64,000 bases of DNA from Natronosalvus caseinilyticus (GCF_017357105.1 NZ_CP071596.1:62001-126000); one strand, 5' to 3'; positions 1-64,000 are shown, numbered from the stretch's first letter. The notes: generated from the sequence alone by a model not told the origin. Translations and numbers: made by a program.

Positions 1-345
1 AGCGCGGGCGCAGTGGTCGCGGCAGATGTGATCGCGGTACGCTCGAGGCGGAACAGGGTCCTCGCGGTCGGGTCGACCGGCCCCAGGTCGGGCTGCTGTC
101 GCCAACTGACCCTCGAACCGCGCCGAGACGCCTGCCCTTCCCCGGGTCACACGCGCTCGCGATCGCGAGCGCGTGCTTCCGGCCAATATGTGCTTCCGGA
201 CTGCGTGCGTTTCCGACCGACGTGTTTCCGGCCAGCACGCGTTTCTGACCGTTGAAACCTGTCGAAGAACGCTCGAGCGAGAAATACTATAGAAAGTATA
301 GTATTACTCGTCACACGCGATTTCGAGAGTGACACCGCGAGTCCG
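1..345. other. Non-coding stretch with palindromes and short repeats
   Basis: I see no convincing gene here. Short open frames exist on both strands but are Arg/Ser-rich and lack the acidic bias of the neighbours. The stretch holds a 26-bp perfect palindrome (150-175), about five imperfect 16-17 bp tandem units built on GTG(C/T)TTCCGGCC (173-253), and an AT-rich inverted repeat (283-305). It separates the end of the CapA-like gene from whatever lies left of the window. Confidence 0.6.
283..305. repeat. AT-rich inverted repeat, 9-bp arms, 5-nt loop
   Basis: AATACTATA and TATAGTATT flank GAAAG. The core ACTATA-N5-TATAGT recurs almost exactly at 63402-63418 in front of the M24 gene. It could be an operator or a factor-independent stem; the sequence alone does not decide. 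Confidence 0.6.
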
Positions 346-1503
346 TCAGTCCTGCTCGAGCGTGACCATCAGCGCGTCGTCGTCGCGTTCGAAGTCGGTT
401 TCGAACGGGTCGGAGCGCTCGCGCATAGTGTCTCGTGCCCAGTCGGCCGCGTCGTCGCTCGCGTGGTGGACTCGACAGTCGTCGATTTCGATGGGGACCA
501 GTCGGACCGCCTCGAGTTCGCCCGCCTCGAGGACGAGTTCGAAGCAGTAACTGCGGTCGTTTCGCAGTTCCTCCTTGACCACGTAGTCGTCGACGAAGTC
601 GCCCGTGTCGTGGAGGATGACGCCGCGGTTGTAGGTCTCGACACCCTGGAAGACGTGGGCGCTGTGACCGTGGACAACGTCGGCGCCCGAATCGATCAGG
701 TAGCGAGCGAACTTTCGATACCTCGTTTCGGGGTACTCGACCCAGTTCGGCCCCCAGTGAACCGAGACGACGACGAGGTCCGGGCCGGAATCGAACGCTC
801 TCGCCTGCGAGAGCGCCTCCCGCAGCCGGACCCGGGTCCGGGCCTCCGTCGGATCACACTCGAGGTAGGCCGTCCCTGGTCGGTCGTCGGTGACGCCGTA
901 GGACTGGAAGTGGTCAGCGATGGAGACGACGGCGAGGTCGACCCCGTCGACGGAGACGTGCGTCGGCGCGTAGGCGTCTTCGGGCGCCTCGCCTGCGCCG
1001 GCGTGGGCGATTCCCTCGACGTCGAGCGCCTCGAGCGTGTCGAGCAGCGCCGTCGGACCGTAATCGAGCAGGTGGTTGTTCGCGAGCGAGAGCGCGTCGA
1101 ATCCGGCCCGCGAGAGCGCCGGCGCCGCCCACGACGGGTCCGCCCGGAAGTAGAACGCCCGGTCGGGAAACCGCTCGCCGCGAGTCGAGAGACAGCACTC
1201 GAGGTTCCCGACCAGGCCGTCGAGCGACTCGAGGTACGGGAGGACGGCTTCCCAGGGGTCGGACGGGTCGCCATCGGCGTGTTCGGCCTCGACGCCTCGT
1301 GCCAGCATGACGTCGCCCACGAAACCGATGTGGGTTCGTCCCTGGCCTGTCTTCGCCTGGCTACGTGATCCGTTCTCGTTCCCACCCCGCGCCCCCTCGT
1401 CGTCCGAACGGTCGCGATCGAGAACCGACACACACCCCGAGAACACCACCGCACCGCCACTCGCGAGGACCGCTCGTCGGCGCGTCACCCGTCGTTCCGC
1501 CAT
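346..1503 (-). CDS. CapA-family lipoprotein (metallophosphoesterase-like)
   Basis: This 385-residue protein belongs to the CapA/PgsA poly-gamma-glutamate capsule family, which folds like calcineurin-type phosphoesterases. Visible landmarks are GDVMLARG near residue 63, a conserved NNHLLDYG block, VHWGPNWVEYP and GHSAHVFQG near the C-terminus. The N-terminus has a twin-arginine run followed by a lipobox ending at Cys24 (FSGC), so I infer Tat export and lipid anchoring outside the cell. An Asp/Glu/Gly/Asn-rich linker follows the Cys. It diverges from a cellulose-synthase-like glycosyltransferase 112 bp away, which fits a role in surface polysaccharide or poly-glutamate handling. The exact substrate cannot be read from sequence. 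Confidence 0.88.
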   Translation of the reverse strand: MAERRVTRRRAVLASGGAVVFSGCVSVLDRDRSDDEGARGGNENGSRSQAKTGQGRTHIGFVGDVMLARGVEAEHADGDPSDPWEAVLPYLESLDGLVGNLECCLSTRGERFPDRAFYFRADPSWAAPALSRAGFDALSLANNHLLDYGPTALLDTLEALDVEGIAHAGAGEAPEDAYAPTHVSVDGVDLAVVSIADHFQSYGVTDDRPGTAYLECDPTEARTRVRLREALSQARAFDSGPDLVVVSVHWGPNWVEYPETRYRKFARYLIDSGADVVHGHSAHVFQGVETYNRGVILHDTGDFVDDYVVKEELRNDRSYCFELVLEAGELEAVRLVPIEIDDCRVHHASDDAADWARDTMRERSDPFETDFERDDDALMVTLEQD

Positions 1504-1615
1504 TGCTCGACCAACCGAGCGGAGGGATAAAAGCGTTCAGCCTCGAGCACGGTTGCGTGCAGTGTGAACGCTCGTTCATAATATTGAAGATGGGTCGGTT
1601 GGAACGTTGCCTCGT

Positions 1616-2947
1616 ATGGGTTCCCCGATTTCTCGAGTGATCGAACGGTTCGGGACGGGAGTCGGGACCGGATCGCTGGTCCTCGCTGGCCTCTACCAGG
1701 GGGCGGACATTCAGACGGTCACCGTCGAGGTACTGCTAGTGACCGTCCAGGTCGTCTACCTCGAGGCCCTCCCTGCGGTCGCTCTCTTCACGGCGTTTCT
1801 CCTCGCAACGGGCTCGCTGCTCGTTCGTGAAGTATGGTCCTCGCGCGACGACGACCCACGAATCACCGACGGACCGCCGCTCGAGGCCATCGTGCCCGTC
1901 TACGGGGACGCGGAGACGCTCCCGATCAGCGTCGAGAGCCTGGTCGAGAGCGAGTACGAGAGCCTGACCGTGACGGTCGTCGTCGAGCCGAACGACGAGC
2001 CCACCGGGTCGGTGGCCCGCCGACTGGCCGCCCGCCACGACCGCGTTCGCTGTGGCGTCAACGGCCGTCCAGGTTCGAAGGCGGGCGCGATCAACTGGGC
2101 GGTCGCCGAGAGCGACGCCGACCACTTCGCGGTCTTCGACGCCGACGAGTGGGTCGATCCGGCGTTTCTCTCGCGGGCGATGGCCGAACTCGAGGGCGAG
2201 GGCAATGACGAGGACGAGGACGAGGCTGACGGCGGCGATGCAGACGTCTTCCAGGGCCGTCGCATTCCACGAGCGACCGGCCCCGTCGAGACGCTAGCGT
2301 ACTGCGAGCGCGTCCTCTTTCACTCGAGCTACAAGCTCGTCGAACTGTTCGGCTTCGCGAACTGCCGGAGTTCCTCGACCGTCTTCACCCGCAAGGCGTT
2401 CGACCGGGTCGACGGCTTCGACGACGTGCTCACCGAGGACCTGGCGTTCGCCCACGACTGCTACCGAGCGGGCTGTTCGGTCACGCAGGCGCGCCAGTGG
2501 ACGAACACGATGGAGGCGCCGCACACCCTCCGGGACCTGTGGGGCCAACGGAAGCGCTGGCGCGTCGGCCAGGTCGAGGTGCTCCACCGGACGCTTCGTG
2601 AGGCCCTCACGGAGGGGATCGATCGGCGCGGCCTAGTTTCAATCGGGCGCCTGTCGTCCGCCCTGCTGGGCACCCTCGCCGTCCTCTTGCTGGCCGGCAA
2701 AATCGCCCTCTTGCTCATGCTCGACACCGAATCGGCCCTGCTCGTGCCCGTGGCCTGCCTCCTAGCGCTGATCGGCGGCGTCGCACTCAGAGACGTTCAG
2801 GACGGGCGCATCGACGGACTCCACTGGAGCGCCTGTTTCGTCATCTTCGTCGTGCCCGCCTTCGGCGTCCTGACGCTCAAGGCCGTCCTCGAGTACGTGA
2901 TCAGCTGGAATGGCGAGTGGTACCGGGTGACGAAAGCAGGAGCGTAA
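1616..2947 (+). CDS. Membrane glycosyltransferase family 2, cellulose-synthase-like
   Basis: The 443-residue protein has N-terminal membrane segments (about 20-70), a cytosolic GT2 domain (about 88-320) and C-terminal membrane segments (about 340-435). The processive-synthase signature is complete: DADEW at 175-179 (DxD metal site), TED at 273-275 (catalytic base) and QRKRW at 311-315 (QxxRW). An acidic loop of about 15 residues interrupts the domain after residue 190. By family it should polymerise or extend a polysaccharide at the membrane, but product and donor are unknown. I use the ATG at 1616; a TTG three codons upstream is in frame but less likely. It is divergent from the CapA-like gene. 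Confidence 0.85.
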   Translation: MGSPISRVIERFGTGVGTGSLVLAGLYQGADIQTVTVEVLLVTVQVVYLEALPAVALFTAFLLATGSLLVREVWSSRDDDPRITDGPPLEAIVPVYGDAETLPISVESLVESEYESLTVTVVVEPNDEPTGSVARRLAARHDRVRCGVNGRPGSKAGAINWAVAESDADHFAVFDADEWVDPAFLSRAMAELEGEGNDEDEDEADGGDADVFQGRRIPRATGPVETLAYCERVLFHSSYKLVELFGFANCRSSSTVFTRKAFDRVDGFDDVLTEDLAFAHDCYRAGCSVTQARQWTNTMEAPHTLRDLWGQRKRWRVGQVEVLHRTLREALTEGIDRRGLVSIGRLSSALLGTLAVLLLAGKIALLLMLDTESALLVPVACLLALIGGVALRDVQDGRIDGLHWSACFVIFVVPAFGVLTLKAVLEYVISWNGEWYRVTKAGA

Positions 2948-2980
2948 ACGGCTGCGGTCGGCCACGGCGGTGACGACCGA

Positions 2981-3775
2981 TCACTCGTAATACGTCGGCG
3001 CCGCCAGTTCGACCGTCTCGGTCGCCAGCGTCTCGAACGTCGCCTCGCTCGCGACCAGGTCGACGTCGATTCCTGCCGCGACTGCGGTCTCGCCGGTCGG
3101 CTCGCCGATGACGCCGACCGTGGCGTTCGAGAGTCCCTCGAGCGCCGCGTCTCTCACTCCCCGCTCGTCTGCGGCCTCGAGCCAGTTGGTGACCGTCAGC
3201 GAGGAGGTGAAACAGGCTACGTCGAGGCCCCCCGCAGCGGCGAGTTCCGTGGAGTCGCCGCTCCCCTCGGGCCGGACGAGTCGGTAGAGGACGGTCTCGT
3301 GGACGTAAGCCCCGGCGGCCTCGAGTCCCTCGAGCAGGACCGGACTTCCGTGGTCGCTCCGGGCGACCTCGACGCGAGCGCCGTCGACGCGGTCCTCGAG
3401 GGCGGCCACGAGGCCACTCGAGGTATACTCTTGGGGGACGATTTCGGGGTCGTAGCCCCGTTCGCGGAGGGCGTCGGCGGTCTTCGGACCGACCGCGCAG
3501 AGGGTAGCCTCGCCGGGGTTCCAGCGGTCCGTTCGCGCGCCACCGTCGGCAACACCGTCTGAGTCGGTACCCGGGTAGGCGCCAGCGACGAGTTCAGCCC
3601 CCGTCTTGCTCGTCAGGATCGTGTAATCCGCGTCGTCGCGCGGACTCGCGCCAGTCGGCTCGACGGCCAGCATCGGGTCGGGAACGGGCGTCGCGCCGAG
3701 GGACTCGAGCAACTCGACGGCGTCTTCGAGGCGGTCGTCGTCGGGGCGGAAGACGGCGACGGTGAAGTCGCACAC
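2981..3775 (-). CDS. hemD: Uroporphyrinogen-III synthase
   Basis: HemD closes and inverts ring D of hydroxymethylbilane to give uroporphyrinogen III, in the cytosol. The 264-residue protein has the two-lobed HemD pattern: an N-terminal VAVFRPDDD strand, a middle CAVGPKTADALRERG segment, and C-terminal DVACFTSSLTVTNWLEAA followed by VGVIGEPTGETA. It is the third gene of hemC-cobA-hemD, starting 3 bp after the cobA stop, so the three steps are almost certainly co-transcribed. A Gly/Asp-rich loop around residues 70-85 is an ordinary haloarchaeal insertion. Confidence 0.93.
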   Translation of the reverse strand: MCDFTVAVFRPDDDRLEDAVELLESLGATPVPDPMLAVEPTGASPRDDADYTILTSKTGAELVAGAYPGTDSDGVADGGARTDRWNPGEATLCAVGPKTADALRERGYDPEIVPQEYTSSGLVAALEDRVDGARVEVARSDHGSPVLLEGLEAAGAYVHETVLYRLVRPEGSGDSTELAAAGGLDVACFTSSLTVTNWLEAADERGVRDAALEGLSNATVGVIGEPTGETAVAAGIDVDLVASEATFETLATETVELAAPTYYE

Positions 3776-3778
3776 GGC

Positions 3779-4588
3779 TCAGTTCCCCCCGTTCTCGATC
3801 CGATCGCCGCCCCGCTCTTGCTCGTTCGCCAGGAACTCGAGCACCCGCTCGCGCGTGCCCGCGACGTCGCCGATAACCGTCACCGCCGGCGGTTCGATGC
3901 CGGCCTCGTCGCGAACGTCGACGATGGTCTCGAGGGTCCCCGTCGCGACCCGCTGACCGGGCCAGGTGCCGCGCTCGACGAGGGCGACGGGCGTTTCGGG
4001 AGCCAGCCCGGCCTCGAGCAGGACCGCGGTGTAGTCGGGGAGGCGGCCGACGCCCATCAGGACGACGATGGTCCCGCCCGTGGCAGCCAGCGCCTCCCAG
4101 TCGACGGCCGACTCGGGTTTCGTGGGATCCTCGTGGCCCGTGACGAACGACACCGAGGAGGCGTGGTCGCGGTGGGTGACCGGGATTCCGGCCACGGCGG
4201 GCGCGGCGACCGCCGAGGTGACCGCGGGGACGACCTCGAACGGAATTCCGTGCTCGGCGAGGTACTCCGCTTCCTCGCCGCCGCGTCCGAAGACGAACGG
4301 GTCGCCGCCCTTGAGGCGGGCGACGTCATTGCCCTCCCGGACCAGCGCGACCAGTCGCTCGTTGATCTCCGCCTGTGACGTGCGCTCGCCGCCGGCGCGT
4401 TTCCCCACGTCCTCGGCGTCGTCGGGGAGCGACTCGAGGATCTCGGGGCCCGGCAACTTGTCGTGGAGGACGACGTCGCAGGTCTCGAGCAGCCGTTTCG
4501 CTTTCACCGTGAGCAGGTCGGGATCGCCCGGTCCGCTGCCGATGAGGTAGACGGTGCCGACGTCGGCCTCGGCTTGGGCCTCAGTCAT
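3779..4588 (-). CDS. cobA: Uroporphyrinogen-III C-methyltransferase
   Basis: This SAM-dependent enzyme methylates uroporphyrinogen III at C2 and C7 to precorrin-2, the branch to siroheme, cobalamin and the archaeal alternative heme pathway. The 269 residues show the tetrapyrrole-methylase landmarks: VYLIGSGPGDPDLLT near residue 13, DVVLHDKL, LKGGDPFVFGRGGEE near residue 98, and EVVPAVTSAVAAPA. Its start overlaps the end of hemC by 8 bp and hemD follows 3 bp later. The length is typical of a single-domain SUMT without the CysG oxidase half. Confidence 0.94.
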   Translation of the reverse strand: MTEAQAEADVGTVYLIGSGPGDPDLLTVKAKRLLETCDVVLHDKLPGPEILESLPDDAEDVGKRAGGERTSQAEINERLVALVREGNDVARLKGGDPFVFGRGGEEAEYLAEHGIPFEVVPAVTSAVAAPAVAGIPVTHRDHASSVSFVTGHEDPTKPESAVDWEALAATGGTIVVLMGVGRLPDYTAVLLEAGLAPETPVALVERGTWPGQRVATGTLETIVDVRDEAGIEPPAVTVIGDVAGTRERVLEFLANEQERGGDRIENGGN

Positions 4589-5801
4589 CGCGGCCCTCTT
4601 CGGTCTGGACGTCCGCTGCGCCCTCTTCGTTTGCTCCCTCGTCGCCGTCTCGAGCGGCCTCGATCAACTCGGCGGCGCCCCGTTCGGCTAGGTCGCGGGC
4701 GAACTGTCGGGCGGCCGCCGCGTGGCGTTCGACCGGCAGGTCGCGACTGCCGGTCACCGACTCCTGGCCGTCCCGGTCGAACACCTGCACGTTTGCGTGG
4801 ACGTACTCCCCCTGGAGGACGGCGTAGATGCCCACCGGGGCGATACAGCCGCCGCCGAGTTCCGCGAGGATCGTCCGCTCGACGGTCGTCTCGACGCGGG
4901 TCCGGGGATGGTCGAGAACCTCGTTGAGTTCGCGGGCGGTCTCGCCGTCGACGGCCGTCACCGCGAGTGCCCCCTGGCCGGGTGCGGGGACGAACGTCAG
5001 GGGAGAGAGTCGCCGGTACTCGACGTACTCGTGCAGTCCGCTGCGCTCGAGGCCGGCCTCGGCGAGGACGAGCGCGTCGTACGCGATTTCGACGTCGCGA
5101 CCGAGGGCGCGTTGCTCGAGGTCGGTCAGGGTCGCGTGCCAGTCGTCGACGGTGGTAACCTCGTCGGCCTCGTCATCGTTCCCGTCGTCGTCGGCGTCAC
5201 CAGAGTCGTCACGGTCGTCGTACGACGGCTTGTAACTCCCACCATCGCTACCCGCGTTCCCCTTCCGTTCGCTGTCCGCCTCGCGTCGCTCCTCGCGCTC
5301 GGCCCGGAGCGCCGGCGCCAGCACCTTCTCGAGACGGGTGTCCACGTTGCCGCGGATCGGTTCGACCTCGAGGTCCGGGCGCTCCGAGAGGAGCTGGGCC
5401 CGTCGGCGCAGGCTCGAGGTTCCCACAATAGCGCCTTCGGGGAGGTCCTCGAGGCCCGTTCCGTCGGGAGTCACCAGCACGTCGCCAGGTCGGGCGCGTT
5501 CCGGTACCGCCGCGGTGACGAGGTCGCTGGGCTGTTCGGTCGGCATGTCCTTCATCGAGTGGACCGCGCCGTCGGCGCTCCCCTCGAGCACGCGCTCGTC
5601 GAGTTCGCGGACGAACGCGCCGGTTTTCCCTAATCGATGGATCAACTCGTCTCGTAGCTGGTCGCCCGTGGTTTCGACGGTCTCGAACGCGACGTCGTAG
5701 CGGCGGTTCTCGAGGGCCTCGCCCACGAGGTCCGCCTGACGCCGGGCGAGGGTGGACCCTCGCGTCGCCAGTGTGACCGTCCCCTTGGTTCGCATATCCA
5801 T
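4581..5801 (-). CDS. hemC: Hydroxymethylbilane synthase with acidic insertion
   Basis: HemC joins four porphobilinogens into hydroxymethylbilane using a dipyrromethane cofactor. Landmarks are LATRGSTLARRQADLV at the start, HSMKDMP, GTSSLRRRAQLL, RGNVDTRL, and the cofactor cysteine in LGGGCIAPVG. The frame is open upstream, but homology begins at MRTKG, so the start is 5801 or 5795. An acidic low-complexity segment of about 60 residues (roughly residues 165-225, rich in Asp, Ser and Gly) lies after the RGNVDTRL block and makes the protein longer than the usual size of roughly 310-380. It is the first gene of the hemC-cobA-hemD operon and diverges from tRNA-Gly. Confidence 0.93.
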   Translation of the reverse strand: MDMRTKGTVTLATRGSTLARRQADLVGEALENRRYDVAFETVETTGDQLRDELIHRLGKTGAFVRELDERVLEGSADGAVHSMKDMPTEQPSDLVTAAVPERARPGDVLVTPDGTGLEDLPEGAIVGTSSLRRRAQLLSERPDLEVEPIRGNVDTRLEKVLAPALRAEREERREADSERKGNAGSDGGSYKPSYDDRDDSGDADDDGNDDEADEVTTVDDWHATLTDLEQRALGRDVEIAYDALVLAEAGLERSGLHEYVEYRRLSPLTFVPAPGQGALAVTAVDGETARELNEVLDHPRTRVETTVERTILAELGGGCIAPVGIYAVLQGEYVHANVQVFDRDGQESVTGSRDLPVERHAAAARQFARDLAERGAAELIEAARDGDEGANEEGAADVQTEEGRDD

Positions 5802-5893
5802 GAGTCCGAGCCTCGAGTATGAAAAGCGCACGCTCTCGAGTCGGTGACGTAGAAAGGAATGCACTTAAACGAGGAAGTGGTAGAGTGGAGCGA

Positions 5894-5964
5894 GCGCGGT
5901 TGGTCCAGTGGTAGGACATAAGCTTCCCAAGCTTAGAGCCCGGGTTCAATTCCCGGACCGCGCA
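5894..5964 (+). tRNA. tRNA-Gly (anticodon CCC)
   Basis: The cloverleaf folds by eye: acceptor GCGCGGT/ACCGCGC, D arm GTC/GAC, anticodon stem TAAGC/GCTTA around TTCCCAA, and T arm CCGGG/CCCGG around TTCAATT, with discriminator A and no encoded CCA. The anticodon CCC reads GGG. The last 16 bases of the acceptor/T-arm side recur 106 bp downstream. Confidence 0.95.
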
Positions 5965-5966
5965 TT

Positions 5967-5992
5967 GCTGTCGCGAGCAAGTGAGCGACAGC
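5967..5992 (+). terminator. Hairpin just after tRNA-Gly
   Basis: GCTGTCGC and GCGACAGC form an 8-bp stem with a 10-nt loop, two bases after the tRNA discriminator. It could act in termination or 3' processing, or be part of the element that duplicated the tRNA end. There is no following T run. Confidence 0.45.
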
Positions 5993-6053
5993 TATCGCAC
6001 GACGGAATTGAACTACGCGAGGCCGAACGGAGTGAGGGCTCGCCATCAAGTTT

Positions 6054-6069
6054 AATTCCCGGACCGCGC
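6054..6069. repeat. Direct repeat of the tRNA-Gly 3' end (att-like)
   Basis: AATTCCCGGACCGCGC at 6054-6069 is identical to 5948-5963 in the tRNA. Such duplications mark integrase attachment sites (attL/attR) or their remnants. Only 90 bp lie between the copies and no integrase is nearby, so an active island is absent. Confidence 0.7.
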
Positions 6070-6328
6070 GTTCTAGTACCCGGTACCCCCCGTATCTCTC
6101 GAGACCACGCACGCAGTCCCAACCGCTCGAGTTCCGTGAATCGGAACCCCACATTGCACGTTGTATAGTAGATGCAATAGTTATAGTAAAGACTCGAGAC
6201 CGCCGAACGAGCCCGGGAACGAACAGACGATGAACGCAGCGCTCACGACCCCCCTCTAAACCGGACGCCCGTCCACTTTTCCCGCTCGAGGCGAGCCTAT
6301 TAGTCGCTCTCGAGCAAACACACGCGCG
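6070..6328. other. Intergenic, AT-rich, before nadE
   Basis: No gene is visible. An AT-rich patch around 6160-6192 contains repeated ATAGT motifs. A plausible TATA element (CCTATTAGT, about 6295-6303) lies about 27 bp before the nadE ATG, suggesting a leaderless transcript. Confidence 0.5.
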
Positions 6329-7123
6329 ATGATCGATCTTCGATTCTCGGAGGCGGAACTCGAGGCGCGACGCGAACATATGGTGCAGTTCGTCCGCGAC
6401 CAGGTCGAGGCTGCGGGCGTCGACGGCGTCGTCCTCGGACTCTCTGGCGGGATCGATAGCACGACCGTCGCCTACCTCGCCGTCGAGGCCCTCGGCGCCG
6501 AGCGCGTCCACGGCCTCGTGCTCCCCGCCCGCGTCAGCAGCGAGGACAACATGAGCGACGCCGAGCGGGTAGCGCGGGACCTCGAGATGAGTTACGACGT
6601 GATCGAAGTCGAACCCGTCGTCGAGGCGCTGCTCGCGGCCTACCCCGAAGCCGAGGGCGACCACCTGGCGGTCGGCAACGCCCGCGCTCGCGTTCGGGCG
6701 GTGTTCAACTACCTGGTGGCGAACCACGACGGGCGACTGGTGCTGGGGACTGGCAACCGCAGCGAGGCCGCCGTGGGCTACTTTACGAAGTACGGCGACG
6801 GTGCGGTCGACTGCCACCCGATCGGCAACCTGTACAAACAGCAGGTTCGCCAGCTCGCCCGCGCCCTGGGCGCTCCAGAGGACCTGGTGACGAAGACGCC
6901 GACGGCCGAGCTCTGGGCCGACCAGACCGACGAGGACGAACTCGGCATCGACTACGACACCCTCGATGCGATTCTCGTGAGCCACGTCGACGGGCCGCTC
7001 TCGGTCGCGGCGACGGCTCGACGCCTCGAGGCCGACCCCGAAACGGTCGAGATGGTCCGAGGGTTGTACGAGGCCAGCGCGCACAAACGGCAGGTTCCGC
7101 CCGCGCCGGAACCGCTCGAGTGA
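6329..7123 (+). CDS. nadE: NAD+ synthase (ammonia-type)
   Basis: NadE amidates deamido-NAD to NAD+ with ATP, the last step of NAD synthesis, in the cytosol. The 264-residue protein is the short ammonia-dependent form without a glutaminase domain. The ATP-pyrophosphatase loop SGGIDST is at residues 39-45. The family blocks GTGNRSEAAVGYFTKYGDG and KTPTAELWADQTDEDELG follow, with the C-terminal HKRQVPPAPE that is typical of archaeal NadE. It stands alone, with its own promoter-like element upstream. Confidence 0.95.
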   Translation: MIDLRFSEAELEARREHMVQFVRDQVEAAGVDGVVLGLSGGIDSTTVAYLAVEALGAERVHGLVLPARVSSEDNMSDAERVARDLEMSYDVIEVEPVVEALLAAYPEAEGDHLAVGNARARVRAVFNYLVANHDGRLVLGTGNRSEAAVGYFTKYGDGAVDCHPIGNLYKQQVRQLARALGAPEDLVTKTPTAELWADQTDEDELGIDYDTLDAILVSHVDGPLSVAATARRLEADPETVEMVRGLYEASAHKRQVPPAPEPLE

Positions 7124-7336
7124 TCGGCATTCGCCGGCCACGCTAACGTATCGTATTCGAACCCGAGCCGTGAGCAATCCGCTACACGAGCCACGAGCAA
7201 TCAGCTACTCGACAGCGAGAACGGTTATCGTCATCGTTCGTGACGGTCACTGGACACGTACTATCTCCCCCCTTGTGAGTTAGTGGCACCTGCAGGCCGC
7301 ACTGGTTTGCAGAAATCCGTGGTTCGCATAGATGGT

Positions 7337-7483
7337 ATGCTCGAACTGGCACTGCTGTTCTTCGTGATAGCACTGATCGCCGCCGCCCTCGGGGCAGGCG
7401 GTGTAGCAGGCCTGAGCATGACCATCGCCAAGTGGCTGGTCCTGATCTTCCTGGTACTGGCCGTGGCGTCGCTGTTACTGTAG
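7337..7483 (+). CDS. DUF1328/YtjA-like small membrane protein
   Basis: The protein of 48 residues has two hydrophobic helices separated by a Gly/Ala-rich turn ([17 protein letters not shown]), the usual DUF1328 shape. Family members are about 50-60 residues and of unknown function. The longer in-frame ORF beginning at 7283 adds a non-homologous N-terminus, so I place the start at the ATG at 7337. No operon partner is evident. Confidence 0.75.
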
Positions 7484-7652
7484 CCCGGGGGCGGTCCCGG
7501 GCCGGGGGTCGGCCGCCAGCGGGGTGGTCGGCGCCCTTCGGCGCAGCACGCGACAATCGCCAGCGACCGCTGTTCTCCGTCGAGGTAGAGTGCTCGTGAG
7601 CGTCGGCGCTCTCGAGCGATAGAGAAAGAGAACGAACACGAGAGCGAGCCCC

Positions 7653-9377
7653 TCAGACGGCGACGACCGCGTTGACGACGTAGGTCGTGATCGCGGCGAC
7701 GATGGCACCCAGCCAGGACATGAACACGAAGTGGACGAGCCCGCTGAGGATGTGCCCCCGGTCCGTGAGCCGAATCATGATAGCGGAGAGTGCAGCGTTG
7801 ATGAAGATCGTCGTGATCAGCAGGTACTCCATCACGACGAGGTTGTACTGACTGGTGTTGAGCAGGTCACCGACGAGTTGCTGATCCAGGTCCATCTCCC
7901 CGGTGATGTCCATCATGACCTCCACGATCTCGAGGCCGATGAAGAAGGCGAAGACGCTCGAGGCGGTGATGCCGTAGAGGACGCCGATGAGCGTAGTCGT
8001 CGCCTGCTGGCGCTTCTCGCGCACCTTCAGCACCTGGTTCTGGTTCTTGCTGATGACCTGGCCGAGCACCTTCGGGTCACCACCCATCTGCCGGCCGACG
8101 ACGTACATGTCGCCGAACTTCTGGATCAGATACGACCCCGTCTCCGCGGCGAACAGTCGCCAGGATCGGACGTCGTCGATCCGCATGTTCAGCCGCTTGT
8201 AGAGCGCGTCGACGTTCTTCGTCAGCGAGCCGAAGTCCTTGTGGCGGAGGCTCTCGAGGACGCTCCCGGTCGAGGTCTGCTTGACGCTCTCGACGGCTCC
8301 GAGGGCACGGATAAAACTCGGAAACTCGCTGTCGCGGTCCTTGACCTTCTGTTCCTCCTGGCGCATCCGCCACCCGGGGAGCAACAACGGCGTGACTGGA
8401 ATCGCCGCCAGGATCGGGAGCGGAATCCGATCCGACGCGAGCGGCGTGAATCCGAGGGCGACGGCGATGACGAGGACGGAGAGCAGGAGGCTCGCGCCGA
8501 CGCCGATGACGAGCGCCTGCGGAATGCGCACGAGCGGCCCCTCGCCGTCGGTCTCCTCGATGTACCAGAGCGGGTCGTACGGGGAGATGGTGTGGACGGC
8601 GTAGACGAAGCCAGCCTGGACGAAGCCGAACATAACGATCGTTCCGGCGATGAGCAGGGTCGGGCTCGTCCCGATCAGGATCGGGAGGATGATGGCGAAC
8701 ACGAGGACGAACGCCACCGAGAGCATCATCGACAGGTACAGCTCTTTCATCACGTCGAGTTTGGTCAGGTCGCCCTCGTAGCGGGTGACGAACTGCTGGA
8801 TGATCGTGTCCTGTTCGTCCATCAAGAAGTCGCTGATCTCCTGACCGCCGCCGACGGTGTACGCCAGTCGCTCGAGGAAGTCCGAGAGCAGGGGACTCTG
8901 GGTCTGTTTCGCCCGGATGCGGCAGGCGTCGTCGAGACTCAGGTTCCAGGTGTCGACCAGCGCGACGAGGTGGCCCATCTCCTCGGCAATGGCCTGATAC
9001 TCGTCTTCCTCCGCGAGGATGCGGAACACCTCGACGCGGTTGACGTTGGTCGTCGAGAGGACGGTGATGTGCGTCAGGAAGAGGTGAAAGCGCTGGCGGA
9101 CCTCCTTGCGCCTGCGATCCTGGGCGATCTTCGGGTAGACGACGGCGACGACGACGGCGAACAGTCCGAAGACGACGGCGGGGACCGACACCGTGAGCGA
9201 AAAGCCGAGCACGAACGGCACGACGACCGACGCGACGAAGATGACAAATGCCGGGAGAACGACGAGCAGGAGGTACCGCTCGACGGACATCTCCATGGTC
9301 TCGTAGGCCGCGTTGATCGAGGCCAGCGCCGAACGAGTGGAGAGGTCGGGCGGTTGAGTCTGGGTGTCGGTCGCCAT
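7653..9377 (-). CDS. arlJ: Archaellum membrane platform protein ArlJ (FlaJ)
   Basis: ArlJ is the polytopic membrane platform of the archaellum motor, related to GspF/PilC of type II secretion and type IV pili. The 574-residue protein shows two T2SF-like cytoplasmic modules between groups of membrane helices (about 32-90, 215-345 and 455-570). Sequence such as GDPKVLGQVISKNQ and VREKRQQATTTLIGVLYG lies where ArlJ contacts the ATPase ring. It is the last gene of arlCE-F-G-H-I-J, 14 bp after arlI. The length is typical for haloarchaeal ArlJ. Confidence 0.93.
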   Translation of the reverse strand: MATDTQTQPPDLSTRSALASINAAYETMEMSVERYLLLVVLPAFVIFVASVVVPFVLGFSLTVSVPAVVFGLFAVVVAVVYPKIAQDRRRKEVRQRFHLFLTHITVLSTTNVNRVEVFRILAEEDEYQAIAEEMGHLVALVDTWNLSLDDACRIRAKQTQSPLLSDFLERLAYTVGGGQEISDFLMDEQDTIIQQFVTRYEGDLTKLDVMKELYLSMMLSVAFVLVFAIILPILIGTSPTLLIAGTIVMFGFVQAGFVYAVHTISPYDPLWYIEETDGEGPLVRIPQALVIGVGASLLLSVLVIAVALGFTPLASDRIPLPILAAIPVTPLLLPGWRMRQEEQKVKDRDSEFPSFIRALGAVESVKQTSTGSVLESLRHKDFGSLTKNVDALYKRLNMRIDDVRSWRLFAAETGSYLIQKFGDMYVVGRQMGGDPKVLGQVISKNQNQVLKVREKRQQATTTLIGVLYGITASSVFAFFIGLEIVEVMMDITGEMDLDQQLVGDLLNTSQYNLVVMEYLLITTIFINAALSAIMIRLTDRGHILSGLVHFVFMSWLGAIVAAITTYVVNAVVAV

Positions 9378-9391
9378 GATTTCGATGATCG

Positions 9392-11071
9392 TTACGCGAA
9401 CTGCTCGAGGCCGCGAACCTGGATCGGGAGCCCCTGGATGCCGTCCCGCTGGAAGTCCGTGATGGCCTTGTTGACCTCGTTGTAGCCCAGCACGTCGGCG
9501 TCGATGAGCTGGCGGATGATCTCCGCGCGACGGTCGAGTTCGTTGTAGATGTCGCGGGTGTCCTGGTAGCCGAGCAGGGTCGCGATCTGTTCTTCGAGAA
9601 CGTAGGAGTTGTTCCGCCCAGTGAACGTCACGTCGTCGTCCCTGGGGTCCCAGCTGAAGGCCTCGCGGGTGACGACGCCGCCCTCGTAGTCGGAGTAGCC
9701 CTCGATTTCCTGGACCGAGGTGACCCGTCGGAGGATGTCGTCGCCCTGTTTCACCCGGTTCTGGAACAGCGCGACGTCGCAGTTGTCCATGAACGTCTCC
9801 GGGACATTGATCGGGTTCCCGGTGAAACGCTGGATCATCGAGACGATGTCGCTCGCGTGGAACGTCAGGATGACCGGGTGGCCGGTCTGGGCGGCCTGAA
9901 ACGCCATCTGCCCTTCCGCACCACGAACCTCACCGACGATGATGTAGTCGGGGCGGGAACGCAGGGCGGCGGCGACCAGGTCGAACATGTCGACGTCCGC
10001 GTTGCCGTCGCTCGAGCCTTCTCGAGTCAGGAGCTGCTGCCAGGTGCTGTGAGGCGGCACGACCTCGGCGGTGTCCTCCGCGGTGTAGATCTTGGCGTCT
10101 CGCGGGATGAACGAGAGCATCGCGTTGAGCGTCGTCGTCTTCCCGGAGGCCGTCTCGCCGACGACGAACACCGTCTGTTCGTTCTCCAGACAGAGCCAGA
10201 GGTAAGCCGCGAGTTCGGGGCTGAGCGTCCCCCACTTCGTGATCTGGAGGATGGTGAGGGGAATCTCCTCGCCCTGACGAATCGTCAGCGACGGCCCCTG
10301 GACGGAGACGTCGTCGGAGTAGATGATGTTGATACGCGAGCCGTCGGGCAGGGTGGCGTCGATCACCGGGTCCGAGTCCGAGATGGGGTGGTTCATCCGC
10401 TCACCCATGTTCCGGAGCCACTGCTCGAACTCCTCCGAGGAGCCGAAGTCGACCGTCGCCTCGACCATCCCGTAGGTGCCGTGATCGATGTAACACTGGT
10501 GGGGGCCGATGACGTGGATGTCCTCGTTGGCCGTGTCGACCATCACCGGTTCCAGGGGGCCGAGGCCCACGATGTCACGCTGGAGTTGGTAGCGGATCTT
10601 GTCGTACTGCGTCCGGGTGAGACTGATCTTTCCGCCGCCGAACGCGCGCAGTCGACCGATCGACTGGCCCGTGATTCCCGAGGTTACCTCCGCAACCTCA
10701 CCCAGCAGTTCGTCGAGGTGGCCCTCGAACTCCTCGTTGTCGCTCGGGGCGGGCCGGGTGACGCTCTTGTCGAGGATCCGCTGTCTGATCTGGTTGTACA
10801 GCGCCTTGTCGGCGTCGTCCAGGATCGGCTCAACGCAGTAGTACGTCTTGTCGATGCCCACGTCGCCGTAGACGTGACAGAAGATGGGCGCCTCCGCCTC
10901 GTAGATCACGTTCGGACGGTGTGACTCCCACTCGCCAGACGGCTCCTCGATGAGCGTCGGGTACTCGCCGTACTCCTCGTGGAACCACTCGAGGTGCTCG
11001 CGGAGGTGAGGGTACTCATTCGCCAGCGCCTCGAGTTCGTTCGAGAGCCGCGCGGTGCCGAAGTCCGCCAT
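9392..11071 (-). CDS. arlI: Archaellum motor ATPase ArlI (FlaI)
   Basis: ArlI is the hexameric secretion-type ATPase that powers archaellum assembly and rotation on the cytoplasmic face of ArlJ. In its 559 residues the Walker A loop GETASGKTT is at 305-313, the Asp-box-like segment around 335-345, and the Walker B region YIIVGEVRGAEG at about 375-386, followed by the His box segment ILTFHASD. The N-terminal 130 residues are the acidic haloarchaeal domain. It starts 1 bp after arlH ends and is followed by arlJ. Confidence 0.95.
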   Translation of the reverse strand: MADFGTARLSNELEALANEYPHLREHLEWFHEEYGEYPTLIEEPSGEWESHRPNVIYEAEAPIFCHVYGDVGIDKTYYCVEPILDDADKALYNQIRQRILDKSVTRPAPSDNEEFEGHLDELLGEVAEVTSGITGQSIGRLRAFGGGKISLTRTQYDKIRYQLQRDIVGLGPLEPVMVDTANEDIHVIGPHQCYIDHGTYGMVEATVDFGSSEEFEQWLRNMGERMNHPISDSDPVIDATLPDGSRINIIYSDDVSVQGPSLTIRQGEEIPLTILQITKWGTLSPELAAYLWLCLENEQTVFVVGETASGKTTTLNAMLSFIPRDAKIYTAEDTAEVVPPHSTWQQLLTREGSSDGNADVDMFDLVAAALRSRPDYIIVGEVRGAEGQMAFQAAQTGHPVILTFHASDIVSMIQRFTGNPINVPETFMDNCDVALFQNRVKQGDDILRRVTSVQEIEGYSDYEGGVVTREAFSWDPRDDDVTFTGRNNSYVLEEQIATLLGYQDTRDIYNELDRRAEIIRQLIDADVLGYNEVNKAITDFQRDGIQGLPIQVRGLEQFA

Positions 11072-11072
11072 C

Positions 11073-11804
11073 TCAGGCCACCGTCCGGCTGACGATCGAG
11101 ACGCCCCGGCCCTGCTGGACGTTGAACCCGATGGAGTCGTCTACTGGGCTCTTCATGTTCTGGAAGCGACGCACCCTGATCTGGCGGCGAATCTCCTGGC
11201 CGACCGCTGACGTCTCGATGTCGAAGTAGACGTCCGCGACGTTCCGAAGCGGGCGGAGCGCGTCGTCGTCGACGCTCGTCGGGTCGACCGTCAGCACGAC
11301 CGTCTTGTCCTGGAGCGTGACCTGCCGGAGGAACGTGACCAGTCGCTGGAGGACGTGGTCAGTGTCAGCCGGATCGGCCGCCTCGAAGTTCGGGTCGTTT
11401 CGCAACAGCGCCGAAAGGGTGTCAACGTAGACCACGTCCGCTCGCCAGAGCGTCTCGGCGTCGGCCAGTCGCGCCAGCAACTGGCGTTTCTTCCCTCGCG
11501 AGTGGGTGTGGGTGTCGACGTTCGCGTGCAAAAACAGCATCTGTTCGCCGAGCAAGTGATCGACGACGTCGTAAGACAGCGAGTGCATCTGCTGGACGAA
11601 CTCCCAGGACTCGAGTTCCGTCGAGACGTAGGTGACGTAGGACCCTTCCTCGGCCATCCCGTAGGAAAAGCGCTGGGAGAGGGCGCTCTTGCCCGCGCCG
11701 TCTTCGCCCTCGATGAGCACGACGCTCCCCTCCGGCAGGCCGCCACCGAGGGCGTTGTCCACGCGATCCGTCTCCGTCAATCCGAGCGAGTAGTGGTCGG
11801 TCAT
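11073..11804 (-). CDS. arlH: Archaellum ATP-binding protein ArlH (FlaH)
   Basis: ArlH is a RecA/KaiC-like ATP-binding protein that rings around ArlI and regulates the motor. The 243-residue sequence has Walker A GEDGAGKS at 33-40 and a Walker B-like strand VVYVDTLSAL around 123-132, without a canonical catalytic glutamate, as known for the family. It overlaps arlG by 4 bp (ATGA-type junction) and abuts arlI, indicating tight translational coupling. Confidence 0.93.
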   Translation of the reverse strand: MTDHYSLGLTETDRVDNALGGGLPEGSVVLIEGEDGAGKSALSQRFSYGMAEEGSYVTYVSTELESWEFVQQMHSLSYDVVDHLLGEQMLFLHANVDTHTHSRGKKRQLLARLADAETLWRADVVYVDTLSALLRNDPNFEAADPADTDHVLQRLVTFLRQVTLQDKTVVLTVDPTSVDDDALRPLRNVADVYFDIETSAVGQEIRRQIRVRRFQNMKSPVDDSIGFNVQQGRGVSIVSRTVA

Positions 11805-12268
11805 ACGTAAAATTCGAACACCTCCCTGTCACCGCCGACGTCGACGACGACGCGGTGGTCGCCGGGCTCGAGCCCGCTTTCGACGGCGACGACGAGTTCG
11901 ACGACCTCGCCGCGTCGCCAGGTCGGGCCGTCCGTGAGCACCGACACCTCGAGACCGTCGCTCTGGACGTAGGTTCCGTCGACGAGGACATCCAGGTTCG
12001 CCCCGTCGGTGGGGAGCGTTCGCTCGCCCGTGTTCTTGACGAGGAGCGTGATCCGTTCTTCGCCCGCGGTGTCGTTGTAGACGGCGTCGCTCCCGGCGTC
12101 GCTGATGATCTCGATATCGGTGTCGATCTCCTGCTTGACGCTGCTGCTCTTGGTGTCGATCGAGTTGCTGAGTTCGTTGACGTTCGCCACGAGCGTGCCC
12201 GCGATTCCCGCCGCAACGAGCATCGCGGCGATGAACAGGATCAGGGTCGAGACGGATTCACTGGCCAT
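11801..12268 (-). CDS. arlG: Archaellum stator protein ArlG (FlaG)
   Basis: ArlG is a single-helix protein with an extracytoplasmic beta-sandwich that forms filaments and, with ArlF, anchors the motor to the S-layer. The 155 residues begin with one membrane helix (TLILFIAAMLVAAGIAGTLV, about 8-27) that resembles an archaellin N-terminus, followed by a beta-rich domain with ITLLVKNTGERTLPTDG. It lies between arlF and arlH and overlaps arlH by 4 bp. Confidence 0.9.
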   Translation of the reverse strand: MASESVSTLILFIAAMLVAAGIAGTLVANVNELSNSIDTKSSSVKQEIDTDIEIISDAGSDAVYNDTAGEERITLLVKNTGERTLPTDGANLDVLVDGTYVQSDGLEVSVLTDGPTWRRGEVVELVVAVESGLEPGDHRVVVDVGGDREVFEFYV

Positions 12269-12271
12269 CAG

Positions 12272-12703
12272 TCACACCTCCATGAGGATCCGGGCGAGGC
12301 CGTGTTCGGTGACGACCTTGACCCGGTTGGGGTAGTTGGTAACGTCCACGAGGGTGAACCGGAGTACCTCGCCGCTGTGGACGCGCTCTCGGGTCGCGTC
12401 GCCCTCGACGCTGGTTGCGGCGTCCGTCCGGACGACGCCGTCGACCAGCAGCGTCGTCTCGGTCACCGAGAGCGTCGTCGTCCCCGTGTTCGTTACGTTC
12501 ACGCTGAGTTCGTCGCTCGCGTCGTCGTAGGTCGCCTCGAGCGCGATATCCGAGTTCCGCAGGTCGAGCGCGCGCTCGTCCCGTTCATCGATGGCGTCTG
12601 CTCGTCGCTCGTGGGCGGTCTCGACGGTCGGGTAGACGATGCCGACGGCGACGAGCAGCCCGATGAAGATGATCGCTACGGCCCCGCTGGTGCTGAATCC
12701 CAT
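12272..12703 (-). CDS. arlF: Archaellum stator protein ArlF (FlaF)
   Basis: ArlF binds the S-layer and acts as the stator of the archaellum. The 143-residue protein has an N-terminal helix (GAVAIIFIGLLVAVGIVYPT, about 7-26), a short linker, then a beta-sandwich with LSVNVTNTGTTTLSVTETTLLVDG. Order and spacing (4 bp after arlCE, 3 bp before arlG) match haloarchaeal arl operons. Confidence 0.9.
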   Translation of the reverse strand: MGFSTSGAVAIIFIGLLVAVGIVYPTVETAHERRADAIDERDERALDLRNSDIALEATYDDASDELSVNVTNTGTTTLSVTETTLLVDGVVRTDAATSVEGDATRERVHSGEVLRFTLVDVTNYPNRVKVVTEHGLARILMEV

Positions 12704-12707
12704 CCTG

Positions 12708-13808
12708 TCACCTCTGGGGGGTTACTTCCCGCTTGGTCTCGTGGATTTCCTGGAGTTTCATGATGTACGTGTAGCTATCGGCGTGGTCCTCGGCGGTGAG
12801 TTCGTCGGGCGTCGTCTCCGGATCGACGTGCATGTCGAGGTCCGGCCCGCTGAGGACGCTCTCGAGGTGGTCCTTGACGTCCTCGCTGATCCAGCCGATC
12901 TCGCGGTAGTACGAGATGGCCCGGAGCGTGGCGGCCGGGCCGCCGGTCCGTACGAGGGCAGTGAGCCACTCGAAGACGATGATGTCGCTCGCGTACGTGT
13001 TCGAGAGTCGCTCGAGGGTGACGCCGTTCGCGTCGGGGTCATCTTCCTCCTCTCCGTCTTCGGCTGCCTCTCCATCCGCACCGTCGACGCTGTCGGTCGC
13101 CTGCACCTCAACGTGCGTGTCGTCGACGTCGTCCTCGTCGAACGTGATGGTCTGTCCCGATTCGTCGGAACTCGCGTCGGCCGCTGCGTCCTCGATCATT
13201 CCCTTCAGGTCGTCGAAAGAGACGGATTCCGCGTCTGGGTCGGTACCCATCTCGAGGCCGTCACGGTCGCGACTCGCCTCGGTCGCCTCCGTCGCCGGTT
13301 GCCCGAGTCCAAAGCCCTCGGGTTCGTCCTCGTCGTCGAAGACACCGAATCCGTGGCGCTCCTCGCCGCTCCCCGTGAAGGGGTTCACGTCGTCAGTCAG
13401 CCGGTCGTAGATTCCCAGCAGCTGGCGGATCGTGTCGTTGACGTCCTCGACCTGGCTCGAGACGTGCTGGGTGGAGTCCTGGATCGATCCTAACTGGGAG
13501 CCCTTCTGCTCGAGGTCATCCTCGAGGTTCTCGATGCGGTGGTAGAGGTCGTCGACGACCTCGTCCTCGTCGAGTTCGTCGGGGTCGGGCCGCGGCTCGC
13601 GTTCGAAGGTCGTGGCCTCGGACTGGCCGGTCGCGGCTTCGTCGGGTCCGGGTTCGTCGCCGTCGTGTGCGGCGTCGGTGTCGGCGGCCCCGGCTTCGGC
13701 CTCCGCATTCGCCTGCCGCTCCGCCTCCCGATCCCGCCCTCGTCGGCCCCCGGAGTTCCCGAGGAAGTTCTCGAGCAGCTCGCGGAGGTTCTCGAGGCCG
13801 AGATTCAT
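12708..13808 (-). CDS. arlCE: Archaellum accessory fusion ArlC/E (FlaC-FlaD/E)
   Basis: ArlC and ArlD/E connect the chemotaxis adaptor CheF to the archaellum motor. The 366-residue protein combines an acidic, low-complexity N-terminal region, a coiled-coil-like FlaC segment (about 85-140, with DLYHRIENLEDDLEQKGSQL), a long acidic linker, and a C-terminal FlaD/E domain (about 270-366) with the IVFEWLTALVRTGG and AISYYREIGWISEDVKDHLE blocks. It is the first gene of the minus-strand arl operon. The C/E fusion is usual in haloarchaea. Confidence 0.9.
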   Translation of the reverse strand: MNLGLENLRELLENFLGNSGGRRGRDREAERQANAEAEAGAADTDAAHDGDEPGPDEAATGQSEATTFEREPRPDPDELDEDEVVDDLYHRIENLEDDLEQKGSQLGSIQDSTQHVSSQVEDVNDTIRQLLGIYDRLTDDVNPFTGSGEERHGFGVFDDEDEPEGFGLGQPATEATEASRDRDGLEMGTDPDAESVSFDDLKGMIEDAAADASSDESGQTITFDEDDVDDTHVEVQATDSVDGADGEAAEDGEEEDDPDANGVTLERLSNTYASDIIVFEWLTALVRTGGPAATLRAISYYREIGWISEDVKDHLESVLSGPDLDMHVDPETTPDELTAEDHADSYTYIMKLQEIHETKREVTPQR

Positions 13809-14414
13809 CGGATCACCGCGCGTGTGGGGCGTCGGGTGTGGTGGGTGAGAGTGGGTTTGAGGGGGAGAGCGTGATGGAAAGAGAAAGTCGAAACAGAATC
13901 CGAGACGGAACCGAAAGCGGAAACGGGACTGCGGCCAAAACCCTGACGACGGCCGAAGGCACCAGAGAGGCGGTGACGCGAGCCGGCAGCGAGCCCATCG
14001 TCACGTCGCGCAGTTACAGTCATTCATCACTCAGTAGTCACAGTAGCGGTATAGTAGTACGCTCGAGTTCGCCCCCCGATTCGGCCCGCGTATCGAGTCG
14101 TGAGTCGGCGTTCGATACGCCGCTCGATATTCTGCAGAGGTTGATTACCCAACTAGGCTATGAGTCGAACGGGGTACATCCCCAGAATCTGTGATGCCAA
14201 CGATATCGCCGCACGCCGACTTTCGACGGGGTTCAGACGCGTCCGTTCGCGTCCACACGACCCCGTCGCTACGTCCCCCCAGGAAGCGACGGGCTGTGCC
14301 CGTCGAGTCGGCGGAGACAGGCTCGAGGGACCGACAGGGTGCCTCGAGGGACAATGGTGGGTTGACTGCTATTGCGATCGGCGGCTCGAGAGGGCACACA
14401 GGGTGTACGCATAC
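13809..14414. other. Divergent promoter region between arlCE and the archaellin genes
   Basis: This 606-bp region must hold the promoters for the arl motor operon (leftward) and the archaellins (rightward). Open frames across it are Arg/Ser-rich and are not credible genes. AT-rich patches lie at 14020-14060 and just before the archaellin ATG. I could not assign a TATA box with confidence. Confidence 0.5.
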
Positions 14415-15020
14415 ATGTTCGAAACAATAACAGAAAACGACGAACGCGGTCAGGTGGGTATCGGTACCCTCATCGTGTTCATTGCAATGGTCCTTGTCGC
14501 GGCGATCGCGGCAGGTGTACTGATTAACACGGCTGGCTCACTCCAGAGCCAGGCGTCTGATACCGGAACCGAAACCCAGCAGGCGGTGGCGAACCAGATC
14601 GAGGTCGTTCATGCCTACGGTGTGATTGACCAAAATACGGACCATGTCTCAGACGTTAACCTCGTTGTGAAGAAATCAGCAGGTTCCGACGTGATAGACA
14701 TGACCTCGCTAACTGTACAGTATACCAGTACAACTACCTCAGAGACGCTAGAATATGTCACTGGCGATACTGCATCGGACACGGCATTTGTGACAGAGGG
14801 ACTAGCCGGCACCGCCACTGAGGGTGAATCGCTGACCGAAACCAGTGATCGAGTTGAGGTCTCTCTTGCTGTGAGCGCAATTGAAGGGACCGAGAGCGAC
14901 GGTCTTGCCCCCGGTAGCAGCGCGACGGTCGAACTCGTTGACCAGTCCGGTGCAAAGTTTAGCTACGGAATCACCGTCCCAGCAACCTTCAGCGATAGTG
15001 CACAAGTGGTGAACGTCTAA
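14415..15020 (+). CDS. arlA1: Archaellin 1
   Basis: The archaellin (flagellin) of 201 residues starts [12 protein letters not shown]. The class III signal is cut by prepilin peptidase after ERG, exposing [20 protein letters not shown], the helix that packs the filament core. The surface domain that follows is rich in Thr, Ser and Asp, and the protein ends in a conserved [20 protein letters not shown] block. The frame is open 255 bp upstream, but archaellin homology starts at 14415. The next archaellin overlaps its stop by one base. The central part has visibly lower GC than the rest of the window. Confidence 0.94.
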
Positions 15021-15622
15021 TGTTCGAGCAAATCACAGACACTGATGAACGCGGTCAGGTGGGTATCGGTACCCTCATCGTGTTCATTGCAATGGTCCTT
15101 GTCGCGGCGATCGCGGCAGGTGTGCTGATCAACACGGCCGGTTCGCTCCAGAGTCAAGCATCCGACACTGGTACAGAAACGCAGCAAGCAGTAGCGAACC
15201 AGGTAGAAGTCGTTCATGCATACGCCGAGAACACTACTGAGACCGTGGATGGATTCGACAACCTCAACTTGATTGTCAAAAAGTCCGCTGGGTCTGACGT
15301 GATTGATATGGAGTCATTGACGGTTCAGTATACGAGTGAAAGTGGATCGCATACCCTTGCTCACGTAGATACAGATAATACTGGCCCGTACTTCACTACA
15401 ACCGATGCAACTGGTGCGGGCGATGATATGAGTTCGCTGACTGATTCGTCAGATCGGATTAATGTGAACATTGACTTCGGGCTAGATGAGAATCCGATGG
15501 CCGCTCTCCAACCGGGAGACAGTGCTACAGTTGAACTCGTCGACCAGTCCGGTGCAAAGTACAGCTACGGCGTGACGATGCCACAGACGGTCAGCGACGA
15601 CCAGACTGTCGCCAACGTCTGA
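15020..15622 (+). CDS. arlA2: Archaellin 2
   Basis: This second archaellin has 200 residues and the same architecture: class III signal cut after ERG, hydrophobic filament helix, Thr/Asp-rich variable domain, and C-terminal [20 protein letters not shown]. It overlaps the first archaellin by one base, so both are co-transcribed. A 77-bp block at the 5' end (15047-15123) is identical in DNA to the first archaellin (14442-14518), after which synonymous and then non-synonymous differences accumulate. This suggests recombination or strong selection on the filament core. Confidence 0.94.
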
Positions 15623-15644
15623 AGAACTCCCTAAAACAAAATCC

Positions 15645-16142
15645 ATGACCCCTAACCCGACACACGATAACGCGATCCTCACCCCCGACGACCTCGAGGT
15701 CACGCCCGACAGCGAGACCGTCGAGCAGTTGGGTGAGAATCGGTACGTCGTGCGGTCGGAGTCGAATTCGAGTTCCGACCTTGAGCCTACCTTGCCGTCA
15801 CCCTATGATGGCACCGACCTCGAGACCGAGGCAGCTGGTGAACGCACACGCCAGCCTGTCGATATCGGTCTCGAGTCCGATGGCGGACTCGAGTTCGGAA
15901 CCGGTTCCAACGGTTCGGACGTGAACGAGCCCGACGAGTGGCTCGCGGCCGCGTCCGAACCCCACGGGGTCGAGATCACCTTGAAGACCGACGGCGAAAT
16001 CGCACACCACCGCGCGACGTCTCACGACGTTCGTGAGGTGTTCGCCGACCTCCTGACCTGGTACGCCGGGCAGCTCGACGACGACATGTCGCCGACCGAC
16101 GCGTTGCAGGTGCTGCTGGCGACCACGGATCTCGAGGCCTAG
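15645..16142 (+). CDS. Acidic haloarchaeal protein next to archaellins (DUF7500-like)
   Basis: The 165-residue soluble acidic protein begins with a conserved-looking block AILTPDDLEVTPDSETVEQLGENRYVV. It continues with a Ser/Glu/Gly-rich linker (about 45-105) and ends with a compact domain containing VEITLKTDGEIAHHRATSHDVREVFADLLTWYA. I recall similar N-termini in haloarchaeal proteins filed as DUF7500, but this is from memory. It starts 22 bp after archaellin 2 on the same strand, so it may be co-transcribed and have a role linked to motility; function is unknown. Confidence 0.7.
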   Translation: MTPNPTHDNAILTPDDLEVTPDSETVEQLGENRYVVRSESNSSSDLEPTLPSPYDGTDLETEAAGERTRQPVDIGLESDGGLEFGTGSNGSDVNEPDEWLAAASEPHGVEITLKTDGEIAHHRATSHDVREVFADLLTWYAGQLDDDMSPTDALQVLLATTDLEA

Positions 16143-16310
16143 GCAGGCCGCCGGTTTTCACTCACGCTGTTACCCCCTCGAGCGACGGCTCTCCGCGGTG
16201 TGGGTCGGACTCTCGCTCGAATTATTTGGGTGAACTCGAGTCGCCCAGTATAGACTCGAGTCGGACCCACGTCCGGGAACCGAACGTCGATTTCGAGGAG
16301 GCGCCGACGA

Positions 16311-16436
16311 TCACCGCTCGCACTCGACCGGCGAATCCGTCGTGATCCAGCGCTCGGGCTGATCGTACTCGCGAATCTCGAACCAGCCGTCGTCGGTGAA
16401 CGACGCTTCGTAGGCGTCCGTGTACTCGGCGGACAT
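16311..16436 (-). CDS. 41-residue conserved-type haloarchaeal protein
   Basis: A short acidic ORF encodes 41 residues beginning MSAEYTDAYEASFTDDGW, continuing FEIREYDQPERWI and ending VECER. Codon composition (GC-rich third positions, Asp/Glu bias) matches real genes here, while the overlapping longer frames do not. Very similar small proteins of about 40 residues are common in haloarchaeal genomes, in my memory, with no known function. The 168 bp between it and the upstream acidic gene hold nothing I recognise. Confidence 0.72.
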   Translation of the reverse strand: MSAEYTDAYEASFTDDGWFEIREYDQPERWITTDSPVECER

Positions 16437-16605
16437 ACTCGTGACAACGGGAGCGAGGGTCATGAGTACGAACGAGTTAAACCGGCCCATCGCATTGCAG
16501 CCAGTTCTTAATCAGACGTTAGGACCCGCATACCGGACGGAACGAGTGGGACCGTCTCGGCTCGCAGGCGATACCGGTATGTTTTCCGTCCGCCTCGAGT
16601 CACGT

Positions 16606-17472
16606 ATGTGTGGCCGTTACACCCTCTTTCTCGAGCAGGGCGACCTCGAGGACCGGTTCGACGCCAGGTTCCCGGCCGACGAAACGTTCACGCCGCGGTA
16701 CAACGCCGCGCCGGGGCAGCGCCTCCCGGTGATCACGAACGACGAACCCACCACGTTCCAGCACCTCGAGTGGGGGCTACGCCCGGCGTGGGGCGCGGAT
16801 TCAGGCGGCTCGAGCGGGTCGTCGAATCGCTCGAGCGGATCGACCGCGCTAATCAACGCCAGGGCGGAAACCGTCGCCGAGAAGCCGAGTTTTCGCCCGG
16901 CCTACGAGATGCAAAGCGAGCGATCTGCGGACGTTCAGGGCGCGAATGAACCGTCTGAACGGAGTGAATCCGGTGCAGGAGATCGGGACCGGACGCCCGT
17001 CTCGCGAGGTCGGTGTCTGGTCCCGGCCGACGGCTTCTACGAGTGGACCGCAACCGAAAACGGGGGCAAGCAACCCTACCGCGTCGCGCTCGCGGACGAC
17101 CGCCCGTTCGCGATGGCCGGCCTCTGGGAACGCTGGGAGCCCGAGCCGGAGACCACCCAGGCGGGACTCGAGGCTTTCGGCGGTGGCTCGAGCGAAGGGG
17201 AAGGCGAAAGTGCCGCCGAACGCGAACCCGGTCCCGTCGAGACGTTCACCGTGCTCACGACTCGTCCGAACGACCTCGTCGCCGACCTCCACGACCGCAT
17301 GGCGGTGATCCTCGAGCCGGATCGCGAACGCGAGTGGCTGACCGCTGACGACCCTCGAGAGTTGCTCGAGCCCTACCCAGTCGAGGAGATGCGGGCCTAT
17401 CCGGTGTCGACGGCGGTCAACAGTCCGTCAGTAGACGAGCCGTCGCTGGTGGAACCGCTCGAGGGGGTTTGA
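16606..17472 (+). CDS. SRAP/HMCES-type protein (YedK family)
   Basis: SRAP proteins cross-link to abasic sites in single-stranded DNA through the N-terminal cysteine and shield them from breakage. The homologous protein starts MCGRYTLF, placing the catalytic Cys at position 2, so the ATG at 16606 is the start although the frame is open further upstream. Other hallmarks are YNAAPGQRLPVI, LINARAETV (active-site Asn), GRCLVPADGFYEW, and the C-terminal LHDRMAVIL with the conserved His. Two Gly/Ser/Glu-rich insertions (about 65-80 and 185-205) lengthen it to 288 residues compared with about 220 in bacteria. It converges with the iron permease gene. Confidence 0.92.
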   Translation: MCGRYTLFLEQGDLEDRFDARFPADETFTPRYNAAPGQRLPVITNDEPTTFQHLEWGLRPAWGADSGGSSGSSNRSSGSTALINARAETVAEKPSFRPAYEMQSERSADVQGANEPSERSESGAGDRDRTPVSRGRCLVPADGFYEWTATENGGKQPYRVALADDRPFAMAGLWERWEPEPETTQAGLEAFGGGSSEGEGESAAEREPGPVETFTVLTTRPNDLVADLHDRMAVILEPDREREWLTADDPRELLEPYPVEEMRAYPVSTAVNSPSVDEPSLVEPLEGV

Positions 17473-17500
17473 GTTTGGCCGAGGCGAAAACTCGAGCCGT

Positions 17501-19123
17501 CTAGAGCCCCTCGCGACCCCCCTGCGTGAGGAGCACGACCATCGAGAGCCCCGAGACGACGATCAGCATGAGCGCGGGAATGGCGGCGTACTGGAAGTAG
17601 GCGGCCTCCTGGGCCCGCCAGATGACGGTCACGAGGGTGTCGAAGCCGGTCGGGCGCAAGAAGAGGGTCGCGGGCAGTTCCTTCATCGTGGTCAGGAAGA
17701 CGAGCGCGGCCCCCGCGGTGATCCCCGGGGCGATGAGCGGGAGCGTCACCCGGCGGAACGACTTCAGGGGCGTATCACCGAGCGTCCGAGCGGCCTCGAC
17801 GAGGGTCGGATCGACCTGCAGGGTCGTCGATCGAATCGAGCCGACGGCCTGAGGCAGGAACCGGATCACGTAGGCGAAGATCAAGAGCGGGAGCGTCTGG
17901 TACAGTACCGGGGCGTACGGCAGGTCGAGCGCCTCGTAGTCCGTCCCGACGGAGACGAGCGCGAGGCCGAGAACGACGCCGGGGACGGCGAACCCGACAT
18001 ACGTCGCCCGCTCGAGCACCGAAGAAAGCGTGGCGTTGGACCTGGCCGCCAGGTAGGCGACCGGAATCGCGGCCGCGACGGCGACGAGCGCGGCGCCCCC
18101 CGAGACGAGAAGCGAGTTGTACGCGTACTCGAACTCGAAGGCCAGTTCGGGACGGGCGTAGGGGTCGGCGGTCACGAGCCACAGCCCCAGGATCCACAGC
18201 GGAACGAGCAGGGAGACGGCCGTGACGCCGACGGGCAGGAGCGTCGCCGGCCAGCGCCAGCGGCCGAGTTCGACGACAGTTCTCGAACGACCGCCGCCGT
18301 CCCCGTGGACCGTCCGGTTCGAGCGAACCTTCCACTCGAGGGCGAGGACGACGAGGACGATGGCGAGCAACTGGAGCGAGAGGAAGGCCGCGTACTCCCG
18401 GTTCCACTGCTGGAACTCGACGTAGATCTGGCGCGTGAAGACGGGCAGTTGCATGATCGCGGGCGTCCCGAAGTCCGAGACGGCGTACAGCGCGGCGAGC
18501 AGGGCACCCGCGATCACGGCGGGTCGGATCTGTGGGAGCGTCACCCGGCGGAAGGCACCCCAGGTATCGTGGTTGAGCGTCCGGGCGGCGTCCAGCAGTC
18601 GCGTGTCGAACGAGAGCAACGCCGCGCGGGTGGTGAGGTAGACGTAGGGGTACGTGTAGAGCGTGATGACGAGAATCGATCCCCAGAGGCCGTAGATCTC
18701 GGGTAGCCGTTCGATGCCGAGGGGCTCGAGGATCGACTGGAACTCGCCGCGAGGGCCGAAGGCCGAGACGAATGCGAAGGCGCCGATGTAACTGGGGACG
18801 ACCAGCGGCAGGGCGACGGCGACGGCCCAGAAGCGCCGAAGGGGGAGGTCCGTCTGGACGGTGAGCCACGCCAGCGGGACGCCGACGAGCACCGAGCAGA
18901 CGGTGACGCCGACCATCAACAGGAGGCTGTTCCCGACGATTTCGACCGTCTTGGGTCGAACGAGCAGGCTCCAGGCGCGACCCCCGTCGATCCTGGTGGC
19001 TTCGACCAGGAGCCACGAGAGCGGAAACAGCAGGGTCGCCGCGATCGCCGCGACGAGGGCCGTCAACCCCAGCGGGAGCTCCTCGTCGGCAGAAATTCGG
19101 CGGACGATCGACGGGCGTGACAT
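17501..19123 (-). CDS. Iron(III) ABC transporter permease (FbpB/SfuB-like)
   Basis: The 540-residue protein is a double permease: two binding-protein-dependent transport modules, each with about six membrane helices. Each carries an EAA-type loop, seen in LLDAARTLNHDTWGAFRRVTLP and EAARTLGDTPLKSFRRVTLP. This arrangement is typical of Fe(III) permeases with a periplasmic-type binding protein such as the one at 26550-27671. The start is the ATG at 19123. The DtxR-type box at 19204-19217 lies between it and the divergent oxidoreductase small-subunit gene, so both should be iron-repressed. No ATPase gene is adjacent, which is unusual. Confidence 0.9.
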   Translation of the reverse strand: MSRPSIVRRISADEELPLGLTALVAAIAATLLFPLSWLLVEATRIDGGRAWSLLVRPKTVEIVGNSLLLMVGVTVCSVLVGVPLAWLTVQTDLPLRRFWAVAVALPLVVPSYIGAFAFVSAFGPRGEFQSILEPLGIERLPEIYGLWGSILVITLYTYPYVYLTTRAALLSFDTRLLDAARTLNHDTWGAFRRVTLPQIRPAVIAGALLAALYAVSDFGTPAIMQLPVFTRQIYVEFQQWNREYAAFLSLQLLAIVLVVLALEWKVRSNRTVHGDGGGRSRTVVELGRWRWPATLLPVGVTAVSLLVPLWILGLWLVTADPYARPELAFEFEYAYNSLLVSGGAALVAVAAAIPVAYLAARSNATLSSVLERATYVGFAVPGVVLGLALVSVGTDYEALDLPYAPVLYQTLPLLIFAYVIRFLPQAVGSIRSTTLQVDPTLVEAARTLGDTPLKSFRRVTLPLIAPGITAGAALVFLTTMKELPATLFLRPTGFDTLVTVIWRAQEAAYFQYAAIPALMLIVVSGLSMVVLLTQGGREGL

Positions 19124-19203
19124 CTGCAGGTACGCGACTCTCGAGTCCCGGCGTATTTGCCGGTGTCGTTTGCTGGCCACTCCGGTTTCAACGGGTATAA
19201 GTT

Positions 19204-19217
19204 TTAGGTGTGCCTAA
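19204..19217. promoter_or_regulatory. DtxR-type iron box 1 (divergent)
   Basis: TTAGGTGTGCCTAA is an inverted repeat of TTAGG with a 4-bp spacer, matching the half of the corynebacterial DtxR operator TTAGGTTAG-CTAACCTAA. TATA-like GTATAA lies just left of it (about 19195). The box sits at the expected start site of the rightward gene and upstream of the leftward permease. Confidence 0.8.
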
Positions 19218-19226
19218 CTCGCGGTG

Positions 19227-19766
19227 ATGGACCTGACGCGACGGGACGCCGTGGCCGCCCTCGCGGCGCTAGGCGTCGGTGGGGGAGCCGCCGCGACCTT
19301 CCGGTACGGCCGCTCGAGGGAAGGGGCGACGGACGCGAACGCTGTCGACGAGGAGCGCATCCGAGCGACGCTGGTCGCTGCCGCCGACGTTCTCTACCCC
19401 TCAGCAATCGACGGCGTCGAACCGTTCGTCGAGACCTTCCTGGAGGGACGACTGGCCGACCCCGACCACGCGGTAGCGATGGACGAGACCGTCGCGAAAC
19501 TCGAGGAGTTGTCCGAGTCGTGGCACGACGCTCGATTCGTCGCGCTGTCGGTCGCGGACCGTGACCGATTCCTCCGCGAACTCGGGGCGGACGCCGCCTC
19601 AGAAGCGCCGGAGGGCACGACCGCCGAGCGAGTTCGGTACTACGTCGTCAACGAGCTTCTGCTCGCGCTGTACGCGTCGCCGACCGGCGGCGAACTGGTC
19701 GGCCTCGAGAATCCTCAGGGGCACGCGGGCGGAATCGACACCTATCAGCGGGGGCCAGACTCGTGA
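19227..19766 (+). CDS. Gluconate 2-dehydrogenase subunit 3-like protein (Tat)
   Basis: The 179-residue protein matches the Gluconate_2-dh3 family, the small subunit that pairs with a GMC flavoprotein. A twin-arginine signal (TRRDAVAALAALGVGG) covers residues 4-20. The mature part has VDEERIRATLVAAADVLYP and a C-terminal NELLLALYASPTGGELVGLENPQGHAGGIDTY block typical of the family. It overlaps the following GMC gene by 4 bp. The signal on this subunit probably exports both proteins, since the large subunit has none. It lies under DtxR-type box 1. Confidence 0.88.
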   Translation: MDLTRRDAVAALAALGVGGGAAATFRYGRSREGATDANAVDEERIRATLVAAADVLYPSAIDGVEPFVETFLEGRLADPDHAVAMDETVAKLEELSESWHDARFVALSVADRDRFLRELGADAASEAPEGTTAERVRYYVVNELLLALYASPTGGELVGLENPQGHAGGIDTYQRGPDS

Positions 19767-21394
19767 GCTGGAGTCGGCCACCCGCAGAGGCGACGAACGA
19801 GTCGGTCGGATCCGGCGACCGGACCCCGGTGACGGAAGCAGACGTGTGCGTGATCGGCGCTGGTCCCGCCGGCAGTATCGTCGCGACGCGACTCGCGGAA
19901 GCGGGTCACGAGGTTGTGATCCTCGAGGCCGGGCCTCGATTCGATCCGGCCGATCGACTGGCCAGACAGGAGCGCGCGATCCGACCCGCCTACGACCGGC
20001 CGGACGTCTGGGAGGGCGACCCCGAACGCGACGCTCACGCCGCCTCGGGGGAGTGGTTCTATCCCCTGAATCACGCCCGCGTCAAGGGTGTCGGCGGCTC
20101 GACGCTCCACTGGCAGGGGATGGTCATGCGCCTCCACGAGGACGACTTCGAGTCGGCGAGCGTCCGCGGGGCTGGCGTCGACTGGCCGATCGACTACGCC
20201 GACCTCCGGCCGTACTACGCCGACGCCGAGCGAGAACTGGGCGTCTCGGGCGCCGACAATCCCTTCGGGCCGCCCCGGGAGGAACCCCACCCGATGCCGG
20301 CGTTTCCACCCTCCTACAGCGATAGCCTGTTCGCCCCCGCCTGCGACGCCCTTGAGATCGCGATGCACCCGGTCCCGAACGCTCGGAATTCGGAGGCCTA
20401 CGACGGCCGCGGCGGCTGCGTCGGCTACGGCACCTGCCAGCCCGTCTGCCCCTCCGGCGCGAAGTACGACGCCACGGTTCACGTCGAGCGCGCGGAAGCC
20501 GCGGGGGCGACGGTGCTCGACCGAGTTCCGGTCACACGACTCGAGCACGGCCCGAACGTGGTCGAGGCAGCGGTCTACGCGACGCCGGACGGCGACACCA
20601 ATCGCCAGGAAGCCGATGCCTTCGTCGTCGCCTGCGGGGGCGTCGAGACGCCACGTTTGCTACTGGTTTCGGAATCCGACCACTATCCCGACGGCCTCGC
20701 CAACTCGAGTGGCCTCGTCGGGCGATACTTCATGGACCACCTCTTCGCCGGGATGGGTGGCGTCCTCGAGGAGCCGACCCGACAGAATCACGTCGGCTTC
20801 CTCACCAGCGAGTGCCACCAGTTCTACGACGAGGCCGACGAGGAGGTCGCCCCGTTCAAACTCGAATTCTTCAACTACGCCGGTCCCTCACCGGTGGAAC
20901 TGGCGCTCACCGGCGACGACTGGGGCGACGCCCTCCTCGAGCGCCTTCGGGCGGAGTACGGCGCCCACATTGGCCTCGGCGCACTCGTCGAGCAACTCCC
21001 CCGTGAGGACAGTTACGTCGGTCTCGACCCCGAACGCACGGACGACAACGGCGTTCCGATCCCGGATGTCCACTGGAACGTCGGCGAGCGGGCGCTGCGA
21101 ACCATCGAGCGGGTCAACGAGATCCAGCGATCGATCCTCGAGGAACTGGGCGCCGAGATCACCTGGCAGGTCGGGCCGGAGAACACCGGACCCGCCTACC
21201 ACCACATGGGGACGACCCGGATGGGTGACGATCCGTCCGCGAGCGTCGTCGATTCCGACCTCCAGACGCACGACCTCGAGAACTGCTGGCTCGTCTCGAG
21301 TTCGGTCTTCCCCACCGGCGGCGCGATGAATCCGACGTTGACCATCGCCGCGCTGGCCCTGCGTGCGGCCGAAGCGATCGAGGACGCCCTCTAG
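19763..21394 (+). CDS. GMC-family flavoprotein dehydrogenase, large subunit
   Basis: This FAD-dependent GMC oxidoreductase of 543 residues should oxidise a sugar or polyol hydroxyl. The FAD fold is seen at GAGPAG (32-37) and EAGPRFD, and the GMC C-terminal domain at HHMGTTRMGDDP and GGAMNPTLTIAALALRAAEA, with the active-site His region. A cysteine motif C-x5-C-x3-C (GGCVGYGTCQPVCPSGAKY) resembles the Fe-S-binding segment of bacterial FAD glucose/gluconate dehydrogenases. The start is a GTG overlapping the previous stop by 4 bp. It has no signal peptide and presumably rides out with the Tat-tagged small subunit. Confidence 0.9.
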   Translation: MSWSRPPAEATNESVGSGDRTPVTEADVCVIGAGPAGSIVATRLAEAGHEVVILEAGPRFDPADRLARQERAIRPAYDRPDVWEGDPERDAHAASGEWFYPLNHARVKGVGGSTLHWQGMVMRLHEDDFESASVRGAGVDWPIDYADLRPYYADAERELGVSGADNPFGPPREEPHPMPAFPPSYSDSLFAPACDALEIAMHPVPNARNSEAYDGRGGCVGYGTCQPVCPSGAKYDATVHVERAEAAGATVLDRVPVTRLEHGPNVVEAAVYATPDGDTNRQEADAFVVACGGVETPRLLLVSESDHYPDGLANSSGLVGRYFMDHLFAGMGGVLEEPTRQNHVGFLTSECHQFYDEADEEVAPFKLEFFNYAGPSPVELALTGDDWGDALLERLRAEYGAHIGLGALVEQLPREDSYVGLDPERTDDNGVPIPDVHWNVGERALRTIERVNEIQRSILEELGAEITWQVGPENTGPAYHHMGTTRMGDDPSASVVDSDLQTHDLENCWLVSSSVFPTGGAMNPTLTIAALALRAAEAIEDAL

Positions 21395-21410
21395 TACTCG
21401 GGCAGCGATG

Positions 21411-21428
21411 TTTTAGGTAAACCTAAAA
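21411..21428. promoter_or_regulatory. DtxR-type iron box 2
   Basis: TTTTAGGTAAACCTAAAA is an 18-bp inverted repeat with 8-bp perfect arms. It lies 30 bp before the ATG of the GT2 gene at 21459, overlapping the expected promoter, and just after the GMC stop codon. Confidence 0.82.
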
Positions 21429-21458
21429 CTTAAGTACTGGTCGGAGAAAGTACCGGTA

Positions 21459-22316
21459 ATGAGCGTAGAGACGCCTGCAGACGGCGACGAACTCGAGGCC
21501 AGCGCCGAGACCTCGAATCGACACGTGGAATCGGTCAATCCTGGCGCCGTTACGGGCTCCAGCAACGAAACGCCGCGTGAGTCCACCGACGGGAGCGACA
21601 CTGACGAGTACACCTTCGACGACGTCGCTGTCGTGATGGGGACGTACAACGAGGAGCAAGCGATCGGGACCGTTCTCGCTGACATCGAGCGCGTGACCGA
21701 CGGCCGCGCCGAGGTCGTCTGCGTCGACGGGTCCTCGGACCGCACGCCAGACATCGCACGCGAACACGGCGCGACGGTGATCGAGCAGGAGCCACAGGGC
21801 TACGGCGTCGCCGTCCACGAAGCCATCACGGCGCCCGAGCGCCCGGTGATCGTCACCACCGACTGCGACGACACCTACCCGATGGAGCAGTTACCGGCGT
21901 TCCTCGAGTTGATCAACCGCGGCCACGACGTCGTCAGCGGCGACCGCCTCTACCACGGCGCCGAGGCGATGCCGGCGCTCAACCGCCTCGGCAACCACGC
22001 CTTCGCAGCCCTCGCCAGCGTCCTGATGGGCACGCGCGTCCACGACACCACCACGGGCATGCGGGCCTACCGCCGCGAGGTCATCGAGGACATCGAGTGG
22101 TCCGAGAACACCGGCCTCTCGGCCGAACTCCTGATCCGTCCCCTGATGCGGGGCTACGACGTGGTCGAACACCCCATCGCCTACGCCGAGCGCGCGGGTG
22201 AGACTAAACTGGATCCCATCCAGGGCGGCTACGAGATCGCGCGATCGATCGGCAAGGTCGCGCTCGAGGAACGACTGCGGGAGTTGCCACACGAGCCGCG
22301 GCAGCACGATCGGTAG
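21459..22316 (+). CDS. Glycosyltransferase family 2, dolichol-phosphate sugar transferase-like
   Basis: The 285-residue protein has an acidic, disordered N-terminus (1-50) and a GT2-A domain: GTYNEEQAIG from 61, VCVDGSSDRTPDIA, then DCDD at 135-138 as the DxD metal site, and TTTGMRAYRREVIE with GLSAELLIRPLMRGYDV. This matches dolichyl-phosphate hexose transferases such as AglJ-like enzymes, which load a sugar onto a lipid carrier for N-glycosylation. There are no C-terminal membrane helices. The iron box directly upstream suggests iron-dependent control. Confidence 0.88.
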   Translation: MSVETPADGDELEASAETSNRHVESVNPGAVTGSSNETPRESTDGSDTDEYTFDDVAVVMGTYNEEQAIGTVLADIERVTDGRAEVVCVDGSSDRTPDIAREHGATVIEQEPQGYGVAVHEAITAPERPVIVTTDCDDTYPMEQLPAFLELINRGHDVVSGDRLYHGAEAMPALNRLGNHAFAALASVLMGTRVHDTTTGMRAYRREVIEDIEWSENTGLSAELLIRPLMRGYDVVEHPIAYAERAGETKLDPIQGGYEIARSIGKVALEERLRELPHEPRQHDR

Positions 22317-23252
22317 GTAGCATCGACTACGTCGGAGTACCACACTGTGACACTATTCGTCGTCGCTCTTCAGAAACAGCGTGCTGGTGAGCGCTGCCAC
22401 TGGAACGGTGGTGGGCGAAGATATTGATACGGGATCACCCGACTACGTCTACGCTCCCACCCGGTGTGGTTCATTCGGAGAGGAGTGTCGCGAGGAGCCT
22501 CCAACAATCAACTGCGAGCGGATTTCGATACTCCGGCCCACCGAGAGTCGGCCTCATTCTATCATTTTCAACCAGCGAAACAGTGCAGAGTACCGTATCG
22601 CCACCGTTGACCGCATACGAGTATCCCAGCGAAATACGATTCAGCACGGTACCGACCGTTGAACGCCGAGGAGAGCGGAGACTCGTCCGCTGGATCTTCG
22701 TTCGATTCGAACCGTCTGCTGACGTATGTTTATTCGACTCGAATTCAGGATATAGATAATTTCGTTTCTCTCAACAATTGTCTCCGTGCAATTCTTGCCT
22801 ACTGAAAGATTTCGCCTAATCGATGAGGCCAGTAGAGGCGACGCTCAGTAGGAAATAGCCACCAAATTCGCAGTCATTTATAAGTGTGTCCGCAGTCTTG
22901 CGTTTAGATTATTGATAAATAAAGGGACATACTTCAGGGTAACGTATGGAATGGAGTTCCTTCTACAACCGACAATCCCGTACGCCATGACGAGACACCC
23001 ATGGATCGATTATCGAGATCAGTTGGGACACCTCGAGGACCGACACCGACAACACACGACGACGATTCGACGCCTTTCTACCAGCGTACACCGCCGTACA
23101 GGAACACGGATCCCGCGTTCAAACGTCCGTAGCCAACAAGCATGCAGGGGTCTGAACCGGGACGACCGAAACCAATTGGTCGCACACCAGGAAAACACTG
23201 GGGAGCTGGTCGGCAACGATCACTGGGCGGGCAACGGGGATGGGCGCGCCGC
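22317..23252. other. Long non-coding, AT-richer gap
   Basis: About 930 bp lack a convincing gene. The part from 22700 to 22990 has the lowest GC of this stretch, with TATA-like elements (TTTATAA near 22874). Short frames across the region have no acidic bias and no recognisable motifs. It may carry a long leader for the gene at 23253 or be decayed sequence. Confidence 0.55.
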
Positions 23253-24263
23253 ATGAGGGAACTCAGCATCCGCTCCTGGATCGACCGAGCGAAGCGAAAC
23301 TGGCAGTCGGACAAGAAGCGAGCGGTCATGGAGGCGGCCTACTGTCTATATCTTGGGCCGTGGTTCACAGCGACGTCTCGACGTCCCATCGGGACGAACG
23401 TGTACGACCTCGGGTGGGACGCACTCATTATTCTGGATGCGTGCAGAGTAGATGCGCTTCGGTACCTCGCTCCCGAATACGACTTTCTGGACGCGAGGAG
23501 CATCGACTCGATAGTGTCCGTGGGAAGTGGTTCTCGGGAGTGGCTGGTCAAAACGTTCAATGAGGACCATCTCGAGGACGTCCAGGAAACCGCGCTCGTG
23601 TCGGCCAACGGCTTCGACCGGGATATCTTCATGAACGACCGATACCTCCCCGGGATCGCCGTCCCGTTCTGCTGGCCGGGTGCAGACCCGGTCACGGAAC
23701 ACGACTTTCTCAGATACGACCCGGTGTGGCGCGACTGTCGAGACGAACGGCTGGATACGGTTCCCCCGGAAGCGACGACGAACCGAGCCATCTTGGCCGG
23801 ACGAGAAGCCGACGCCGACCGACTCGTCGTCCACTACGCGCAGCCACACACGCCCTACATTGCCGATGCAGCAACCGACGGTGGGAGAGAGCTGACAGAC
23901 ATCGAGCGGAGTGCGTGGGGAGCGCTCAAGCAAGGTTCAGTACCGAACGAAGTGGTGTGGCGAATGTATCTCAACAACCTTCGCCACGCGCTCGATTCGG
24001 TTGGCGTGCTCCTCGAGAACCTCGACGCAGAAAAGGTCGTCCTCTCGGCCGACCACGGCGAGGCATTCGGCGAGTGGGGAATCCAGGGACACCCAACCGG
24101 CCTTCCGCACCCACACGTGAAACGAGTGCCGTGGGCGACGACGACTGCGACCGACTACGAATCGGTCGCGACTGACGATATTGCGAGTCCAGCGGCGAAT
24201 TCCACGGAAGACGACGGAACTGTCGAGGAACATCTGGAGGCGCTCGGCTACGGGAAGTTTTAA
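23253..24263 (+). CDS. Alkaline-phosphatase-superfamily (sulfatase-like) enzyme
   Basis: The 336-residue protein matches a haloarchaeal group of sulfatase/phosphatase-fold enzymes. The LDACRVDALR block at 61-70 takes the nucleophile position, HYAQPHTPY lies mid-protein, and VVLSADHGEAFGE carries the C-terminal metal-binding Asp-His. There is no signal peptide and no clear membrane helix, though residues 28-40 are hydrophobic. It sits between glycosyltransferase genes, so it may modify or cleave a phosphate- or sulfate-bearing glycan or lipid. I chose the ATG at 23253; the frame is open to 23142. Confidence 0.78.
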   Translation: MRELSIRSWIDRAKRNWQSDKKRAVMEAAYCLYLGPWFTATSRRPIGTNVYDLGWDALIILDACRVDALRYLAPEYDFLDARSIDSIVSVGSGSREWLVKTFNEDHLEDVQETALVSANGFDRDIFMNDRYLPGIAVPFCWPGADPVTEHDFLRYDPVWRDCRDERLDTVPPEATTNRAILAGREADADRLVVHYAQPHTPYIADAATDGGRELTDIERSAWGALKQGSVPNEVVWRMYLNNLRHALDSVGVLLENLDAEKVVLSADHGEAFGEWGIQGHPTGLPHPHVKRVPWATTTATDYESVATDDIASPAANSTEDDGTVEEHLEALGYGKF

Positions 24264-24337
24264 CGCATCACTGTTGTCCGATACTGTTCCAGTGACAGCG
24301 CCCTCACAAGCCCGCTGCTTCTGAAGAACGTTCGTCG

Positions 24338-26542
24338 TTAATCCGCAGTCACTTCGAGTTCCGCCCCCAGCCGTTCCCACTCTGGCAGGTCAGCGTCCTC
24401 GAGCAACGTCCCCTCCCGTCCACAGTCGGTGGCGAGCCGACAACCCCGCGTTTCGGGCGGCCAGACGACCTCGAGCGCGCCGTCTGCGACCCGAACCGTG
24501 GTCTCCTGGCGGTAGGTGTACGTGCCGCCGTCGGGCTGAACGAGCGTGACCGAGAGGACGACCCGATCGCTGGCCGCGAGTTCGACCCCGTCTCCGGTCG
24601 GCCCGCGAGTCGCCTCCGGGGGGACCGACAGGGTAGCGTTTCCGGCGTCGTCGCTCGCGGCCGCCACCGTCCAGGCGACGCTGATCTCGTCAGTCGGGTC
24701 CTCCAGCTGGTACTCGACGGAGCCGTTCGCCCCCTCGAGGGTGACGACGGCGCGGCTGACCCGGTCGGGGACGCCGACGGTCGTCTCGCCGTCCATCGTC
24801 GCGCCTCGCCGGACCTCGAGGGGCTGGAGAACGGCCTCGATCTCGTCGGGGTTCGCGCCCCACGCGCCGCGGTAGGTGTACCGGTAGGGGTCGCGGTCGG
24901 GATAGGCGTCGAGGACGGCGAACTCCCTCTCGGGACCGCCCTCGAGGACGTAGACGACGTCCCCCTCGAGGTCGGGGTCGTTTCGCAGCGCCTGGAAAGG
25001 ATGGTTGGTCCACTGGCCGTAGGGCGCGGGCTGGAAGACGAGGGCGTCATCCAGCTCTCTGTCCTCGAACGGTTCGTAGGCCGCCTCGGCACTCCGGGTG
25101 TAGTCGGCGTTGCGATCGATCGGTCCCGAGACGAGCACGACGGTCGTCGCCGCGAGGACGAGCGTCGCTACCAGGGCGAGGGAAACGAGGACCCTGCGAG
25201 GCGAACCCGGGGCGTCGATCCGCTCGAGGAGTTCGGGGACGCGAACTCGAGCGAGACGCCACCCGGACACCATCGCGACAGCGGCGAAGATAGCGAACGG
25301 AGCGAGCAGGTCGAAGTGATAGAAGGGACCGAACCGGCTGACGAGGCCGTTCGTCGGATCGTCCATCGTCGCCAGAATGTTGAAATTGCCCCAGAAGGCG
25401 ACGTTGCCCAGGACGACGGTGACGACGACGCTCGCGAGGAGCGCGGCGGGAAGCGGGGAGAGTTCGACGCGTTTTGTCTGGCTCCCGCTGTCTGTCAGGA
25501 TTCGTCGCGCCGCCAGCGCGCCTCCCGTGACCGCCGCCAGGGTGCCGATCGGCCCGGCGACGACCCACCGGGTAGCGAAGTACCACAGCACGTAGCCGTT
25601 GGCCTCGAGGGCCAGCGTGGGGGTGTACTCGATACCGTGGCTCCCGATCTCGCGATAGCCGAAGCCGGGGCCGTCCAGCGGTGCGAACGCCTGGAACGGA
25701 AACTCGAGGGGCGAACCGGTCAATCGGAAGTTGTACGCGAGCGCGAGGGCGACGAACGAGAGACCGATCGCACCCGTGAGCAGATTTCGGCGGACGGGGT
25801 CGGCCCGCGGACGGCCCCGTCGGAGGGCGCCGGCGGTCTGCCAGCCGGCGTGGGCGATGAACGGGAGGGCGAACAAGACGGCGGTGTACGGCCGGGCGAA
25901 GAACGCGATGCCGACGGCGACTCCGGCGATAGCAGCCATCCGGGAATCCCCGGAGCGAACGCCCCGCAGGTAGCAGACGGCGAACACGAGGTTCCACAGC
26001 GTCGTCGGGGCGTAGGGGAGGAAGACGGACGAGGACAGGAGCGCCATCGGCGAGGCCGCGAAGAGGACGGACGACACGAGGCCGACTCGGCGGTCGGCGA
26101 CCGTCGATCCGAGGATGTAGATCAGGGAGGCGTTGAGCGCCGCCACGACCGCCAGCGTGACCCGGGGCTCGTCGAACAGGGCCATCGAAACGGCGAACAT
26201 TCCGGCGGGAACGGGCGCGTACTTCGGGTAGAGCCGACCGTCCTCGAGGACGAAGAACCACGGTCTGACGGCCTCGGCGAGGTCGCCCGCGTGAATCTGG
26301 AACTGGCCCTCGAGCAACATCGCGGCCTGCAACAGGTAGACGGCCTCGTCGTCGTTGCTCGAGTGGTACGGAAACAATTCGCTCGCGAGGGTGAAGACGA
26401 CGAGGCCGGCGAGGGTGCTCACGAGGATCACGAGGAGGGCGTAGCGGCGCTCGCGCGGGCGGGTGGCGGCCCGGAGAACGGAACGAACGGAGCGACGTGA
26501 GGGAAGGTGGCTTCGGAATCGATGCCGGCGGGGGTCGACCAT
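24338..26542 (-). CDS. Polytopic GT-C-type glycosyltransferase (ArnT/PMT-like)
   Basis: The 734-residue membrane protein has about ten to twelve hydrophobic helices (roughly 35-480) followed by an extracellular beta-rich domain (about 500-734). The acidic motif NDDEAVYLLQA in the first external loop corresponds to the catalytic acidic pair of GT-C transferases that use lipid-linked sugars. The frame extends upstream across the iron-binding protein gene, but that part is a shadow; the ATG at 26542 is right. It starts 7 bp after the stop of the iron-binding lipoprotein, so it is co-transcribed with it under DtxR-type box 3. Confidence 0.8.
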   Translation of the reverse strand: MVDPRRHRFRSHLPSRRSVRSVLRAATRPRERRYALLVILVSTLAGLVVFTLASELFPYHSSNDDEAVYLLQAAMLLEGQFQIHAGDLAEAVRPWFFVLEDGRLYPKYAPVPAGMFAVSMALFDEPRVTLAVVAALNASLIYILGSTVADRRVGLVSSVLFAASPMALLSSSVFLPYAPTTLWNLVFAVCYLRGVRSGDSRMAAIAGVAVGIAFFARPYTAVLFALPFIAHAGWQTAGALRRGRPRADPVRRNLLTGAIGLSFVALALAYNFRLTGSPLEFPFQAFAPLDGPGFGYREIGSHGIEYTPTLALEANGYVLWYFATRWVVAGPIGTLAAVTGGALAARRILTDSGSQTKRVELSPLPAALLASVVVTVVLGNVAFWGNFNILATMDDPTNGLVSRFGPFYHFDLLAPFAIFAAVAMVSGWRLARVRVPELLERIDAPGSPRRVLVSLALVATLVLAATTVVLVSGPIDRNADYTRSAEAAYEPFEDRELDDALVFQPAPYGQWTNHPFQALRNDPDLEGDVVYVLEGGPEREFAVLDAYPDRDPYRYTYRGAWGANPDEIEAVLQPLEVRRGATMDGETTVGVPDRVSRAVVTLEGANGSVEYQLEDPTDEISVAWTVAAASDDAGNATLSVPPEATRGPTGDGVELAASDRVVLSVTLVQPDGGTYTYRQETTVRVADGALEVVWPPETRGCRLATDCGREGTLLEDADLPEWERLGAELEVTAD

Positions 26543-26549
26543 CGCCTCG

Positions 26550-27671
26550 TCAGGTGTTGATGCCGACCTCGCGCATGAGGTCGATCGTCGGCTCGAGGTC
26601 CGAGAGCTGCGAGAGGTCGATGTTCGGCACGTTGAGTTCGTCGATGGTCGGCAGGTCGCCGACCGGTTCGACGTCCGAGATGAGCGGGTACTCGTAGGTC
26701 TCCGTGGCGAAGTACTCCTGGGCCTGTGCCGAGAGCAGGTGTCGCACAAAGTTCTGGGCGAGGTCGGCGTCGTCGGCCGCATCCGTGACGGCCGCGCCGG
26801 CAACGTCGAAGACGGCACCCGCGTCACCCTCGGTGAACGATGTGGCGATAGGGGCGTCCGGCGACCCGTCGAGCACGCGCTGGACGTAGTAGTGGTTCGT
26901 GAACCCGGCGTCGATTTCGCCGTTAGCGACGGCATCACAGACCGCGAACTCGTCGCTGTACTCCGCGATTCCCGAATCGACGACGCCCTCGAGCCACTCG
27001 CGGGTCGTCTCCTCGCCCTCGAGCAGGCGCATGGCGGTCACGAATCCCTGACAGGAACCGTAGGAGGGGGCCCAGCCCAGGTCGCCGTCGAAGTCGGTCG
27101 CGTACGCCTGGATGCTGTCGAGCATGTCCTCGGCCGAGAGCGATTCGGTGTTGAAAGGGACGGTTCGGGCCCGGCCCGAGGTCCCGACCCACTGGTCGGT
27201 CCGGAACTCTTCGTCGACCATCGAGGTGACGTCGTCGGAGAGCGCCTGCGTTCGGCCCTCGTCGGCTAGCGCGCCGAGAGCGGCCGCGTCGACGGTGTAG
27301 AACACGTCCGCAGGGGTTCCCGATCCCTCTTCGGCGATCTGATTGACCAGTTCCGAAGAGTTGCCGTACCGCGGGTCAACCGTGAAGTCCTCGTAGTACT
27401 CCTCGAGGTCGCCGAGCAGCGTGCCGACGAGGAACTTGCCGCGCCCGGAGTAGACGGTCAACTCGCCCTCGAGGTCCGGAAGGTCCTCGACGCGAGTTCC
27501 GCCCGGCTCGGGGCGTCCAGCCCGCCCGGAGCCGATCTGTCCAAAAGTGTTTGGTGCGTCGTCGTCATCGCTTCCGATCAGGCCGAGACAGCCGGCGACG
27601 CTCGTGGTACCGAGCGCGGCCGAACCAGCCAGAAAGGTGCGCCGAGAAGGCGAATTTGATCGTCGGGTCAT
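26550..27671 (-). CDS. Iron ABC transporter substrate-binding lipoprotein
   Basis: The 373-residue protein belongs to the FbpA/IdiA-type extracellular solute-binding family. It has a Tat motif (SRRTFLAG, about 9-16) and a lipobox ending at Cys28 (SVAGC). The mature part starts LEGELTVYSGRGKFLVG and contains DVFYTVDAAALGALADEG, as in Fe(III)-binding proteins. It presumably feeds the permease at 17501-19123. Its ATG lies 4 bp from DtxR-type box 3, and a GT-C transferase follows 7 bp downstream. Other substrates such as thiamine are possible for the fold, but the operator argues for iron. Confidence 0.9.
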   Translation of the reverse strand: MTRRSNSPSRRTFLAGSAALGTTSVAGCLGLIGSDDDDAPNTFGQIGSGRAGRPEPGGTRVEDLPDLEGELTVYSGRGKFLVGTLLGDLEEYYEDFTVDPRYGNSSELVNQIAEEGSGTPADVFYTVDAAALGALADEGRTQALSDDVTSMVDEEFRTDQWVGTSGRARTVPFNTESLSAEDMLDSIQAYATDFDGDLGWAPSYGSCQGFVTAMRLLEGEETTREWLEGVVDSGIAEYSDEFAVCDAVANGEIDAGFTNHYYVQRVLDGSPDAPIATSFTEGDAGAVFDVAGAAVTDAADDADLAQNFVRHLLSAQAQEYFATETYEYPLISDVEPVGDLPTIDELNVPNIDLSQLSDLEPTIDLMREVGINT

Positions 27672-27674
27672 GTT

Positions 27675-27690
27675 TTTAGGTTAGCCTAAA
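27675..27690. promoter_or_regulatory. DtxR-type iron box 3
   Basis: TTTAGGTTAGCCTAAA contains TTAGGTTAGCCTAA, the closest match in the window to the bacterial DtxR half-operator. A strong leftward TATA element (27691-27702) adjoins it, and the binding-protein ATG is at 27671, so a bound repressor would block initiation. Confidence 0.87.
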
Positions 27691-27721
27691 TATATTTATA
27701 AGCGTCGATGTTTGTCGGGCG

Positions 27722-28927
27722 TCAGTGGCGGACGGCTTCGACACGGGTCGTCGCAGTCGATTCGTCGAGACGCTCGAGGCACTCGAGGCACTCGAGCCAC
27801 TCGAGCATGTACTCGCCCACGTGCGTGAAGAACGCCCCGTTGGTGTACTCGTCCCAGTCGCCCTCGGCGAGTGCCCGGCCCATCGCCTCGAACACGCCGG
27901 CGTAACTCTCGCGGTCGCCGCCGACGCCGTCGACGAATTCCCAGAGGTGTTCGTTGAGCTCGAGGCCAGGTACTTCGTTGTTCAGATCGTCGAACGTGTT
28001 TCGCGGCGCCTTGTTGTGTTCACACAGCGGGTCGCCGTTGTAGATCTGCTTCCCGAGGACGTCGCAGGCGCGCTTGAGGAAGACGCCACTCCAGATGTCG
28101 TCGAAGCGGCCGACGTTCCACTCGTTGTCGTCCATCGGCAACTGGTAGAACGCGGGGACGACCTCCCGGCGGAACGCGAGGTTCATCGAACAGACCGTCA
28201 GGTACTGGCCCGGTTCGGCGACGAAGTCCCCCGCAAAATCCTCGCGCGTCGTTCGCGTCTGCGCTTGCCCTTCGAGGTCGCCGTCCATCAAAATTCGGAC
28301 GGCGTCGAGGTCGGGAACGTTCGTCCACAGCCCCTGGGAGGCCACCACGTCGCCGGACTCGAGGGTCGTCGTCCCGGTCTCGACGGTCTCGTCCATCGCG
28401 GCGTAGGGGTAGCCCCGCGGGTAGAGGCCGTGCTCCTCGGCGTTCTGGTAGAGGACGTTGACCCACTGCTCGTCGGAGCGAACGATTTCGACGTCGCCCT
28501 CGAAGGCGAGGTTCTCGAGGTGGGTGCCGAAGAAGTCCACGTCATCGTGCGGAAGGGTATCGTCGTCGATGAACACGCCGTACTCGAAGCGGTCGTTAGC
28601 CCAGAGATAGAGCAGTCCGAAACTCGTCTCGGCGTGACTCGCCGCCGGCACGAGGTGGCCGTACTCGGCGATTCCGTGGGCCTCGTACCACTCCTCACGA
28701 CGGGTGCCGTCGAAGACCTTACCCGAGACTCCCTCCTCCTCGAGCATCGCTGTCATGGCGTCGGTATCACAGAAGTCCTCGGTGACGAGCACGACGTGCA
28801 GGCGCTCGAGGTCGAAGCCGTGGTCGCGGGCGTTCTGGAGGTAGGAACGCACGCACTCGTACTCGCGGATGGTCGGCACGACGACACAGATATCGGAGTC
28901 CCGGTCTCGATCCGTACGCTGACTCAT
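27722..28927 (-). CDS. Alpha-1,4-glucan-protein synthase / RGP family protein
   Basis: The 401-residue protein matches the reversibly glycosylated polypeptide family (plant UDP-arabinopyranose mutases and relatives), a GT-A-like fold. Landmarks are CVVVPTIREYECVRSYL at the start, FIDDDTLP (metal-binding DDD), GYPYAAMD, the MNLAFRREVVPAFYQLPM region, RFDDIWSGVFLKRACD, and HNKAPRNTFDDL. It is soluble. By family it would act on UDP- or GDP-activated sugars, but mutase and transferase activities cannot be told apart by eye. The DtxR-type box 4 lies 13 bp before its ATG. Confidence 0.82.
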   Translation of the reverse strand: MSQRTDRDRDSDICVVVPTIREYECVRSYLQNARDHGFDLERLHVVLVTEDFCDTDAMTAMLEEEGVSGKVFDGTRREEWYEAHGIAEYGHLVPAASHAETSFGLLYLWANDRFEYGVFIDDDTLPHDDVDFFGTHLENLAFEGDVEIVRSDEQWVNVLYQNAEEHGLYPRGYPYAAMDETVETGTTTLESGDVVASQGLWTNVPDLDAVRILMDGDLEGQAQTRTTREDFAGDFVAEPGQYLTVCSMNLAFRREVVPAFYQLPMDDNEWNVGRFDDIWSGVFLKRACDVLGKQIYNGDPLCEHNKAPRNTFDDLNNEVPGLELNEHLWEFVDGVGGDRESYAGVFEAMGRALAEGDWDEYTNGAFFTHVGEYMLEWLECLECLERLDESTATTRVEAVRH

Positions 28928-28939
28928 TGACTCACAATT

Positions 28940-28957
28940 TTTTAGGATGGCCTAAAA
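28940..28957. promoter_or_regulatory. DtxR-type iron box 4
   Basis: TTTTAGGATGGCCTAAAA is an inverted repeat with 7-bp arms and a 4-bp spacer. It lies between the stop of the UPF0104 gene and the start of the RGP-like gene. No clear TATA element is visible beside it. Confidence 0.78.
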
Positions 28958-28967
28958 CAGTACCGGT

Positions 28968-30104
28968 TCACTCCGGGCGCTCGTCGGCGAGTCCCGAAAC
29001 CGACAGCCCGAGCGCTCCGGCGCTCAGGCAGCCGCCGACGAGGGTGACGCCGTTTTTCAGCGCGTGGTCGACGATCGCCGCGGCCAGCGCCGTGCTGGCA
29101 CCGATCGGGGTAATCGACACGATGAGAGCCGTGAACGCGGCCTCGTACAGTCCGACGCCACCCTGTGAGAGCGGTAACACCTTCGCCAGGTTGCCGACGC
29201 TCACCGCGAGCGTCCCGACGGCCAGCAAGGGGAGCACTTCGAGCCCGGTTCCGAACGCCGCGAGCACGATCACGGCGGTTACCACGTCGAGCGACCAGAT
29301 CGCCAGGCTCGTCGTCGCGACCGACGCGAGGGAGCGAGGCCGCCGGGTGATCGCCTGGAGGTGGCCGACGAACTGGAAGCCGGCCTGGAGCGTGGTCTCG
29401 AGTCGATCACGACAGGTGTACGAACGGAGTCGCGCACCGAGACCGGCGGGGGAGCCGTAGCGAGCGGAGGCCGCCAGCACGACACCCACGCCGATGGTGG
29501 CGGTGCTGACGACGGACGCCGCCAGCACGGCACGTCGAGCGCCGTCGGTGGCGAACAACTCGATCGGAGTCGCGGTCCCGCTGAGCGCGAGCCAGCCGGC
29601 CGCACCGATCGCGAGGGCGGTGATCGTCGCCAGATCGAAGAGGCGTTCGACGACCAGCGACGCGCCGCCGGTCAGGTAGGGAACGTCCCACCGGTTCTTG
29701 ATAATGTACGCACGTGCACCGTCGCCGGCCCGTGCGGGGAGCGCGAGATTCGCCAACTGACTCACGAAGACCGCAGCGGTCAGCGGTACGGTTCCGACGC
29801 GGTAGTACATCGTCCCCAGCACGTCGCCGTAGCGCCGCCCGCGAAGCGGCCACGAAAGGAGGTAGACCACGACGGCCCCTATCAGCAGCCGACGATCGGC
29901 GCGAGCGACCTCCGCGAGCACCGTCTCGAGTTCGATCGATCGAAACGCGACGAACAGGCCGAGGACGATGCCGATCGCGGCGACGAACGGCCCGTATCGT
30001 CGGAGGCCAGCCTCGAGCGATCGCACCTCCCTCTCGTCGGCCGGCGCCGTCCGGCGGGGGCGTGCCGTCGAATCGTCCTCGAGTCGGTCCCGTCCGCCGT
30101 CCAT
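28968..30104 (-). CDS. UPF0104 flippase-like membrane protein (AglD C-terminal/LPG synthase TM family)
   Basis: The 378-residue protein starts MDGGRDRLEDD, has a short charged N-terminus and then about eight to nine membrane helices. Family landmarks are WPLRGRRYGDVLGTMYYRVG, LANLALPARAGDGARAYIIK and the C-terminal GNLAKVLPLSQGGVGLYEAAFT. Members occur as the membrane half of archaeal AglD or as stand-alone lipid-linked sugar transport candidates. The longer upstream frame is not acidic and is a shadow. DtxR-type box 5 sits about 26 bp before the ATG. It runs in series with the RGP-like gene. Confidence 0.85.
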   Translation of the reverse strand: MDGGRDRLEDDSTARPRRTAPADEREVRSLEAGLRRYGPFVAAIGIVLGLFVAFRSIELETVLAEVARADRRLLIGAVVVYLLSWPLRGRRYGDVLGTMYYRVGTVPLTAAVFVSQLANLALPARAGDGARAYIIKNRWDVPYLTGGASLVVERLFDLATITALAIGAAGWLALSGTATPIELFATDGARRAVLAASVVSTATIGVGVVLAASARYGSPAGLGARLRSYTCRDRLETTLQAGFQFVGHLQAITRRPRSLASVATTSLAIWSLDVVTAVIVLAAFGTGLEVLPLLAVGTLAVSVGNLAKVLPLSQGGVGLYEAAFTALIVSITPIGASTALAAAIVDHALKNGVTLVGGCLSAGALGLSVSGLADERPE

Positions 30105-30129
30105 ACGAACTCGTGCAGGACCCAGATAT

Positions 30130-30143
30130 TTAAGCACACCTAA
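30130..30143. promoter_or_regulatory. DtxR-type iron box 5 (one mismatch)
   Basis: Read on the minus strand the site is TTAGGTGTGCTTAA, identical to box 1 apart from one base in the second arm. It overlaps a TATA-like TTAAATA about 25 bp before the ATG at 30104. Confidence 0.68.
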
Positions 30144-30225
30144 AACTCGTCGAACGTCGGTCGAGAATCGTTCTCGAGGGCGTTCACTGGTGGGAGAACT
30201 ACTCGAGTTCGGCCAGCACCAGCGG

Positions 30226-31206
30226 TTACTCGAACTCGGCCAGTAACTCTCGCGTGGCCGTGCGGACGGCCTCGTCACTCGAGCGGGCGGGTTCGAACCC
30301 GATCGCGGACAGTTTCTCGATCGAGAGGCGCATCTTCGGCACGTCGCCGGTCCAGCCACGGTCGCCGCCGGTGTACTCGAACGTTGGGTCGAGACCGAGT
30401 TCGTCGGCGACGATGGCCGCGATGCGGTCGACGGAGGTGGTCGTCCGCGTGCCGAGGTTGTAGGTGTGTATCGCTCCCTCCTCGTCGCCTTCTCTCGAGG
30501 TTTCAGCGTCCCCCTCCCCGTCCACTGCGCCGGCGTGGGCGACGACGTGATCGATCGCAGCCAGACAGTCCTCGACGTGCAGGTAGGACTTCTCCTGGCG
30601 GCCGTCGCCGAGGATGGTGAGCGTCTCGGGGTCGTCCCGAAGCTTCTCGATGAAGTCGGGGATCACGGCCCCCCGGAGTCGCGGGCCGACGACGTTCGCG
30701 AAGCGGACGTTCCAGACGGTGAGCCCGTGGCTGTGGGCGCGCGCCGAGAGGAGCCCCTCGTCGGCGAGTTTGCTCGCACCATAGGCGCTGATCGGCTCGA
30801 GCGGGGCGTAGTCCTCGGGGGTCGGCCGGGGTGCTTCGCCGTAGACCGTCGACGAGGAGGTGTAGACGAGTTCGGTAACGTCGGCGTCGGCCATCGCCTC
30901 GAGGACCGTCCGGGTCATCCGCGTGTTGTCGTCGAACTGGCCGTGCGGGCGGTCGGTGTCGACGTGTTTCGAGGCCGCGAGGTGGTAGACGCGATCGACG
31001 TCGTCGAGGAGGCCCTCGAGTGAGTCGGACTCGGTCAGGTCGACCTCGACGAACGTGGTCTCGGACGGGACGCGGTCGCGGTCGCCGTTCGAGCAGTCGT
31101 CGACGACCGTCACCGCCTCGCCGGTCTCGAGCAAGTACTCGGTCAGGTGAGAACCGATGAAGCCGGCCCCGCCCGTCACGAGCGAGTGGCGCGTAGCGCG
31201 TTCCAT
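30226..31206 (-). CDS. NAD-dependent sugar epimerase/dehydratase
   Basis: The extended short-chain dehydrogenase has 326 residues. Its NAD-binding motif TGGAGFIGSHL is at about 11-21, the Ser/Thr site at YTSSSTVYGEA, and the catalytic YGASK. The substrate half contains RFANVVGPRLRGAVIPDF and LGDGRQEKSYLHVEDC, typical of UDP-glucose 4-epimerases and related enzymes. It could supply an activated sugar for the nearby transferases. Start is the ATG at 31206; the frame stays open to 31467. No iron box is visible upstream, so it may not share the iron control. Confidence 0.88.
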   Translation of the reverse strand: MERATRHSLVTGGAGFIGSHLTEYLLETGEAVTVVDDCSNGDRDRVPSETTFVEVDLTESDSLEGLLDDVDRVYHLAASKHVDTDRPHGQFDDNTRMTRTVLEAMADADVTELVYTSSSTVYGEAPRPTPEDYAPLEPISAYGASKLADEGLLSARAHSHGLTVWNVRFANVVGPRLRGAVIPDFIEKLRDDPETLTILGDGRQEKSYLHVEDCLAAIDHVVAHAGAVDGEGDAETSREGDEEGAIHTYNLGTRTTTSVDRIAAIVADELGLDPTFEYTGGDRGWTGDVPKMRLSIEKLSAIGFEPARSSDEAVRTATRELLAEFE

Positions 31207-31444
31207 GGCTGGGGTTGACGGGAACGACAGTAATCGCTGCCGGTTCGAGCGGCGGGAACGCCATCCCCCCACCCGACGATCGTCCGGTGAACTTATATAA
31301 AAGACGGAGGGCCGGGGCCTCCATTCGCCGCGATCGTCTGCGTCAGAGAGTAGCAAGGTCTGCGGACCCAGGTCGTTCCGTCCGGTGGTTTTAGTAATCT
31401 CGAGCGGGTGTTGGAGACGTAGCGCGAGTACACCATAAACGGTA

Positions 31445-31456
31445 TTTTTATATAGA
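31445..31456 (+). promoter_or_regulatory. Thermosome promoter TATA element
   Basis: TTTTTATATAGA lies about 26-37 bp upstream of the ATG at 31482, the spacing expected for a very short leader. A second TATA-like run (TTATATAAAA) occurs near 31293. Confidence 0.65.
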
Positions 31457-31481
31457 AGGACAAACAATGATTCGAGCGACT

Positions 31482-33146
31482 ATGAGTCAGCGAATGCAAC
31501 AGGGACAGCCGATGATCGTGATGAGCGAGGACTCCCAGCGCGTCAAAGACCGCGACGCGCAGGATTACAACATCCAGGCCGCTCGCGCGGTCGCGGAGGC
31601 CGTACGCTCCACACTTGGCCCGAAAGGGATGGACAAGATGCTCGTCGACTCGATGGGTTCAGTGACGATCACCAACGACGGCGTCACCATCCTGCAGGAG
31701 ATGGACATCGACAACCCGACGGCCGAGATGATCGTCGAGGTCGCCGAGACCCAGGAGGACGAGGCGGGTGACGGCACCACGACCGCCGTCGCAATCGCCG
31801 GTGAGCTCCTCAAGAACGCCGAGGACCTCCTCGAGCAGGAGATCCACCCGACGGCCATCATCAAGGGCTTCCACATGGCCGCCGAGCAGGCCCGCGAGGA
31901 GATCGACGACATCGCAACCGAGATCGATACCTCCGACGAGGACCTGCTCAAGAAGACCGCCGAAACCTCGATGACCGGGAAGGGCGCCGAGGTCAACAAG
32001 GAGCACCTCGCCCAGCTCATCGTCGACGCCGTCTCCGGCGTCACCGTCGAGACCGACGAGGGGGACAGCGTCGTCGACCTCGAGTTCCTCAACATCGAGA
32101 CCCAGACCGGTCGCGCCGTCGACCAGTCCGAACTGCTCGAGGGCGCCATCGTCGACAAGGACCCCGTCCACGACAACATGCCGACCGAGGTCGAGGACGC
32201 CAGCATCCTCCTGCTGAACGACCCCATCGAGGTCGAGGAGACCGACGTCGACACCGAAGTCTCCGTCACCGACCCCGACCAGCTCCAGAAGTTCCTCGAC
32301 CGCGAAGAGAAACAGCTCAAGGACAAGGTCCAGCACATCGTCGACCTCGGCGCGGACGTCGTCTTCTGTCAGAAGGGCATCGACGACCTCGCCCAGCACT
32401 ACCTCGCGAAGGAGGGCATCCTGGCCGTCCGCCGCGCCAAAAAGAGCGACCTCGAGTTCCTGACGGAGGTCGTCGGCGCCTCGATCGTCTCCGACCTCGA
32501 GAGCGCATCCGAGGACGACCTCGGCTTCGGTGACGTCACCCGCGACGACGAGGACGGCCTGTTCTACGTCGAGGGCGACGACGCCCACGGCGTCACCCTC
32601 CTGCTTCGTGGCTCCACCGAACACGTCGTCGACGAACTCGAGCGCGGCGTCAACGACGCCCTCGACGTGGTCGCCCAGACCGTCTCCGACGGCCGCGTCC
32701 TCGCGGGTGGCGGCGCAATCGAGGTCGAACTCGCCTCGCGACTGCGCGACTACGCCGACTCCGTCTCCGGCCGCGAGCAGCTGGCCGTCGAGGCCTTCGC
32801 CGACTCGCTCGAACTCGTCCCCCGCGTGCTCGCCGAGAACGCCGGCCTGGACAGCATCGACACGCTGGTCGACCTCCGCGCAGCACACGAGGACGGCGAG
32901 ATCCGCGCCGGCCTGAACGTGTTCTCGGGCGACGTCGAGGACACCTTCGAGGCGGGCGTCGTCGAACCGGCCCACGCCAAAGAGCAGGCCGTCTCTTCGG
33001 CCACCGAGGCGGCAAACCTCGTGCTCAAGATCGACGACATCATCTCCGCTGGCGACCTGTCGACGGACAAGGGCGACGACGAGGAAGGCGCCCCCGGTGC
33101 TGGCGGCATGGGCGGCGGCATGGGCGGCATGGGCGGCATGATGTAG
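31482..33146 (+). CDS. ths: Thermosome subunit (group II chaperonin)
   Basis: This 554-residue ATP-dependent chaperonin forms a double ring with a built-in lid in the cytosol. It has TLGPKGMDKMLVD and NDGVTILQEMDIDNPTAEM near the start, the GDGTTTAVAIAGELL phosphate-binding block, the LAGGGAIEVELA region, and a Gly/Met-rich C-terminal tail (GGMGGGMGGMGGMM). I prefer the ATG at 31482 over 31467 because the TATA element fits it. The gene is monocistronic and followed by a T-rich stretch (GTTTTTTGCC, about 33199-33208) that may terminate it. Confidence 0.96.
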   Translation: MSQRMQQGQPMIVMSEDSQRVKDRDAQDYNIQAARAVAEAVRSTLGPKGMDKMLVDSMGSVTITNDGVTILQEMDIDNPTAEMIVEVAETQEDEAGDGTTTAVAIAGELLKNAEDLLEQEIHPTAIIKGFHMAAEQAREEIDDIATEIDTSDEDLLKKTAETSMTGKGAEVNKEHLAQLIVDAVSGVTVETDEGDSVVDLEFLNIETQTGRAVDQSELLEGAIVDKDPVHDNMPTEVEDASILLLNDPIEVEETDVDTEVSVTDPDQLQKFLDREEKQLKDKVQHIVDLGADVVFCQKGIDDLAQHYLAKEGILAVRRAKKSDLEFLTEVVGASIVSDLESASEDDLGFGDVTRDDEDGLFYVEGDDAHGVTLLLRGSTEHVVDELERGVNDALDVVAQTVSDGRVLAGGGAIEVELASRLRDYADSVSGREQLAVEAFADSLELVPRVLAENAGLDSIDTLVDLRAAHEDGEIRAGLNVFSGDVEDTFEAGVVEPAHAKEQAVSSATEAANLVLKIDDIISAGDLSTDKGDDEEGAPGAGGMGGGMGGMGGMM

Positions 33147-33355
33147 AACTCGCCCGACAACACCTACTGCTCGATCGAACCGCCCGCGACCGATCACGTT
33201 TTTTGCCTCGACACGTCACCAGCGATCGGCATCGTCGACCGTAGACGGCGGTCGAAAGGGAGCGTCCGTTCCGAAACGGACTCGAGACGAACACCTGCCG
33301 AAATCCACCGGGTAACCGCTCCGATTTTATGGCGCTGGACGTCGTAGCCTGACTG

Positions 33356-34630
33356 ATGGACGTCCGGGAGTTTCCCGTCCTGAGTGACGGGGATCGAGCG
33401 CTGGTCGACCGGCTCTCGGCGGGCCTCGGCGAGAACGCCGGTCGCGTCCTGGCGTACCTGTTGTGTCGGTACGAGGACTCCGACCTGGAGAACGCTGCGA
33501 CGTCGACCGCGATCCGCATCGGGACTGGACTGAGCGAGTCTGCGGCCAGGGAGGGACTGGACGAACTCGAGTCGGCGAAGGTCGTCGATCGGACGACCGT
33601 TCGAACGGCGTCAGCCGGGCGGCCGCCGAGCGCCTGGTCCGCGAGAGACCGGCCGGTGCCGACGATCCGACGAGCGTTCGACCGACACGCGGACCGGTTG
33701 CTCGAGCAGGGGGAACGCTTCGACGGGCACGATGCGGGAACGGATCGCGAAAGGCGCGACGAAAGCGAAACGAAGGCGCACGACGAGTTCGTCGTCGGAC
33801 TCAACTGGCGGGCGAACGCGCTTCACCTTCCCCTGTTCGCCGCGCGAACCAGCGAAGCCGGAGACCTCGCGATTTCGTTCGAGGAGTACGACGGTTCGAG
33901 CGCCGCGGCCCGCGCCGTCGCGACCGGCGACGTCGACGTCGGCGTCGCCGGCGCTGCGACCGTTCTGCGCGAGCGCGCTCTCGGCCACTCCATCGTCCCC
34001 GTGGCCGTCCTCTTTCCGCGCTCGACGGCCGTCATCTACGCGACGCGGGAGGCGTTCGGCGGCCCATTCGATCGGATCGACCGACTACGCGGCCGGCGCC
34101 TCGGAACGTCGGCGTCCTCGGAGACGGAACTGCTCGGCCGACTCATGCTCGAGCAGGCGGGCGTTCGCGCGGCGGTCGAAATCGTGTCACTCGAGGGCGA
34201 AGAGCGGGAGGCGCTGGAAGCGGGGACCGTCGACGCCGTCACGGGAATGTACCCCGACCCGCGGCGCCTCGAGCGGGACGGACGGACGACCGACGCCGTC
34301 GCGATCGCGGACCAGTTCCCCGTGTACGGTCCGACGCTGATCGCGACCCGCGACGGACTCGCCGCCGACCGGGAGCGCCTGGCGACGTTCCTTGCCGCGG
34401 CGACTGACGGGTGGGCGACCGCGAGGGGCGACCCGTCGGTGGCAGCGGCCGAGACCGCAGAGCGGTCGGCGGAACCGGCCGACCGAATCGAGCGGACGTT
34501 CGACCGAGTGGCGGCCCGTTTCGGCGCGACCGAGACGGTGCGAAAGCGAGGGTGGGGGTGGCACTCGCCGGCGGCGTGGCGCGACCTTCGAACTGCGCTT
34601 TCCCAGGGCGGGGTGTTCGACCGTGATTGA
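33356..34630 (+). CDS. HTH regulator fused to an NMT1-like substrate-binding domain
   Basis: The 424-residue protein has an N-terminal winged-helix domain (about 1-100: ENAGRVLAYLLCRYED, GLSESAAREGLDELESAKVVDRTTV). An acidic linker follows, then a solute-binding-protein-like domain (about 140-415: VGLNWRANALHLPLFAARTS, TGDVDVGVAGAATVL, LRGRRLGTSASSETELLGRL). The C-terminus RKRGWGWHSPAAWRDL parallels REHGWGWSEPEPWEST in the exported binding protein at 37039-38106. There is no signal peptide. It is the first gene of an ABC operon (overlapping the ATPase by 8 bp), so I infer a one-component cytosolic sensor of the transported ligand. Confidence 0.8.
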   Translation: MDVREFPVLSDGDRALVDRLSAGLGENAGRVLAYLLCRYEDSDLENAATSTAIRIGTGLSESAAREGLDELESAKVVDRTTVRTASAGRPPSAWSARDRPVPTIRRAFDRHADRLLEQGERFDGHDAGTDRERRDESETKAHDEFVVGLNWRANALHLPLFAARTSEAGDLAISFEEYDGSSAAARAVATGDVDVGVAGAATVLRERALGHSIVPVAVLFPRSTAVIYATREAFGGPFDRIDRLRGRRLGTSASSETELLGRLMLEQAGVRAAVEIVSLEGEEREALEAGTVDAVTGMYPDPRRLERDGRTTDAVAIADQFPVYGPTLIATRDGLAADRERLATFLAAATDGWATARGDPSVAAAETAERSAEPADRIERTFDRVAARFGATETVRKRGWGWHSPAAWRDLRTALSQGGVFDRD

Positions 34631-35378
34631 GGTCGCCGACGTCGCCGTCGCCTACGAGAGCGTGACCGCGATTCGGGACGTCGACCTCGAGGTCGACGCC
34701 GGGGAGTTCGTGACCGTCGTCGGGCCTTCCGGGTGCGGGAAGACGACGCTGCTGCGGACGATCGGCGGACTCGAGGAGCCGACCCGCGGGCGAGTGTCGA
34801 TCGCCGGGCGCGATCCGGCGTCCGCCCAGCGCGAGGCGAACGTCGGATTCGTCTTCCAGCAACACACCCTGTTTCCCTGGAAAACGGCGCTCCAGAACGT
34901 GACCTTCCTCCGGACGATGGCGGGCCGAGAACCGGCGACCGACGAGGCGCGGTCGCTGCTCGAGACCGTCGGTCTCGAGGGATTCGAAGGAGCGCGCCCG
35001 GCGGCGCTCTCGGGCGGAATGAAACAGCGGGTCGCTATCGCGCGGGCGTTACACCTCGGCGCTGACGTCCTCCTGCTGGACGAACCGTTCGGCGAACTCG
35101 ACGAGATCACCCGGGACGAACTCGGCGTCGAGATTCGAGAGCTCTGGCACCGGGAGCGCAAGACCGTCGTCTTCGTCACCCACAGCGTTCCGGAAGCGGT
35201 CTTCCTGGGCGACCGCTGCGTCGTGATGCGGGACGAACCCGGTCGAATCGAAGCGATCGTTGACGTCGACTTGCCCAGCCCCCGCGACGAGACGGTTCTC
35301 AGCTCGCGGGCGTTCCAGGAACGGGTCGCAACCGTACGGGGGATGTTGCACGAGGTCGGCGGCGATGGCGATGAGTGA
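34623..35378 (+). CDS. ABC transporter ATPase, NitT/TauT type
   Basis: The 251-residue ATP-binding subunit has Walker A GPSGCGKTT at about 37-45, Q-loop FVFQQHTLFPW, signature LSGGMKQRVAIARAL, Walker B VLLLDEPFGELD and the H-loop FVTHSVPEAVFL. These features match the nitrate/sulfonate/thiamine-precursor importers. The start is a GTG overlapping the HTH-fusion gene by 8 bp, and the permease gene overlaps its stop, so translation is coupled. The frame is open upstream but carries no homology there. Confidence 0.92.
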   Translation: MIEVADVAVAYESVTAIRDVDLEVDAGEFVTVVGPSGCGKTTLLRTIGGLEEPTRGRVSIAGRDPASAQREANVGFVFQQHTLFPWKTALQNVTFLRTMAGREPATDEARSLLETVGLEGFEGARPAALSGGMKQRVAIARALHLGADVLLLDEPFGELDEITRDELGVEIRELWHRERKTVVFVTHSVPEAVFLGDRCVVMRDEPGRIEAIVDVDLPSPRDETVLSSRAFQERVATVRGMLHEVGGDGDE

Positions 35379-36135
35379 GCGCGTGCGAACCACGGCGGCG
35401 GACGTCCTCTATCCCGTCGGCGCGCTCGCCGTCGGCACCGCGCTCTGGTGGACGACCGTGGCGGTGCTCGAGGTGCCGCCGTTCCTGTTGCCGCCGCCGG
35501 ACGCCGTCGCGGCGCGGCTCGTCGCGAACCCACACCTCTACCTCCGCAACGCGTGGCTCACGCTCGAGAAGGTAGCCTACGGCGGCGGTCTCGGTGCGCT
35601 CGCCGGTTTCGTTCTCGCGATTTTGATCGACTCGCTGCCCTGGTTCCGGCGGTCGGTCTACCCCTACCTCGTGACGGTGCGCGTGGTCCCGAAGATCGCG
35701 ATCGCGCCGCTGCTGTTGATCTATCTCGGCACGGGGATGGGGACCGCGGTCGTGTTCGTCGCGCTCATCGCGTTCTTCCCGCTCGTCCTCAACACGATAG
35801 CCGGACTCGGCCGGACGCCGGAGGAGCAGTTAGACCTGATGCGGTCCGTGAACGCTCATCCGGTCGAGACGTTCGTTCGGGTTCGGCTCCCGTACGCCCT
35901 CCCGGACGTGTTCGCCGGGCTCAAACAGTCCACGACGCTCGCGGTCGTGGGGGCGGTGATCGCCGAGTGGCTCGTCGCCGACGGCGGACTCGGCTTCTTG
36001 ATCCTGCTGGCTGCCGAGAACGTGCGGACCGACACGATGCTCGCGGCGCTACTCGTCCTGCTCGTCGAGGGGCTCGTCCTCTACGGCGGCGTGGTTGCGC
36101 TCCAGCGCGGCGTCGATCGGTACGCCGCCGCTTGA
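35365..36135 (+). CDS. ABC transporter permease, NitT/TauT type (first)
   Basis: The 256-residue permease has six predicted membrane helices. The EAA-like loop reads LDLMRSVNAHPVETFVRVRLP, followed by GLKQSTTLAVVGAVIAEWLV, both typical of SsuC/TauC/ThiX permeases. It begins at 35365 or the next Met at 35371, which overlaps the ATPase stop. It converges with a second permease of the same type 13 bp away, and the two probably form a heterodimer with the single ATPase. Confidence 0.9.
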   Translation: MAMSERVRTTAADVLYPVGALAVGTALWWTTVAVLEVPPFLLPPPDAVAARLVANPHLYLRNAWLTLEKVAYGGGLGALAGFVLAILIDSLPWFRRSVYPYLVTVRVVPKIAIAPLLLIYLGTGMGTAVVFVALIAFFPLVLNTIAGLGRTPEEQLDLMRSVNAHPVETFVRVRLPYALPDVFAGLKQSTTLAVVGAVIAEWLVADGGLGFLILLAAENVRTDTMLAALLVLLVEGLVLYGGVVALQRGVDRYAAA

Positions 36136-36148
36136 CGGGACCGCACGA

Positions 36149-36976
36149 TCACGTCGTCCAGACGCGCCGTTCGAGCAGCGCCGGCAGGAGGTAGAAGCCG
36201 ACGCCGACCAGCGAGAGCACCGCGAGCGCGGCGTAGGACGTCGCGGTCTCGAGCCGCGCCGCGCTGTAGAACACTCGATAGCCGATTCCCGATCGAAGGG
36301 TGACGAACTCCGCGACCACTGCCCCCACGACCGCGAGCGTCGCGGCGATCTTGAGGCCCGCGAAGACGCTGGGGGCGGCCACCGGAACTCGAACCCGCAG
36401 GAACGTCTCGAGCGACGACGCGCCGACGGACGCCGCGAGGTCGAGGAACGCCGATGGCGTCGAGCGCAGTCCGTCGAGCGTCGCGATCGTCATCGGAAAC
36501 AGCGTCAGCGTCGCGACGAGCAGCGCCCTCGCGGGGATTCCCCGCCCGAACCAGAGGAACAACAGCGGTGCGACGGCGATCAGCGGCGCGATGCGCAGCG
36601 CGACGACGTACGGGAGGATCGTCCTGGCAGCCGATCTCGAGTGGATCATCGCGAACGCGAACACCAGTCCGACGGCGGCGCCCGCTCCCAGGCCGAGCGC
36701 GGCCGTCGCGGCGGTGACGGCGGCGTCGGCGAGGAGCGTCGGATACCCTTCGGCGAGCGCCGCGCCGACGTCGATCGGCGAGGGCAGGATGACGGTGGGC
36801 ACGTCGTAAACGACCGTAACTCCCTGCCAGAGCGCGAGCACGAACGCGAATGTTACGAGCGGCGGTCCGCCACGAGCGAGACCGGGACGGACCCGGTCGG
36901 CGACGATCGATCGGCGTTCCGGCGTCGAAATCACCGCTTCCCGGCGGGTGCGCCGTTCGCGGTTCCCGTCGGTCAT
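36149..36976 (-). CDS. ABC transporter permease, NitT/TauT type (second)
   Basis: The 275-residue permease has a charged N-terminus and six helices. EAA-like loop: LDLAASVGASSLETFLRVRVP, then GLKIAATLAVVGAVVAEFVT. It starts MTDGNRERR; the upstream part of the open frame lies inside the binding-protein gene. It follows the binding protein on the minus strand (62 bp gap) and converges with the first permease, so the four transporter subunits are split between two convergent transcription units. Confidence 0.9.
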   Translation of the reverse strand: MTDGNRERRTRREAVISTPERRSIVADRVRPGLARGGPPLVTFAFVLALWQGVTVVYDVPTVILPSPIDVGAALAEGYPTLLADAAVTAATAALGLGAGAAVGLVFAFAMIHSRSAARTILPYVVALRIAPLIAVAPLLFLWFGRGIPARALLVATLTLFPMTIATLDGLRSTPSAFLDLAASVGASSLETFLRVRVPVAAPSVFAGLKIAATLAVVGAVVAEFVTLRSGIGYRVFYSAARLETATSYAALAVLSLVGVGFYLLPALLERRVWTT

Positions 36977-37038
36977 GACTCGAGGGGCGTTCCGGGCCAC
37001 GTCGGGCCGGCCGCCAGCGTCGTCGTTGGCACGCCGAA

Positions 37039-38106
37039 TCACTCCATGACGAGGTCCGCGTACTCGCCGATGTACTCGTACTCGGCGTCGAGGTACTCGT
37101 TCTCCCATACCGATCCGGGGTCGATCTCGTCCGCGAAGAAGTCAGCGGCGGCAAGCGTCTCGTAGGTCGACTCCCACGGTTCGGGCTCGCTCCACCCCCA
37201 GCCGTGCTCGCGAACGGCCTCCGAAATCACGTACTCGGTGCGCATCAGTTCCCACTTCTCGCGCTGGTTCTCGCGGACCTCCTCGAGTTCGGGCTGTGCG
37301 TCGACAACGACGTCGATCGCGTCGTCCGGGTTCTGGGTCGCCCAGACGGCGCCTCGAGCAGTCGCACGCAGGAACGCCCGTACCGCGTCCGGGTCGTTTG
37401 CCGCGAACTCCTCGCTCGTCGCGACGAGGTGGCCGTACGACGGGACTGCCTCCTGAACCGAGAGCGAGTCGATCTCGACCCCCTGCTGTTCGGCGTCGAC
37501 GACGTCGCCGAACACGCCCCCCGCGGCGTCGATTTCGCCCGTGAGCACCTGCTGGACGGTGTCGAATCCGCTGTCGACGTACTCGACGGACTCGCGGACG
37601 CCGTGGTGCTCGAGAAACGCCTCGGTCATCTGGCGGACCATTCCGGGACCGCTACCGACGGTGGTCCCCGCCAGCTGCAAGGGATCCGACAGTCCGTCGA
37701 AGCGCTCCCGGGGCGCGAAAACGACCACCGGGTTGCGCTGCATCACGATACCGACCGCGAGCGGGGAGAGTTCGCGGCTGTTGACGTTGAGGACCTGGTC
37801 GCTGCTCGTGATCGCGAACTCGACGTTCCCCAGCCCGGCTTGCTGGGCCGAAAAGTCCGACCCATCGCCGCTCTCGATGGTCACCTCCTCGATCCCTTCC
37901 GCCTCGTAGAAGCCCCGATCCGCCGCGACGAAGTACGGCGCGTGAAGCCCGCTCGGATTCCAGTTGAGCAACAGTCCGACGCTGTCGACGTCGGGCTCGA
38001 GCGATTCCTGTGCACCCGGACCCCTCTCGGACAGACACCCCGCCAGGACGGTGCTCGCGACTCCTCCCGCCGTCGCCGCGATGATCGTTCGTCTCTCGAG
38101 TCCCAT
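37039..38106 (-). CDS. NMT1/THI5-like ABC substrate-binding lipoprotein
   Basis: The 355-residue binding protein has a signal with lipobox ending at Cys24 (VLAGC). The mature domain opens LLLNWNPSGLHAPYFVAADR and includes GLGNVEFAITSSDQVL, FDTVQQVLTGEIDAAGG and the C-terminal EHGWGWSEPEPWEST. This is the NMT1/THI5/SsuA fold. The WNPSGLHAPY opening is closest in style to pyrimidine (thiamine precursor) or riboflavin-type binders, but the ligand is not certain. It is the first gene of the leftward unit; the upstream 300 bp contain an inverted repeat and repeated TTAAAC(A/G)TTC motifs. Confidence 0.88.
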   Translation of the reverse strand: MGLERRTIIAATAGGVASTVLAGCLSERGPGAQESLEPDVDSVGLLLNWNPSGLHAPYFVAADRGFYEAEGIEEVTIESGDGSDFSAQQAGLGNVEFAITSSDQVLNVNSRELSPLAVGIVMQRNPVVVFAPRERFDGLSDPLQLAGTTVGSGPGMVRQMTEAFLEHHGVRESVEYVDSGFDTVQQVLTGEIDAAGGVFGDVVDAEQQGVEIDSLSVQEAVPSYGHLVATSEEFAANDPDAVRAFLRATARGAVWATQNPDDAIDVVVDAQPELEEVRENQREKWELMRTEYVISEAVREHGWGWSEPEPWESTYETLAAADFFADEIDPGSVWENEYLDAEYEYIGEYADLVME

Positions 38107-38406
38107 GGTACCGATCGACCACCCGGAGGGGTAAAAAACGATTTCGTGGAATGTTTAAATGCCAGCGCCTCATCGAGAGGATTCGTAGCGTTTCATGCTG
38201 CTACGCAACACATTCTTGAACGTTTAAGGATTTTTTCTGGAGTAATTACTGGAAGTCGAATCTCGAGAGGTACCGCGGCTCGCGGTCCTGGCGGACGTCC
38301 GCATCGCCCGCTCGGAGCAGCCTCGGAGCGCTGCCCTGACGCGCGTCGCGATAGGAGTGGACGATCCGTCGACACCGCTCGTGCTCGCAACCGCCGCGAA
38401 GAGGCG
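38107..38406. promoter_or_regulatory. Promoter region of the binding-protein gene
   Basis: There is no gene here. Leftward TATA-like ATTTAAAC lies near 38151-38158. CGTAGC (38184-38189) and GCTACG (38200-38205) form an inverted repeat, and TTAAACATTC and TTAAACGTTC are repeated about 70 bp apart (near 38150 and 38219). These are candidates for binding of the HTH-fusion regulator. Confidence 0.45.
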
Positions 38407-38709
38407 CTATCGGACGGAGATGTTCCGGTTCTCGGCCGATTCGGAGAACTCGAGCTCGACCTCGAGTTCCCCCTCGCGGTGCTTCGCGAACTCGATCTCG
38501 ACTTCGATCGGCTCGCGGTACTCGAACGGAATCTCCCAGTCAGACGCGCTGATCGTCAGCGACGTGTCCGCTTCGATTTGATCGGCGAGTTCGCGCAGGA
38601 ACGTCGCCGTTTCTCGTCGGGAAAGGTACACCTCGCGCTCGAAGAACCCGTCGGTGATCGTCCGTCGGTCGTCGTCGCGGTCTTCGGGAAGCGTCACACG
38701 GTCGCTCAT
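38407..38709 (-). CDS. Amphi-Trp domain protein
   Basis: The 100-residue acidic protein matches the small amphi-Trp family common in haloarchaea: LSRRETATFLRELADQIEAD in the helix, then TISASDWEIPFEYREPIEVEIEF and a charged beta strand EGELEVELEF. Function is unknown. The start at 38709 places the ATG about 27 bp downstream of a leftward TATA element (CATATTTATG near 38738), which supports a leaderless transcript. Confidence 0.8.
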   Translation of the reverse strand: MSDRVTLPEDRDDDRRTITDGFFEREVYLSRRETATFLRELADQIEADTSLTISASDWEIPFEYREPIEVEIEFAKHREGELEVELEFSESAENRNISVR

Positions 38710-39042
38710 GCAATAGCATAACACGGCTGTTGGCATAAATATGACCGAGTAACCTACGAAAGGATGATGAATTACAAGATAGATGATGTCTAACCACGAG
38801 TCGGTGTCATTCCAGTTGGACGTGGACCAGCGTCGATCCAGTCGGACGTTGGGGAGACGTACGGCCAGCGACCGATTCAGCTGTCTACTGGAGACACGGC
38901 CGATAGTTGACGGTGTGGAGACGTCGAGCGGATCACTCTAGTCCAACCAGTCGGCTCGCCGTTCGTCTCCGTGTAGGGATTTTCAGCGGAGGACTATACC
39001 CGGCATGATAGGTATTTGGTGGCACTCGACGTGCGTGGCCCC
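38710..39042. other. Intergenic region
   Basis: The left edge carries the promoter of the amphi-Trp gene. I see no ORF, RNA fold or repeat of note in the rest; the stretch to 38800 is AT-rich. Confidence 0.5.
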
Positions 39043-40146
39043 ATGGTCGGAGAACTGATCGAGGCGTTCGTCGAATCGCAGGGAGCGTGGTTCGCGTACC
39101 TCGTCCTGCTCGCCGGGGCGGTCGTATTGACCTACAGCGTCGAGAAGCTCATCAGTTATCTCACTCGAGCGGCGCTCGGGCTCGGGGTGTCCGTCTTCGC
39201 CCTCGCCATCGTCTTCACCGGTTTCGAGTTCGACGATACGGCCATCGCGCTCGTCTTCGGGGCAGGTGGGCTGGAGCAGGTTGCGCTCGGAACCGCACTC
39301 GGAACGGGGCTCGCAATCACCGGCATCACGCTAGCTGTCGCCGCGTTGGTCGAGCCCTTTCCGGTCGAGATTCCTCGCGATTACCTCCTGCTGTTCGCGC
39401 TGTCGCCGCTGGTCTTGGCCCCTTTCGTTCTCGTGAGTACGCTGACGATCGTACACGGGTTCGTTCTCACAGCGATTTTCGTCGCCCTGTTCGGATACAT
39501 CGTCTTCCGCGAGTTCCAACGCGATGTCCCAGTCTTCCGGGATTCGGAGATCGCTGCACGGATCGAAGCCGACGGCGGCGTTCCCATCGATCGAATCACT
39601 CTCGAGGACGTGGACATTCGGACGGTACTCGAGGACATTCCGGAAGACCGGTTCGTCGCGGGCCAGCCGTATGAAGGCTTCTTCTGGCTCGGATTATCGC
39701 TGGTAGCGCTGATCGGCGTCGTTGCGGGAGCAACTCTCCTCGAAGCCAGTTCGGAGGTGATCCTCGAATCGTGGGGTATCGAGGAGACAGTCTTCGGCGC
39801 GACCGTAATGACACTCGCGTTGACGTTCGAGAACCTGCTGTTAACGCTCGAACCGGTCCGTCGCGGGATCCCCGAAATCGGGATCGGACACGTCATCGGG
39901 AGCGTGATCTTCTCAGTGACGGCGAACGTCGGAATCATCATGTTCGTCGCGGACGTGGTGATTCCCCGGTCCGTGCTCGTCTTCCACCTCCCCGCGGTGC
40001 TCATCCTCACGGGGCTCGCCGCGTACTTCATTTCGAGCGGGCGAATCCGACGCTGGCACGGCTACGTGCTGGCTGGGCTGTACGTCGCTTACTGGGCGAT
40101 TGCCCTCCTCATTTTCGGCGGTGTCCCCATCCCCGACCCCCTCTGA
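39043..40146 (+). CDS. CaCA-family cation antiporter (Na+/Ca2+ exchanger-like)
   Basis: The 367-residue membrane protein has about ten helices in two inverted halves separated by a cytosolic loop (about 155-205). The alpha-repeat of the first half reads ALGLGVSVFALAIVFTGFEF, and the second ETVFGATVMTLALTFENLLL with GHVIGSVIFSVTANVGIIMF. The usual acidic residues in GNxxGSN/PEx motifs are partly replaced, so ion specificity is uncertain. A related intact gene (41420) and a decayed copy (40664) follow. The ATG at 39043 fits the family better than in-frame TTG/GTG starts upstream. Confidence 0.85.
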   Translation: MVGELIEAFVESQGAWFAYLVLLAGAVVLTYSVEKLISYLTRAALGLGVSVFALAIVFTGFEFDDTAIALVFGAGGLEQVALGTALGTGLAITGITLAVAALVEPFPVEIPRDYLLLFALSPLVLAPFVLVSTLTIVHGFVLTAIFVALFGYIVFREFQRDVPVFRDSEIAARIEADGGVPIDRITLEDVDIRTVLEDIPEDRFVAGQPYEGFFWLGLSLVALIGVVAGATLLEASSEVILESWGIEETVFGATVMTLALTFENLLLTLEPVRRGIPEIGIGHVIGSVIFSVTANVGIIMFVADVVIPRSVLVFHLPAVLILTGLAAYFISSGRIRRWHGYVLAGLYVAYWAIALLIFGGVPIPDPL

Positions 40147-40352
40147 CGTTCTGAAAACGGCGGGGAGGTCTCTGCCCTCCGTTGATTCACCACGCGCAGA
40201 CTGTTACTATCCCACTCGACTTAGTTCGAGGAGTCCCGCGACACGATTGCGGCAACGACCGGGTTCGGCGACCTCGAGTGAGACCATCGCGCACTTCAAA
40301 CAGTCACGGAAACCGGCAAAATACCTTGTATCGCAGGCGTCGAACGACGGTC

Positions 40353-40646
40353 ATGACGCTCATCGACGTACTGGGGAACGGCACGCGACTGAAGATCCTT
40401 CGGAAGCTCTCGCAGGGACCGAAGTACGTCTCTGAACTGACGGAATCGGTCGGAATGGACGGAAAGACTGCGGTACACCACCTCTCGACCCTCGAGAAGG
40501 CCGGGATGGTGAACTGGTACATGCGCGGCAACCGGAAGTACTACGAGTTGAACCGGTCGCTCGAGTTGCGGATCGCTCCGCCGCCCGAACGGACGTTCGT
40601 CCTTCAGACTACGGAGCTGTCTCGGGAAGCGCAGTCGACCGAGTAG
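40353..40646 (+). CDS. ArsR-type winged-helix regulator
   Basis: The 97-residue protein is a compact HTH: LGNGTRLKILRKLSQGPKYV, SELTESVGMDGKTAVHHL (recognition helix) and STLEKAGMVNWYMRGNRKYYEL (wing). It has no cysteine metal site of the classical ArsR type. It lies between two CaCA antiporter genes and tail to tail with the antiporter fragment, so it may control one of them. The frame is open upstream, but homology begins at MTLIDVLGNG. Confidence 0.85.
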   Translation: MTLIDVLGNGTRLKILRKLSQGPKYVSELTESVGMDGKTAVHHLSTLEKAGMVNWYMRGNRKYYELNRSLELRIAPPPERTFVLQTTELSREAQSTE

Positions 40647-40663
40647 CGAGACGAACAGCGAGA

Positions 40664-40914
40664 TCACTCTCCAAGGGGTACCGTCGCGAAGAACCGGACG
40701 TTGACGAGGAGATAGAGGGCGTACAGCCCGAGGAGGAGCACCCCGTGTTTGCGCGTCAGTTCCCCGCCAGAGCAAGTAACTCGCCAGTCCGGTGAACCCG
40801 AGGAGGACTGGCAGGTGGAAGAACACCGTCTTCGATCGGAACTGGATCTCGCCCAGCAGACCGACGATACCGACGTTCGCGGTCGCGAAAAAGAGCAGGC
40901 TACCGATGACGCTC
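40664..40914 (-). pseudogene. Decayed C-terminal fragment of a CaCA antiporter
   Basis: The minus strand encodes VIGSLLFFATANVGIVGLLG and then FHLPVLLGFTGLASYLLW in one frame, and ELTRKHGVLLLGLYALYLLV to the stop in the next. The break falls in a run of four G (plus-strand CCCC at 40762-40765). The segment aligns with the last quarter of the antiporter at 39043-40146. The N-terminal three quarters are absent, so even without the frameshift this is a remnant. Confidence 0.75.
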
Positions 40915-41419
40915 CGACGGCGCGAACAGCAGGACCGCGACCAGGACAGCAGCGATGCACGGGGTGTCGGCAGCCATAGCCATCCGACACGACAGAGTCC
41001 GACTTAGCCGTTCGGTTCCGTATATCGTCGTTCGTTGAACGCGTATACACGGACGCTCGAGCGTCGATACCCGGCCCCCGAAGCGAGCAGACGGCCTCTC
41101 GACGAAGCGATGGATTTCTCCCTCGACGGGAACGACCGTCGATCGACGAAGACACGAGAATCGCCGCCACTGCAGTCAGTCGGCCCGTGACTCGCGGTGC
41201 GGCCCGCGACCGCCGACGGAGCGCGCAGACTCCGCCTCCGTGACGTCGCCGGAATGTCATATTTCGGATCGTAGGCGATCCCTCACGCGATGCCTTCCTG
41301 CCTCGAAATCGCCACGGCGTCCGGTCGCCGGGCGCGTCCAGCACGCTGGCTACAACGACCCGACCCGCGAGCGGTCGGCGTCCCTAAATTAAGTGGGAGC
41401 TAGCCGTATAGGTGCGTAT
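40915..41419. other. Non-coding stretch between antiporter remnant and antiporter
   Basis: There are about 500 bp without a credible gene. Open frames are Arg/Ser-rich and show no antiporter homology, so the missing part of the pseudogene is not here. A TATA-like ATTAAG near 41391 may serve the gene at 41420. Confidence 0.5.
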
Positions 41420-42520
41420 ATGGTCACGACGGGTGTCGAACTGGCCGTCCTCGTCGGGGCGTTCGTGCTGGGAGTGGCAACCGTCGTTTACTCCGTCGAG
41501 GTGTTCATCGAGGCCGTGGCCCAGAGCGCCGTCTCGCTCGGGATCTCGGGATTCTTTCTCGCGGTCGTCCTCGCCGGCGTCGACCTCGAAAACGCGGTTC
41601 TCGGCGTCACCGCTGCTGCCGTCGAACTGCCGGGACTGGCCCTCGGGACGGTGTTTGGCGAGGCGCTGTTCGTCCTTGCCGTCGCCGTTGGCATCGCGGG
41701 GCTGCTCGTGCCCTTCCGGATGGACGTCCCCCGTATCTATCTCCTGTTGATCCTTGTCGTCCCTCTCCCCGCGTTCGCGCTGTCGGTCGACGGGACGATC
41801 GGCCGCGCCGGCGGAGCGGGGCTGCTCGTCCTGTTCGTCCCCCTGTTGACCGCCATCTACTGGCTCGAGCGCCGGTCGGAGACGACCTACCTGCTCGCAG
41901 AGGAGGTCGAGGGTGTCGTCGACCTCGCGGAGGACCGCTCCGGGGCCGAGCCGACCGGTCAGCCGGACGACGTGGCCGAGCCCGCGGTGGAGCCGGACGG
42001 CGACGGGACGGCGGCCGACGAGTGGCTGGCCGACGTGGACCTCGACGTGGACGAGTTCGTCCCGAGCCTCGAGGGTCGGAGCGGCCGATTCGCACTCGGC
42101 GTCGCCGTCCTCGCGGCCGTCGGCATGACCGTCGGGTCCGGGATCACGGTCGTCAGCGCCGAGGGGATTTTCGTCTCGCTCGGGATCTCGGGACTCGCGT
42201 TCGGCGCGACCGTGCTCTCTTTTATCGCCTCGATCGAGGAACTGGCGTTGACGGTCGAACCGGTCAGGCAGGGTCGGCCGCACCTCGCGGTGGGAAACGT
42301 CGTGGGGAGTACGGTCTTCTACGTGACGGCCAACGTCGGAATCGTCGCCCTGTTGACCCCGATCGACACCGGCGGCGCCGTCATGACCGTCCACTGGCCG
42401 ATCTTCGCGGCGTCGCTGGTCGTCGTCGCGGCCATGCTTGCCCGGGGACGGGTGACCCGGTCCGGCGGGGCGCTCCTGCTCGCGCTCTACGGTGTTTACT
42501 GGATCGCGAACTACGCCTGA
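41420..42520 (+). CDS. CaCA-family cation antiporter (Na+/Ca2+ exchanger-like)
   Basis: The 366-residue paralogue of the protein at 39043 has inverted halves separated by an acidic cytosolic loop (about 160-215). First alpha repeat: AVSLGISGFFLAVVLAGVDL; second: LGISGLAFGATVLSFIASIE with EELALTVEPVRQG and GNVVGSTVFYVTANVGIV. The second half keeps an acidic EE pair in the ion site. I take the ATG at 41420. It may be controlled by the ArsR-type protein upstream, but no operator is evident. Confidence 0.87.
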   Translation: MVTTGVELAVLVGAFVLGVATVVYSVEVFIEAVAQSAVSLGISGFFLAVVLAGVDLENAVLGVTAAAVELPGLALGTVFGEALFVLAVAVGIAGLLVPFRMDVPRIYLLLILVVPLPAFALSVDGTIGRAGGAGLLVLFVPLLTAIYWLERRSETTYLLAEEVEGVVDLAEDRSGAEPTGQPDDVAEPAVEPDGDGTAADEWLADVDLDVDEFVPSLEGRSGRFALGVAVLAAVGMTVGSGITVVSAEGIFVSLGISGLAFGATVLSFIASIEELALTVEPVRQGRPHLAVGNVVGSTVFYVTANVGIVALLTPIDTGGAVMTVHWPIFAASLVVVAAMLARGRVTRSGGALLLALYGVYWIANYA

Positions 42521-42706
42521 GGACGGAAAATCCCGCCGGTACGCACCGGATACGGCGTTCTCAACCCCCTATTAGACGATAGCGTCTCGGACAATAGATC
42601 CTTGTTCGGGGAACGATCGGCGCTGTTTATCCCGAATCGTGTCCAGACTGACCCGCACGCGAATCGGCAGACGACGACACTCATCCGACAGCGTATTCGA
42701 CATATA

Positions 42707-44440
42707 ATGTCAGAACAAGAGAACACAGGCCGACCGACGGTTCCGGACGTGACGCGGCGGACGCTGCTCCGCTCGGCGGCGATCGGCACCGCGGCCGGTC
42801 TCGGGGCGACGGCGGCGGTAGCACAGGACGACAGCGAAGACGGTTTCCTGCAAGAAGAACCGACCGTCGGACTCGAGACCGTCGCGGAGGAACTGACGGC
42901 GCCGGTCGACTTCCAGGTCGCCGACGAGGAGACCGACCGGCGGTTCGTCGTCGACCAGACCGGCCAGATCTACGTCCACGGCGAGGGCGGCCTCGAGGAC
43001 GAACCGTTCCTCGACATTTCGGGCCGGATGGTCGACCTGATGGAGGACTTCGACGAGCGCGGCCTGCTGGGACTCGCGTTCCACCCCAACTTCGAGGAGA
43101 ACGGCAGGTTCTTCGTGCGCTACAGCGCACCCCCGCGAGAAGTGACGCCCGAGGAGTGGAGCCACACCTTCGTCCTCTCGGAGTTCGAGACGGAGGGCGA
43201 CGACAACGAGTCGGCCGATCCCAACTCCGAGCGGGTGGTCCTGGAGATCGACGAGCCGCAGTCCAACCACAACTCCGGCATGGTCGCGTTCGGTCCGGAC
43301 GGCTACCTCTACGTCTCCACGGGTGACGGCGGCGGTGCGAATGACAACGATGAGGAGCACGTCGAGGACTGGTACGACGAGAACGGGGGCGGCAACGGTC
43401 AGGATACGACCGAGAACCTCCTCGGTGCCGTCCTTCGGATCGACGTCGACGAAGGAACCGGCGAGGGGGAAGACGACGGGACCGAGGGCGACGACGCCGG
43501 CGACGGGACCGACAACCGGACGTACGGTATTCCCGAGGACAATCCCTTCGCCGAGGAAGGGGAGTTCGATTCCGACGAGGGACTTCCGGAGCACTACGCC
43601 TGGGGGCTGCGCAACCCCTGGGGGAGCATGGATTTCCACGGCGATCGGATGCTGCTGGCCGACGTCGGACAGAACCTGTTCGAGGAAGTCAACGCGATCG
43701 AGAAGGGCGGCAACTACGGTTGGAACGTCAAGGAAGGCACTCACTGTTTCAGCACCGAATCGCCAGAGGAGGCGCCCGAGGACGAGGGCTGCCCCGACGA
43801 GACGCCCGACGACGTTCGCGGCGGCGAGGAACTGACCGACCCGGTCATCGAGTACCCGCAGGAGTACGAGGGCGAACCCATCGGTGTCTCGATCATCGGC
43901 GGCCACGTCTACGACGGCGATACCGTCTCGGATCTCGAGGAAACGTACGTCTTCGGCGACTGGAGCGGCCCGCTGTTCCTCGCACGGCCGCCCGAAGGGT
44001 GGCTCGAGGACGAGGGAATGGACGACGAAGGCGACGGGGACGACATCGGAAACGGTAACGAGACCGCCGACACGGACGGGAACGAAACCGACGCCGGTGG
44101 CGACGGAGATATGGATGACAGCGGCGACGGCGAGGACGACCTCTGGCCGATGGAGCGGTTAGTCGTCGAGGCGAACGATCTCGCCGCGGAGGGCGCGCTT
44201 GATCGGAACATCCTCGCGTTCGGCCAGGATTCCGACGGCGAGGTTTACGTACTCACTACCGAGAATACCGGCCCCACCGGCGAGACCGGCCAGGTCCACC
44301 GGATCGTCGAGGCGGATAGCGACGGTGACGCCGGTGCCGAGGGAGAGGATGAAGAAGCCGGGAAAGCGGAGGAAGAGAAAGAAGGTACCGGTAACGAGAC
44401 CGATGACGACTTAGGTGGCAACGAGACCGACGGCGAATAG
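42707..44440 (+). CDS. PQQ-type sugar dehydrogenase (GSDH/Asd family), Tat-exported
   Basis: The 577-residue quinoprotein-like six-bladed propeller should oxidise aldoses outside the cell. Tat signal: TRRTLLRSAAIGTAAG (about 16-31). Propeller landmarks are GLLGLAFHPNFEENG, SNHNSGMVAFGPDGYLYVS (with the catalytic His), YAWGLRNPWGSMDF, LLADVGQNLFEEVN, GGNYGWNVKEGTHCF and GVSIIGGHVYDG. Acidic low-complexity segments interrupt it (about 250-270 and 445-480) and form the C-terminal tail. It converges with the cupredoxin chimera gene. PQQ binding is inferred from family. Confidence 0.88.
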   Translation: MSEQENTGRPTVPDVTRRTLLRSAAIGTAAGLGATAAVAQDDSEDGFLQEEPTVGLETVAEELTAPVDFQVADEETDRRFVVDQTGQIYVHGEGGLEDEPFLDISGRMVDLMEDFDERGLLGLAFHPNFEENGRFFVRYSAPPREVTPEEWSHTFVLSEFETEGDDNESADPNSERVVLEIDEPQSNHNSGMVAFGPDGYLYVSTGDGGGANDNDEEHVEDWYDENGGGNGQDTTENLLGAVLRIDVDEGTGEGEDDGTEGDDAGDGTDNRTYGIPEDNPFAEEGEFDSDEGLPEHYAWGLRNPWGSMDFHGDRMLLADVGQNLFEEVNAIEKGGNYGWNVKEGTHCFSTESPEEAPEDEGCPDETPDDVRGGEELTDPVIEYPQEYEGEPIGVSIIGGHVYDGDTVSDLEETYVFGDWSGPLFLARPPEGWLEDEGMDDEGDGDDIGNGNETADTDGNETDAGGDGDMDDSGDGEDDLWPMERLVVEANDLAAEGALDRNILAFGQDSDGEVYVLTTENTGPTGETGQVHRIVEADSDGDAGAEGEDEEAGKAEEEKEGTGNETDDDLGGNETDGE

Positions 44441-44660
44441 ACGGTACCGAAACCGACGGCAGGGACGACGCGTTCCTGTAGGCCGGGTCACGGATCCGGG
44501 TTCAGCACCCGCCCTCCTCGAGGTTCTTTCTTCGCGAAAACGGAACCGCCGAAGAGCGATCCGTCGCAATGCAGACGGCGAAGAGACGGTGACGGTCGGG
44601 TTAGTCCGCTCGCGGAATCCAGTGAGCAGTCTGCCGGCGGCGGTTCGATCGCCGTTCGAT

Positions 44661-44695
44661 AACCGAACCTCCCCGAGCGGCTCGGGGGATCGGTT
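44661..44695. terminator. Hairpin between convergent genes
   Basis: CCCCGAG and CTCGGGG form a 7-bp stem with loop CGG, extended after a small bulge by AACCGA/TCGGTT. It ends at the stop codon of the leftward gene and could stop transcription from both sides. Confidence 0.6.
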
Positions 44696-46541
44696 ACGGC
44701 GACCACCGGAGAATCGCCGACTCCTCCGGCTGTTCGGGAGCGAAGTTGCAGATGAACAGGTCGTTACACTGGCCGGGGACCGTTCCGAACGCCACGTCCG
44801 AACAGAAGACGAGACCGTCGTCTTCCGTCGCGACCGATTCGGTCTCCCCGTCGGAGGAGACTAGTACGACCGTGCTCTGGAGAATTGCGGCGACGTAGAG
44901 TAGCTCGTCGAGGGAGTGATACGCGAGCCCGTCCGCGCCGTGCACCTCCGGCCCCTCTACGAACGTCTCGCCCTCTCCCGCGCTTCCGTCGTCTTCGACG
45001 GGGACGCGCACGATCCGGCCGGCCTCCTCGCCGTCGACCTCGTCGTCGGTGACCGCGAGGAACACGTCGTCGTCCGGCGTGATGGTGAGCCCGTTGACGC
45101 CGAACATCTCGGTGGAGAGGCGGTCGTCCTCGAACCAGACCGACGCCGCGTTCTCGGGATCGTCCGCGTCGAGCGGGATTTCGTAGACCACCCCGCCGAA
45201 GGATTCCGTGACCAGGAGCCGATCGCGCAGCCGATCGTGCGCAATCCCGTTCGGGACGGCTTCGTCCTCGACGCCGAGGATGGCGAACAGTTCCGCGTCG
45301 GCGGCCTCGTCGCCCTCGACTTCGTTGTCTTCCGCTTCGTCTCCGTTCGCCGCCTCGTCGTCCGTCTCGCGAACCGGCTCGCCGGCCTCGTCGAGCACCC
45401 ACCAGACGTCGCCGATGCCCTGCCCGTTCGCGTCGCCGGCTTCCTCGTCCTGGGCGAAGTAGTAAAGCGGCCAGCCGTTCGCGGCAACCTGCGTCTCCCC
45501 GTCCTCGCGCTCGAACGTCGTTAGTTCAGCCGAAATGTCGTCGCCGGCGGTCGGCTCCTCCTCGGCGGTCAACGGCGGCCAGTTCTCCTCGCAGTCGTCG
45601 TAACACGCGCTCTCCCCTGCGTCCTGTTCGTCCTCGTCGAACATGTAGAGGGTCATTCCCTCCGAGTCGACGAGGATCTCGCCGAACTCGTCGTGGGAAC
45701 TCGTCGCGACGGTAGCGTCAGCTTCGTCCTCGCCGTCGGTCTCGCCCCCGTCGTCCGATTCCGTCCCCGCCGCGTCGCGGGGCAATCGCCAGACGCCCGT
45801 TTCCTCTCCGGATTGCACCGCGGCGTAGGACGTCCCGTCGGGAGCGACCTCGACGCCCAGCGTATCGCCGGGAAGCTCGCCGACCAGTTCGGCGTCGTCG
45901 AGGGACAGTCCCGTCTCCTGGGTCTGCGTCGCGGTGATCCGTCTGATCTCGCCGGCGGTGATGCTGAAGTACAGCGAGCCGTCGGGGTCCACCGCGAGGT
46001 TCTCGGCCGTCGGCTCGCCCGAGATGTCGACGACAGTCTCGATGTCCGGGCCGTCAGTTTCTTCCTCCGCTTCCGCTTCTTCCGCTTCGTCCGCCCCTTC
46101 GTCACCCCCGACGATCTCGACGTCGCCGATCATCGATCCTCTGTGCGGTGCACAGAAGTACGCGACCATCTCCTCGGTGGCTTCGAACTCGACGGTCTGC
46201 GTTTCGCCGCGAGAACTCATGATATCGGTCGAGACAAGTCGTTCGTCCTCCTCGTCGACGATAACGAAATTGTGGGGTTCACCGTCTCCGTTCTCCCAGG
46301 TGACCGTGTACGTCGTACCGGCCTCCAGGACGAGCGTCGGATTCGTCCCCCCGCTGATCTCGTCGGGAGAAGTCCCCTCCCAACCGCCTCTGTCTCCGTC
46401 GAGTTCGATGTCGGTCGAGAGGGCATCCCCCTGGGTCGCGACTGCCGTACCCGCCCCGACCGCGACGCCCGTGGCCGCGGCTGCTTTCATGAACGTTCGC
46501 CTGAGTGAACCGCTCCGGTCGTTTTGGTAGGTCATTGTCAC
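44694..46541 (-). CDS. Cupredoxin / beta-propeller chimera with COG4315 repeats (Tat)
   Basis: The 615-residue protein starts with a Tat signal (LRRTFMKAAAATGVAVG, 13-29). It continues with a plastocyanin-like domain (about 45-145) carrying copper ligands His in PHNFVI and Cys, His, Met in CAPHRGSM. An SMP-30/gluconolactonase-like propeller follows (about 165-265 and 410-615). A secreted-repeat module of the COG4315/PF03640 type (about 275-385: SEGMTLYMFDEDEQ, CYDDCEENWPPL, GWPLYYFAQDE) is inserted into the propeller. It may accept electrons through copper and act on sugar lactones. Start is 46541 or the Met at 46535. Confidence 0.82.
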   Translation of the reverse strand: MTMTYQNDRSGSLRRTFMKAAAATGVAVGAGTAVATQGDALSTDIELDGDRGGWEGTSPDEISGGTNPTLVLEAGTTYTVTWENGDGEPHNFVIVDEEDERLVSTDIMSSRGETQTVEFEATEEMVAYFCAPHRGSMIGDVEIVGGDEGADEAEEAEAEEETDGPDIETVVDISGEPTAENLAVDPDGSLYFSITAGEIRRITATQTQETGLSLDDAELVGELPGDTLGVEVAPDGTSYAAVQSGEETGVWRLPRDAAGTESDDGGETDGEDEADATVATSSHDEFGEILVDSEGMTLYMFDEDEQDAGESACYDDCEENWPPLTAEEEPTAGDDISAELTTFEREDGETQVAANGWPLYYFAQDEEAGDANGQGIGDVWWVLDEAGEPVRETDDEAANGDEAEDNEVEGDEAADAELFAILGVEDEAVPNGIAHDRLRDRLLVTESFGGVVYEIPLDADDPENAASVWFEDDRLSTEMFGVNGLTITPDDDVFLAVTDDEVDGEEAGRIVRVPVEDDGSAGEGETFVEGPEVHGADGLAYHSLDELLYVAAILQSTVVLVSSDGETESVATEDDGLVFCSDVAFGTVPGQCNDLFICNFAPEQPEESAILRWSP

Positions 46542-46676
46542 GTCGTGTTCGTTCGTGTCGTGGGTTCGCTCGATTACTTGGTCAGTAACGTTCGACGCGC
46601 CTGTCGTGATTCGTTATCCGTCGTTTTTGCTGGCCTGGCTGGTTCCATCTGCGTGCAAAAGAGATGTTTTATCGCC

Positions 46677-48047
46677 CTATTCCTCGTCCGACAGCTCGAT
46701 TCCCTCTTGAAGCTGATGCAGGTACACGTCGCCCATGACGATGGGCGGCTCCTGGGTGGGGTGGATACCCTCCCCGCCGTTCTCCGCTTCCTCGCCGTCG
46801 TCTGCTCCGTCCCCGCCGTTCTCCTCGTCGTCCGTTTCTTCCTCGCCGTTCTCCGCTTCCTCCCCGTTCCCCTCTTCGCCCGCTTGCACCTCGCCTGGAT
46901 CTCCCTCTTCGGCTTCCTCTTCCGCTTCTTCGTCCGCCGTCCCTTCGTCGTCTCCGCCGTTCTCCGCTTCCTCGCCGTCGTCCGCTCCGTCTTCCCCGTT
47001 CTCCTCGTCCTCGCCGTTCTCCTCTTCGCCCGCTTGCGCCTCGCCTGGATCCCCCTCTTCGGCTTCCTCTTCCGCTTCTTCGTCCGCCGTCCCCTCGTCG
47101 TCCTCGCCGTTCTCCTCGTCCTCCGCTCCGTCTTCGCCGTTCTCCGCCGCATCTTCCTCGCTTTCGATCTCGATATCGCCGACCATCGTATCGTCGTGAG
47201 GGTCACAGACGTACTGCGCCATCTCGCTGGTGGCCTCGAACTCGAGCGTCTGCGTCTCGCCCTCTTCGGCCATGACGTCAGTCGAGTAGTCGTCGACGAC
47301 CTCGCCGCCCTCGTCTCGGAGTTCGATGTTGTGTCCCGCCCCGTCGGCGTTTTCCCACGTAATTTGGTAGGTTTCTCCTTCGACGAAGACGAGGGTCGGG
47401 TTGGTCTGGCCGCTGATCACGTTGGGCTCGACGCCGGTCCACCCTTCGATCCGCCCCTCGAGGAGGATCTCGTCGGCCTCTTGGAACCCTTCCGCTGCGG
47501 GTTGGGGCTCCGGATACCGTCCGTCCTCTTCGCCAGCGCTCTCGATGAAGGAGAGCGTCTCGTCGCCGGTGGTATCCTGGTGGGCCCACACCTGGTAGAG
47601 CCGCTCTCCTTCCAGGGGTTCCTCGAATTCGATCACGACGTCCTCGTGAGTGCCCGCTTCGAGGAACTCGGAGGCACCTTGAACCTGAACTGCGAGGACT
47701 TGCCCCAGATCGGGCATCGTCTCGAGCGGCAGTTCGTCGTGAGCGGCCACGGGATCCACGAGGGAGACGAAACCACCATCGGGCAGCGTCGCCGATTCGA
47801 TCTCGACGGAGGACCCATCGGTAACCTGGGTGTCGACAACGACCTCGGCGAACTCCGCCTCCGTGCCGCCGTTGCCTTCCTCTTCGTCGGCTGCCTCGTC
47901 CCCATCTTCGTCGGCTTCCCCTTCGTCGTCTCCGACAGCTCGCCCACTCAGCGCGGCGAGTCCCGCGCCCGCCGCGGTCGATCTGAGGACGGTTCGCCGC
48001 AGTACCTTCAGTTCTGTGTCGTCGGCTCGTTGATCGTGCATAGTCAT
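46677..48047 (-). CDS. DUF7282-like and cupredoxin protein with acidic repeat tail (Tat)
   Basis: The 456-residue protein has a Tat signal (LRRTVLRSTAAGAGLAAL, about 16-33). A beta domain resembling DUF7282 follows (about 65-190: VVVDTQVTDGSSVEIESATL, GGFVSLVDP, LYQVWAHQDTTGDETLSF). A plastocyanin-like domain (about 205-300) has ligands His in AGHNIEL and Cys, His, Met in CDPHDDTM. The rest is an acidic tail with two copies of a roughly 50-60 residue unit (DDEGTADEEAEEEAEEGDPG...), ending in a neutral segment with PPIVMGDVYLHQLQEG. It lies 5 bp after the PQQ dehydrogenase gene and is likely its electron acceptor. Confidence 0.82.
   Translation of the reverse strand: MTMHDQRADDTELKVLRRTVLRSTAAGAGLAALSGRAVGDDEGEADEDGDEAADEEEGNGGTEAEFAEVVVDTQVTDGSSVEIESATLPDGGFVSLVDPVAAHDELPLETMPDLGQVLAVQVQGASEFLEAGTHEDVVIEFEEPLEGERLYQVWAHQDTTGDETLSFIESAGEEDGRYPEPQPAAEGFQEADEILLEGRIEGWTGVEPNVISGQTNPTLVFVEGETYQITWENADGAGHNIELRDEGGEVVDDYSTDVMAEEGETQTLEFEATSEMAQYVCDPHDDTMVGDIEIESEEDAAENGEDGAEDEENGEDDEGTADEEAEEEAEEGDPGEAQAGEEENGEDEENGEDGADDGEEAENGGDDEGTADEEAEEEAEEGDPGEVQAGEEGNGEEAENGEEETDDEENGGDGADDGEEAENGGEGIHPTQEPPIVMGDVYLHQLQEGIELSDEE
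46780..47165. repeat. Tandem repeat encoding an acidic tail
   Basis: Two in-frame copies of a unit of about 150-180 bp encode Glu/Asp/Gly/Ala-rich segments beginning DDEGTADEEAEEEAEEGDPG. The copies are highly similar in DNA and differ by short insertions, as expected from slippage. Confidence 0.7.
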
Positions 48048-48052
48048 GATTG

Positions 48053-49774
48053 TCACACCTCGACCGAGTACGCGGTCGCGACGCCGGATTGCTGGGTCGA
48101 GACGAAGACGAACACCTTCTCCTCGTAGGGATCGTGCCAGGCGACGGGCGACCCGTCTACCTCGCCGTCTTCGCCGCCGGGCTGGTCGGCCCACAGCCGT
48201 TCGCCGGTTTCCGTGTCGTAGGCGATGAAGTCCCCGCCGCGGGTTCCGGCGAACGACACGCCGGATGCGGTCGACAGCGTTCCGCCTCGGGCCACGTCGT
48301 CGTGCCAGTCCTGCCACTTGACCTCGCCGCTGACGGGATCGATGCCGGCGACGACGCCGTGGAATCCGTTCCACTCCTCGAGGTACTCGGTCGTCTCGAG
48401 TTCGGCGATGCCGGAGAAGCCCTCACCCGGCGGCTCGTACCACGTGTCTTCCCAGGCCCACCGCCACGGCTCGTTGTGTCCGGTGACGACCATCGTTTGG
48501 CTTTCCTGGTGGTAGGAACTGGGCTGGGGGTTCGTTCCGCCGCCCAACCAGGGCATGATCCACGGCATCTTGTTCAGGTCCTCCTTCCCCGGGATCGTCC
48601 ACATGTTGTGGTGCTGGACGTACTCCTCGCTGCGCTGGACGAGCTGGCCGGTCTCGACGTCGACCGTGTGTACCCAGCCGGACTTCGGGGCCCACGAGGC
48701 GAGTCGCCGCTCCTCGCCGTCGACCTCGGCGGTGTAGACCAGCGCGGGGCTCGGCGAATCGTAGTCCCAGTAGTCGTGGGGCGCGTCCTGGTGGTGCCAC
48801 CGGTACTCGCCGTCCTCGGTGCTCACCGCAACCTTGCCGGCGGAGTAAGGGTTCCACCCCGGTCGGACGGTACCGTACCACGGCGCCGCGTTCGCCGACG
48901 GGATGATGACCTGGTCGGTCTCGACGTCGACGGCCCCGGAGGCCCAGGCGGTGGCGCCGCCGTGCTTCCAGGAGTCGCCGACCCACTCCTCCTCGGGGGT
49001 CATGTTGACCCGCCACTGCGGCTCGCCTTCGAGCGATATCGCGTCGAAGAAGCCGCTGACGCCGTACTCGCCGCCGAAGCTGCCCTTCATGATCTTCCCG
49101 TCGTAGATGAGCGGCGGCCACGACGAAGTGGTCCCGCGGGAGCGCTCCCACATGAGTTCCTCGTGCATGAGGTCGTCGGCGGGCTCGCCCCGGTACGCAC
49201 ACGCGCCGTTGTAGTACCACACGTCCTCGCCCGTGTACCGATCTACGGCCATCACGCCGAGATCGAGGGTGCTCTTTATCACCCAGTCGCAGAACACGGC
49301 CGCGCCGCGCTCGGCGGGGGCGGTGTCGGGACTCGCCCCGACGGTCGGCTCGTAGATGTGCGACCAGAGGAACTCGCCGGTTCGTGCATTCAGGGCGTGT
49401 AGTTCGTCGGGCCCGAACGTGAGGTACATGATCGGGGGATCGCCCTGGACGATTATCGGCGAGTTCTGGTACGCCGTCATCGGCGGATCCCCGTGCTCGA
49501 ACTCCCACTCGACCTCGAGGTCGCCGACGTTCTCCGGATTCAACTCGTCACCTGGATACCGGCGCTGGCTGTCGTAGGCGCCCCCCATGATCAGCCAGTT
49601 GTCGGTCCGCTCGCCCGTTTCGTGGAGGTGTTCTTCCGTGATCTCTCCCTCGGTGATCTGATCGGTGTCGAACTGTTCAATATTCGACTCGCCGGGTTTC
49701 TCTTGGTACGGGCCCTCTCGGATGACCTCAACGTCCTCCCTGTGGTCGATCTCGTTTTGTAGCATTCGGTTCAT
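48053..49774 (-). CDS. PQQ-dependent dehydrogenase-like eight-bladed propeller, no signal peptide
   Basis: The 573-residue protein matches the quinoprotein alcohol/glucose dehydrogenase propeller. It has DNWLIMGGAYDSQRRYPGDE at the entry, tryptophan-docking repeats (ALNARTGEFLWSH, AVDRYTGEDVWYYN, GIDPVSGEVKWQDW, AYDTETGERLWAD) and the catalytic-Asp segment APHDYWDYDSPSPAL. The vicinal disulfide of methanol dehydrogenases is reduced to a single Cys (AVFCDWV). The second Asp of WDYD occurs in lanthanide XoxF-type enzymes but also in membrane glucose dehydrogenase (WDMD), so it does not settle the metal. No signal or membrane helix is visible, so export would need a partner. Confidence 0.85.
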   Translation of the reverse strand: MNRMLQNEIDHREDVEVIREGPYQEKPGESNIEQFDTDQITEGEITEEHLHETGERTDNWLIMGGAYDSQRRYPGDELNPENVGDLEVEWEFEHGDPPMTAYQNSPIIVQGDPPIMYLTFGPDELHALNARTGEFLWSHIYEPTVGASPDTAPAERGAAVFCDWVIKSTLDLGVMAVDRYTGEDVWYYNGACAYRGEPADDLMHEELMWERSRGTTSSWPPLIYDGKIMKGSFGGEYGVSGFFDAISLEGEPQWRVNMTPEEEWVGDSWKHGGATAWASGAVDVETDQVIIPSANAAPWYGTVRPGWNPYSAGKVAVSTEDGEYRWHHQDAPHDYWDYDSPSPALVYTAEVDGEERRLASWAPKSGWVHTVDVETGQLVQRSEEYVQHHNMWTIPGKEDLNKMPWIMPWLGGGTNPQPSSYHQESQTMVVTGHNEPWRWAWEDTWYEPPGEGFSGIAELETTEYLEEWNGFHGVVAGIDPVSGEVKWQDWHDDVARGGTLSTASGVSFAGTRGGDFIAYDTETGERLWADQPGGEDGEVDGSPVAWHDPYEEKVFVFVSTQQSGVATAYSVEV

Positions 49775-49777
49775 TGT

Positions 49778-50731
49778 TCACACCTCCTCGTGCGCTTCGT
49801 CCAGCGGTTTTCGCATTTCGTCGTCGATCCAGGCGATGTCCTCGGCGAGGAACTCCTGACCGATTATCATGATCGCAGCGCCTACAGTGATCAATGTCGT
49901 CAGGCCCTCGTCGCCGGCCGTCCCCTCAGCGAGGCGTCTGGCAGCGTCGCCCATGAGGTAGGCGCCGGCGAGCATCGACTTGACGTCCCAGACGCCGCGA
50001 TTGATCATCTCGTCGGTCACAAGTACCTCGTGTTGCCAGATCCACCAGTCGAGTCCGTCGATCCACAGCAGCGCCCCCTCCATCGCGCGGTGGTGCAGCG
50101 GCGCGACGGTCTCGTAGGCGACACCTTCGTCGTAATCGTCCTCGGCTTCGACCGGCGGGTAGTTGGGCGTCGGCTGCCACCACGACAGTTGCTCGCGGGC
50201 GGTGACAATGTTCGTCACGACAGCGAGTTGCTCGTCGTCGGGGAATCCGAGTTCGGACAACATCCCGGGTAACGAGTCCATTCGGAGCAACTGTCTCGTG
50301 GTCGCGTGGATATGTTCGGATGTGAACGCCGGGAGGTTTTCCTCGGCGCTCTCGAAGAACCCCGTCTCCACCAGGTGATCGTTGATCCGCCAGGCCGCCG
50401 GCGTCAGGTCCTGGTACGGCGTCTCTCCGTACTCCGGGACGCCGAGATTGCGGAGTTCAGGAATCCGCTCGAACTCGTCTTTCAACTCCGACAACTCCGT
50501 GGCGAGCAACGCTGCGTCGAGCGGTTCGGAGAGTCCCTCCTCAACTTTCCGACCCATCGCCGCTAATTCATCCGTCGCCTCGTCTTCGACTTCCGACCGA
50601 AGGTCGGCGAGGACGGGCCCGGAAACTGTCACGGGCGTCGAGATCCCTAGCGCCTCCTGGAATTGACGGCGATTAGCTTCGTTTACGACCCCATAACTGT
50701 ATCTTTTCTGAGGATTGGTACCGTAGGCCAT
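49778..50731 (-). CDS. Unrecognised 317-residue protein, first gene of the quinoprotein operon
   Basis: I do not recognise this family. The protein is mostly helical, with no signal peptide; it contains several Trp-rich stretches (EQLSWWQPTPNYPP, DGLDWWIWQHEVLV), pairs of His (SEHIHATT, APLHHRAMEG) and one hydrophobic segment near the C-terminus (LTTLITVGAAIMIIGQEFLA). Its stop lies 3 bp before the PQQ-dehydrogenase start, so co-expression is near certain. The Tyr/Trp/His content would suit a redox or assembly partner, but that is speculation. A TATA element (TTACTAATACG) lies about 28 bp upstream. Confidence 0.72.
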   Translation of the reverse strand: MAYGTNPQKRYSYGVVNEANRRQFQEALGISTPVTVSGPVLADLRSEVEDEATDELAAMGRKVEEGLSEPLDAALLATELSELKDEFERIPELRNLGVPEYGETPYQDLTPAAWRINDHLVETGFFESAEENLPAFTSEHIHATTRQLLRMDSLPGMLSELGFPDDEQLAVVTNIVTAREQLSWWQPTPNYPPVEAEDDYDEGVAYETVAPLHHRAMEGALLWIDGLDWWIWQHEVLVTDEMINRGVWDVKSMLAGAYLMGDAARRLAEGTAGDEGLTTLITVGAAIMIIGQEFLAEDIAWIDDEMRKPLDEAHEEV

Positions 50732-51121
50732 GGCACATAGTAACTCGCCATACAGAGCGTATTAGTAATTTCCATACACACACAATGTGTAATATATTGA
50801 TTCAGTGAACGACTAGCACATTTATTTATTGATTATGGTTCAGGTAGTTACTGCCTTCCTCGAGTAGCGAACGCGAAATGAGCGCCGTTCGAACGGCACA
50901 CTGCCGAACGCCGGCCGTAACTGCCGAGAGGGATCCATTAGCCGAAACCGACGAGAAGGCTGTTTCGCAGTCCATACCTTCGTGCTCATCGAAGCGATCG
51001 ACCGTGGCTGACACCGTGATCTTCGCAGTCACCGTCACTCCGTTTCGGATGCCCGTGACGCGACATCTAGCTCGTTCTAGCGGTCCACAGGATTATGCGG
51101 TATCACGTGTCATCTTTAGGC
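50732..51121. other. Divergent promoter region of the quinoprotein operon
   Basis: This AT-rich region has no gene. The leftward TATA element is near 50757-50765. TACACA (50775-50780) and TGTGTA (50786-50791) form an inverted repeat with a 5-bp spacer, upstream of that TATA and thus in an activator position. Short rightward frames have no homology I recognise. Confidence 0.5.
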
Positions 51122-51679
51122 ATGGCCACCGACACGGGAATCCTCACTGCCGACCAGCGCGAAAATCTTCAGGGGGAACTCCAACACGACGAGACGGAAC
51201 GACGGTACGTGAGAGAGCAAGTGCGAAACGCCATCGCCCGGGACGCTCTGGTCCTGTGGGAGAACCTTCAGCCCGACGATAGACGGTGGGTTTTCCGATC
51301 GACGGAGCACGGATCGGTCGACAGGTCGGCAGACGCCGATGAGGATCGGAAAGAGGACCGCCGAGAGGCCCTCCCCGTCGGCTCCGGAGCGGCCGCCCTC
51401 CTCGCGTTCCTCTACCTCGGTCTGGAGGAGCCAAACACCGACCGGCAAACGGAGGGCTTCGAAGCCACCCTCGGAAACGCGATGGAGCGGGTAGCGAGAC
51501 GAAACGGCTGGACGCTGGACGAGTTCGAGTTCACCGTTGAGTTCGATCGAGATCGGGACTTCGAGCAACTGCGACGGCGATTCGGTGAGGGCACGGCGAC
51601 GATCGAAGAGGCAACCGAGCTGCTCCGCCACGACGTCATTACAAACGCGGAGTACGCCGGATACGCCCAGACGCGGTAG
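51122..51679 (+). CDS. Conserved haloarchaeal protein of unknown function
   Basis: The 185-residue soluble protein begins MATDTGILTADQRENLQGEL and continues RRYVREQVRNAIARDALVLWENLQPDDRRWVF, a pattern I recall from many haloarchaeal proteins often near mobile or regulatory genes. A helical middle holds GAAALLAFLYLGL, and the C-terminus includes a charged ELLRHDVITNAEYAGY segment. No catalytic motif is visible. It may be DNA-associated, but I cannot name a function. It is on the same strand as the ABC exporter 217 bp downstream. Confidence 0.75.
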   Translation: MATDTGILTADQRENLQGELQHDETERRYVREQVRNAIARDALVLWENLQPDDRRWVFRSTEHGSVDRSADADEDRKEDRREALPVGSGAAALLAFLYLGLEEPNTDRQTEGFEATLGNAMERVARRNGWTLDEFEFTVEFDRDRDFEQLRRRFGEGTATIEEATELLRHDVITNAEYAGYAQTR

Positions 51680-51896
51680 GAGACGGGTTCCGTCGCGTTT
51701 AGCGGTGACGTCCGGGCTCGAAAAAGGCAGCGTCGCTCCCAGGGGCTCGACCGCGACCCCGTCGCGTACCGTCCGAGTGACGGCACATCTCCCTCGACGC
51801 CGGTGCGTATCTCCTACGGATAAGCAACCCATCTCGAACAGGCACGTCCTTCCGAAACCGTGGCCCGTTTACGTTTCGAAACGGTTCGACCATGTA

Positions 51897-53906
51897 GTGA
51901 GTACCGAGGACGAGACCCCGTTCGACGCCTACCGGGAGCACGTCGATCGACCGCTCTGGCGGCTCTTTCGCGAGTACGGACCCGGTCGACTGAGCTGGTT
52001 CGGCATCGGCATGGTCGCCAACTTCCTGGCCCGAATGGCGAGTCTGGTGCCGCCGCTGGTGCTGGGGGCGGCCATCGACGCCATCTTCGTCGGCGAGGGA
52101 GCCTACTCGCTGCCGGTTGTCCCCGACGCGTGGCTCCCGACGGAGAGCCTCGAGCAGTTCTGGTTCTCGATCACGGCCATCGCCGGCGCGTTCGTCGCCG
52201 TCGCCCTCTTCACCTGGATCTACGGGGTGTCGGCGAACCTCTTCGCCCACAGCGTCATGCACGCTGTCCGGGTCGACTGTTTCCGGAAGATGCAGAACCT
52301 CGACATGACCTTCTTCGACGACAAGCAGACCGGGGAGGTCATGGCCGTCCTCAACAACGACACCCAGAACTTAGAGCGATTCCTGGACAACGCCCTGATG
52401 AACTCCGCCCGGTTGCTCGTGATGGTCGGGGGCATCGCGGGCGTCCTCTTCTACCTGAACTGGCAGCTGGCGCTCGTCACGCTCGTCGCGGTGCCGGTGA
52501 TGTTCGCCTTCACGCTGTGGTTCATGCGCGTCATCGAGCCCCGATACGTCCGCCAGCGGTCCTCTGTCGGCTGGCTCAACACCCGCCTCGAGAACAGCCT
52601 CTCGGGGATGGACCTGACGAAGACGACCGCCAGCGAGGAGTACGAGGTCTCGCGGGTTCGGAAGGCCTCGAAGCGGCTGTTCGACGACACGATGGCCGTC
52701 CTCAAGCTCTCGTACGTCTACCGACCGGGGATGGAACTGCTCGCCGGCCTCGCTTTCGCCGCGACCTTCCTCGTCGGCGGCCTCTGGCTTACGAACGGCG
52801 CGGCGCCGGGCCCGTTCACGGGAACGCTCTCGGTTGGTGACTTCGTCACCTTCCTCTTTCTGACCCAGCGGATCGTCGCCCCGCTCGCGGAGGTCTCGAA
52901 CATCGTCGACCAGTACGAGAACGCGAAGGCCTCGAGCGAGCGCGTGTTCGGTCTGCGAGACATCCCCGTCTACGTCTCCGACCCCGACGACCCCGAGCCG
53001 CTCGAGGACGTCGCGGGCCGCGTCGAATACGACGACGTGACGTTCAGTTACGCGACCGGTGAGCGGCGGGCCATCGGTGGGGACGACACGTCGGGTGACG
53101 GTCTCGAGGCATCCGGCGACGGGAGTCCCGGAAACGATGGTGGCGGCGATAGCGACGGCAACGGTAGCGACGGCCAAGACGACGCAGAAATCGTCGTCGA
53201 GGACGTTTCGTTCACGGCGGAACCGGGCGACACCGTCGCCCTGGTCGGACCGACCGGCGCCGGCAAGTCGACCGTACTCAAACTCCTCCTGCGGCTCTAC
53301 GACGTCGACGACGGCGAGATACGGGTCGACGGCCACGACGTCCGCGACGTTCGCCTCGCGGACCTCCGGGAGTCCGTCGGCTACGTCAGCCAGGACACGT
53401 TCCTCTTCGACGGCACCATCGCGGACAACGTCCGGTACGGCCACTTCGACGCCTCCGACGAGGCCGTCCGCGAGGCCGCGAAGGCCGCCCAGGCCCACGA
53501 GTTCATCGAGGAGCTCCCCGAGGGCTACGAGACGCGGGTGGGCGAGCGCGGCGTCAAACTCTCGGGCGGCCAGCGCCAGCGGATCGCCATTGCCCGGACG
53601 GTCCTGCAGGACCCCGAGATCCTGATTCTGGACGAGGCGACGAGCGCCGTCGACACGAAGACCGAACTCCTGATCCAGCGCTCGATCGACCGCCTGACGG
53701 AAGGACGAACGACTCTCGCCATCGCCCACCGCCTCTCGACGATTCGCGAGGCGGACGCGATCCTCGTCCTCGAGGGCGGTCGGGTCGTCGAACGCGGCGA
53801 CCACGAGGAGCTGCTCGCGGCCGGCGGCCGATACGCGACGCTGTGGGAAGCGCAGGCCGGGACGCTCGATGAGGCGCTCGAGGCGATGGCCGACGGCGGG
53901 GACTGA
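51897..53906 (+). CDS. ABC exporter (MsbA/multidrug type), fused membrane and ATPase domains
   Basis: The 669-residue half-exporter has six membrane helices (about 40-340) and a nucleotide-binding domain with Walker A GPTGAGKST, Q-loop YVSQDTFLFDG, signature LSGGQRQRIAIART, Walker B ILILDEATSAVD and H-loop IAHRLST. It acts as a dimer exporting lipids or drugs. A Gly/Asp/Ser-rich insertion of about 45 residues interrupts the first strands of the ATPase domain (after FSYATGERRAIGG). I use the GTG at 51897, where family homology (DAYREHVDRPLWRLF) begins; the frame is open from 51537. Confidence 0.92.
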   Translation: MSTEDETPFDAYREHVDRPLWRLFREYGPGRLSWFGIGMVANFLARMASLVPPLVLGAAIDAIFVGEGAYSLPVVPDAWLPTESLEQFWFSITAIAGAFVAVALFTWIYGVSANLFAHSVMHAVRVDCFRKMQNLDMTFFDDKQTGEVMAVLNNDTQNLERFLDNALMNSARLLVMVGGIAGVLFYLNWQLALVTLVAVPVMFAFTLWFMRVIEPRYVRQRSSVGWLNTRLENSLSGMDLTKTTASEEYEVSRVRKASKRLFDDTMAVLKLSYVYRPGMELLAGLAFAATFLVGGLWLTNGAAPGPFTGTLSVGDFVTFLFLTQRIVAPLAEVSNIVDQYENAKASSERVFGLRDIPVYVSDPDDPEPLEDVAGRVEYDDVTFSYATGERRAIGGDDTSGDGLEASGDGSPGNDGGGDSDGNGSDGQDDAEIVVEDVSFTAEPGDTVALVGPTGAGKSTVLKLLLRLYDVDDGEIRVDGHDVRDVRLADLRESVGYVSQDTFLFDGTIADNVRYGHFDASDEAVREAAKAAQAHEFIEELPEGYETRVGERGVKLSGGQRQRIAIARTVLQDPEILILDEATSAVDTKTELLIQRSIDRLTEGRTTLAIAHRLSTIREADAILVLEGGRVVERGDHEELLAAGGRYATLWEAQAGTLDEALEAMADGGD

Positions 53907-53916
53907 GACGGATCGG

Positions 53917-54366
53917 TCAGGTCCCCGCCCGCCGAACGGACGCGACCAGGCGCCGGTGGAGGTCTCGGCGGACACCCGCTCGAGCGAGGACGACGACGGC
54001 GAGCGGGGTGGCGCTGACGAGGGTGAACAGGCCGCCGAAGAAGACGCCCCCGCCGGTTCCGGCGTAGAGCGTGTAGAGGCTGAGCGACGCCCACCAGAGC
54101 GTCAGCGCCCCGAATCCAAGTGCCGCTAACTGACCGACGCGGAGTCCCAGTCCCTCCCTCACCACGCCAACAATGACGAGGATTGCCAGCACACCCGGCA
54201 ACACGAGTTCGGGGTCGATCGGAACGGAACCCAGTTTCGGCCACGACGGCCACGGCAGGGGCCGGTTGGCGAGCAGGACGACGTCGACGAATAGTACGAA
54301 GACTGCGAACACGACTTCGCTCCCTCGATGCAGGGCGCCGGGCGGGCGAATCATCTCGTTTCTCAC
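53917..54366 (-). CDS. Small four-helix membrane protein
   Basis: The 149-residue protein has four hydrophobic segments (about 20-36, 54-70, 77-100 and 108-128) and a short charged C-terminus (RAGVRRDLHRRLVASVRR). I recognise no family. It converges with the ABC exporter and has only 10 bp between the stops. The start could be the Met at 54366 or at 54354. Confidence 0.65.
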   Translation of the reverse strand: MRNEMIRPPGALHRGSEVVFAVFVLFVDVVLLANRPLPWPSWPKLGSVPIDPELVLPGVLAILVIVGVVREGLGLRVGQLAALGFGALTLWWASLSLYTLYAGTGGGVFFGGLFTLVSATPLAVVVLARAGVRRDLHRRLVASVRRAGT

Positions 54367-54490
54367 TCGTCAGATAAGCGTAAAAACATTTCCACGAGCC
54401 TGGTTCGCTCGAGTCCGTCAGTGGGTCTCGAGGGGGCACAGCAGCGCTCCAGCCGAGGAAGGGGCGCTCATCGACGGTTTCGAGCGCCGA

Positions 54491-55252
54491 TCAGGCGTCG
54501 TCCGCCACGGCCATCGGCCCGTCGACGGTCGCTCGGAGGGTGAACTCGGGGTCACCCTCGTCGGGCTCGAGGTATCCCACGGCGAACCCGGTGTACGCGA
54601 GGCCGCGCTCGAGTGCGAGATCGAACGAGGCGACGGTCGTCTCCGAATCACCGGCCGGCCGCACGTCGAGTGTGTAGTCGGCGGCAGGAATCGCAACGTA
54701 GTTCGTCGCGTCGCCGAACGCGAGGTCCTCGACGACGGGGGTGTCACCGTCGTTGACGTAGAGGTCGACGGCCGGCGCGTCGGGTGAGGCGTGGACGGCT
54801 CGAAGCAGGACGGAGCCGTCGTCGACCAGCACGTGCGGGCGGAAAGTACCACCCTCGAGTTCGCCGATGGCGGCGACCGTGTAGAACGCCCGGCCGAGCC
54901 AGAGGTCGCCCTCGAAGGCCACGGTGTCGGCATCGCCCGCTGCCGTGATCGTGACGGTGTAGGTCCCGGGCTGTAGCTCGAGGTACGGCGTCAGGCTCTC
55001 GTAGGCCAGGTCCGCGATGACCCGGTCGCCGTCGACGTAGACGTCGACGTTCGGTGCGTCGGGCGAAAAGTGCGCGACGCGGACGGCCGTCAGCGGCGTC
55101 TGACGGTCGTCGGCGCCGTTCCCCTCGTGGTCGTCGTCCGATTCCCGTTCGTCGTCTTCGTGTTCGCCTGCGGCGAAGACGGTTCCACTTGTCGCGGCGA
55201 CGCCACCGGCGAGGCCGAGTGCGGCAAGCGTCCGTCGTCGTGAGACTGGCAT
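54491..55252 (-). CDS. DUF4397 protein with Tat signal
   Basis: The 253-residue protein starts MPVSRRRTLAALGLAGG, a Tat signal, followed by an acidic linker and two DUF4397 repeats (about 55-145 and 150-240). The repeat hallmarks are VRVAHFSPDAPNVDVYVDG and LRAVHASPDAPAVDLYVND. Such proteins are secreted, in bacteria and archaea, and are poorly understood. It diverges from the large CARDB-repeat protein. The frame is open upstream, but the Tat start at 55252 is clear. Confidence 0.88.
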   Translation of the reverse strand: MPVSRRRTLAALGLAGGVAATSGTVFAAGEHEDDERESDDDHEGNGADDRQTPLTAVRVAHFSPDAPNVDVYVDGDRVIADLAYESLTPYLELQPGTYTVTITAAGDADTVAFEGDLWLGRAFYTVAAIGELEGGTFRPHVLVDDGSVLLRAVHASPDAPAVDLYVNDGDTPVVEDLAFGDATNYVAIPAADYTLDVRPAGDSETTVASFDLALERGLAYTGFAVGYLEPDEGDPEFTLRATVDGPMAVADDA

Positions 55253-55498
55253 GGTGTGAGCGAGTTGGAGGACAGAGGAGCCATAAACCACTACGTCAGT
55301 TACGATGACAGTCGGCGCGAAGCCTCGTCCTACGCCGTTCGCTCGAGAACGACAGTCCGCATAGCGAGGACGTACTCGCGTTTCCGGCCACGGGAGGCTC
55401 GTCGAACCAATGTCACCGACCGTGAAACTCATCGTCACGTGGTTAATTTCAAATTTACCCAATAGAATATATTGCCTTTCGCCCGCGTAGCCACTCGC

Positions 55499-58369
55499 AT
55501 GCGCCGAAGAGGCTATCTGGTGGGACTCGGCACCAGCGTCGGGGTGCTCGTCTCGGTCACCGACGGGGGGCTCGCGACGGCCACGGACCTGTCGGTGCGG
55601 ATCCTCGAGACGAACGACCCCATCGAGGCCGGCGAGTACCTGACCGTCACGGCGGAGGTAACGAACACGACTGCATCGGAACTCGAGGTCACAGCCGAGT
55701 TTCTCGTGGGCGGCGATCCGGTCGGCGGTCGCTGGACATTCCTACTCGAGGGCGGCGAGACCCGCGACCTCGAGTTCAGCCACCTGACCTATCCCGTCCG
55801 TCAGGACGTCGAGTTTCCGGTCCGCGTGGAGACGCGAGATGGGAGCGACGAGCGACTCGTCACCGTGACCGGCATCGACGACCTGCCGGCCGACCGCGTG
55901 CGACCCGGCTCACAGGTCACGGTCGCGCCCGGATCGACAGTCCAGTTCGAGACCGAACCCGACGACGCGGAGAGCTACGGCGGGGTCACGCACTGGTACG
56001 TCGACGACGAGTACGCCGGCTGGTCGATGGGGCCGTGGCAGGCGGAGTACTTCGGCTGGACGGGTCGTGACTACTGGCAGTACACCTTCGACGAGCCCGG
56101 CACCTACACCGTTCGAGCGAGCGTCGGCCAGGAAGGGGCGAACGCGACCGCCGAGTGGACCGTCGAGGTCGCCGAGGGCGGGCACGACGGCCCGGCCGTC
56201 GAGGCGGTTCGCCCCGTGCCCGGCCGGCTCGCCGTCGGCAACGAAGAGACGGTCGAACTCGCCGTCGACGTTACCGACGCCGAGGGGCGCCTCGAGGAGG
56301 TCGTCTGGTGGCTCGGCCACGCCGACCGCATCCTCGAAATCTCCTCGGTCTCGGGCTCATCGGACACCGCAACGCTCGAGGTCGACGGGGCCTCGCTCTG
56401 TCACGGGTGTCCGGTGATCGTCTGGGTTCGCTCGAGCGACGGCACCGTGACGACGGCCCAGCCGTGGACGCCCGTCGAACCCGATGGCGGCCACCTGCAC
56501 GTCTCGATTCAGGAGTCGAACGACCCAGTCGGCGCCGGCGAGCCCCTCGAGTTCGTCCTCGACCTCGAGAACGTCGGCCCGGAGGCGGCGACGCGAGAGG
56601 TCTCGATGGTCGTCGGCGGTGAGGTGGTCGACACCCTGACTACCGAAGTCGACGGCGGCGGGACGGACTCGCTGACCCTCGGCTACGACACCTACCCCGT
56701 CCGCCAGGACGTCGAGTTCCCCGTCTGGGTGACGACCGGGGACGACGCCGACCACCGAACCGTCTCGGTGTACGCCGACGGTGTGGCCGACCTCGAGATA
56801 CGAATCCTCGAGACCAATGCGCCGGTCGCAGCAGGCGAGGTGCTCTCGGTGCTCGCGGAGGTCGAGAACGTGGGAACCGAATCCATGACGCGAGACGTTC
56901 ACCTCGTGGCGGGCGATCGCGTCGCGAGCGAGCAGGTGTCTCTCGACCCTGGCGCGGTCGAGACCCTCGAACTGGGCTACGAGACCTATCCCGTCCGCCG
57001 AAACGTCGAATTTCCCGTGTCGGTGTGGACCGAGGGGGCCTGCGACCGCCGACTCGTGCGGGTCTACGCCGAAGGGGTCCCCCCGCTCGTACCGCGAATC
57101 AGCGAGGTGAACGACCCCGTCACTGGCGGTGAGCGCCTCGAGGTGACGGTCGAACTCGAGAACCGGAGCGACGGACGCGCGAGCGAGGACGTCTCACTGG
57201 TCGTCGGCGGCGAGACCGTCGATTCGGCGTCGGCGACCGTCGAGGGTGGCGAGACGGAAACGCTCGCGCTGGGCTACGAAACGTATCCCGTCCGCCAGGA
57301 CGTCGAGTTCCCAATCACCGTCGTCGCGGGCGAGGAGCGAGACGAACGGACGGTCTCGGTTCGTGGGGTCGACGGTGGTGGTGGCGATGGGGACGACGAC
57401 GACGATGGGAGTGACGACGACGATGACGAAGAGGGAGACGGTGACGGCGAAGACGACGGAGACGAAACTGAGGACCTCGAGGTCACCTTCGTCGACTGCT
57501 CGCGCGTCGAGGTCACCGGTACCTTCGAAGACGGCGACACGATTATGGCCCACACCGCGTTCAACACCGACCACGGGATCGGAACGACCGCCGGCGAAGA
57601 CTTCGTCACCATCGGCGAACACGTCCCCGCCCCCTTCTCCGGCACGGTCGTCTTCGAAATCGGCGACGAGCGTGGCGTCTCTGGAGACGGCTCGAGCGCC
57701 ACCGTCACCGTCGAAGACTACGGCGTGTTGGGGACGGCGATCACCGGAATCGGCGGCCCGAGCGCGATCGGGCCCGAGACGACCCACTCGAACCCCCACG
57801 ATTGCAGTGAGTCGATCGCCCCGATTCCGCCGGAACTCGAGGTCGCGTCCGTCTCACCCGCGGGGGACGGCTACGACGTGACCTTCGGCTACACGAACGA
57901 CAACGAGGTATCGATAATCGTCGGGAGTTCGTTCACTACGGGGACCGCGAGTAGCCAGCCCCCGAACGAACTCACAGCCGGCGGCGGGTCGTTCACCGCG
58001 CGGTGGACGCCCCAGAGCGGAGACGAGCGCCTCGAGTGGACGGTCGACCTCTCGGCGTTCGGAGGGCAGGAGCCAATACGGGTGGCGACGCAGGCGGCGA
58101 GTGCGTACGGTGACGGCGAGGAGCCCAGTAGTGACGACGGCGCGGAAACTGACGATGATGGTGAGACAACCGACGGAGCGAACACAGACGGCGATGGCGA
58201 GACCGATGGCGAAGGTAGTGAAAACGACGACGCAACCGACGATACGAACGAGACGAGCGACACAGGAGGTGGCCAAACGGATGGCACAGACGCTGGAGGT
58301 AGTGGCGACGGCGAGAGTACCGACGATGGAACCGAAGACACAGACGAGAACGCCTCGAGCGACGGATAA
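55499..58369 (+). CDS. Large secreted CARDB-like repeat protein
   Basis: The 956-residue protein has a short basic and hydrophobic start (RRRGYLVGLGTSVGVLVSVT) that is probably a signal. Four CARDB-like repeats follow, each carrying TYPVR(Q/R)(D/N)VEFPV at the end (about 30-125, 330-425, 430-525 and 528-620), with a PKD-like region between the first and second. An Asp-rich linker (about 620-660), a beta domain with VTFVDCSRVEVTG, and a second domain with VTFGYTNDNEVSIIVGSSF lead to an acidic Thr/Gly/Asp-rich tail. No PGF-CTERM anchor is present. A surface adhesion or structural role is plausible. Confidence 0.82.
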   Translation: MRRRGYLVGLGTSVGVLVSVTDGGLATATDLSVRILETNDPIEAGEYLTVTAEVTNTTASELEVTAEFLVGGDPVGGRWTFLLEGGETRDLEFSHLTYPVRQDVEFPVRVETRDGSDERLVTVTGIDDLPADRVRPGSQVTVAPGSTVQFETEPDDAESYGGVTHWYVDDEYAGWSMGPWQAEYFGWTGRDYWQYTFDEPGTYTVRASVGQEGANATAEWTVEVAEGGHDGPAVEAVRPVPGRLAVGNEETVELAVDVTDAEGRLEEVVWWLGHADRILEISSVSGSSDTATLEVDGASLCHGCPVIVWVRSSDGTVTTAQPWTPVEPDGGHLHVSIQESNDPVGAGEPLEFVLDLENVGPEAATREVSMVVGGEVVDTLTTEVDGGGTDSLTLGYDTYPVRQDVEFPVWVTTGDDADHRTVSVYADGVADLEIRILETNAPVAAGEVLSVLAEVENVGTESMTRDVHLVAGDRVASEQVSLDPGAVETLELGYETYPVRRNVEFPVSVWTEGACDRRLVRVYAEGVPPLVPRISEVNDPVTGGERLEVTVELENRSDGRASEDVSLVVGGETVDSASATVEGGETETLALGYETYPVRQDVEFPITVVAGEERDERTVSVRGVDGGGGDGDDDDDGSDDDDDEEGDGDGEDDGDETEDLEVTFVDCSRVEVTGTFEDGDTIMAHTAFNTDHGIGTTAGEDFVTIGEHVPAPFSGTVVFEIGDERGVSGDGSSATVTVEDYGVLGTAITGIGGPSAIGPETTHSNPHDCSESIAPIPPELEVASVSPAGDGYDVTFGYTNDNEVSIIVGSSFTTGTASSQPPNELTAGGGSFTARWTPQSGDERLEWTVDLSAFGGQEPIRVATQAASAYGDGEEPSSDDGAETDDDGETTDGANTDGDGETDGEGSENDDATDDTNETSDTGGGQTDGTDAGGSGDGESTDDGTEDTDENASSDG

Positions 58370-58478
58370 TCTCCACCTCGAGGGAGGCCACCGTGCACTC
58401 GAGTACGCCGACTTCCCGAATTGCTCTCGAGGCCACGTCCTCGAAAACGTCAAATAGTCTTAAATACAATACGATCGC

Positions 58479-58865
58479 ATGGTCTCCCGCGACACCCGCG
58501 TCCATCTGGTCGCCATCGCCCTCGCGATTGCCATCTTCGCCGTCGTCTCGAGGTTCGACTTCGCGACCGACGGTCCCGAATACCTCGTCGCCTTCCTCGT
58601 GAGCTACGGCATCATCTTCGGGGGCGCGCACCTCTACCTGGCCGCTCGCGGCGACGACGGCATGGTCCCGGCCGAATCCCGCTGGCGGTACGTCGCCGTC
58701 GTCGCCGTCTTCCTCCTGGTCGGCGGGCTCCTGTGGGTCGCTGGCGACGCCGCACTCGGTCCCGTCACCGTTCGACAGGTCGGTCTCGCGGTGCTCGCCC
58801 TCACAGCTCTGGTCTACCTCGCCGTCGAATCCGTGTCGGGGTATCGGGCGACGCAACTCGAGTGA
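58479..58865 (+). CDS. Small haloarchaeal membrane protein, four helices
   Basis: The 128-residue protein has four hydrophobic helices (about 8-26, 36-54, 71-88 and 98-115) separated by short charged loops. No catalytic motif or known family is recognised. It follows the CARDB-repeat gene by 109 bp and converges with citrate synthase. Confidence 0.68.
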   Translation: MVSRDTRVHLVAIALAIAIFAVVSRFDFATDGPEYLVAFLVSYGIIFGGAHLYLAARGDDGMVPAESRWRYVAVVAVFLLVGGLLWVAGDAALGPVTVRQVGLAVLALTALVYLAVESVSGYRATQLE

Positions 58866-58904
58866 TGGGGAATTCAGAACGAAAACGGATCGAACTGCCT
58901 ACCG

Positions 58905-60053
58905 CTACCGCTCCTCGAGCGGCACGAACGTCTGGTCCTCGGGACCCGTGTAGCGCGCTCGCGGGCGGATGAGTCGATTGTCACGCTGGTACTCGAGCAC
59001 GTGGGCGATCCAGCCGCCGGCGCGGCTCATCGCGAAGATGGGTGTGTACGTGTCGATCGGGATCCCAAGCTGGTAGTAGACCGACCCGGAGTAGAAGTCG
59101 ACGTTGGGGGCGATGCCCTTCTCGACGAGGCCTTTCTCCTCGGTGAGGTAGTCCTCGATTGTCGTGGTGATCTCGTACCAGGTGTCGTCGCCGGTCTCGG
59201 CGAGTTCCGCGCTCCGCCGTTGGAGGATCTTCGCGCGGGGGTCCTTGACGTTGTAGACGCGGTGCCCGAAGCCGGGAATGCGTCGACCTTCGTCGGTCGC
59301 CTGCTCGACCCAGTCGCGCGGATCAAGGTGGCTCTCTTCGATCTCGAACAGGACCTCCATGACGTCCTGATTGGCACCGCCGTGGAGCGGGCCCGAAAGC
59401 GCCCCGACACCGCCGGTCAGCGAACTGTAGACGTCGGCCATCGTCGAACCGATCACCATCGCGGTGAACGTCGAGGCGTTCAGGCCGTGGTCGGCGTGGA
59501 GGATGAGCGCCTGGTCGAACGTCTCGGCGGCGACGTCGTCGGGTTCCTCGCCCGTGAACATGTAGAGGAAGTTCGCCGCGTGCCCGAGGTCGGGGTCGGG
59601 GTCGACTGGCTCCTCGCCCTGACGAAAGCGTTCGAAGGCGGCTAGGACGGTTGGGATCTTGGCGGTGATCCGGCGTCCCTTCCGCAGCGACGCGTCGAAA
59701 TCCTCGGCACCGACGTCGCTCTCGGATTCCATCGCCGAGAGCATCGACGTCGCGGTCCGGAGTGCGGCCATCGGCGTCTCGTCGGCCTCGGCCAGGCTTC
59801 GAACGGCCTCGAGGATGGCGTCGTCGACGGCTCGCTCGGCGACCATCGCGTCGGTGAACGACTCGAGTTCGTCCGCGTCGGGGAGTTCGCCGTGCCAGAG
59901 CAAGTAGAGTACCTCCTCGTAGCTGGCCCCCTCCGCGAGCTCCTCGATCGGGTATCCCCGGTAGATCAGTCGACCGGCGTCACCGTCGATCGAGCTGAGC
60001 TGGGATTCGGCAACCAACACACCCTCGAGCCCTTTCTTCAGATCGTCAGCCAT
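58905..60053 (-). CDS. gltA: Citrate synthase
   Basis: This enzyme condenses acetyl-CoA and oxaloacetate to citrate, the first step of the TCA cycle. The 382-residue protein shows the catalytic triad: His in LILHADHGLNASTF, His in LSGPLHGGANQDVME, and Asp in APNVDFYSGSVYYQLG. RIPGFGHRVYNVKDPRAKIL and the CoA-binding C-terminus (RPRARYTGP) are also present. Length and pattern match archaeal/Gram-positive type II citrate synthases; a 2-methylcitrate synthase role cannot be excluded. It is monocistronic. Confidence 0.95.
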   Translation of the reverse strand: MADDLKKGLEGVLVAESQLSSIDGDAGRLIYRGYPIEELAEGASYEEVLYLLWHGELPDADELESFTDAMVAERAVDDAILEAVRSLAEADETPMAALRTATSMLSAMESESDVGAEDFDASLRKGRRITAKIPTVLAAFERFRQGEEPVDPDPDLGHAANFLYMFTGEEPDDVAAETFDQALILHADHGLNASTFTAMVIGSTMADVYSSLTGGVGALSGPLHGGANQDVMEVLFEIEESHLDPRDWVEQATDEGRRIPGFGHRVYNVKDPRAKILQRRSAELAETGDDTWYEITTTIEDYLTEEKGLVEKGIAPNVDFYSGSVYYQLGIPIDTYTPIFAMSRAGGWIAHVLEYQRDNRLIRPRARYTGPEDQTFVPLEER

Positions 60054-60210
60054 AGCAGGAACTTTCGTGCGGGATTGGAAAAGTATTGCCGTTTGCCCGT
60101 TGGCACCATGGCACTCGTCCCGACGTCTGCATCGGTATCTGTCGGATCAGAATCTCGAACGGGCGGCCTCGAGTCGGCTCTCGCTCGGTCGACGATCGAT
60201 TCGATATAAA

Positions 60211-60516
60211 CTATTCGTCCGCAGACAGCTCCCGCGAGAGACCGACGGCGGCGTACACCGTCAACGCGATCCAGACGGTGCCGGCGCTGGTCGTCGCGAG
60301 GACGAATGCCAGCGCGAGCAGGTACCCCGACTGCTGGCTCGAGCCGGGGATGACGACGAAGAAGGCGAAGACCGCAGCGGTAAACGCGACCCCGACGAAC
60401 AGCGAGATGACGGCGTTTCGCCTGACGTCGAGGGCCTCGAGCAGGGCCGCCGTCGGCGGGCGGTCCGGACGGTCCGGTGACGGTGACACGTTTCGATCTT
60501 TCGACCGGGCGTACAA
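60211..60516 (-). CDS. Two-to-three helix haloarchaeal membrane protein
   Basis: The 101-residue protein has a Pro-rich start (SPSPDRPDRPP) and helices at about 33-51, 58-78 and 80-95 followed by a short acidic tail. A GTG at 60489 is an alternative start that removes the first nine residues. It resembles small membrane proteins widespread in haloarchaea, with unknown function. Confidence 0.65.
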   Translation of the reverse strand: MYARSKDRNVSPSPDRPDRPPTAALLEALDVRRNAVISLFVGVAFTAAVFAFFVVIPGSSQQSGYLLALAFVLATTSAGTVWIALTVYAAVGLSRELSADE

Positions 60517-60538
60517 AGCCGCGTCGGATTTGGCGAGG

Positions 60539-61123
60539 TCAAAACCCCAGCACGACCCACGAGACGCCGACGAAGATGAGCATGCCGAAGACGTCGACGA
60601 CGTTCGTCACGATCGGGATCGTCAGGTCGTCGGGATCGACGCCGAGCCGATAGGAGGCGTACGTCGCGCCGAAACTGCAGACGATGGCGATGACGGCGAT
60701 CGAGATGCCGCTGACCAGGGCGATGAACAGCAGCGTCGGGAGGGCGACGCCGACACCGAGCGCGAGACCGAGCAGGTACGACCCAATAGCGAGCACCGTA
60801 AAGACCGTCACCGCCAGCGCGAGGATGGCGGCGATGTTCGCCCAGAGACCAGTATCCCGCACGTCGAACGTCGCGACGCCCAGGTGGAGACGACTCGAGA
60901 GCCGCGAACTCAAGATTGCGCCGAGGTTGCCGCCGAGTCCGACCATGGTGGGAACCATGATCGCGAGCACGCGATACTCCTCGAGGAGTGCTTCTGCGCG
61001 GTCGAGGGTGATCCCGGCCGCGAGGACGATGACCGAGAGCACGATCAGCAGGGGGAACATCGTGGAGACGATCGATCGGGCGCTCCAGGAGCCCAGCGAG
61101 CGATCCGTAGAGAGAATCGACAT
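60539..61123 (-). CDS. MgtE/SLC41-type transporter half (second)
   Basis: The 194-residue protein is the membrane domain of MgtE/SLC41 divalent cation transporters: about five helices, with RAEALLEEYRVLAIMVPTMVG, GLGGNLGAILSSRLSSRLHLG, and a C-terminal DPDDLTIPIVTNVVDVFGM. It lacks the cytosolic N and CBS domains. Its ATG overlaps the stop of the partner gene upstream, so the two halves are translated together and probably pair. Confidence 0.88.
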   Translation of the reverse strand: MSILSTDRSLGSWSARSIVSTMFPLLIVLSVIVLAAGITLDRAEALLEEYRVLAIMVPTMVGLGGNLGAILSSRLSSRLHLGVATFDVRDTGLWANIAAILALAVTVFTVLAIGSYLLGLALGVGVALPTLLFIALVSGISIAVIAIVCSFGATYASYRLGVDPDDLTIPIVTNVVDVFGMLIFVGVSWVVLGF

Positions 61124-61692
61124 CAGGGAATCACCCCGACGAGCGTGACGGCGAAGACGAGAAAGAGCATGCCGAAGATGTCACCCAGCGTCGTCACGAT
61201 AGGGCCGACGAGGTTGTCGGGGTCGTAGCCCGCCTTGTACCCGCCGAAGAGCACCAGAAGCAGGCCGAAGATCAACACGGTCGAGGTGAGCACGCCCGAA
61301 ATGAGCATGATGGCGAGAAACTCCCAGAGTGCGGCGGACTCCCAGCCCAGCACCGCGAGCGCGAGTCGCGTGAGCACGGCGATGACGACCGAGATACCGA
61401 TGCCGTTGACGAAGGAGGCCACGACCGCATTGACCAGCCGTTCGTCCCACGAGAAGCGCGGCTCGATCAGCCCCTGATGGAGGCCGCTGGCGAGTCGCCC
61501 CCCGAGCGCGCCGTAGACGTTCCCGCGGGTAGCGAGGAACACCGGAACCATCACGAGCAGCCCGGGAAACCGTTCGACGCTCTCGAGGAGATTCTCGAGG
61601 ATGACGCCGGACACGAGCCCGCCACCGAGCGCGATCAACAGGACCGGAAGCGTTTCCCGGTAGATCGACACGAACTCCTCTCGAGCGCTCAT
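61123..61692 (-). CDS. MgtE/SLC41-type transporter half (first)
   Basis: The 189-residue paralogue of the previous protein has the same layout: LESVERFPGLLVMVPVFLAT, RGNVYGALGGRLASGLHQG, and DPDNLVGPIVTTLGDIFGM. The duplicated acidic DxxxG/A-type motif near the C-terminus suits an ion-path site. I start it at the MSAREEF Met (61692). Mg2+ is likely by family, but Zn2+ or Co2+ are possible. Confidence 0.88.
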   Translation of the reverse strand: MSAREEFVSIYRETLPVLLIALGGGLVSGVILENLLESVERFPGLLVMVPVFLATRGNVYGALGGRLASGLHQGLIEPRFSWDERLVNAVVASFVNGIGISVVIAVLTRLALAVLGWESAALWEFLAIMLISGVLTSTVLIFGLLLVLFGGYKAGYDPDNLVGPIVTTLGDIFGMLFLVFAVTLVGVIP

Positions 61693-62391
61693 GAGGCGGC
61701 CTCCAGGCGGTTGCACGGCGTTGCTCGAGCGTCGCGTGCGGTACCGGACTCACTCGTTTCGGCCTCGAACGCCCCACGTCGATCCTCACTGGTCGCAATC
61801 TCGAACGCCCCTCGCTCGCTCGGTCCCGGTGATCGCCGTTTAGCGGCCCCCATAGACTTCACCCCGGACGTGCGAGCGGCGATGGCGACGCGGACCGACG
61901 CGTCTCTCGTCGACGGAACCGTCCGCCGGTGCGTGGGGACACACCGGATGCACAGTTCGGTGTCGGTGTCGATCGACGGGAGTGGCGGCCCACGTGAACA
62001 TGTACGTTCGTTACTGAGACGAGTCTGATAGGCGTTTTCCTCCGCACAGTCCGTGGTAACACTCGACAGTGTGCGCTCGACCGTCGTCGACCCGCCACTC
62101 AGAGCGAGACCAGCCACCACGCCAGCCAGGTCCCGCCTATCTACGGCGCGATTGGAACACAGGTCCCATGAGCGTGTCGAAGGCGGCGACGGCTCGCGCA
62201 TCGGGCCCTTCTCGAGCGTCGGACCCGTCTCGCCTCTCGGGATGAGGTCCGCTACGATTCGTCTCTCGGAGCGGGGTTCGTCGCGATTCGTCCTGGAGAC
62301 GGGGTTCGCCGTGACTTGCCTCTCGAGAGAAGGTTCACTGTAATTCGACTCGAGTGACAACGTTGAAGGATAGACTCACTCTAAACCGGGT
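61693..62391. other. Non-coding 0.7-kb stretch with degenerate repeats
   Basis: A 223-codon leftward frame overlaps the MgtE-like start by 4 bp, but its composition (Arg, Ser and Thr rich, few acidic residues) is unlike haloarchaeal proteins. Between 62215 and 62340, units resembling GATTCGTC and CTCTCG recur. I see no RNA fold. Confidence 0.5.
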
Positions 62392-63297
62392 ATGAGCGAG
62401 GGCGCACACCGACACCGACGCGACTTCCGGCGCGCAGCATGGGTGAACGTCCTCGGCAACGCCGCCAAAATCGCAGTCGAAGGGGCCGCAGGCCTCGCCT
62501 TCGGGAGTTTCTCGCTGCTCGCCGACGCCGCTCACTCCCTGGCCGACCTCGTCGCCAGCGTCGTCGTCCTGGTGTGGGGGACGAGCAGTTACGACGAACC
62601 CGACGACACCCACCCCCACGGCCACGACCGGATCGAACCCCTGACGGCGCTGTTCGTCGGCGCGGTCATCGCCCTGCTCGGCCTCTCCTTGCTCAACCAG
62701 TCGGTTCGGGGCCTCCTCTATAGCACCGACGTCAGCTTCAGTCCACTCCTGCTCGGCGCACTGGCGTTCGCGATCGCGGACATGTACCTCGTCTACCGGT
62801 ACACGCAGGCGATCAACCACGAAATCGGGTCGACCGCACTCGACGCCCTCGCGGTCGACTGCCTGAACGACATTTACACGTCGCTCGCGGCGATGATCGG
62901 CGTCCTCGGCGTCGTCTTCGGCGTTCCCGAGCTCGACGCCGTCGCGGGCGGCCTCGTGAGCCTGATCGTCGTCTCCCAGGGCGTGTCCATCGCCCGCGAG
63001 AACGTCGACTACCTCGTCGGCGCCGCCCCCTCGAGCGAGAAGCGCGAGGCCATCTCCCGGACGCTCCGGGACCATCCGGGCGTCCAGGGGATCCACGATC
63101 TCACCGTCTACTACGACGGCACGGTCCTCGAGGTGGAGGTCCACGTCGAGGTCGACGGCGAGATGCCCCTGCGCGATGCCCACGACCTCGAGACGGCGCT
63201 CGTGACGGCCCTGCGCGAACAGGACGACGTCGGGGACGCCCACGTCCACCTCGATCCATCGGGGATCGGCGAGTGGAAGGATCACGTCGAGTCCTGA
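62392..63297 (+). CDS. Cation diffusion facilitator (CDF) metal transporter
   Basis: The 301-residue proton-coupled divalent metal exporter has six helices. The transport site combines ADAAHSLADLVAS in helix 2 with DCLNDIYTSLAAM in helix 5 (Asp-x3-Asp). A histidine-bearing loop (HPHGHDRIEP) and a cytosolic C-terminal domain (about 215-300, with VTVYYDGTVLEVEVHVEVDG and HDLETALV) are present. Zn, Mn, Fe or Co are possible substrates. Confidence 0.92.
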   Translation: MSEGAHRHRRDFRRAAWVNVLGNAAKIAVEGAAGLAFGSFSLLADAAHSLADLVASVVVLVWGTSSYDEPDDTHPHGHDRIEPLTALFVGAVIALLGLSLLNQSVRGLLYSTDVSFSPLLLGALAFAIADMYLVYRYTQAINHEIGSTALDALAVDCLNDIYTSLAAMIGVLGVVFGVPELDAVAGGLVSLIVVSQGVSIARENVDYLVGAAPSSEKREAISRTLRDHPGVQGIHDLTVYYDGTVLEVEVHVEVDGEMPLRDAHDLETALVTALREQDDVGDAHVHLDPSGIGEWKDHVES

Positions 63298-63401
63298 TCG
63301 GTCGCAATGTTGGATCGTCCCCCTTGGGTCCTGTAATCGCGAGTTTCGTCCATCTCCTCTCGAGAGCGGCGAGAGCGGGCAGCGCTCGAACGTGACCACA
63401 C

Positions 63402-63418
63402 ACTATAGAACGTATAGT
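63402..63418. repeat. Inverted repeat ACTATA-N5-TATAGT upstream of the M24 gene
   Basis: The 17-bp palindrome differs from the core at 286-302 only in its loop (GAACG against GAAAG). It lies 60 bp before the ATG at 63478, with TATA-like TTTCTTAG between, so an operator function is possible. Confidence 0.55.
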
Positions 63419-63477
63419 AAACCCTTCGCCGTCCGCGTGTCGATAGGTTTCTTAGGGATCGTTCGTGACCTACGAGT

Positions 63478-64000
63478 ATGTACCAGCGGGACTTCATGGA
63501 GGGAACGCGCGGGACCCAGGCCGTCGACTGGGAGGAGCGCATCGACGTCAAACGGATGCGCCGCGAGCGAACGGAGCGCGCCCTCGAGCGCCTCCAGGAG
63601 ACCGAACTCGGCGCCATGCTCCTCGTCTCGGACCCGAACATCCGCTACGTCACCGGCCTGGCGATGACCGGCGGCAGCGGGGCCGACCACTACACCGTCC
63701 TCACGGAGGAAGGCGACGTGATCCACTGGGACACCGCCGATCACGCGAGCAACCAGCGCTTCAACTGCCCGTGGCTGCAGGACATTCGCTACGCCTGCCC
63801 TGGACTCGGCAACGTCCCCCGCGCCTCCGGGCGGGACTCCGCGCGTGACTTCCTCAAAGCGAAGATGGCCGACACCGTGGCGACCGCTCTCGAGGAGTAC
63901 GGCGTGGACGGCGAGGCGCTGGGCATCGACGTCGGGAACGCCGGCCTGGTGAGCGCCTTCGAGGACCGCGGGATCGAGGTCGACACCGAGACCGTCCCGA
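63478..64000 (+). CDS. M24-family metallopeptidase-like protein (5' part, cut by window edge)
   Basis: The first 174 residues match the creatinase/Xaa-Pro dipeptidase N-terminal domain: WEERIDVKRMRRERTERALE, LGAMLLVSDPNIRYVTGLAM, and LGIDVGNAGLVSAFEDRG. The pita-bread catalytic domain with the metal ligands lies beyond the window, so peptidase activity cannot be verified. Some relatives with this start are DMSP lyases (DddP) or creatinases. Confidence 0.82.
   Translation, partial: MYQRDFMEGTRGTQAVDWEERIDVKRMRRERTERALERLQETELGAMLLVSDPNIRYVTGLAMTGGSGADHYTVLTEEGDVIHWDTADHASNQRFNCPWLQDIRYACPGLGNVPRASGRDSARDFLKAKMADTVATALEEYGVDGEALGIDVGNAGLVSAFEDRGIEVDTETVP

Follow-up and report, generated by a model that had tools for sequence, protein, structure and literature searches.

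What does the PQQ-dehydrogenase-like gene at this haloarchaeal locus belong to, and how would its product obtain a cofactor for which its host carries no PqqC? The original prediction, made on a 64,000-nucleotide stretch of Natronosalvus caseinilyticus DNA (the window), was an extracellular module of five genes (A to E) in which sugars or alcohols are oxidized with PQQ, electrons pass to blue copper, and a lactone is hydrolyzed. The features of the window considered here are listed below.

49778-50731, minus strand: gene E, orphan all-helical protein of 317 aa, with an N-terminus (NRRQFQEALGISTPVTVSGPVLA) that is a degenerate Tat-like signal
48053-49774, minus strand: gene D, PQQ-alcohol-dehydrogenase-like 8-bladed propeller of 573 aa, without signal peptide and without vicinal Cys-Cys
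46677-48047, minus strand: gene C, Tat signal, DUF7282 and one cupredoxin domain
44694-46541, minus strand: gene B, Tat signal, cupredoxin, two Lipoprotein_15 repeats and a weak SMP-30-like propeller; accessory
42707-44440, plus strand: gene A, GSDH-type propeller (glucose/sorbosone dehydrogenase family) with a Tat-like N-terminus
41393-42520, plus strand: Na+/Ca2+ exchanger family protein (PF01699)
40182-40646, plus strand: ArsR-family helix-turn-helix regulator, start probably near 40353
39016-40146, plus strand: second Na+/Ca2+ exchanger family member, with an uncertain start
38407-38736, minus strand: Amphi-Trp domain protein
37039-38106, minus strand: ABC substrate-binding lipoprotein (SBP) of the NMT1/THI5 family, nearest solved structure 3ix1
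36149-37108, minus strand: ABC permease (BPD_transp_1)
35260-36135, plus strand: ABC permease (BPD_transp_1)
34392-35378, plus strand: ABC ATPase of nitrate/sulfonate/taurine type, true start probably near 34620
33356-34630, plus strand: protein with an NMT1 domain preceded by a long N-terminal region, candidate ligand-sensing regulator

Genes E, D, and C follow one another on the minus strand with gaps of 3 bp (E-D) and 5 bp (D-C), exactly as first described; gene B comes after a larger gap and gene A is on the plus strand. All five genes are present and their coordinates were confirmed, as were the predicted His/Cys/His/Met ligands, with the same set (His ... C-x2-H-x3-M) in the single cupredoxin domain of B and in that of C. 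The lactonase-like propeller, listed beside the cupredoxins in the original prediction, is part of the cupredoxin gene B and no gene of its own. Its match to SMP-30/gluconolactonase-like propellers is weak (1.4e-6) and is split by the two Lipoprotein_15 (COG4315-type) repeats inserted between its parts, which the original prediction had left unmentioned. Gene A matched the GSDH family (PF07995) with 81.6 bits. The part of the window from 33.3 to 42.5 kb, which lies outside the coordinates of the original prediction, belongs to the same conserved module as E-D; its ABC importer and exchanger genes were thus overlooked in that prediction. An ABC multidrug-type exporter adjoins E both in the window (51861-53906) and in Natrialba sp. 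SSL1 (L042 5818-7743).

The conserved core of the locus is the E-D pair. E lay directly upstream of D on the same strand for 97 of the 98 strong D genes in 382 Halobacteria genomes, and the sole D without E may be an artefact of a search that kept the best-scored candidates per genome only. The order E then D was also found in all 36 loci examined (the window plus 35 named haloarchaeal loci), mostly with gaps of -8 to 16 bp. E itself was present in 71 of 391 Halobacteria genomes scanned, and a pattern search through the genomes of approximately 85,000 species of bacteria and archaea gave matches in haloarchaea only. The distance matrices of E and D were correlated with r = 0.88, a value to which shared organismal descent adds and which none of 999 permutations reached. 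An apparent E-D fusion in one genome (an open frame of 900 aa) was ruled out, as a stop codon lies between the two genes. The remaining three genes had been expected to co-occur with these two across haloarchaea, but only E-D is invariant: GSDH genes were found nearby in 16 of the 36 loci and cupredoxin genes in roughly one quarter; the three-part cupredoxin-lactonase fusion of gene B was seen in none of the other E-D loci. GSDH, cupredoxins, and the lactonase-like domain are thus variable extras.

D is genuinely related to the PQQ alcohol dehydrogenases, and its metal and PQQ residues are intact. It matched the PQQ beta-propeller family in Pfam (PF01011, 6e-40) and, in NCBIfam, the PQQ alcohol dehydrogenase model TIGR03075 with 263 bits, which is below the cut-off of 480 bits for that model. 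The AF2 model (pLDDT 83.6) has the 8-bladed PQQ propeller fold, and its best structure match was PedH (6zcw; Z 39.8, rmsd 2.3 over 494 residues, 29% identity). The metal ligands of PedH are Glu199, Asn281, Asp323, and Asp325 (PMC11845868), and in the alignment with PedH these correspond to E236, N295, D337, and D339 of D, including the D-x-D motif. All four residues, D337 being the catalytic Asp, were invariant in 35 of 35 aligned haloarchaeal D sequences (the window and L036-L069, with L035 omitted on account of its broken D frame). Likewise invariant in this alignment, which spans two clades, was a Lys at the site normally held by Arg or Lys. The vicinal Cys-Cys of classical PQQ alcohol dehydrogenases is absent from D of the window and its clade and present in the sister clade. 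It is also lacking in thaumarchaeal PQQ enzymes (PMC7300363); its loss therefore weakens, without overturning, the case for membership of D in this family. A third, divergent D group (L081-L088, approximately 35% identity) has a Tat-bearing E upstream and keeps D-x-D in most members; its Glu ligand motif was not matched by a simple pattern, such patterns being too narrow to judge this ligand.

D is best read as a haloarchaeal branch of PQQ-dependent alcohol/aldehyde dehydrogenases whose metal is probably either calcium or a lanthanide. D-x-D is the accepted lanthanide signature. Membrane glucose dehydrogenases also contain it, although in these the use of a lanthanide is a prediction only (PMC11996626), and the motif is therefore no proof of lanthanide use in D. 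It is quite possible that D depends on calcium, that D-x-D is unused as a lanthanide site, and that the exchangers serve calcium supply, an alternative that would fit the co-distribution of the Na/Ca-exchanger family with D. An exchanger (E <= 1e-20) was found in 57 of 66 D genomes vs 4 of 316 others (phi 0.88, with a p value that ignores shared ancestry). Against this reading, every aligned member has the second Asp, at a position where Ser or Thr is usual in ExaA/PedE-type calcium enzymes (PMC11845868).

Searches with gene E in Pfam, NCBIfam, and the PDB sequences gave no family. Its model (pLDDT 88, pTM 0.88) is all-helical, and searches of this model against the PDB gave nothing convincing, with a best Foldseek E-value of 0.068 and a best VIA Z score of 6.8 on a four-helix arrangement. 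Both values are too weak for a claimed relation, and assignment of E to a known fold was dropped. The small subunit of gluconate dehydrogenase (Gluconate_2-dh3) did not appear among the Pfam and Foldseek matches of E, which excludes nothing.

Differences in the N-terminus of E are accompanied by differences in the neighboring genes. No signal peptide was found among the D N-termini read, whereas E had a strict RRxFL Tat motif in 20 of the 36 loci. Pfam recognized a TAT_signal on 11 of 29 E proteins, and all seven E sequences read from the third group bear a Tat motif. In the window the motif is degenerate and in its nearest relatives it is missing, so that the extracellular placement originally proposed for D and E is tentative. 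The Tat state of E changes only twice on the D tree; Tat-plus lineages surround both Tat-minus groups, and two losses are therefore the simplest reading. One of these groups is near ferredoxin and aldehyde:ferredoxin oxidoreductase (AOR) genes and the other is the sub-clade of the window. A 2Fe-2S ferredoxin was nearby in 10 of 16 Tat-minus loci vs 0 of 20 Tat-plus loci, and GSDH in 1 of 16 vs 15 of 20, an association that rests on few independent lineages given the two changes on the tree. Within the window's sub-clade, a Tat-DUF7282 protein directly followed D in 5 of 5 members, with a cupredoxin domain in 4 of 5. The different neighbors of the two groups, ferredoxin and AOR in one and Tat-DUF7282 in the other, suggest that acceptor genes, and perhaps the carrier, switched when E lost its signal. 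As E was retained after loss of the motif, it must do more than carry.

AOR genes were seen near Tat-less E-D pairs in L053-L055, L059, L064, and L065, an arrangement that suggests an alcohol-to-acid route within the cell. In Natrialba sp. SSL1 the C homologue that follows D (L042 10715-11323) has kept its Tat signal and DUF7282 and is without a cupredoxin domain, which disfavors a role for C as electron acceptor alone.

Genes for an NMT1/THI5-type importer, Na/Ca exchangers, an ArsR-type regulator (near E-D in 19 of 36 loci), and an amphi-Trp protein (16 of 36) recur around E-D. The importer in the window has SBP, permease, and ATPase. The SBP (E <= 1e-40) was present in 66 of 66 D genomes vs 3 of 316 others (phi 0.97; Fisher p = 4e-71, which ignores shared ancestry), and close SBP orthologues lay within 15 kb of a D in 41 of 44 cases. 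Across genomes, the association with D is thus far stricter for the importer and the exchanger than for GSDH or cupredoxin. Six congeners of the window species (G045, G046, G250, G253, G277, and G282) are without E, D, SBP, and exchanger alike, and several D genes in relatives lie on large plasmids. The module therefore appears to be gained and lost as a unit and, with none of the six congeners carrying any of the four genes, the whole of it is accessory. NMT1-domain proteins with a long N-terminal region were noted in the window (33356-34630), in L051 (5857-7134), and in L068 (5768-7075). In the homologues this region ends in GRPPKxW and resembles a winged helix, and Pfam sees the NMT1 part only; the proteins may be one-component regulators whose sensor domain is of the binding-protein kind.

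PqqC was not found in the window's genome or, at the curated cut-off, in 382 Halobacteria; the search control on an Azospirillum plasmid gave 359.6 bits. Four radical-SAM matches to PqqE in the window's genome were far below cut-off, and similar matches in all controls mark them as generic. The statement that the window has no PQQ biosynthesis genes therefore extends to the genome (no PqqC, and no PqqE over cut-off) and, for PqqC, to the 382 Halobacteria. It follows that D, if it uses PQQ, must draw it from outside or by another route. Use of PQQ made by others is common in bacteria (PMC12124388).

The NMT1/THI5-type importer may bring in PQQ. Its SBP has as nearest solved relative the formylaminopyrimidine-binding protein 3ix1 (E-value 2e-20), which is of the ThiY type and has no tie to a quinoprotein. 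ThiY-type proteins serve in salvage of thiamine precursors. Since the ligands of SBP relatives include pyrimidines, sulfonates, and comparable small molecules, the importer could instead carry the substrate of D, or take up its product. This alternative, which we regard as somewhat unlikely, would account for an importer that always accompanies D, and for the Tat-minus lineage, in which D would be cytosolic and beside AOR and ferredoxin. The importer was also kept in Tat-plus lineages (L051, L052, and L068), however, where D should act outside the cell. Import of PQQ by the SBP is favored because it explains retention in both Tat-plus and Tat-minus lineages.

A further alternative is that D has kept the fold without PQQ use, as an "empty" quinoprotein or one with another cofactor, as has been proposed for the acidobacterial non-PQQ homologues of TIGR04528 (acido-empty-quinoprotein). 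D matched this model with 174 bits (cut-off 650), the Cys-Cys has been lost in the window's clade, a divergent third D group exists, and PQQ biosynthesis was not found in the 382 Halobacteria, all of which would agree with an empty site. The score for TIGR03075 is higher, however, and the invariance of the metal ligands and the Lys over two clades is unexpected for an empty site, while reliance on PQQ from other organisms has the bacterial precedent cited above; we therefore consider this alternative unlikely. With the metal and PQQ residues of D intact and PqqC absent from the 382 Halobacteria, both the assignment to PQQ and the idea of scavenging, which were part of the original prediction, are strengthened.

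That the five genes form one extracellular pathway, in which the GSDH protein and D oxidize sugars or alcohols with PQQ, B and C accept the electrons, and the propeller of B hydrolyzes the lactone, is very unlikely and unsupported as a conserved system: it would fit the gene families, the tight E-D-C spacing, the Tat-like N-termini on A, B, and C, and the GSDH or cupredoxin genes often beside E-D in Tat-plus lineages, but the genes do not travel together, lactone hydrolysis rests on one weak and interrupted domain match, and neither D nor E has a clear signal in the window's sub-clade.

The observed pairing, co-distribution, ligand conservation, absence of PqqC, and pattern of Tat gain and loss are best explained, with a probability of roughly 50%, by D being a dehydrogenase that uses scavenged PQQ and has an obligate partner in E, which is mostly a Tat carrier, with the NMT1/THI5 system as a candidate PQQ importer. 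In this scheme the active site of D keeps the lanthanide ligand set of PedH/XoxF, and E would be an obligate helical subunit that binds D while D folds. In most lineages the Tat signal of E would carry D out of the cell, in the hitch-hiker manner of the FAD glucose dehydrogenase gamma and alpha subunits. Tat exports folded enzymes. This, and the lack of a known PQQ route in the haloarchaea searched, suggest that PQQ would be imported and loaded in the cytosol. The leading candidate for this import, of PQQ itself or of a similar ligand, is the NMT1/THI5-type ABC importer, while the exchangers may set calcium or lanthanide levels. Outside the cell, electrons from the putative substrate would be taken by a cupredoxin or a carrier of similar kind, and in the Tat-lost lineage with ferredoxin and AOR neighbors by ferredoxin. 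In the sub-clade of the window the signal of E has decayed and D is followed, at a distance of 5 bp, by a Tat-bearing C, which may therefore serve as acceptor or as a new carrier. A more specific version has haloarchaea without PQQ synthesis running a lanthanide-PQQ alcohol dehydrogenase with E as a new Tat hitch-hiker for its export and with supply by a dedicated, hitherto unrecognized NMT1/THI5 PQQ importer and the exchangers, two lineages having shifted the enzyme to a different compartment or carrier, one of them now amid ferredoxin and AOR genes; taken whole, this is quite improbable.

The nearest known kinds to the E-D module are the PedH-type dehydrogenases and the thaumarchaeal PQQ enzymes. 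D shares with PedH/ExaF, the lanthanide-dependent PQQ ethanol dehydrogenase of Pseudomonas putida, its fold, four metal ligands, and D-x-D, and differs in its low identity, the lack of a signal peptide and (in the window's clade) of Cys-Cys, the absence of a pqq operon, and the orphan partner E. The PQQ dehydrogenases of heterotrophic marine Thaumarchaea are archaeal, are without Cys-Cys like D of the window, have D-Y-D in some cases, and have plastocyanin in their predicted electron transport, a further likeness to the window's module; the thaumarchaeal genomes, however, encode PQQ synthase, 15 of the 21 enzymes have their own signal peptide, and a partner like E is not described there (PMC7300363). 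FAD glucose dehydrogenase likewise joins a signal-less catalytic subunit (alpha) to a small Tat-bearing helical hitch-hiker (gamma) (PMC6719666), but it is a flavoenzyme and not a quinoprotein, and E is larger, without detectable relation to gamma, and Tat-less in some lineages. PqqU/PqqT of Gram-negative bacteria resemble the proposed system in that PQQ users rely on uptake or recapture (PMC12124388); these are described as a TonB receptor and another binding protein, which sets them apart from the NMT1/THI5 ABC importer that is the candidate here. What distinguishes the E-D module from these known kinds is its obligate orphan partner, the class-wide absence of PQQ synthesis, and the near-perfect link to one importer, and it was undescribed in the open-access literature searched on haloarchaeal PQQ and quinoprotein systems.

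Lanthanide enzymes are known from bacteria, with predictions in marine thaumarchaea. In archaea, PQQ enzymes are said to be rare (PMC7300363). The haloarchaeal quinoprotein family described here is conserved and has kept its full lanthanide-type active site even though its hosts are without PQQ biosynthesis, and the family is linked to a single uptake system. Through this link to the importer, PQQ acquisition in archaea becomes directly testable, and the obligate orphan E would be a new kind of quinoprotein subunit for maturation or export.
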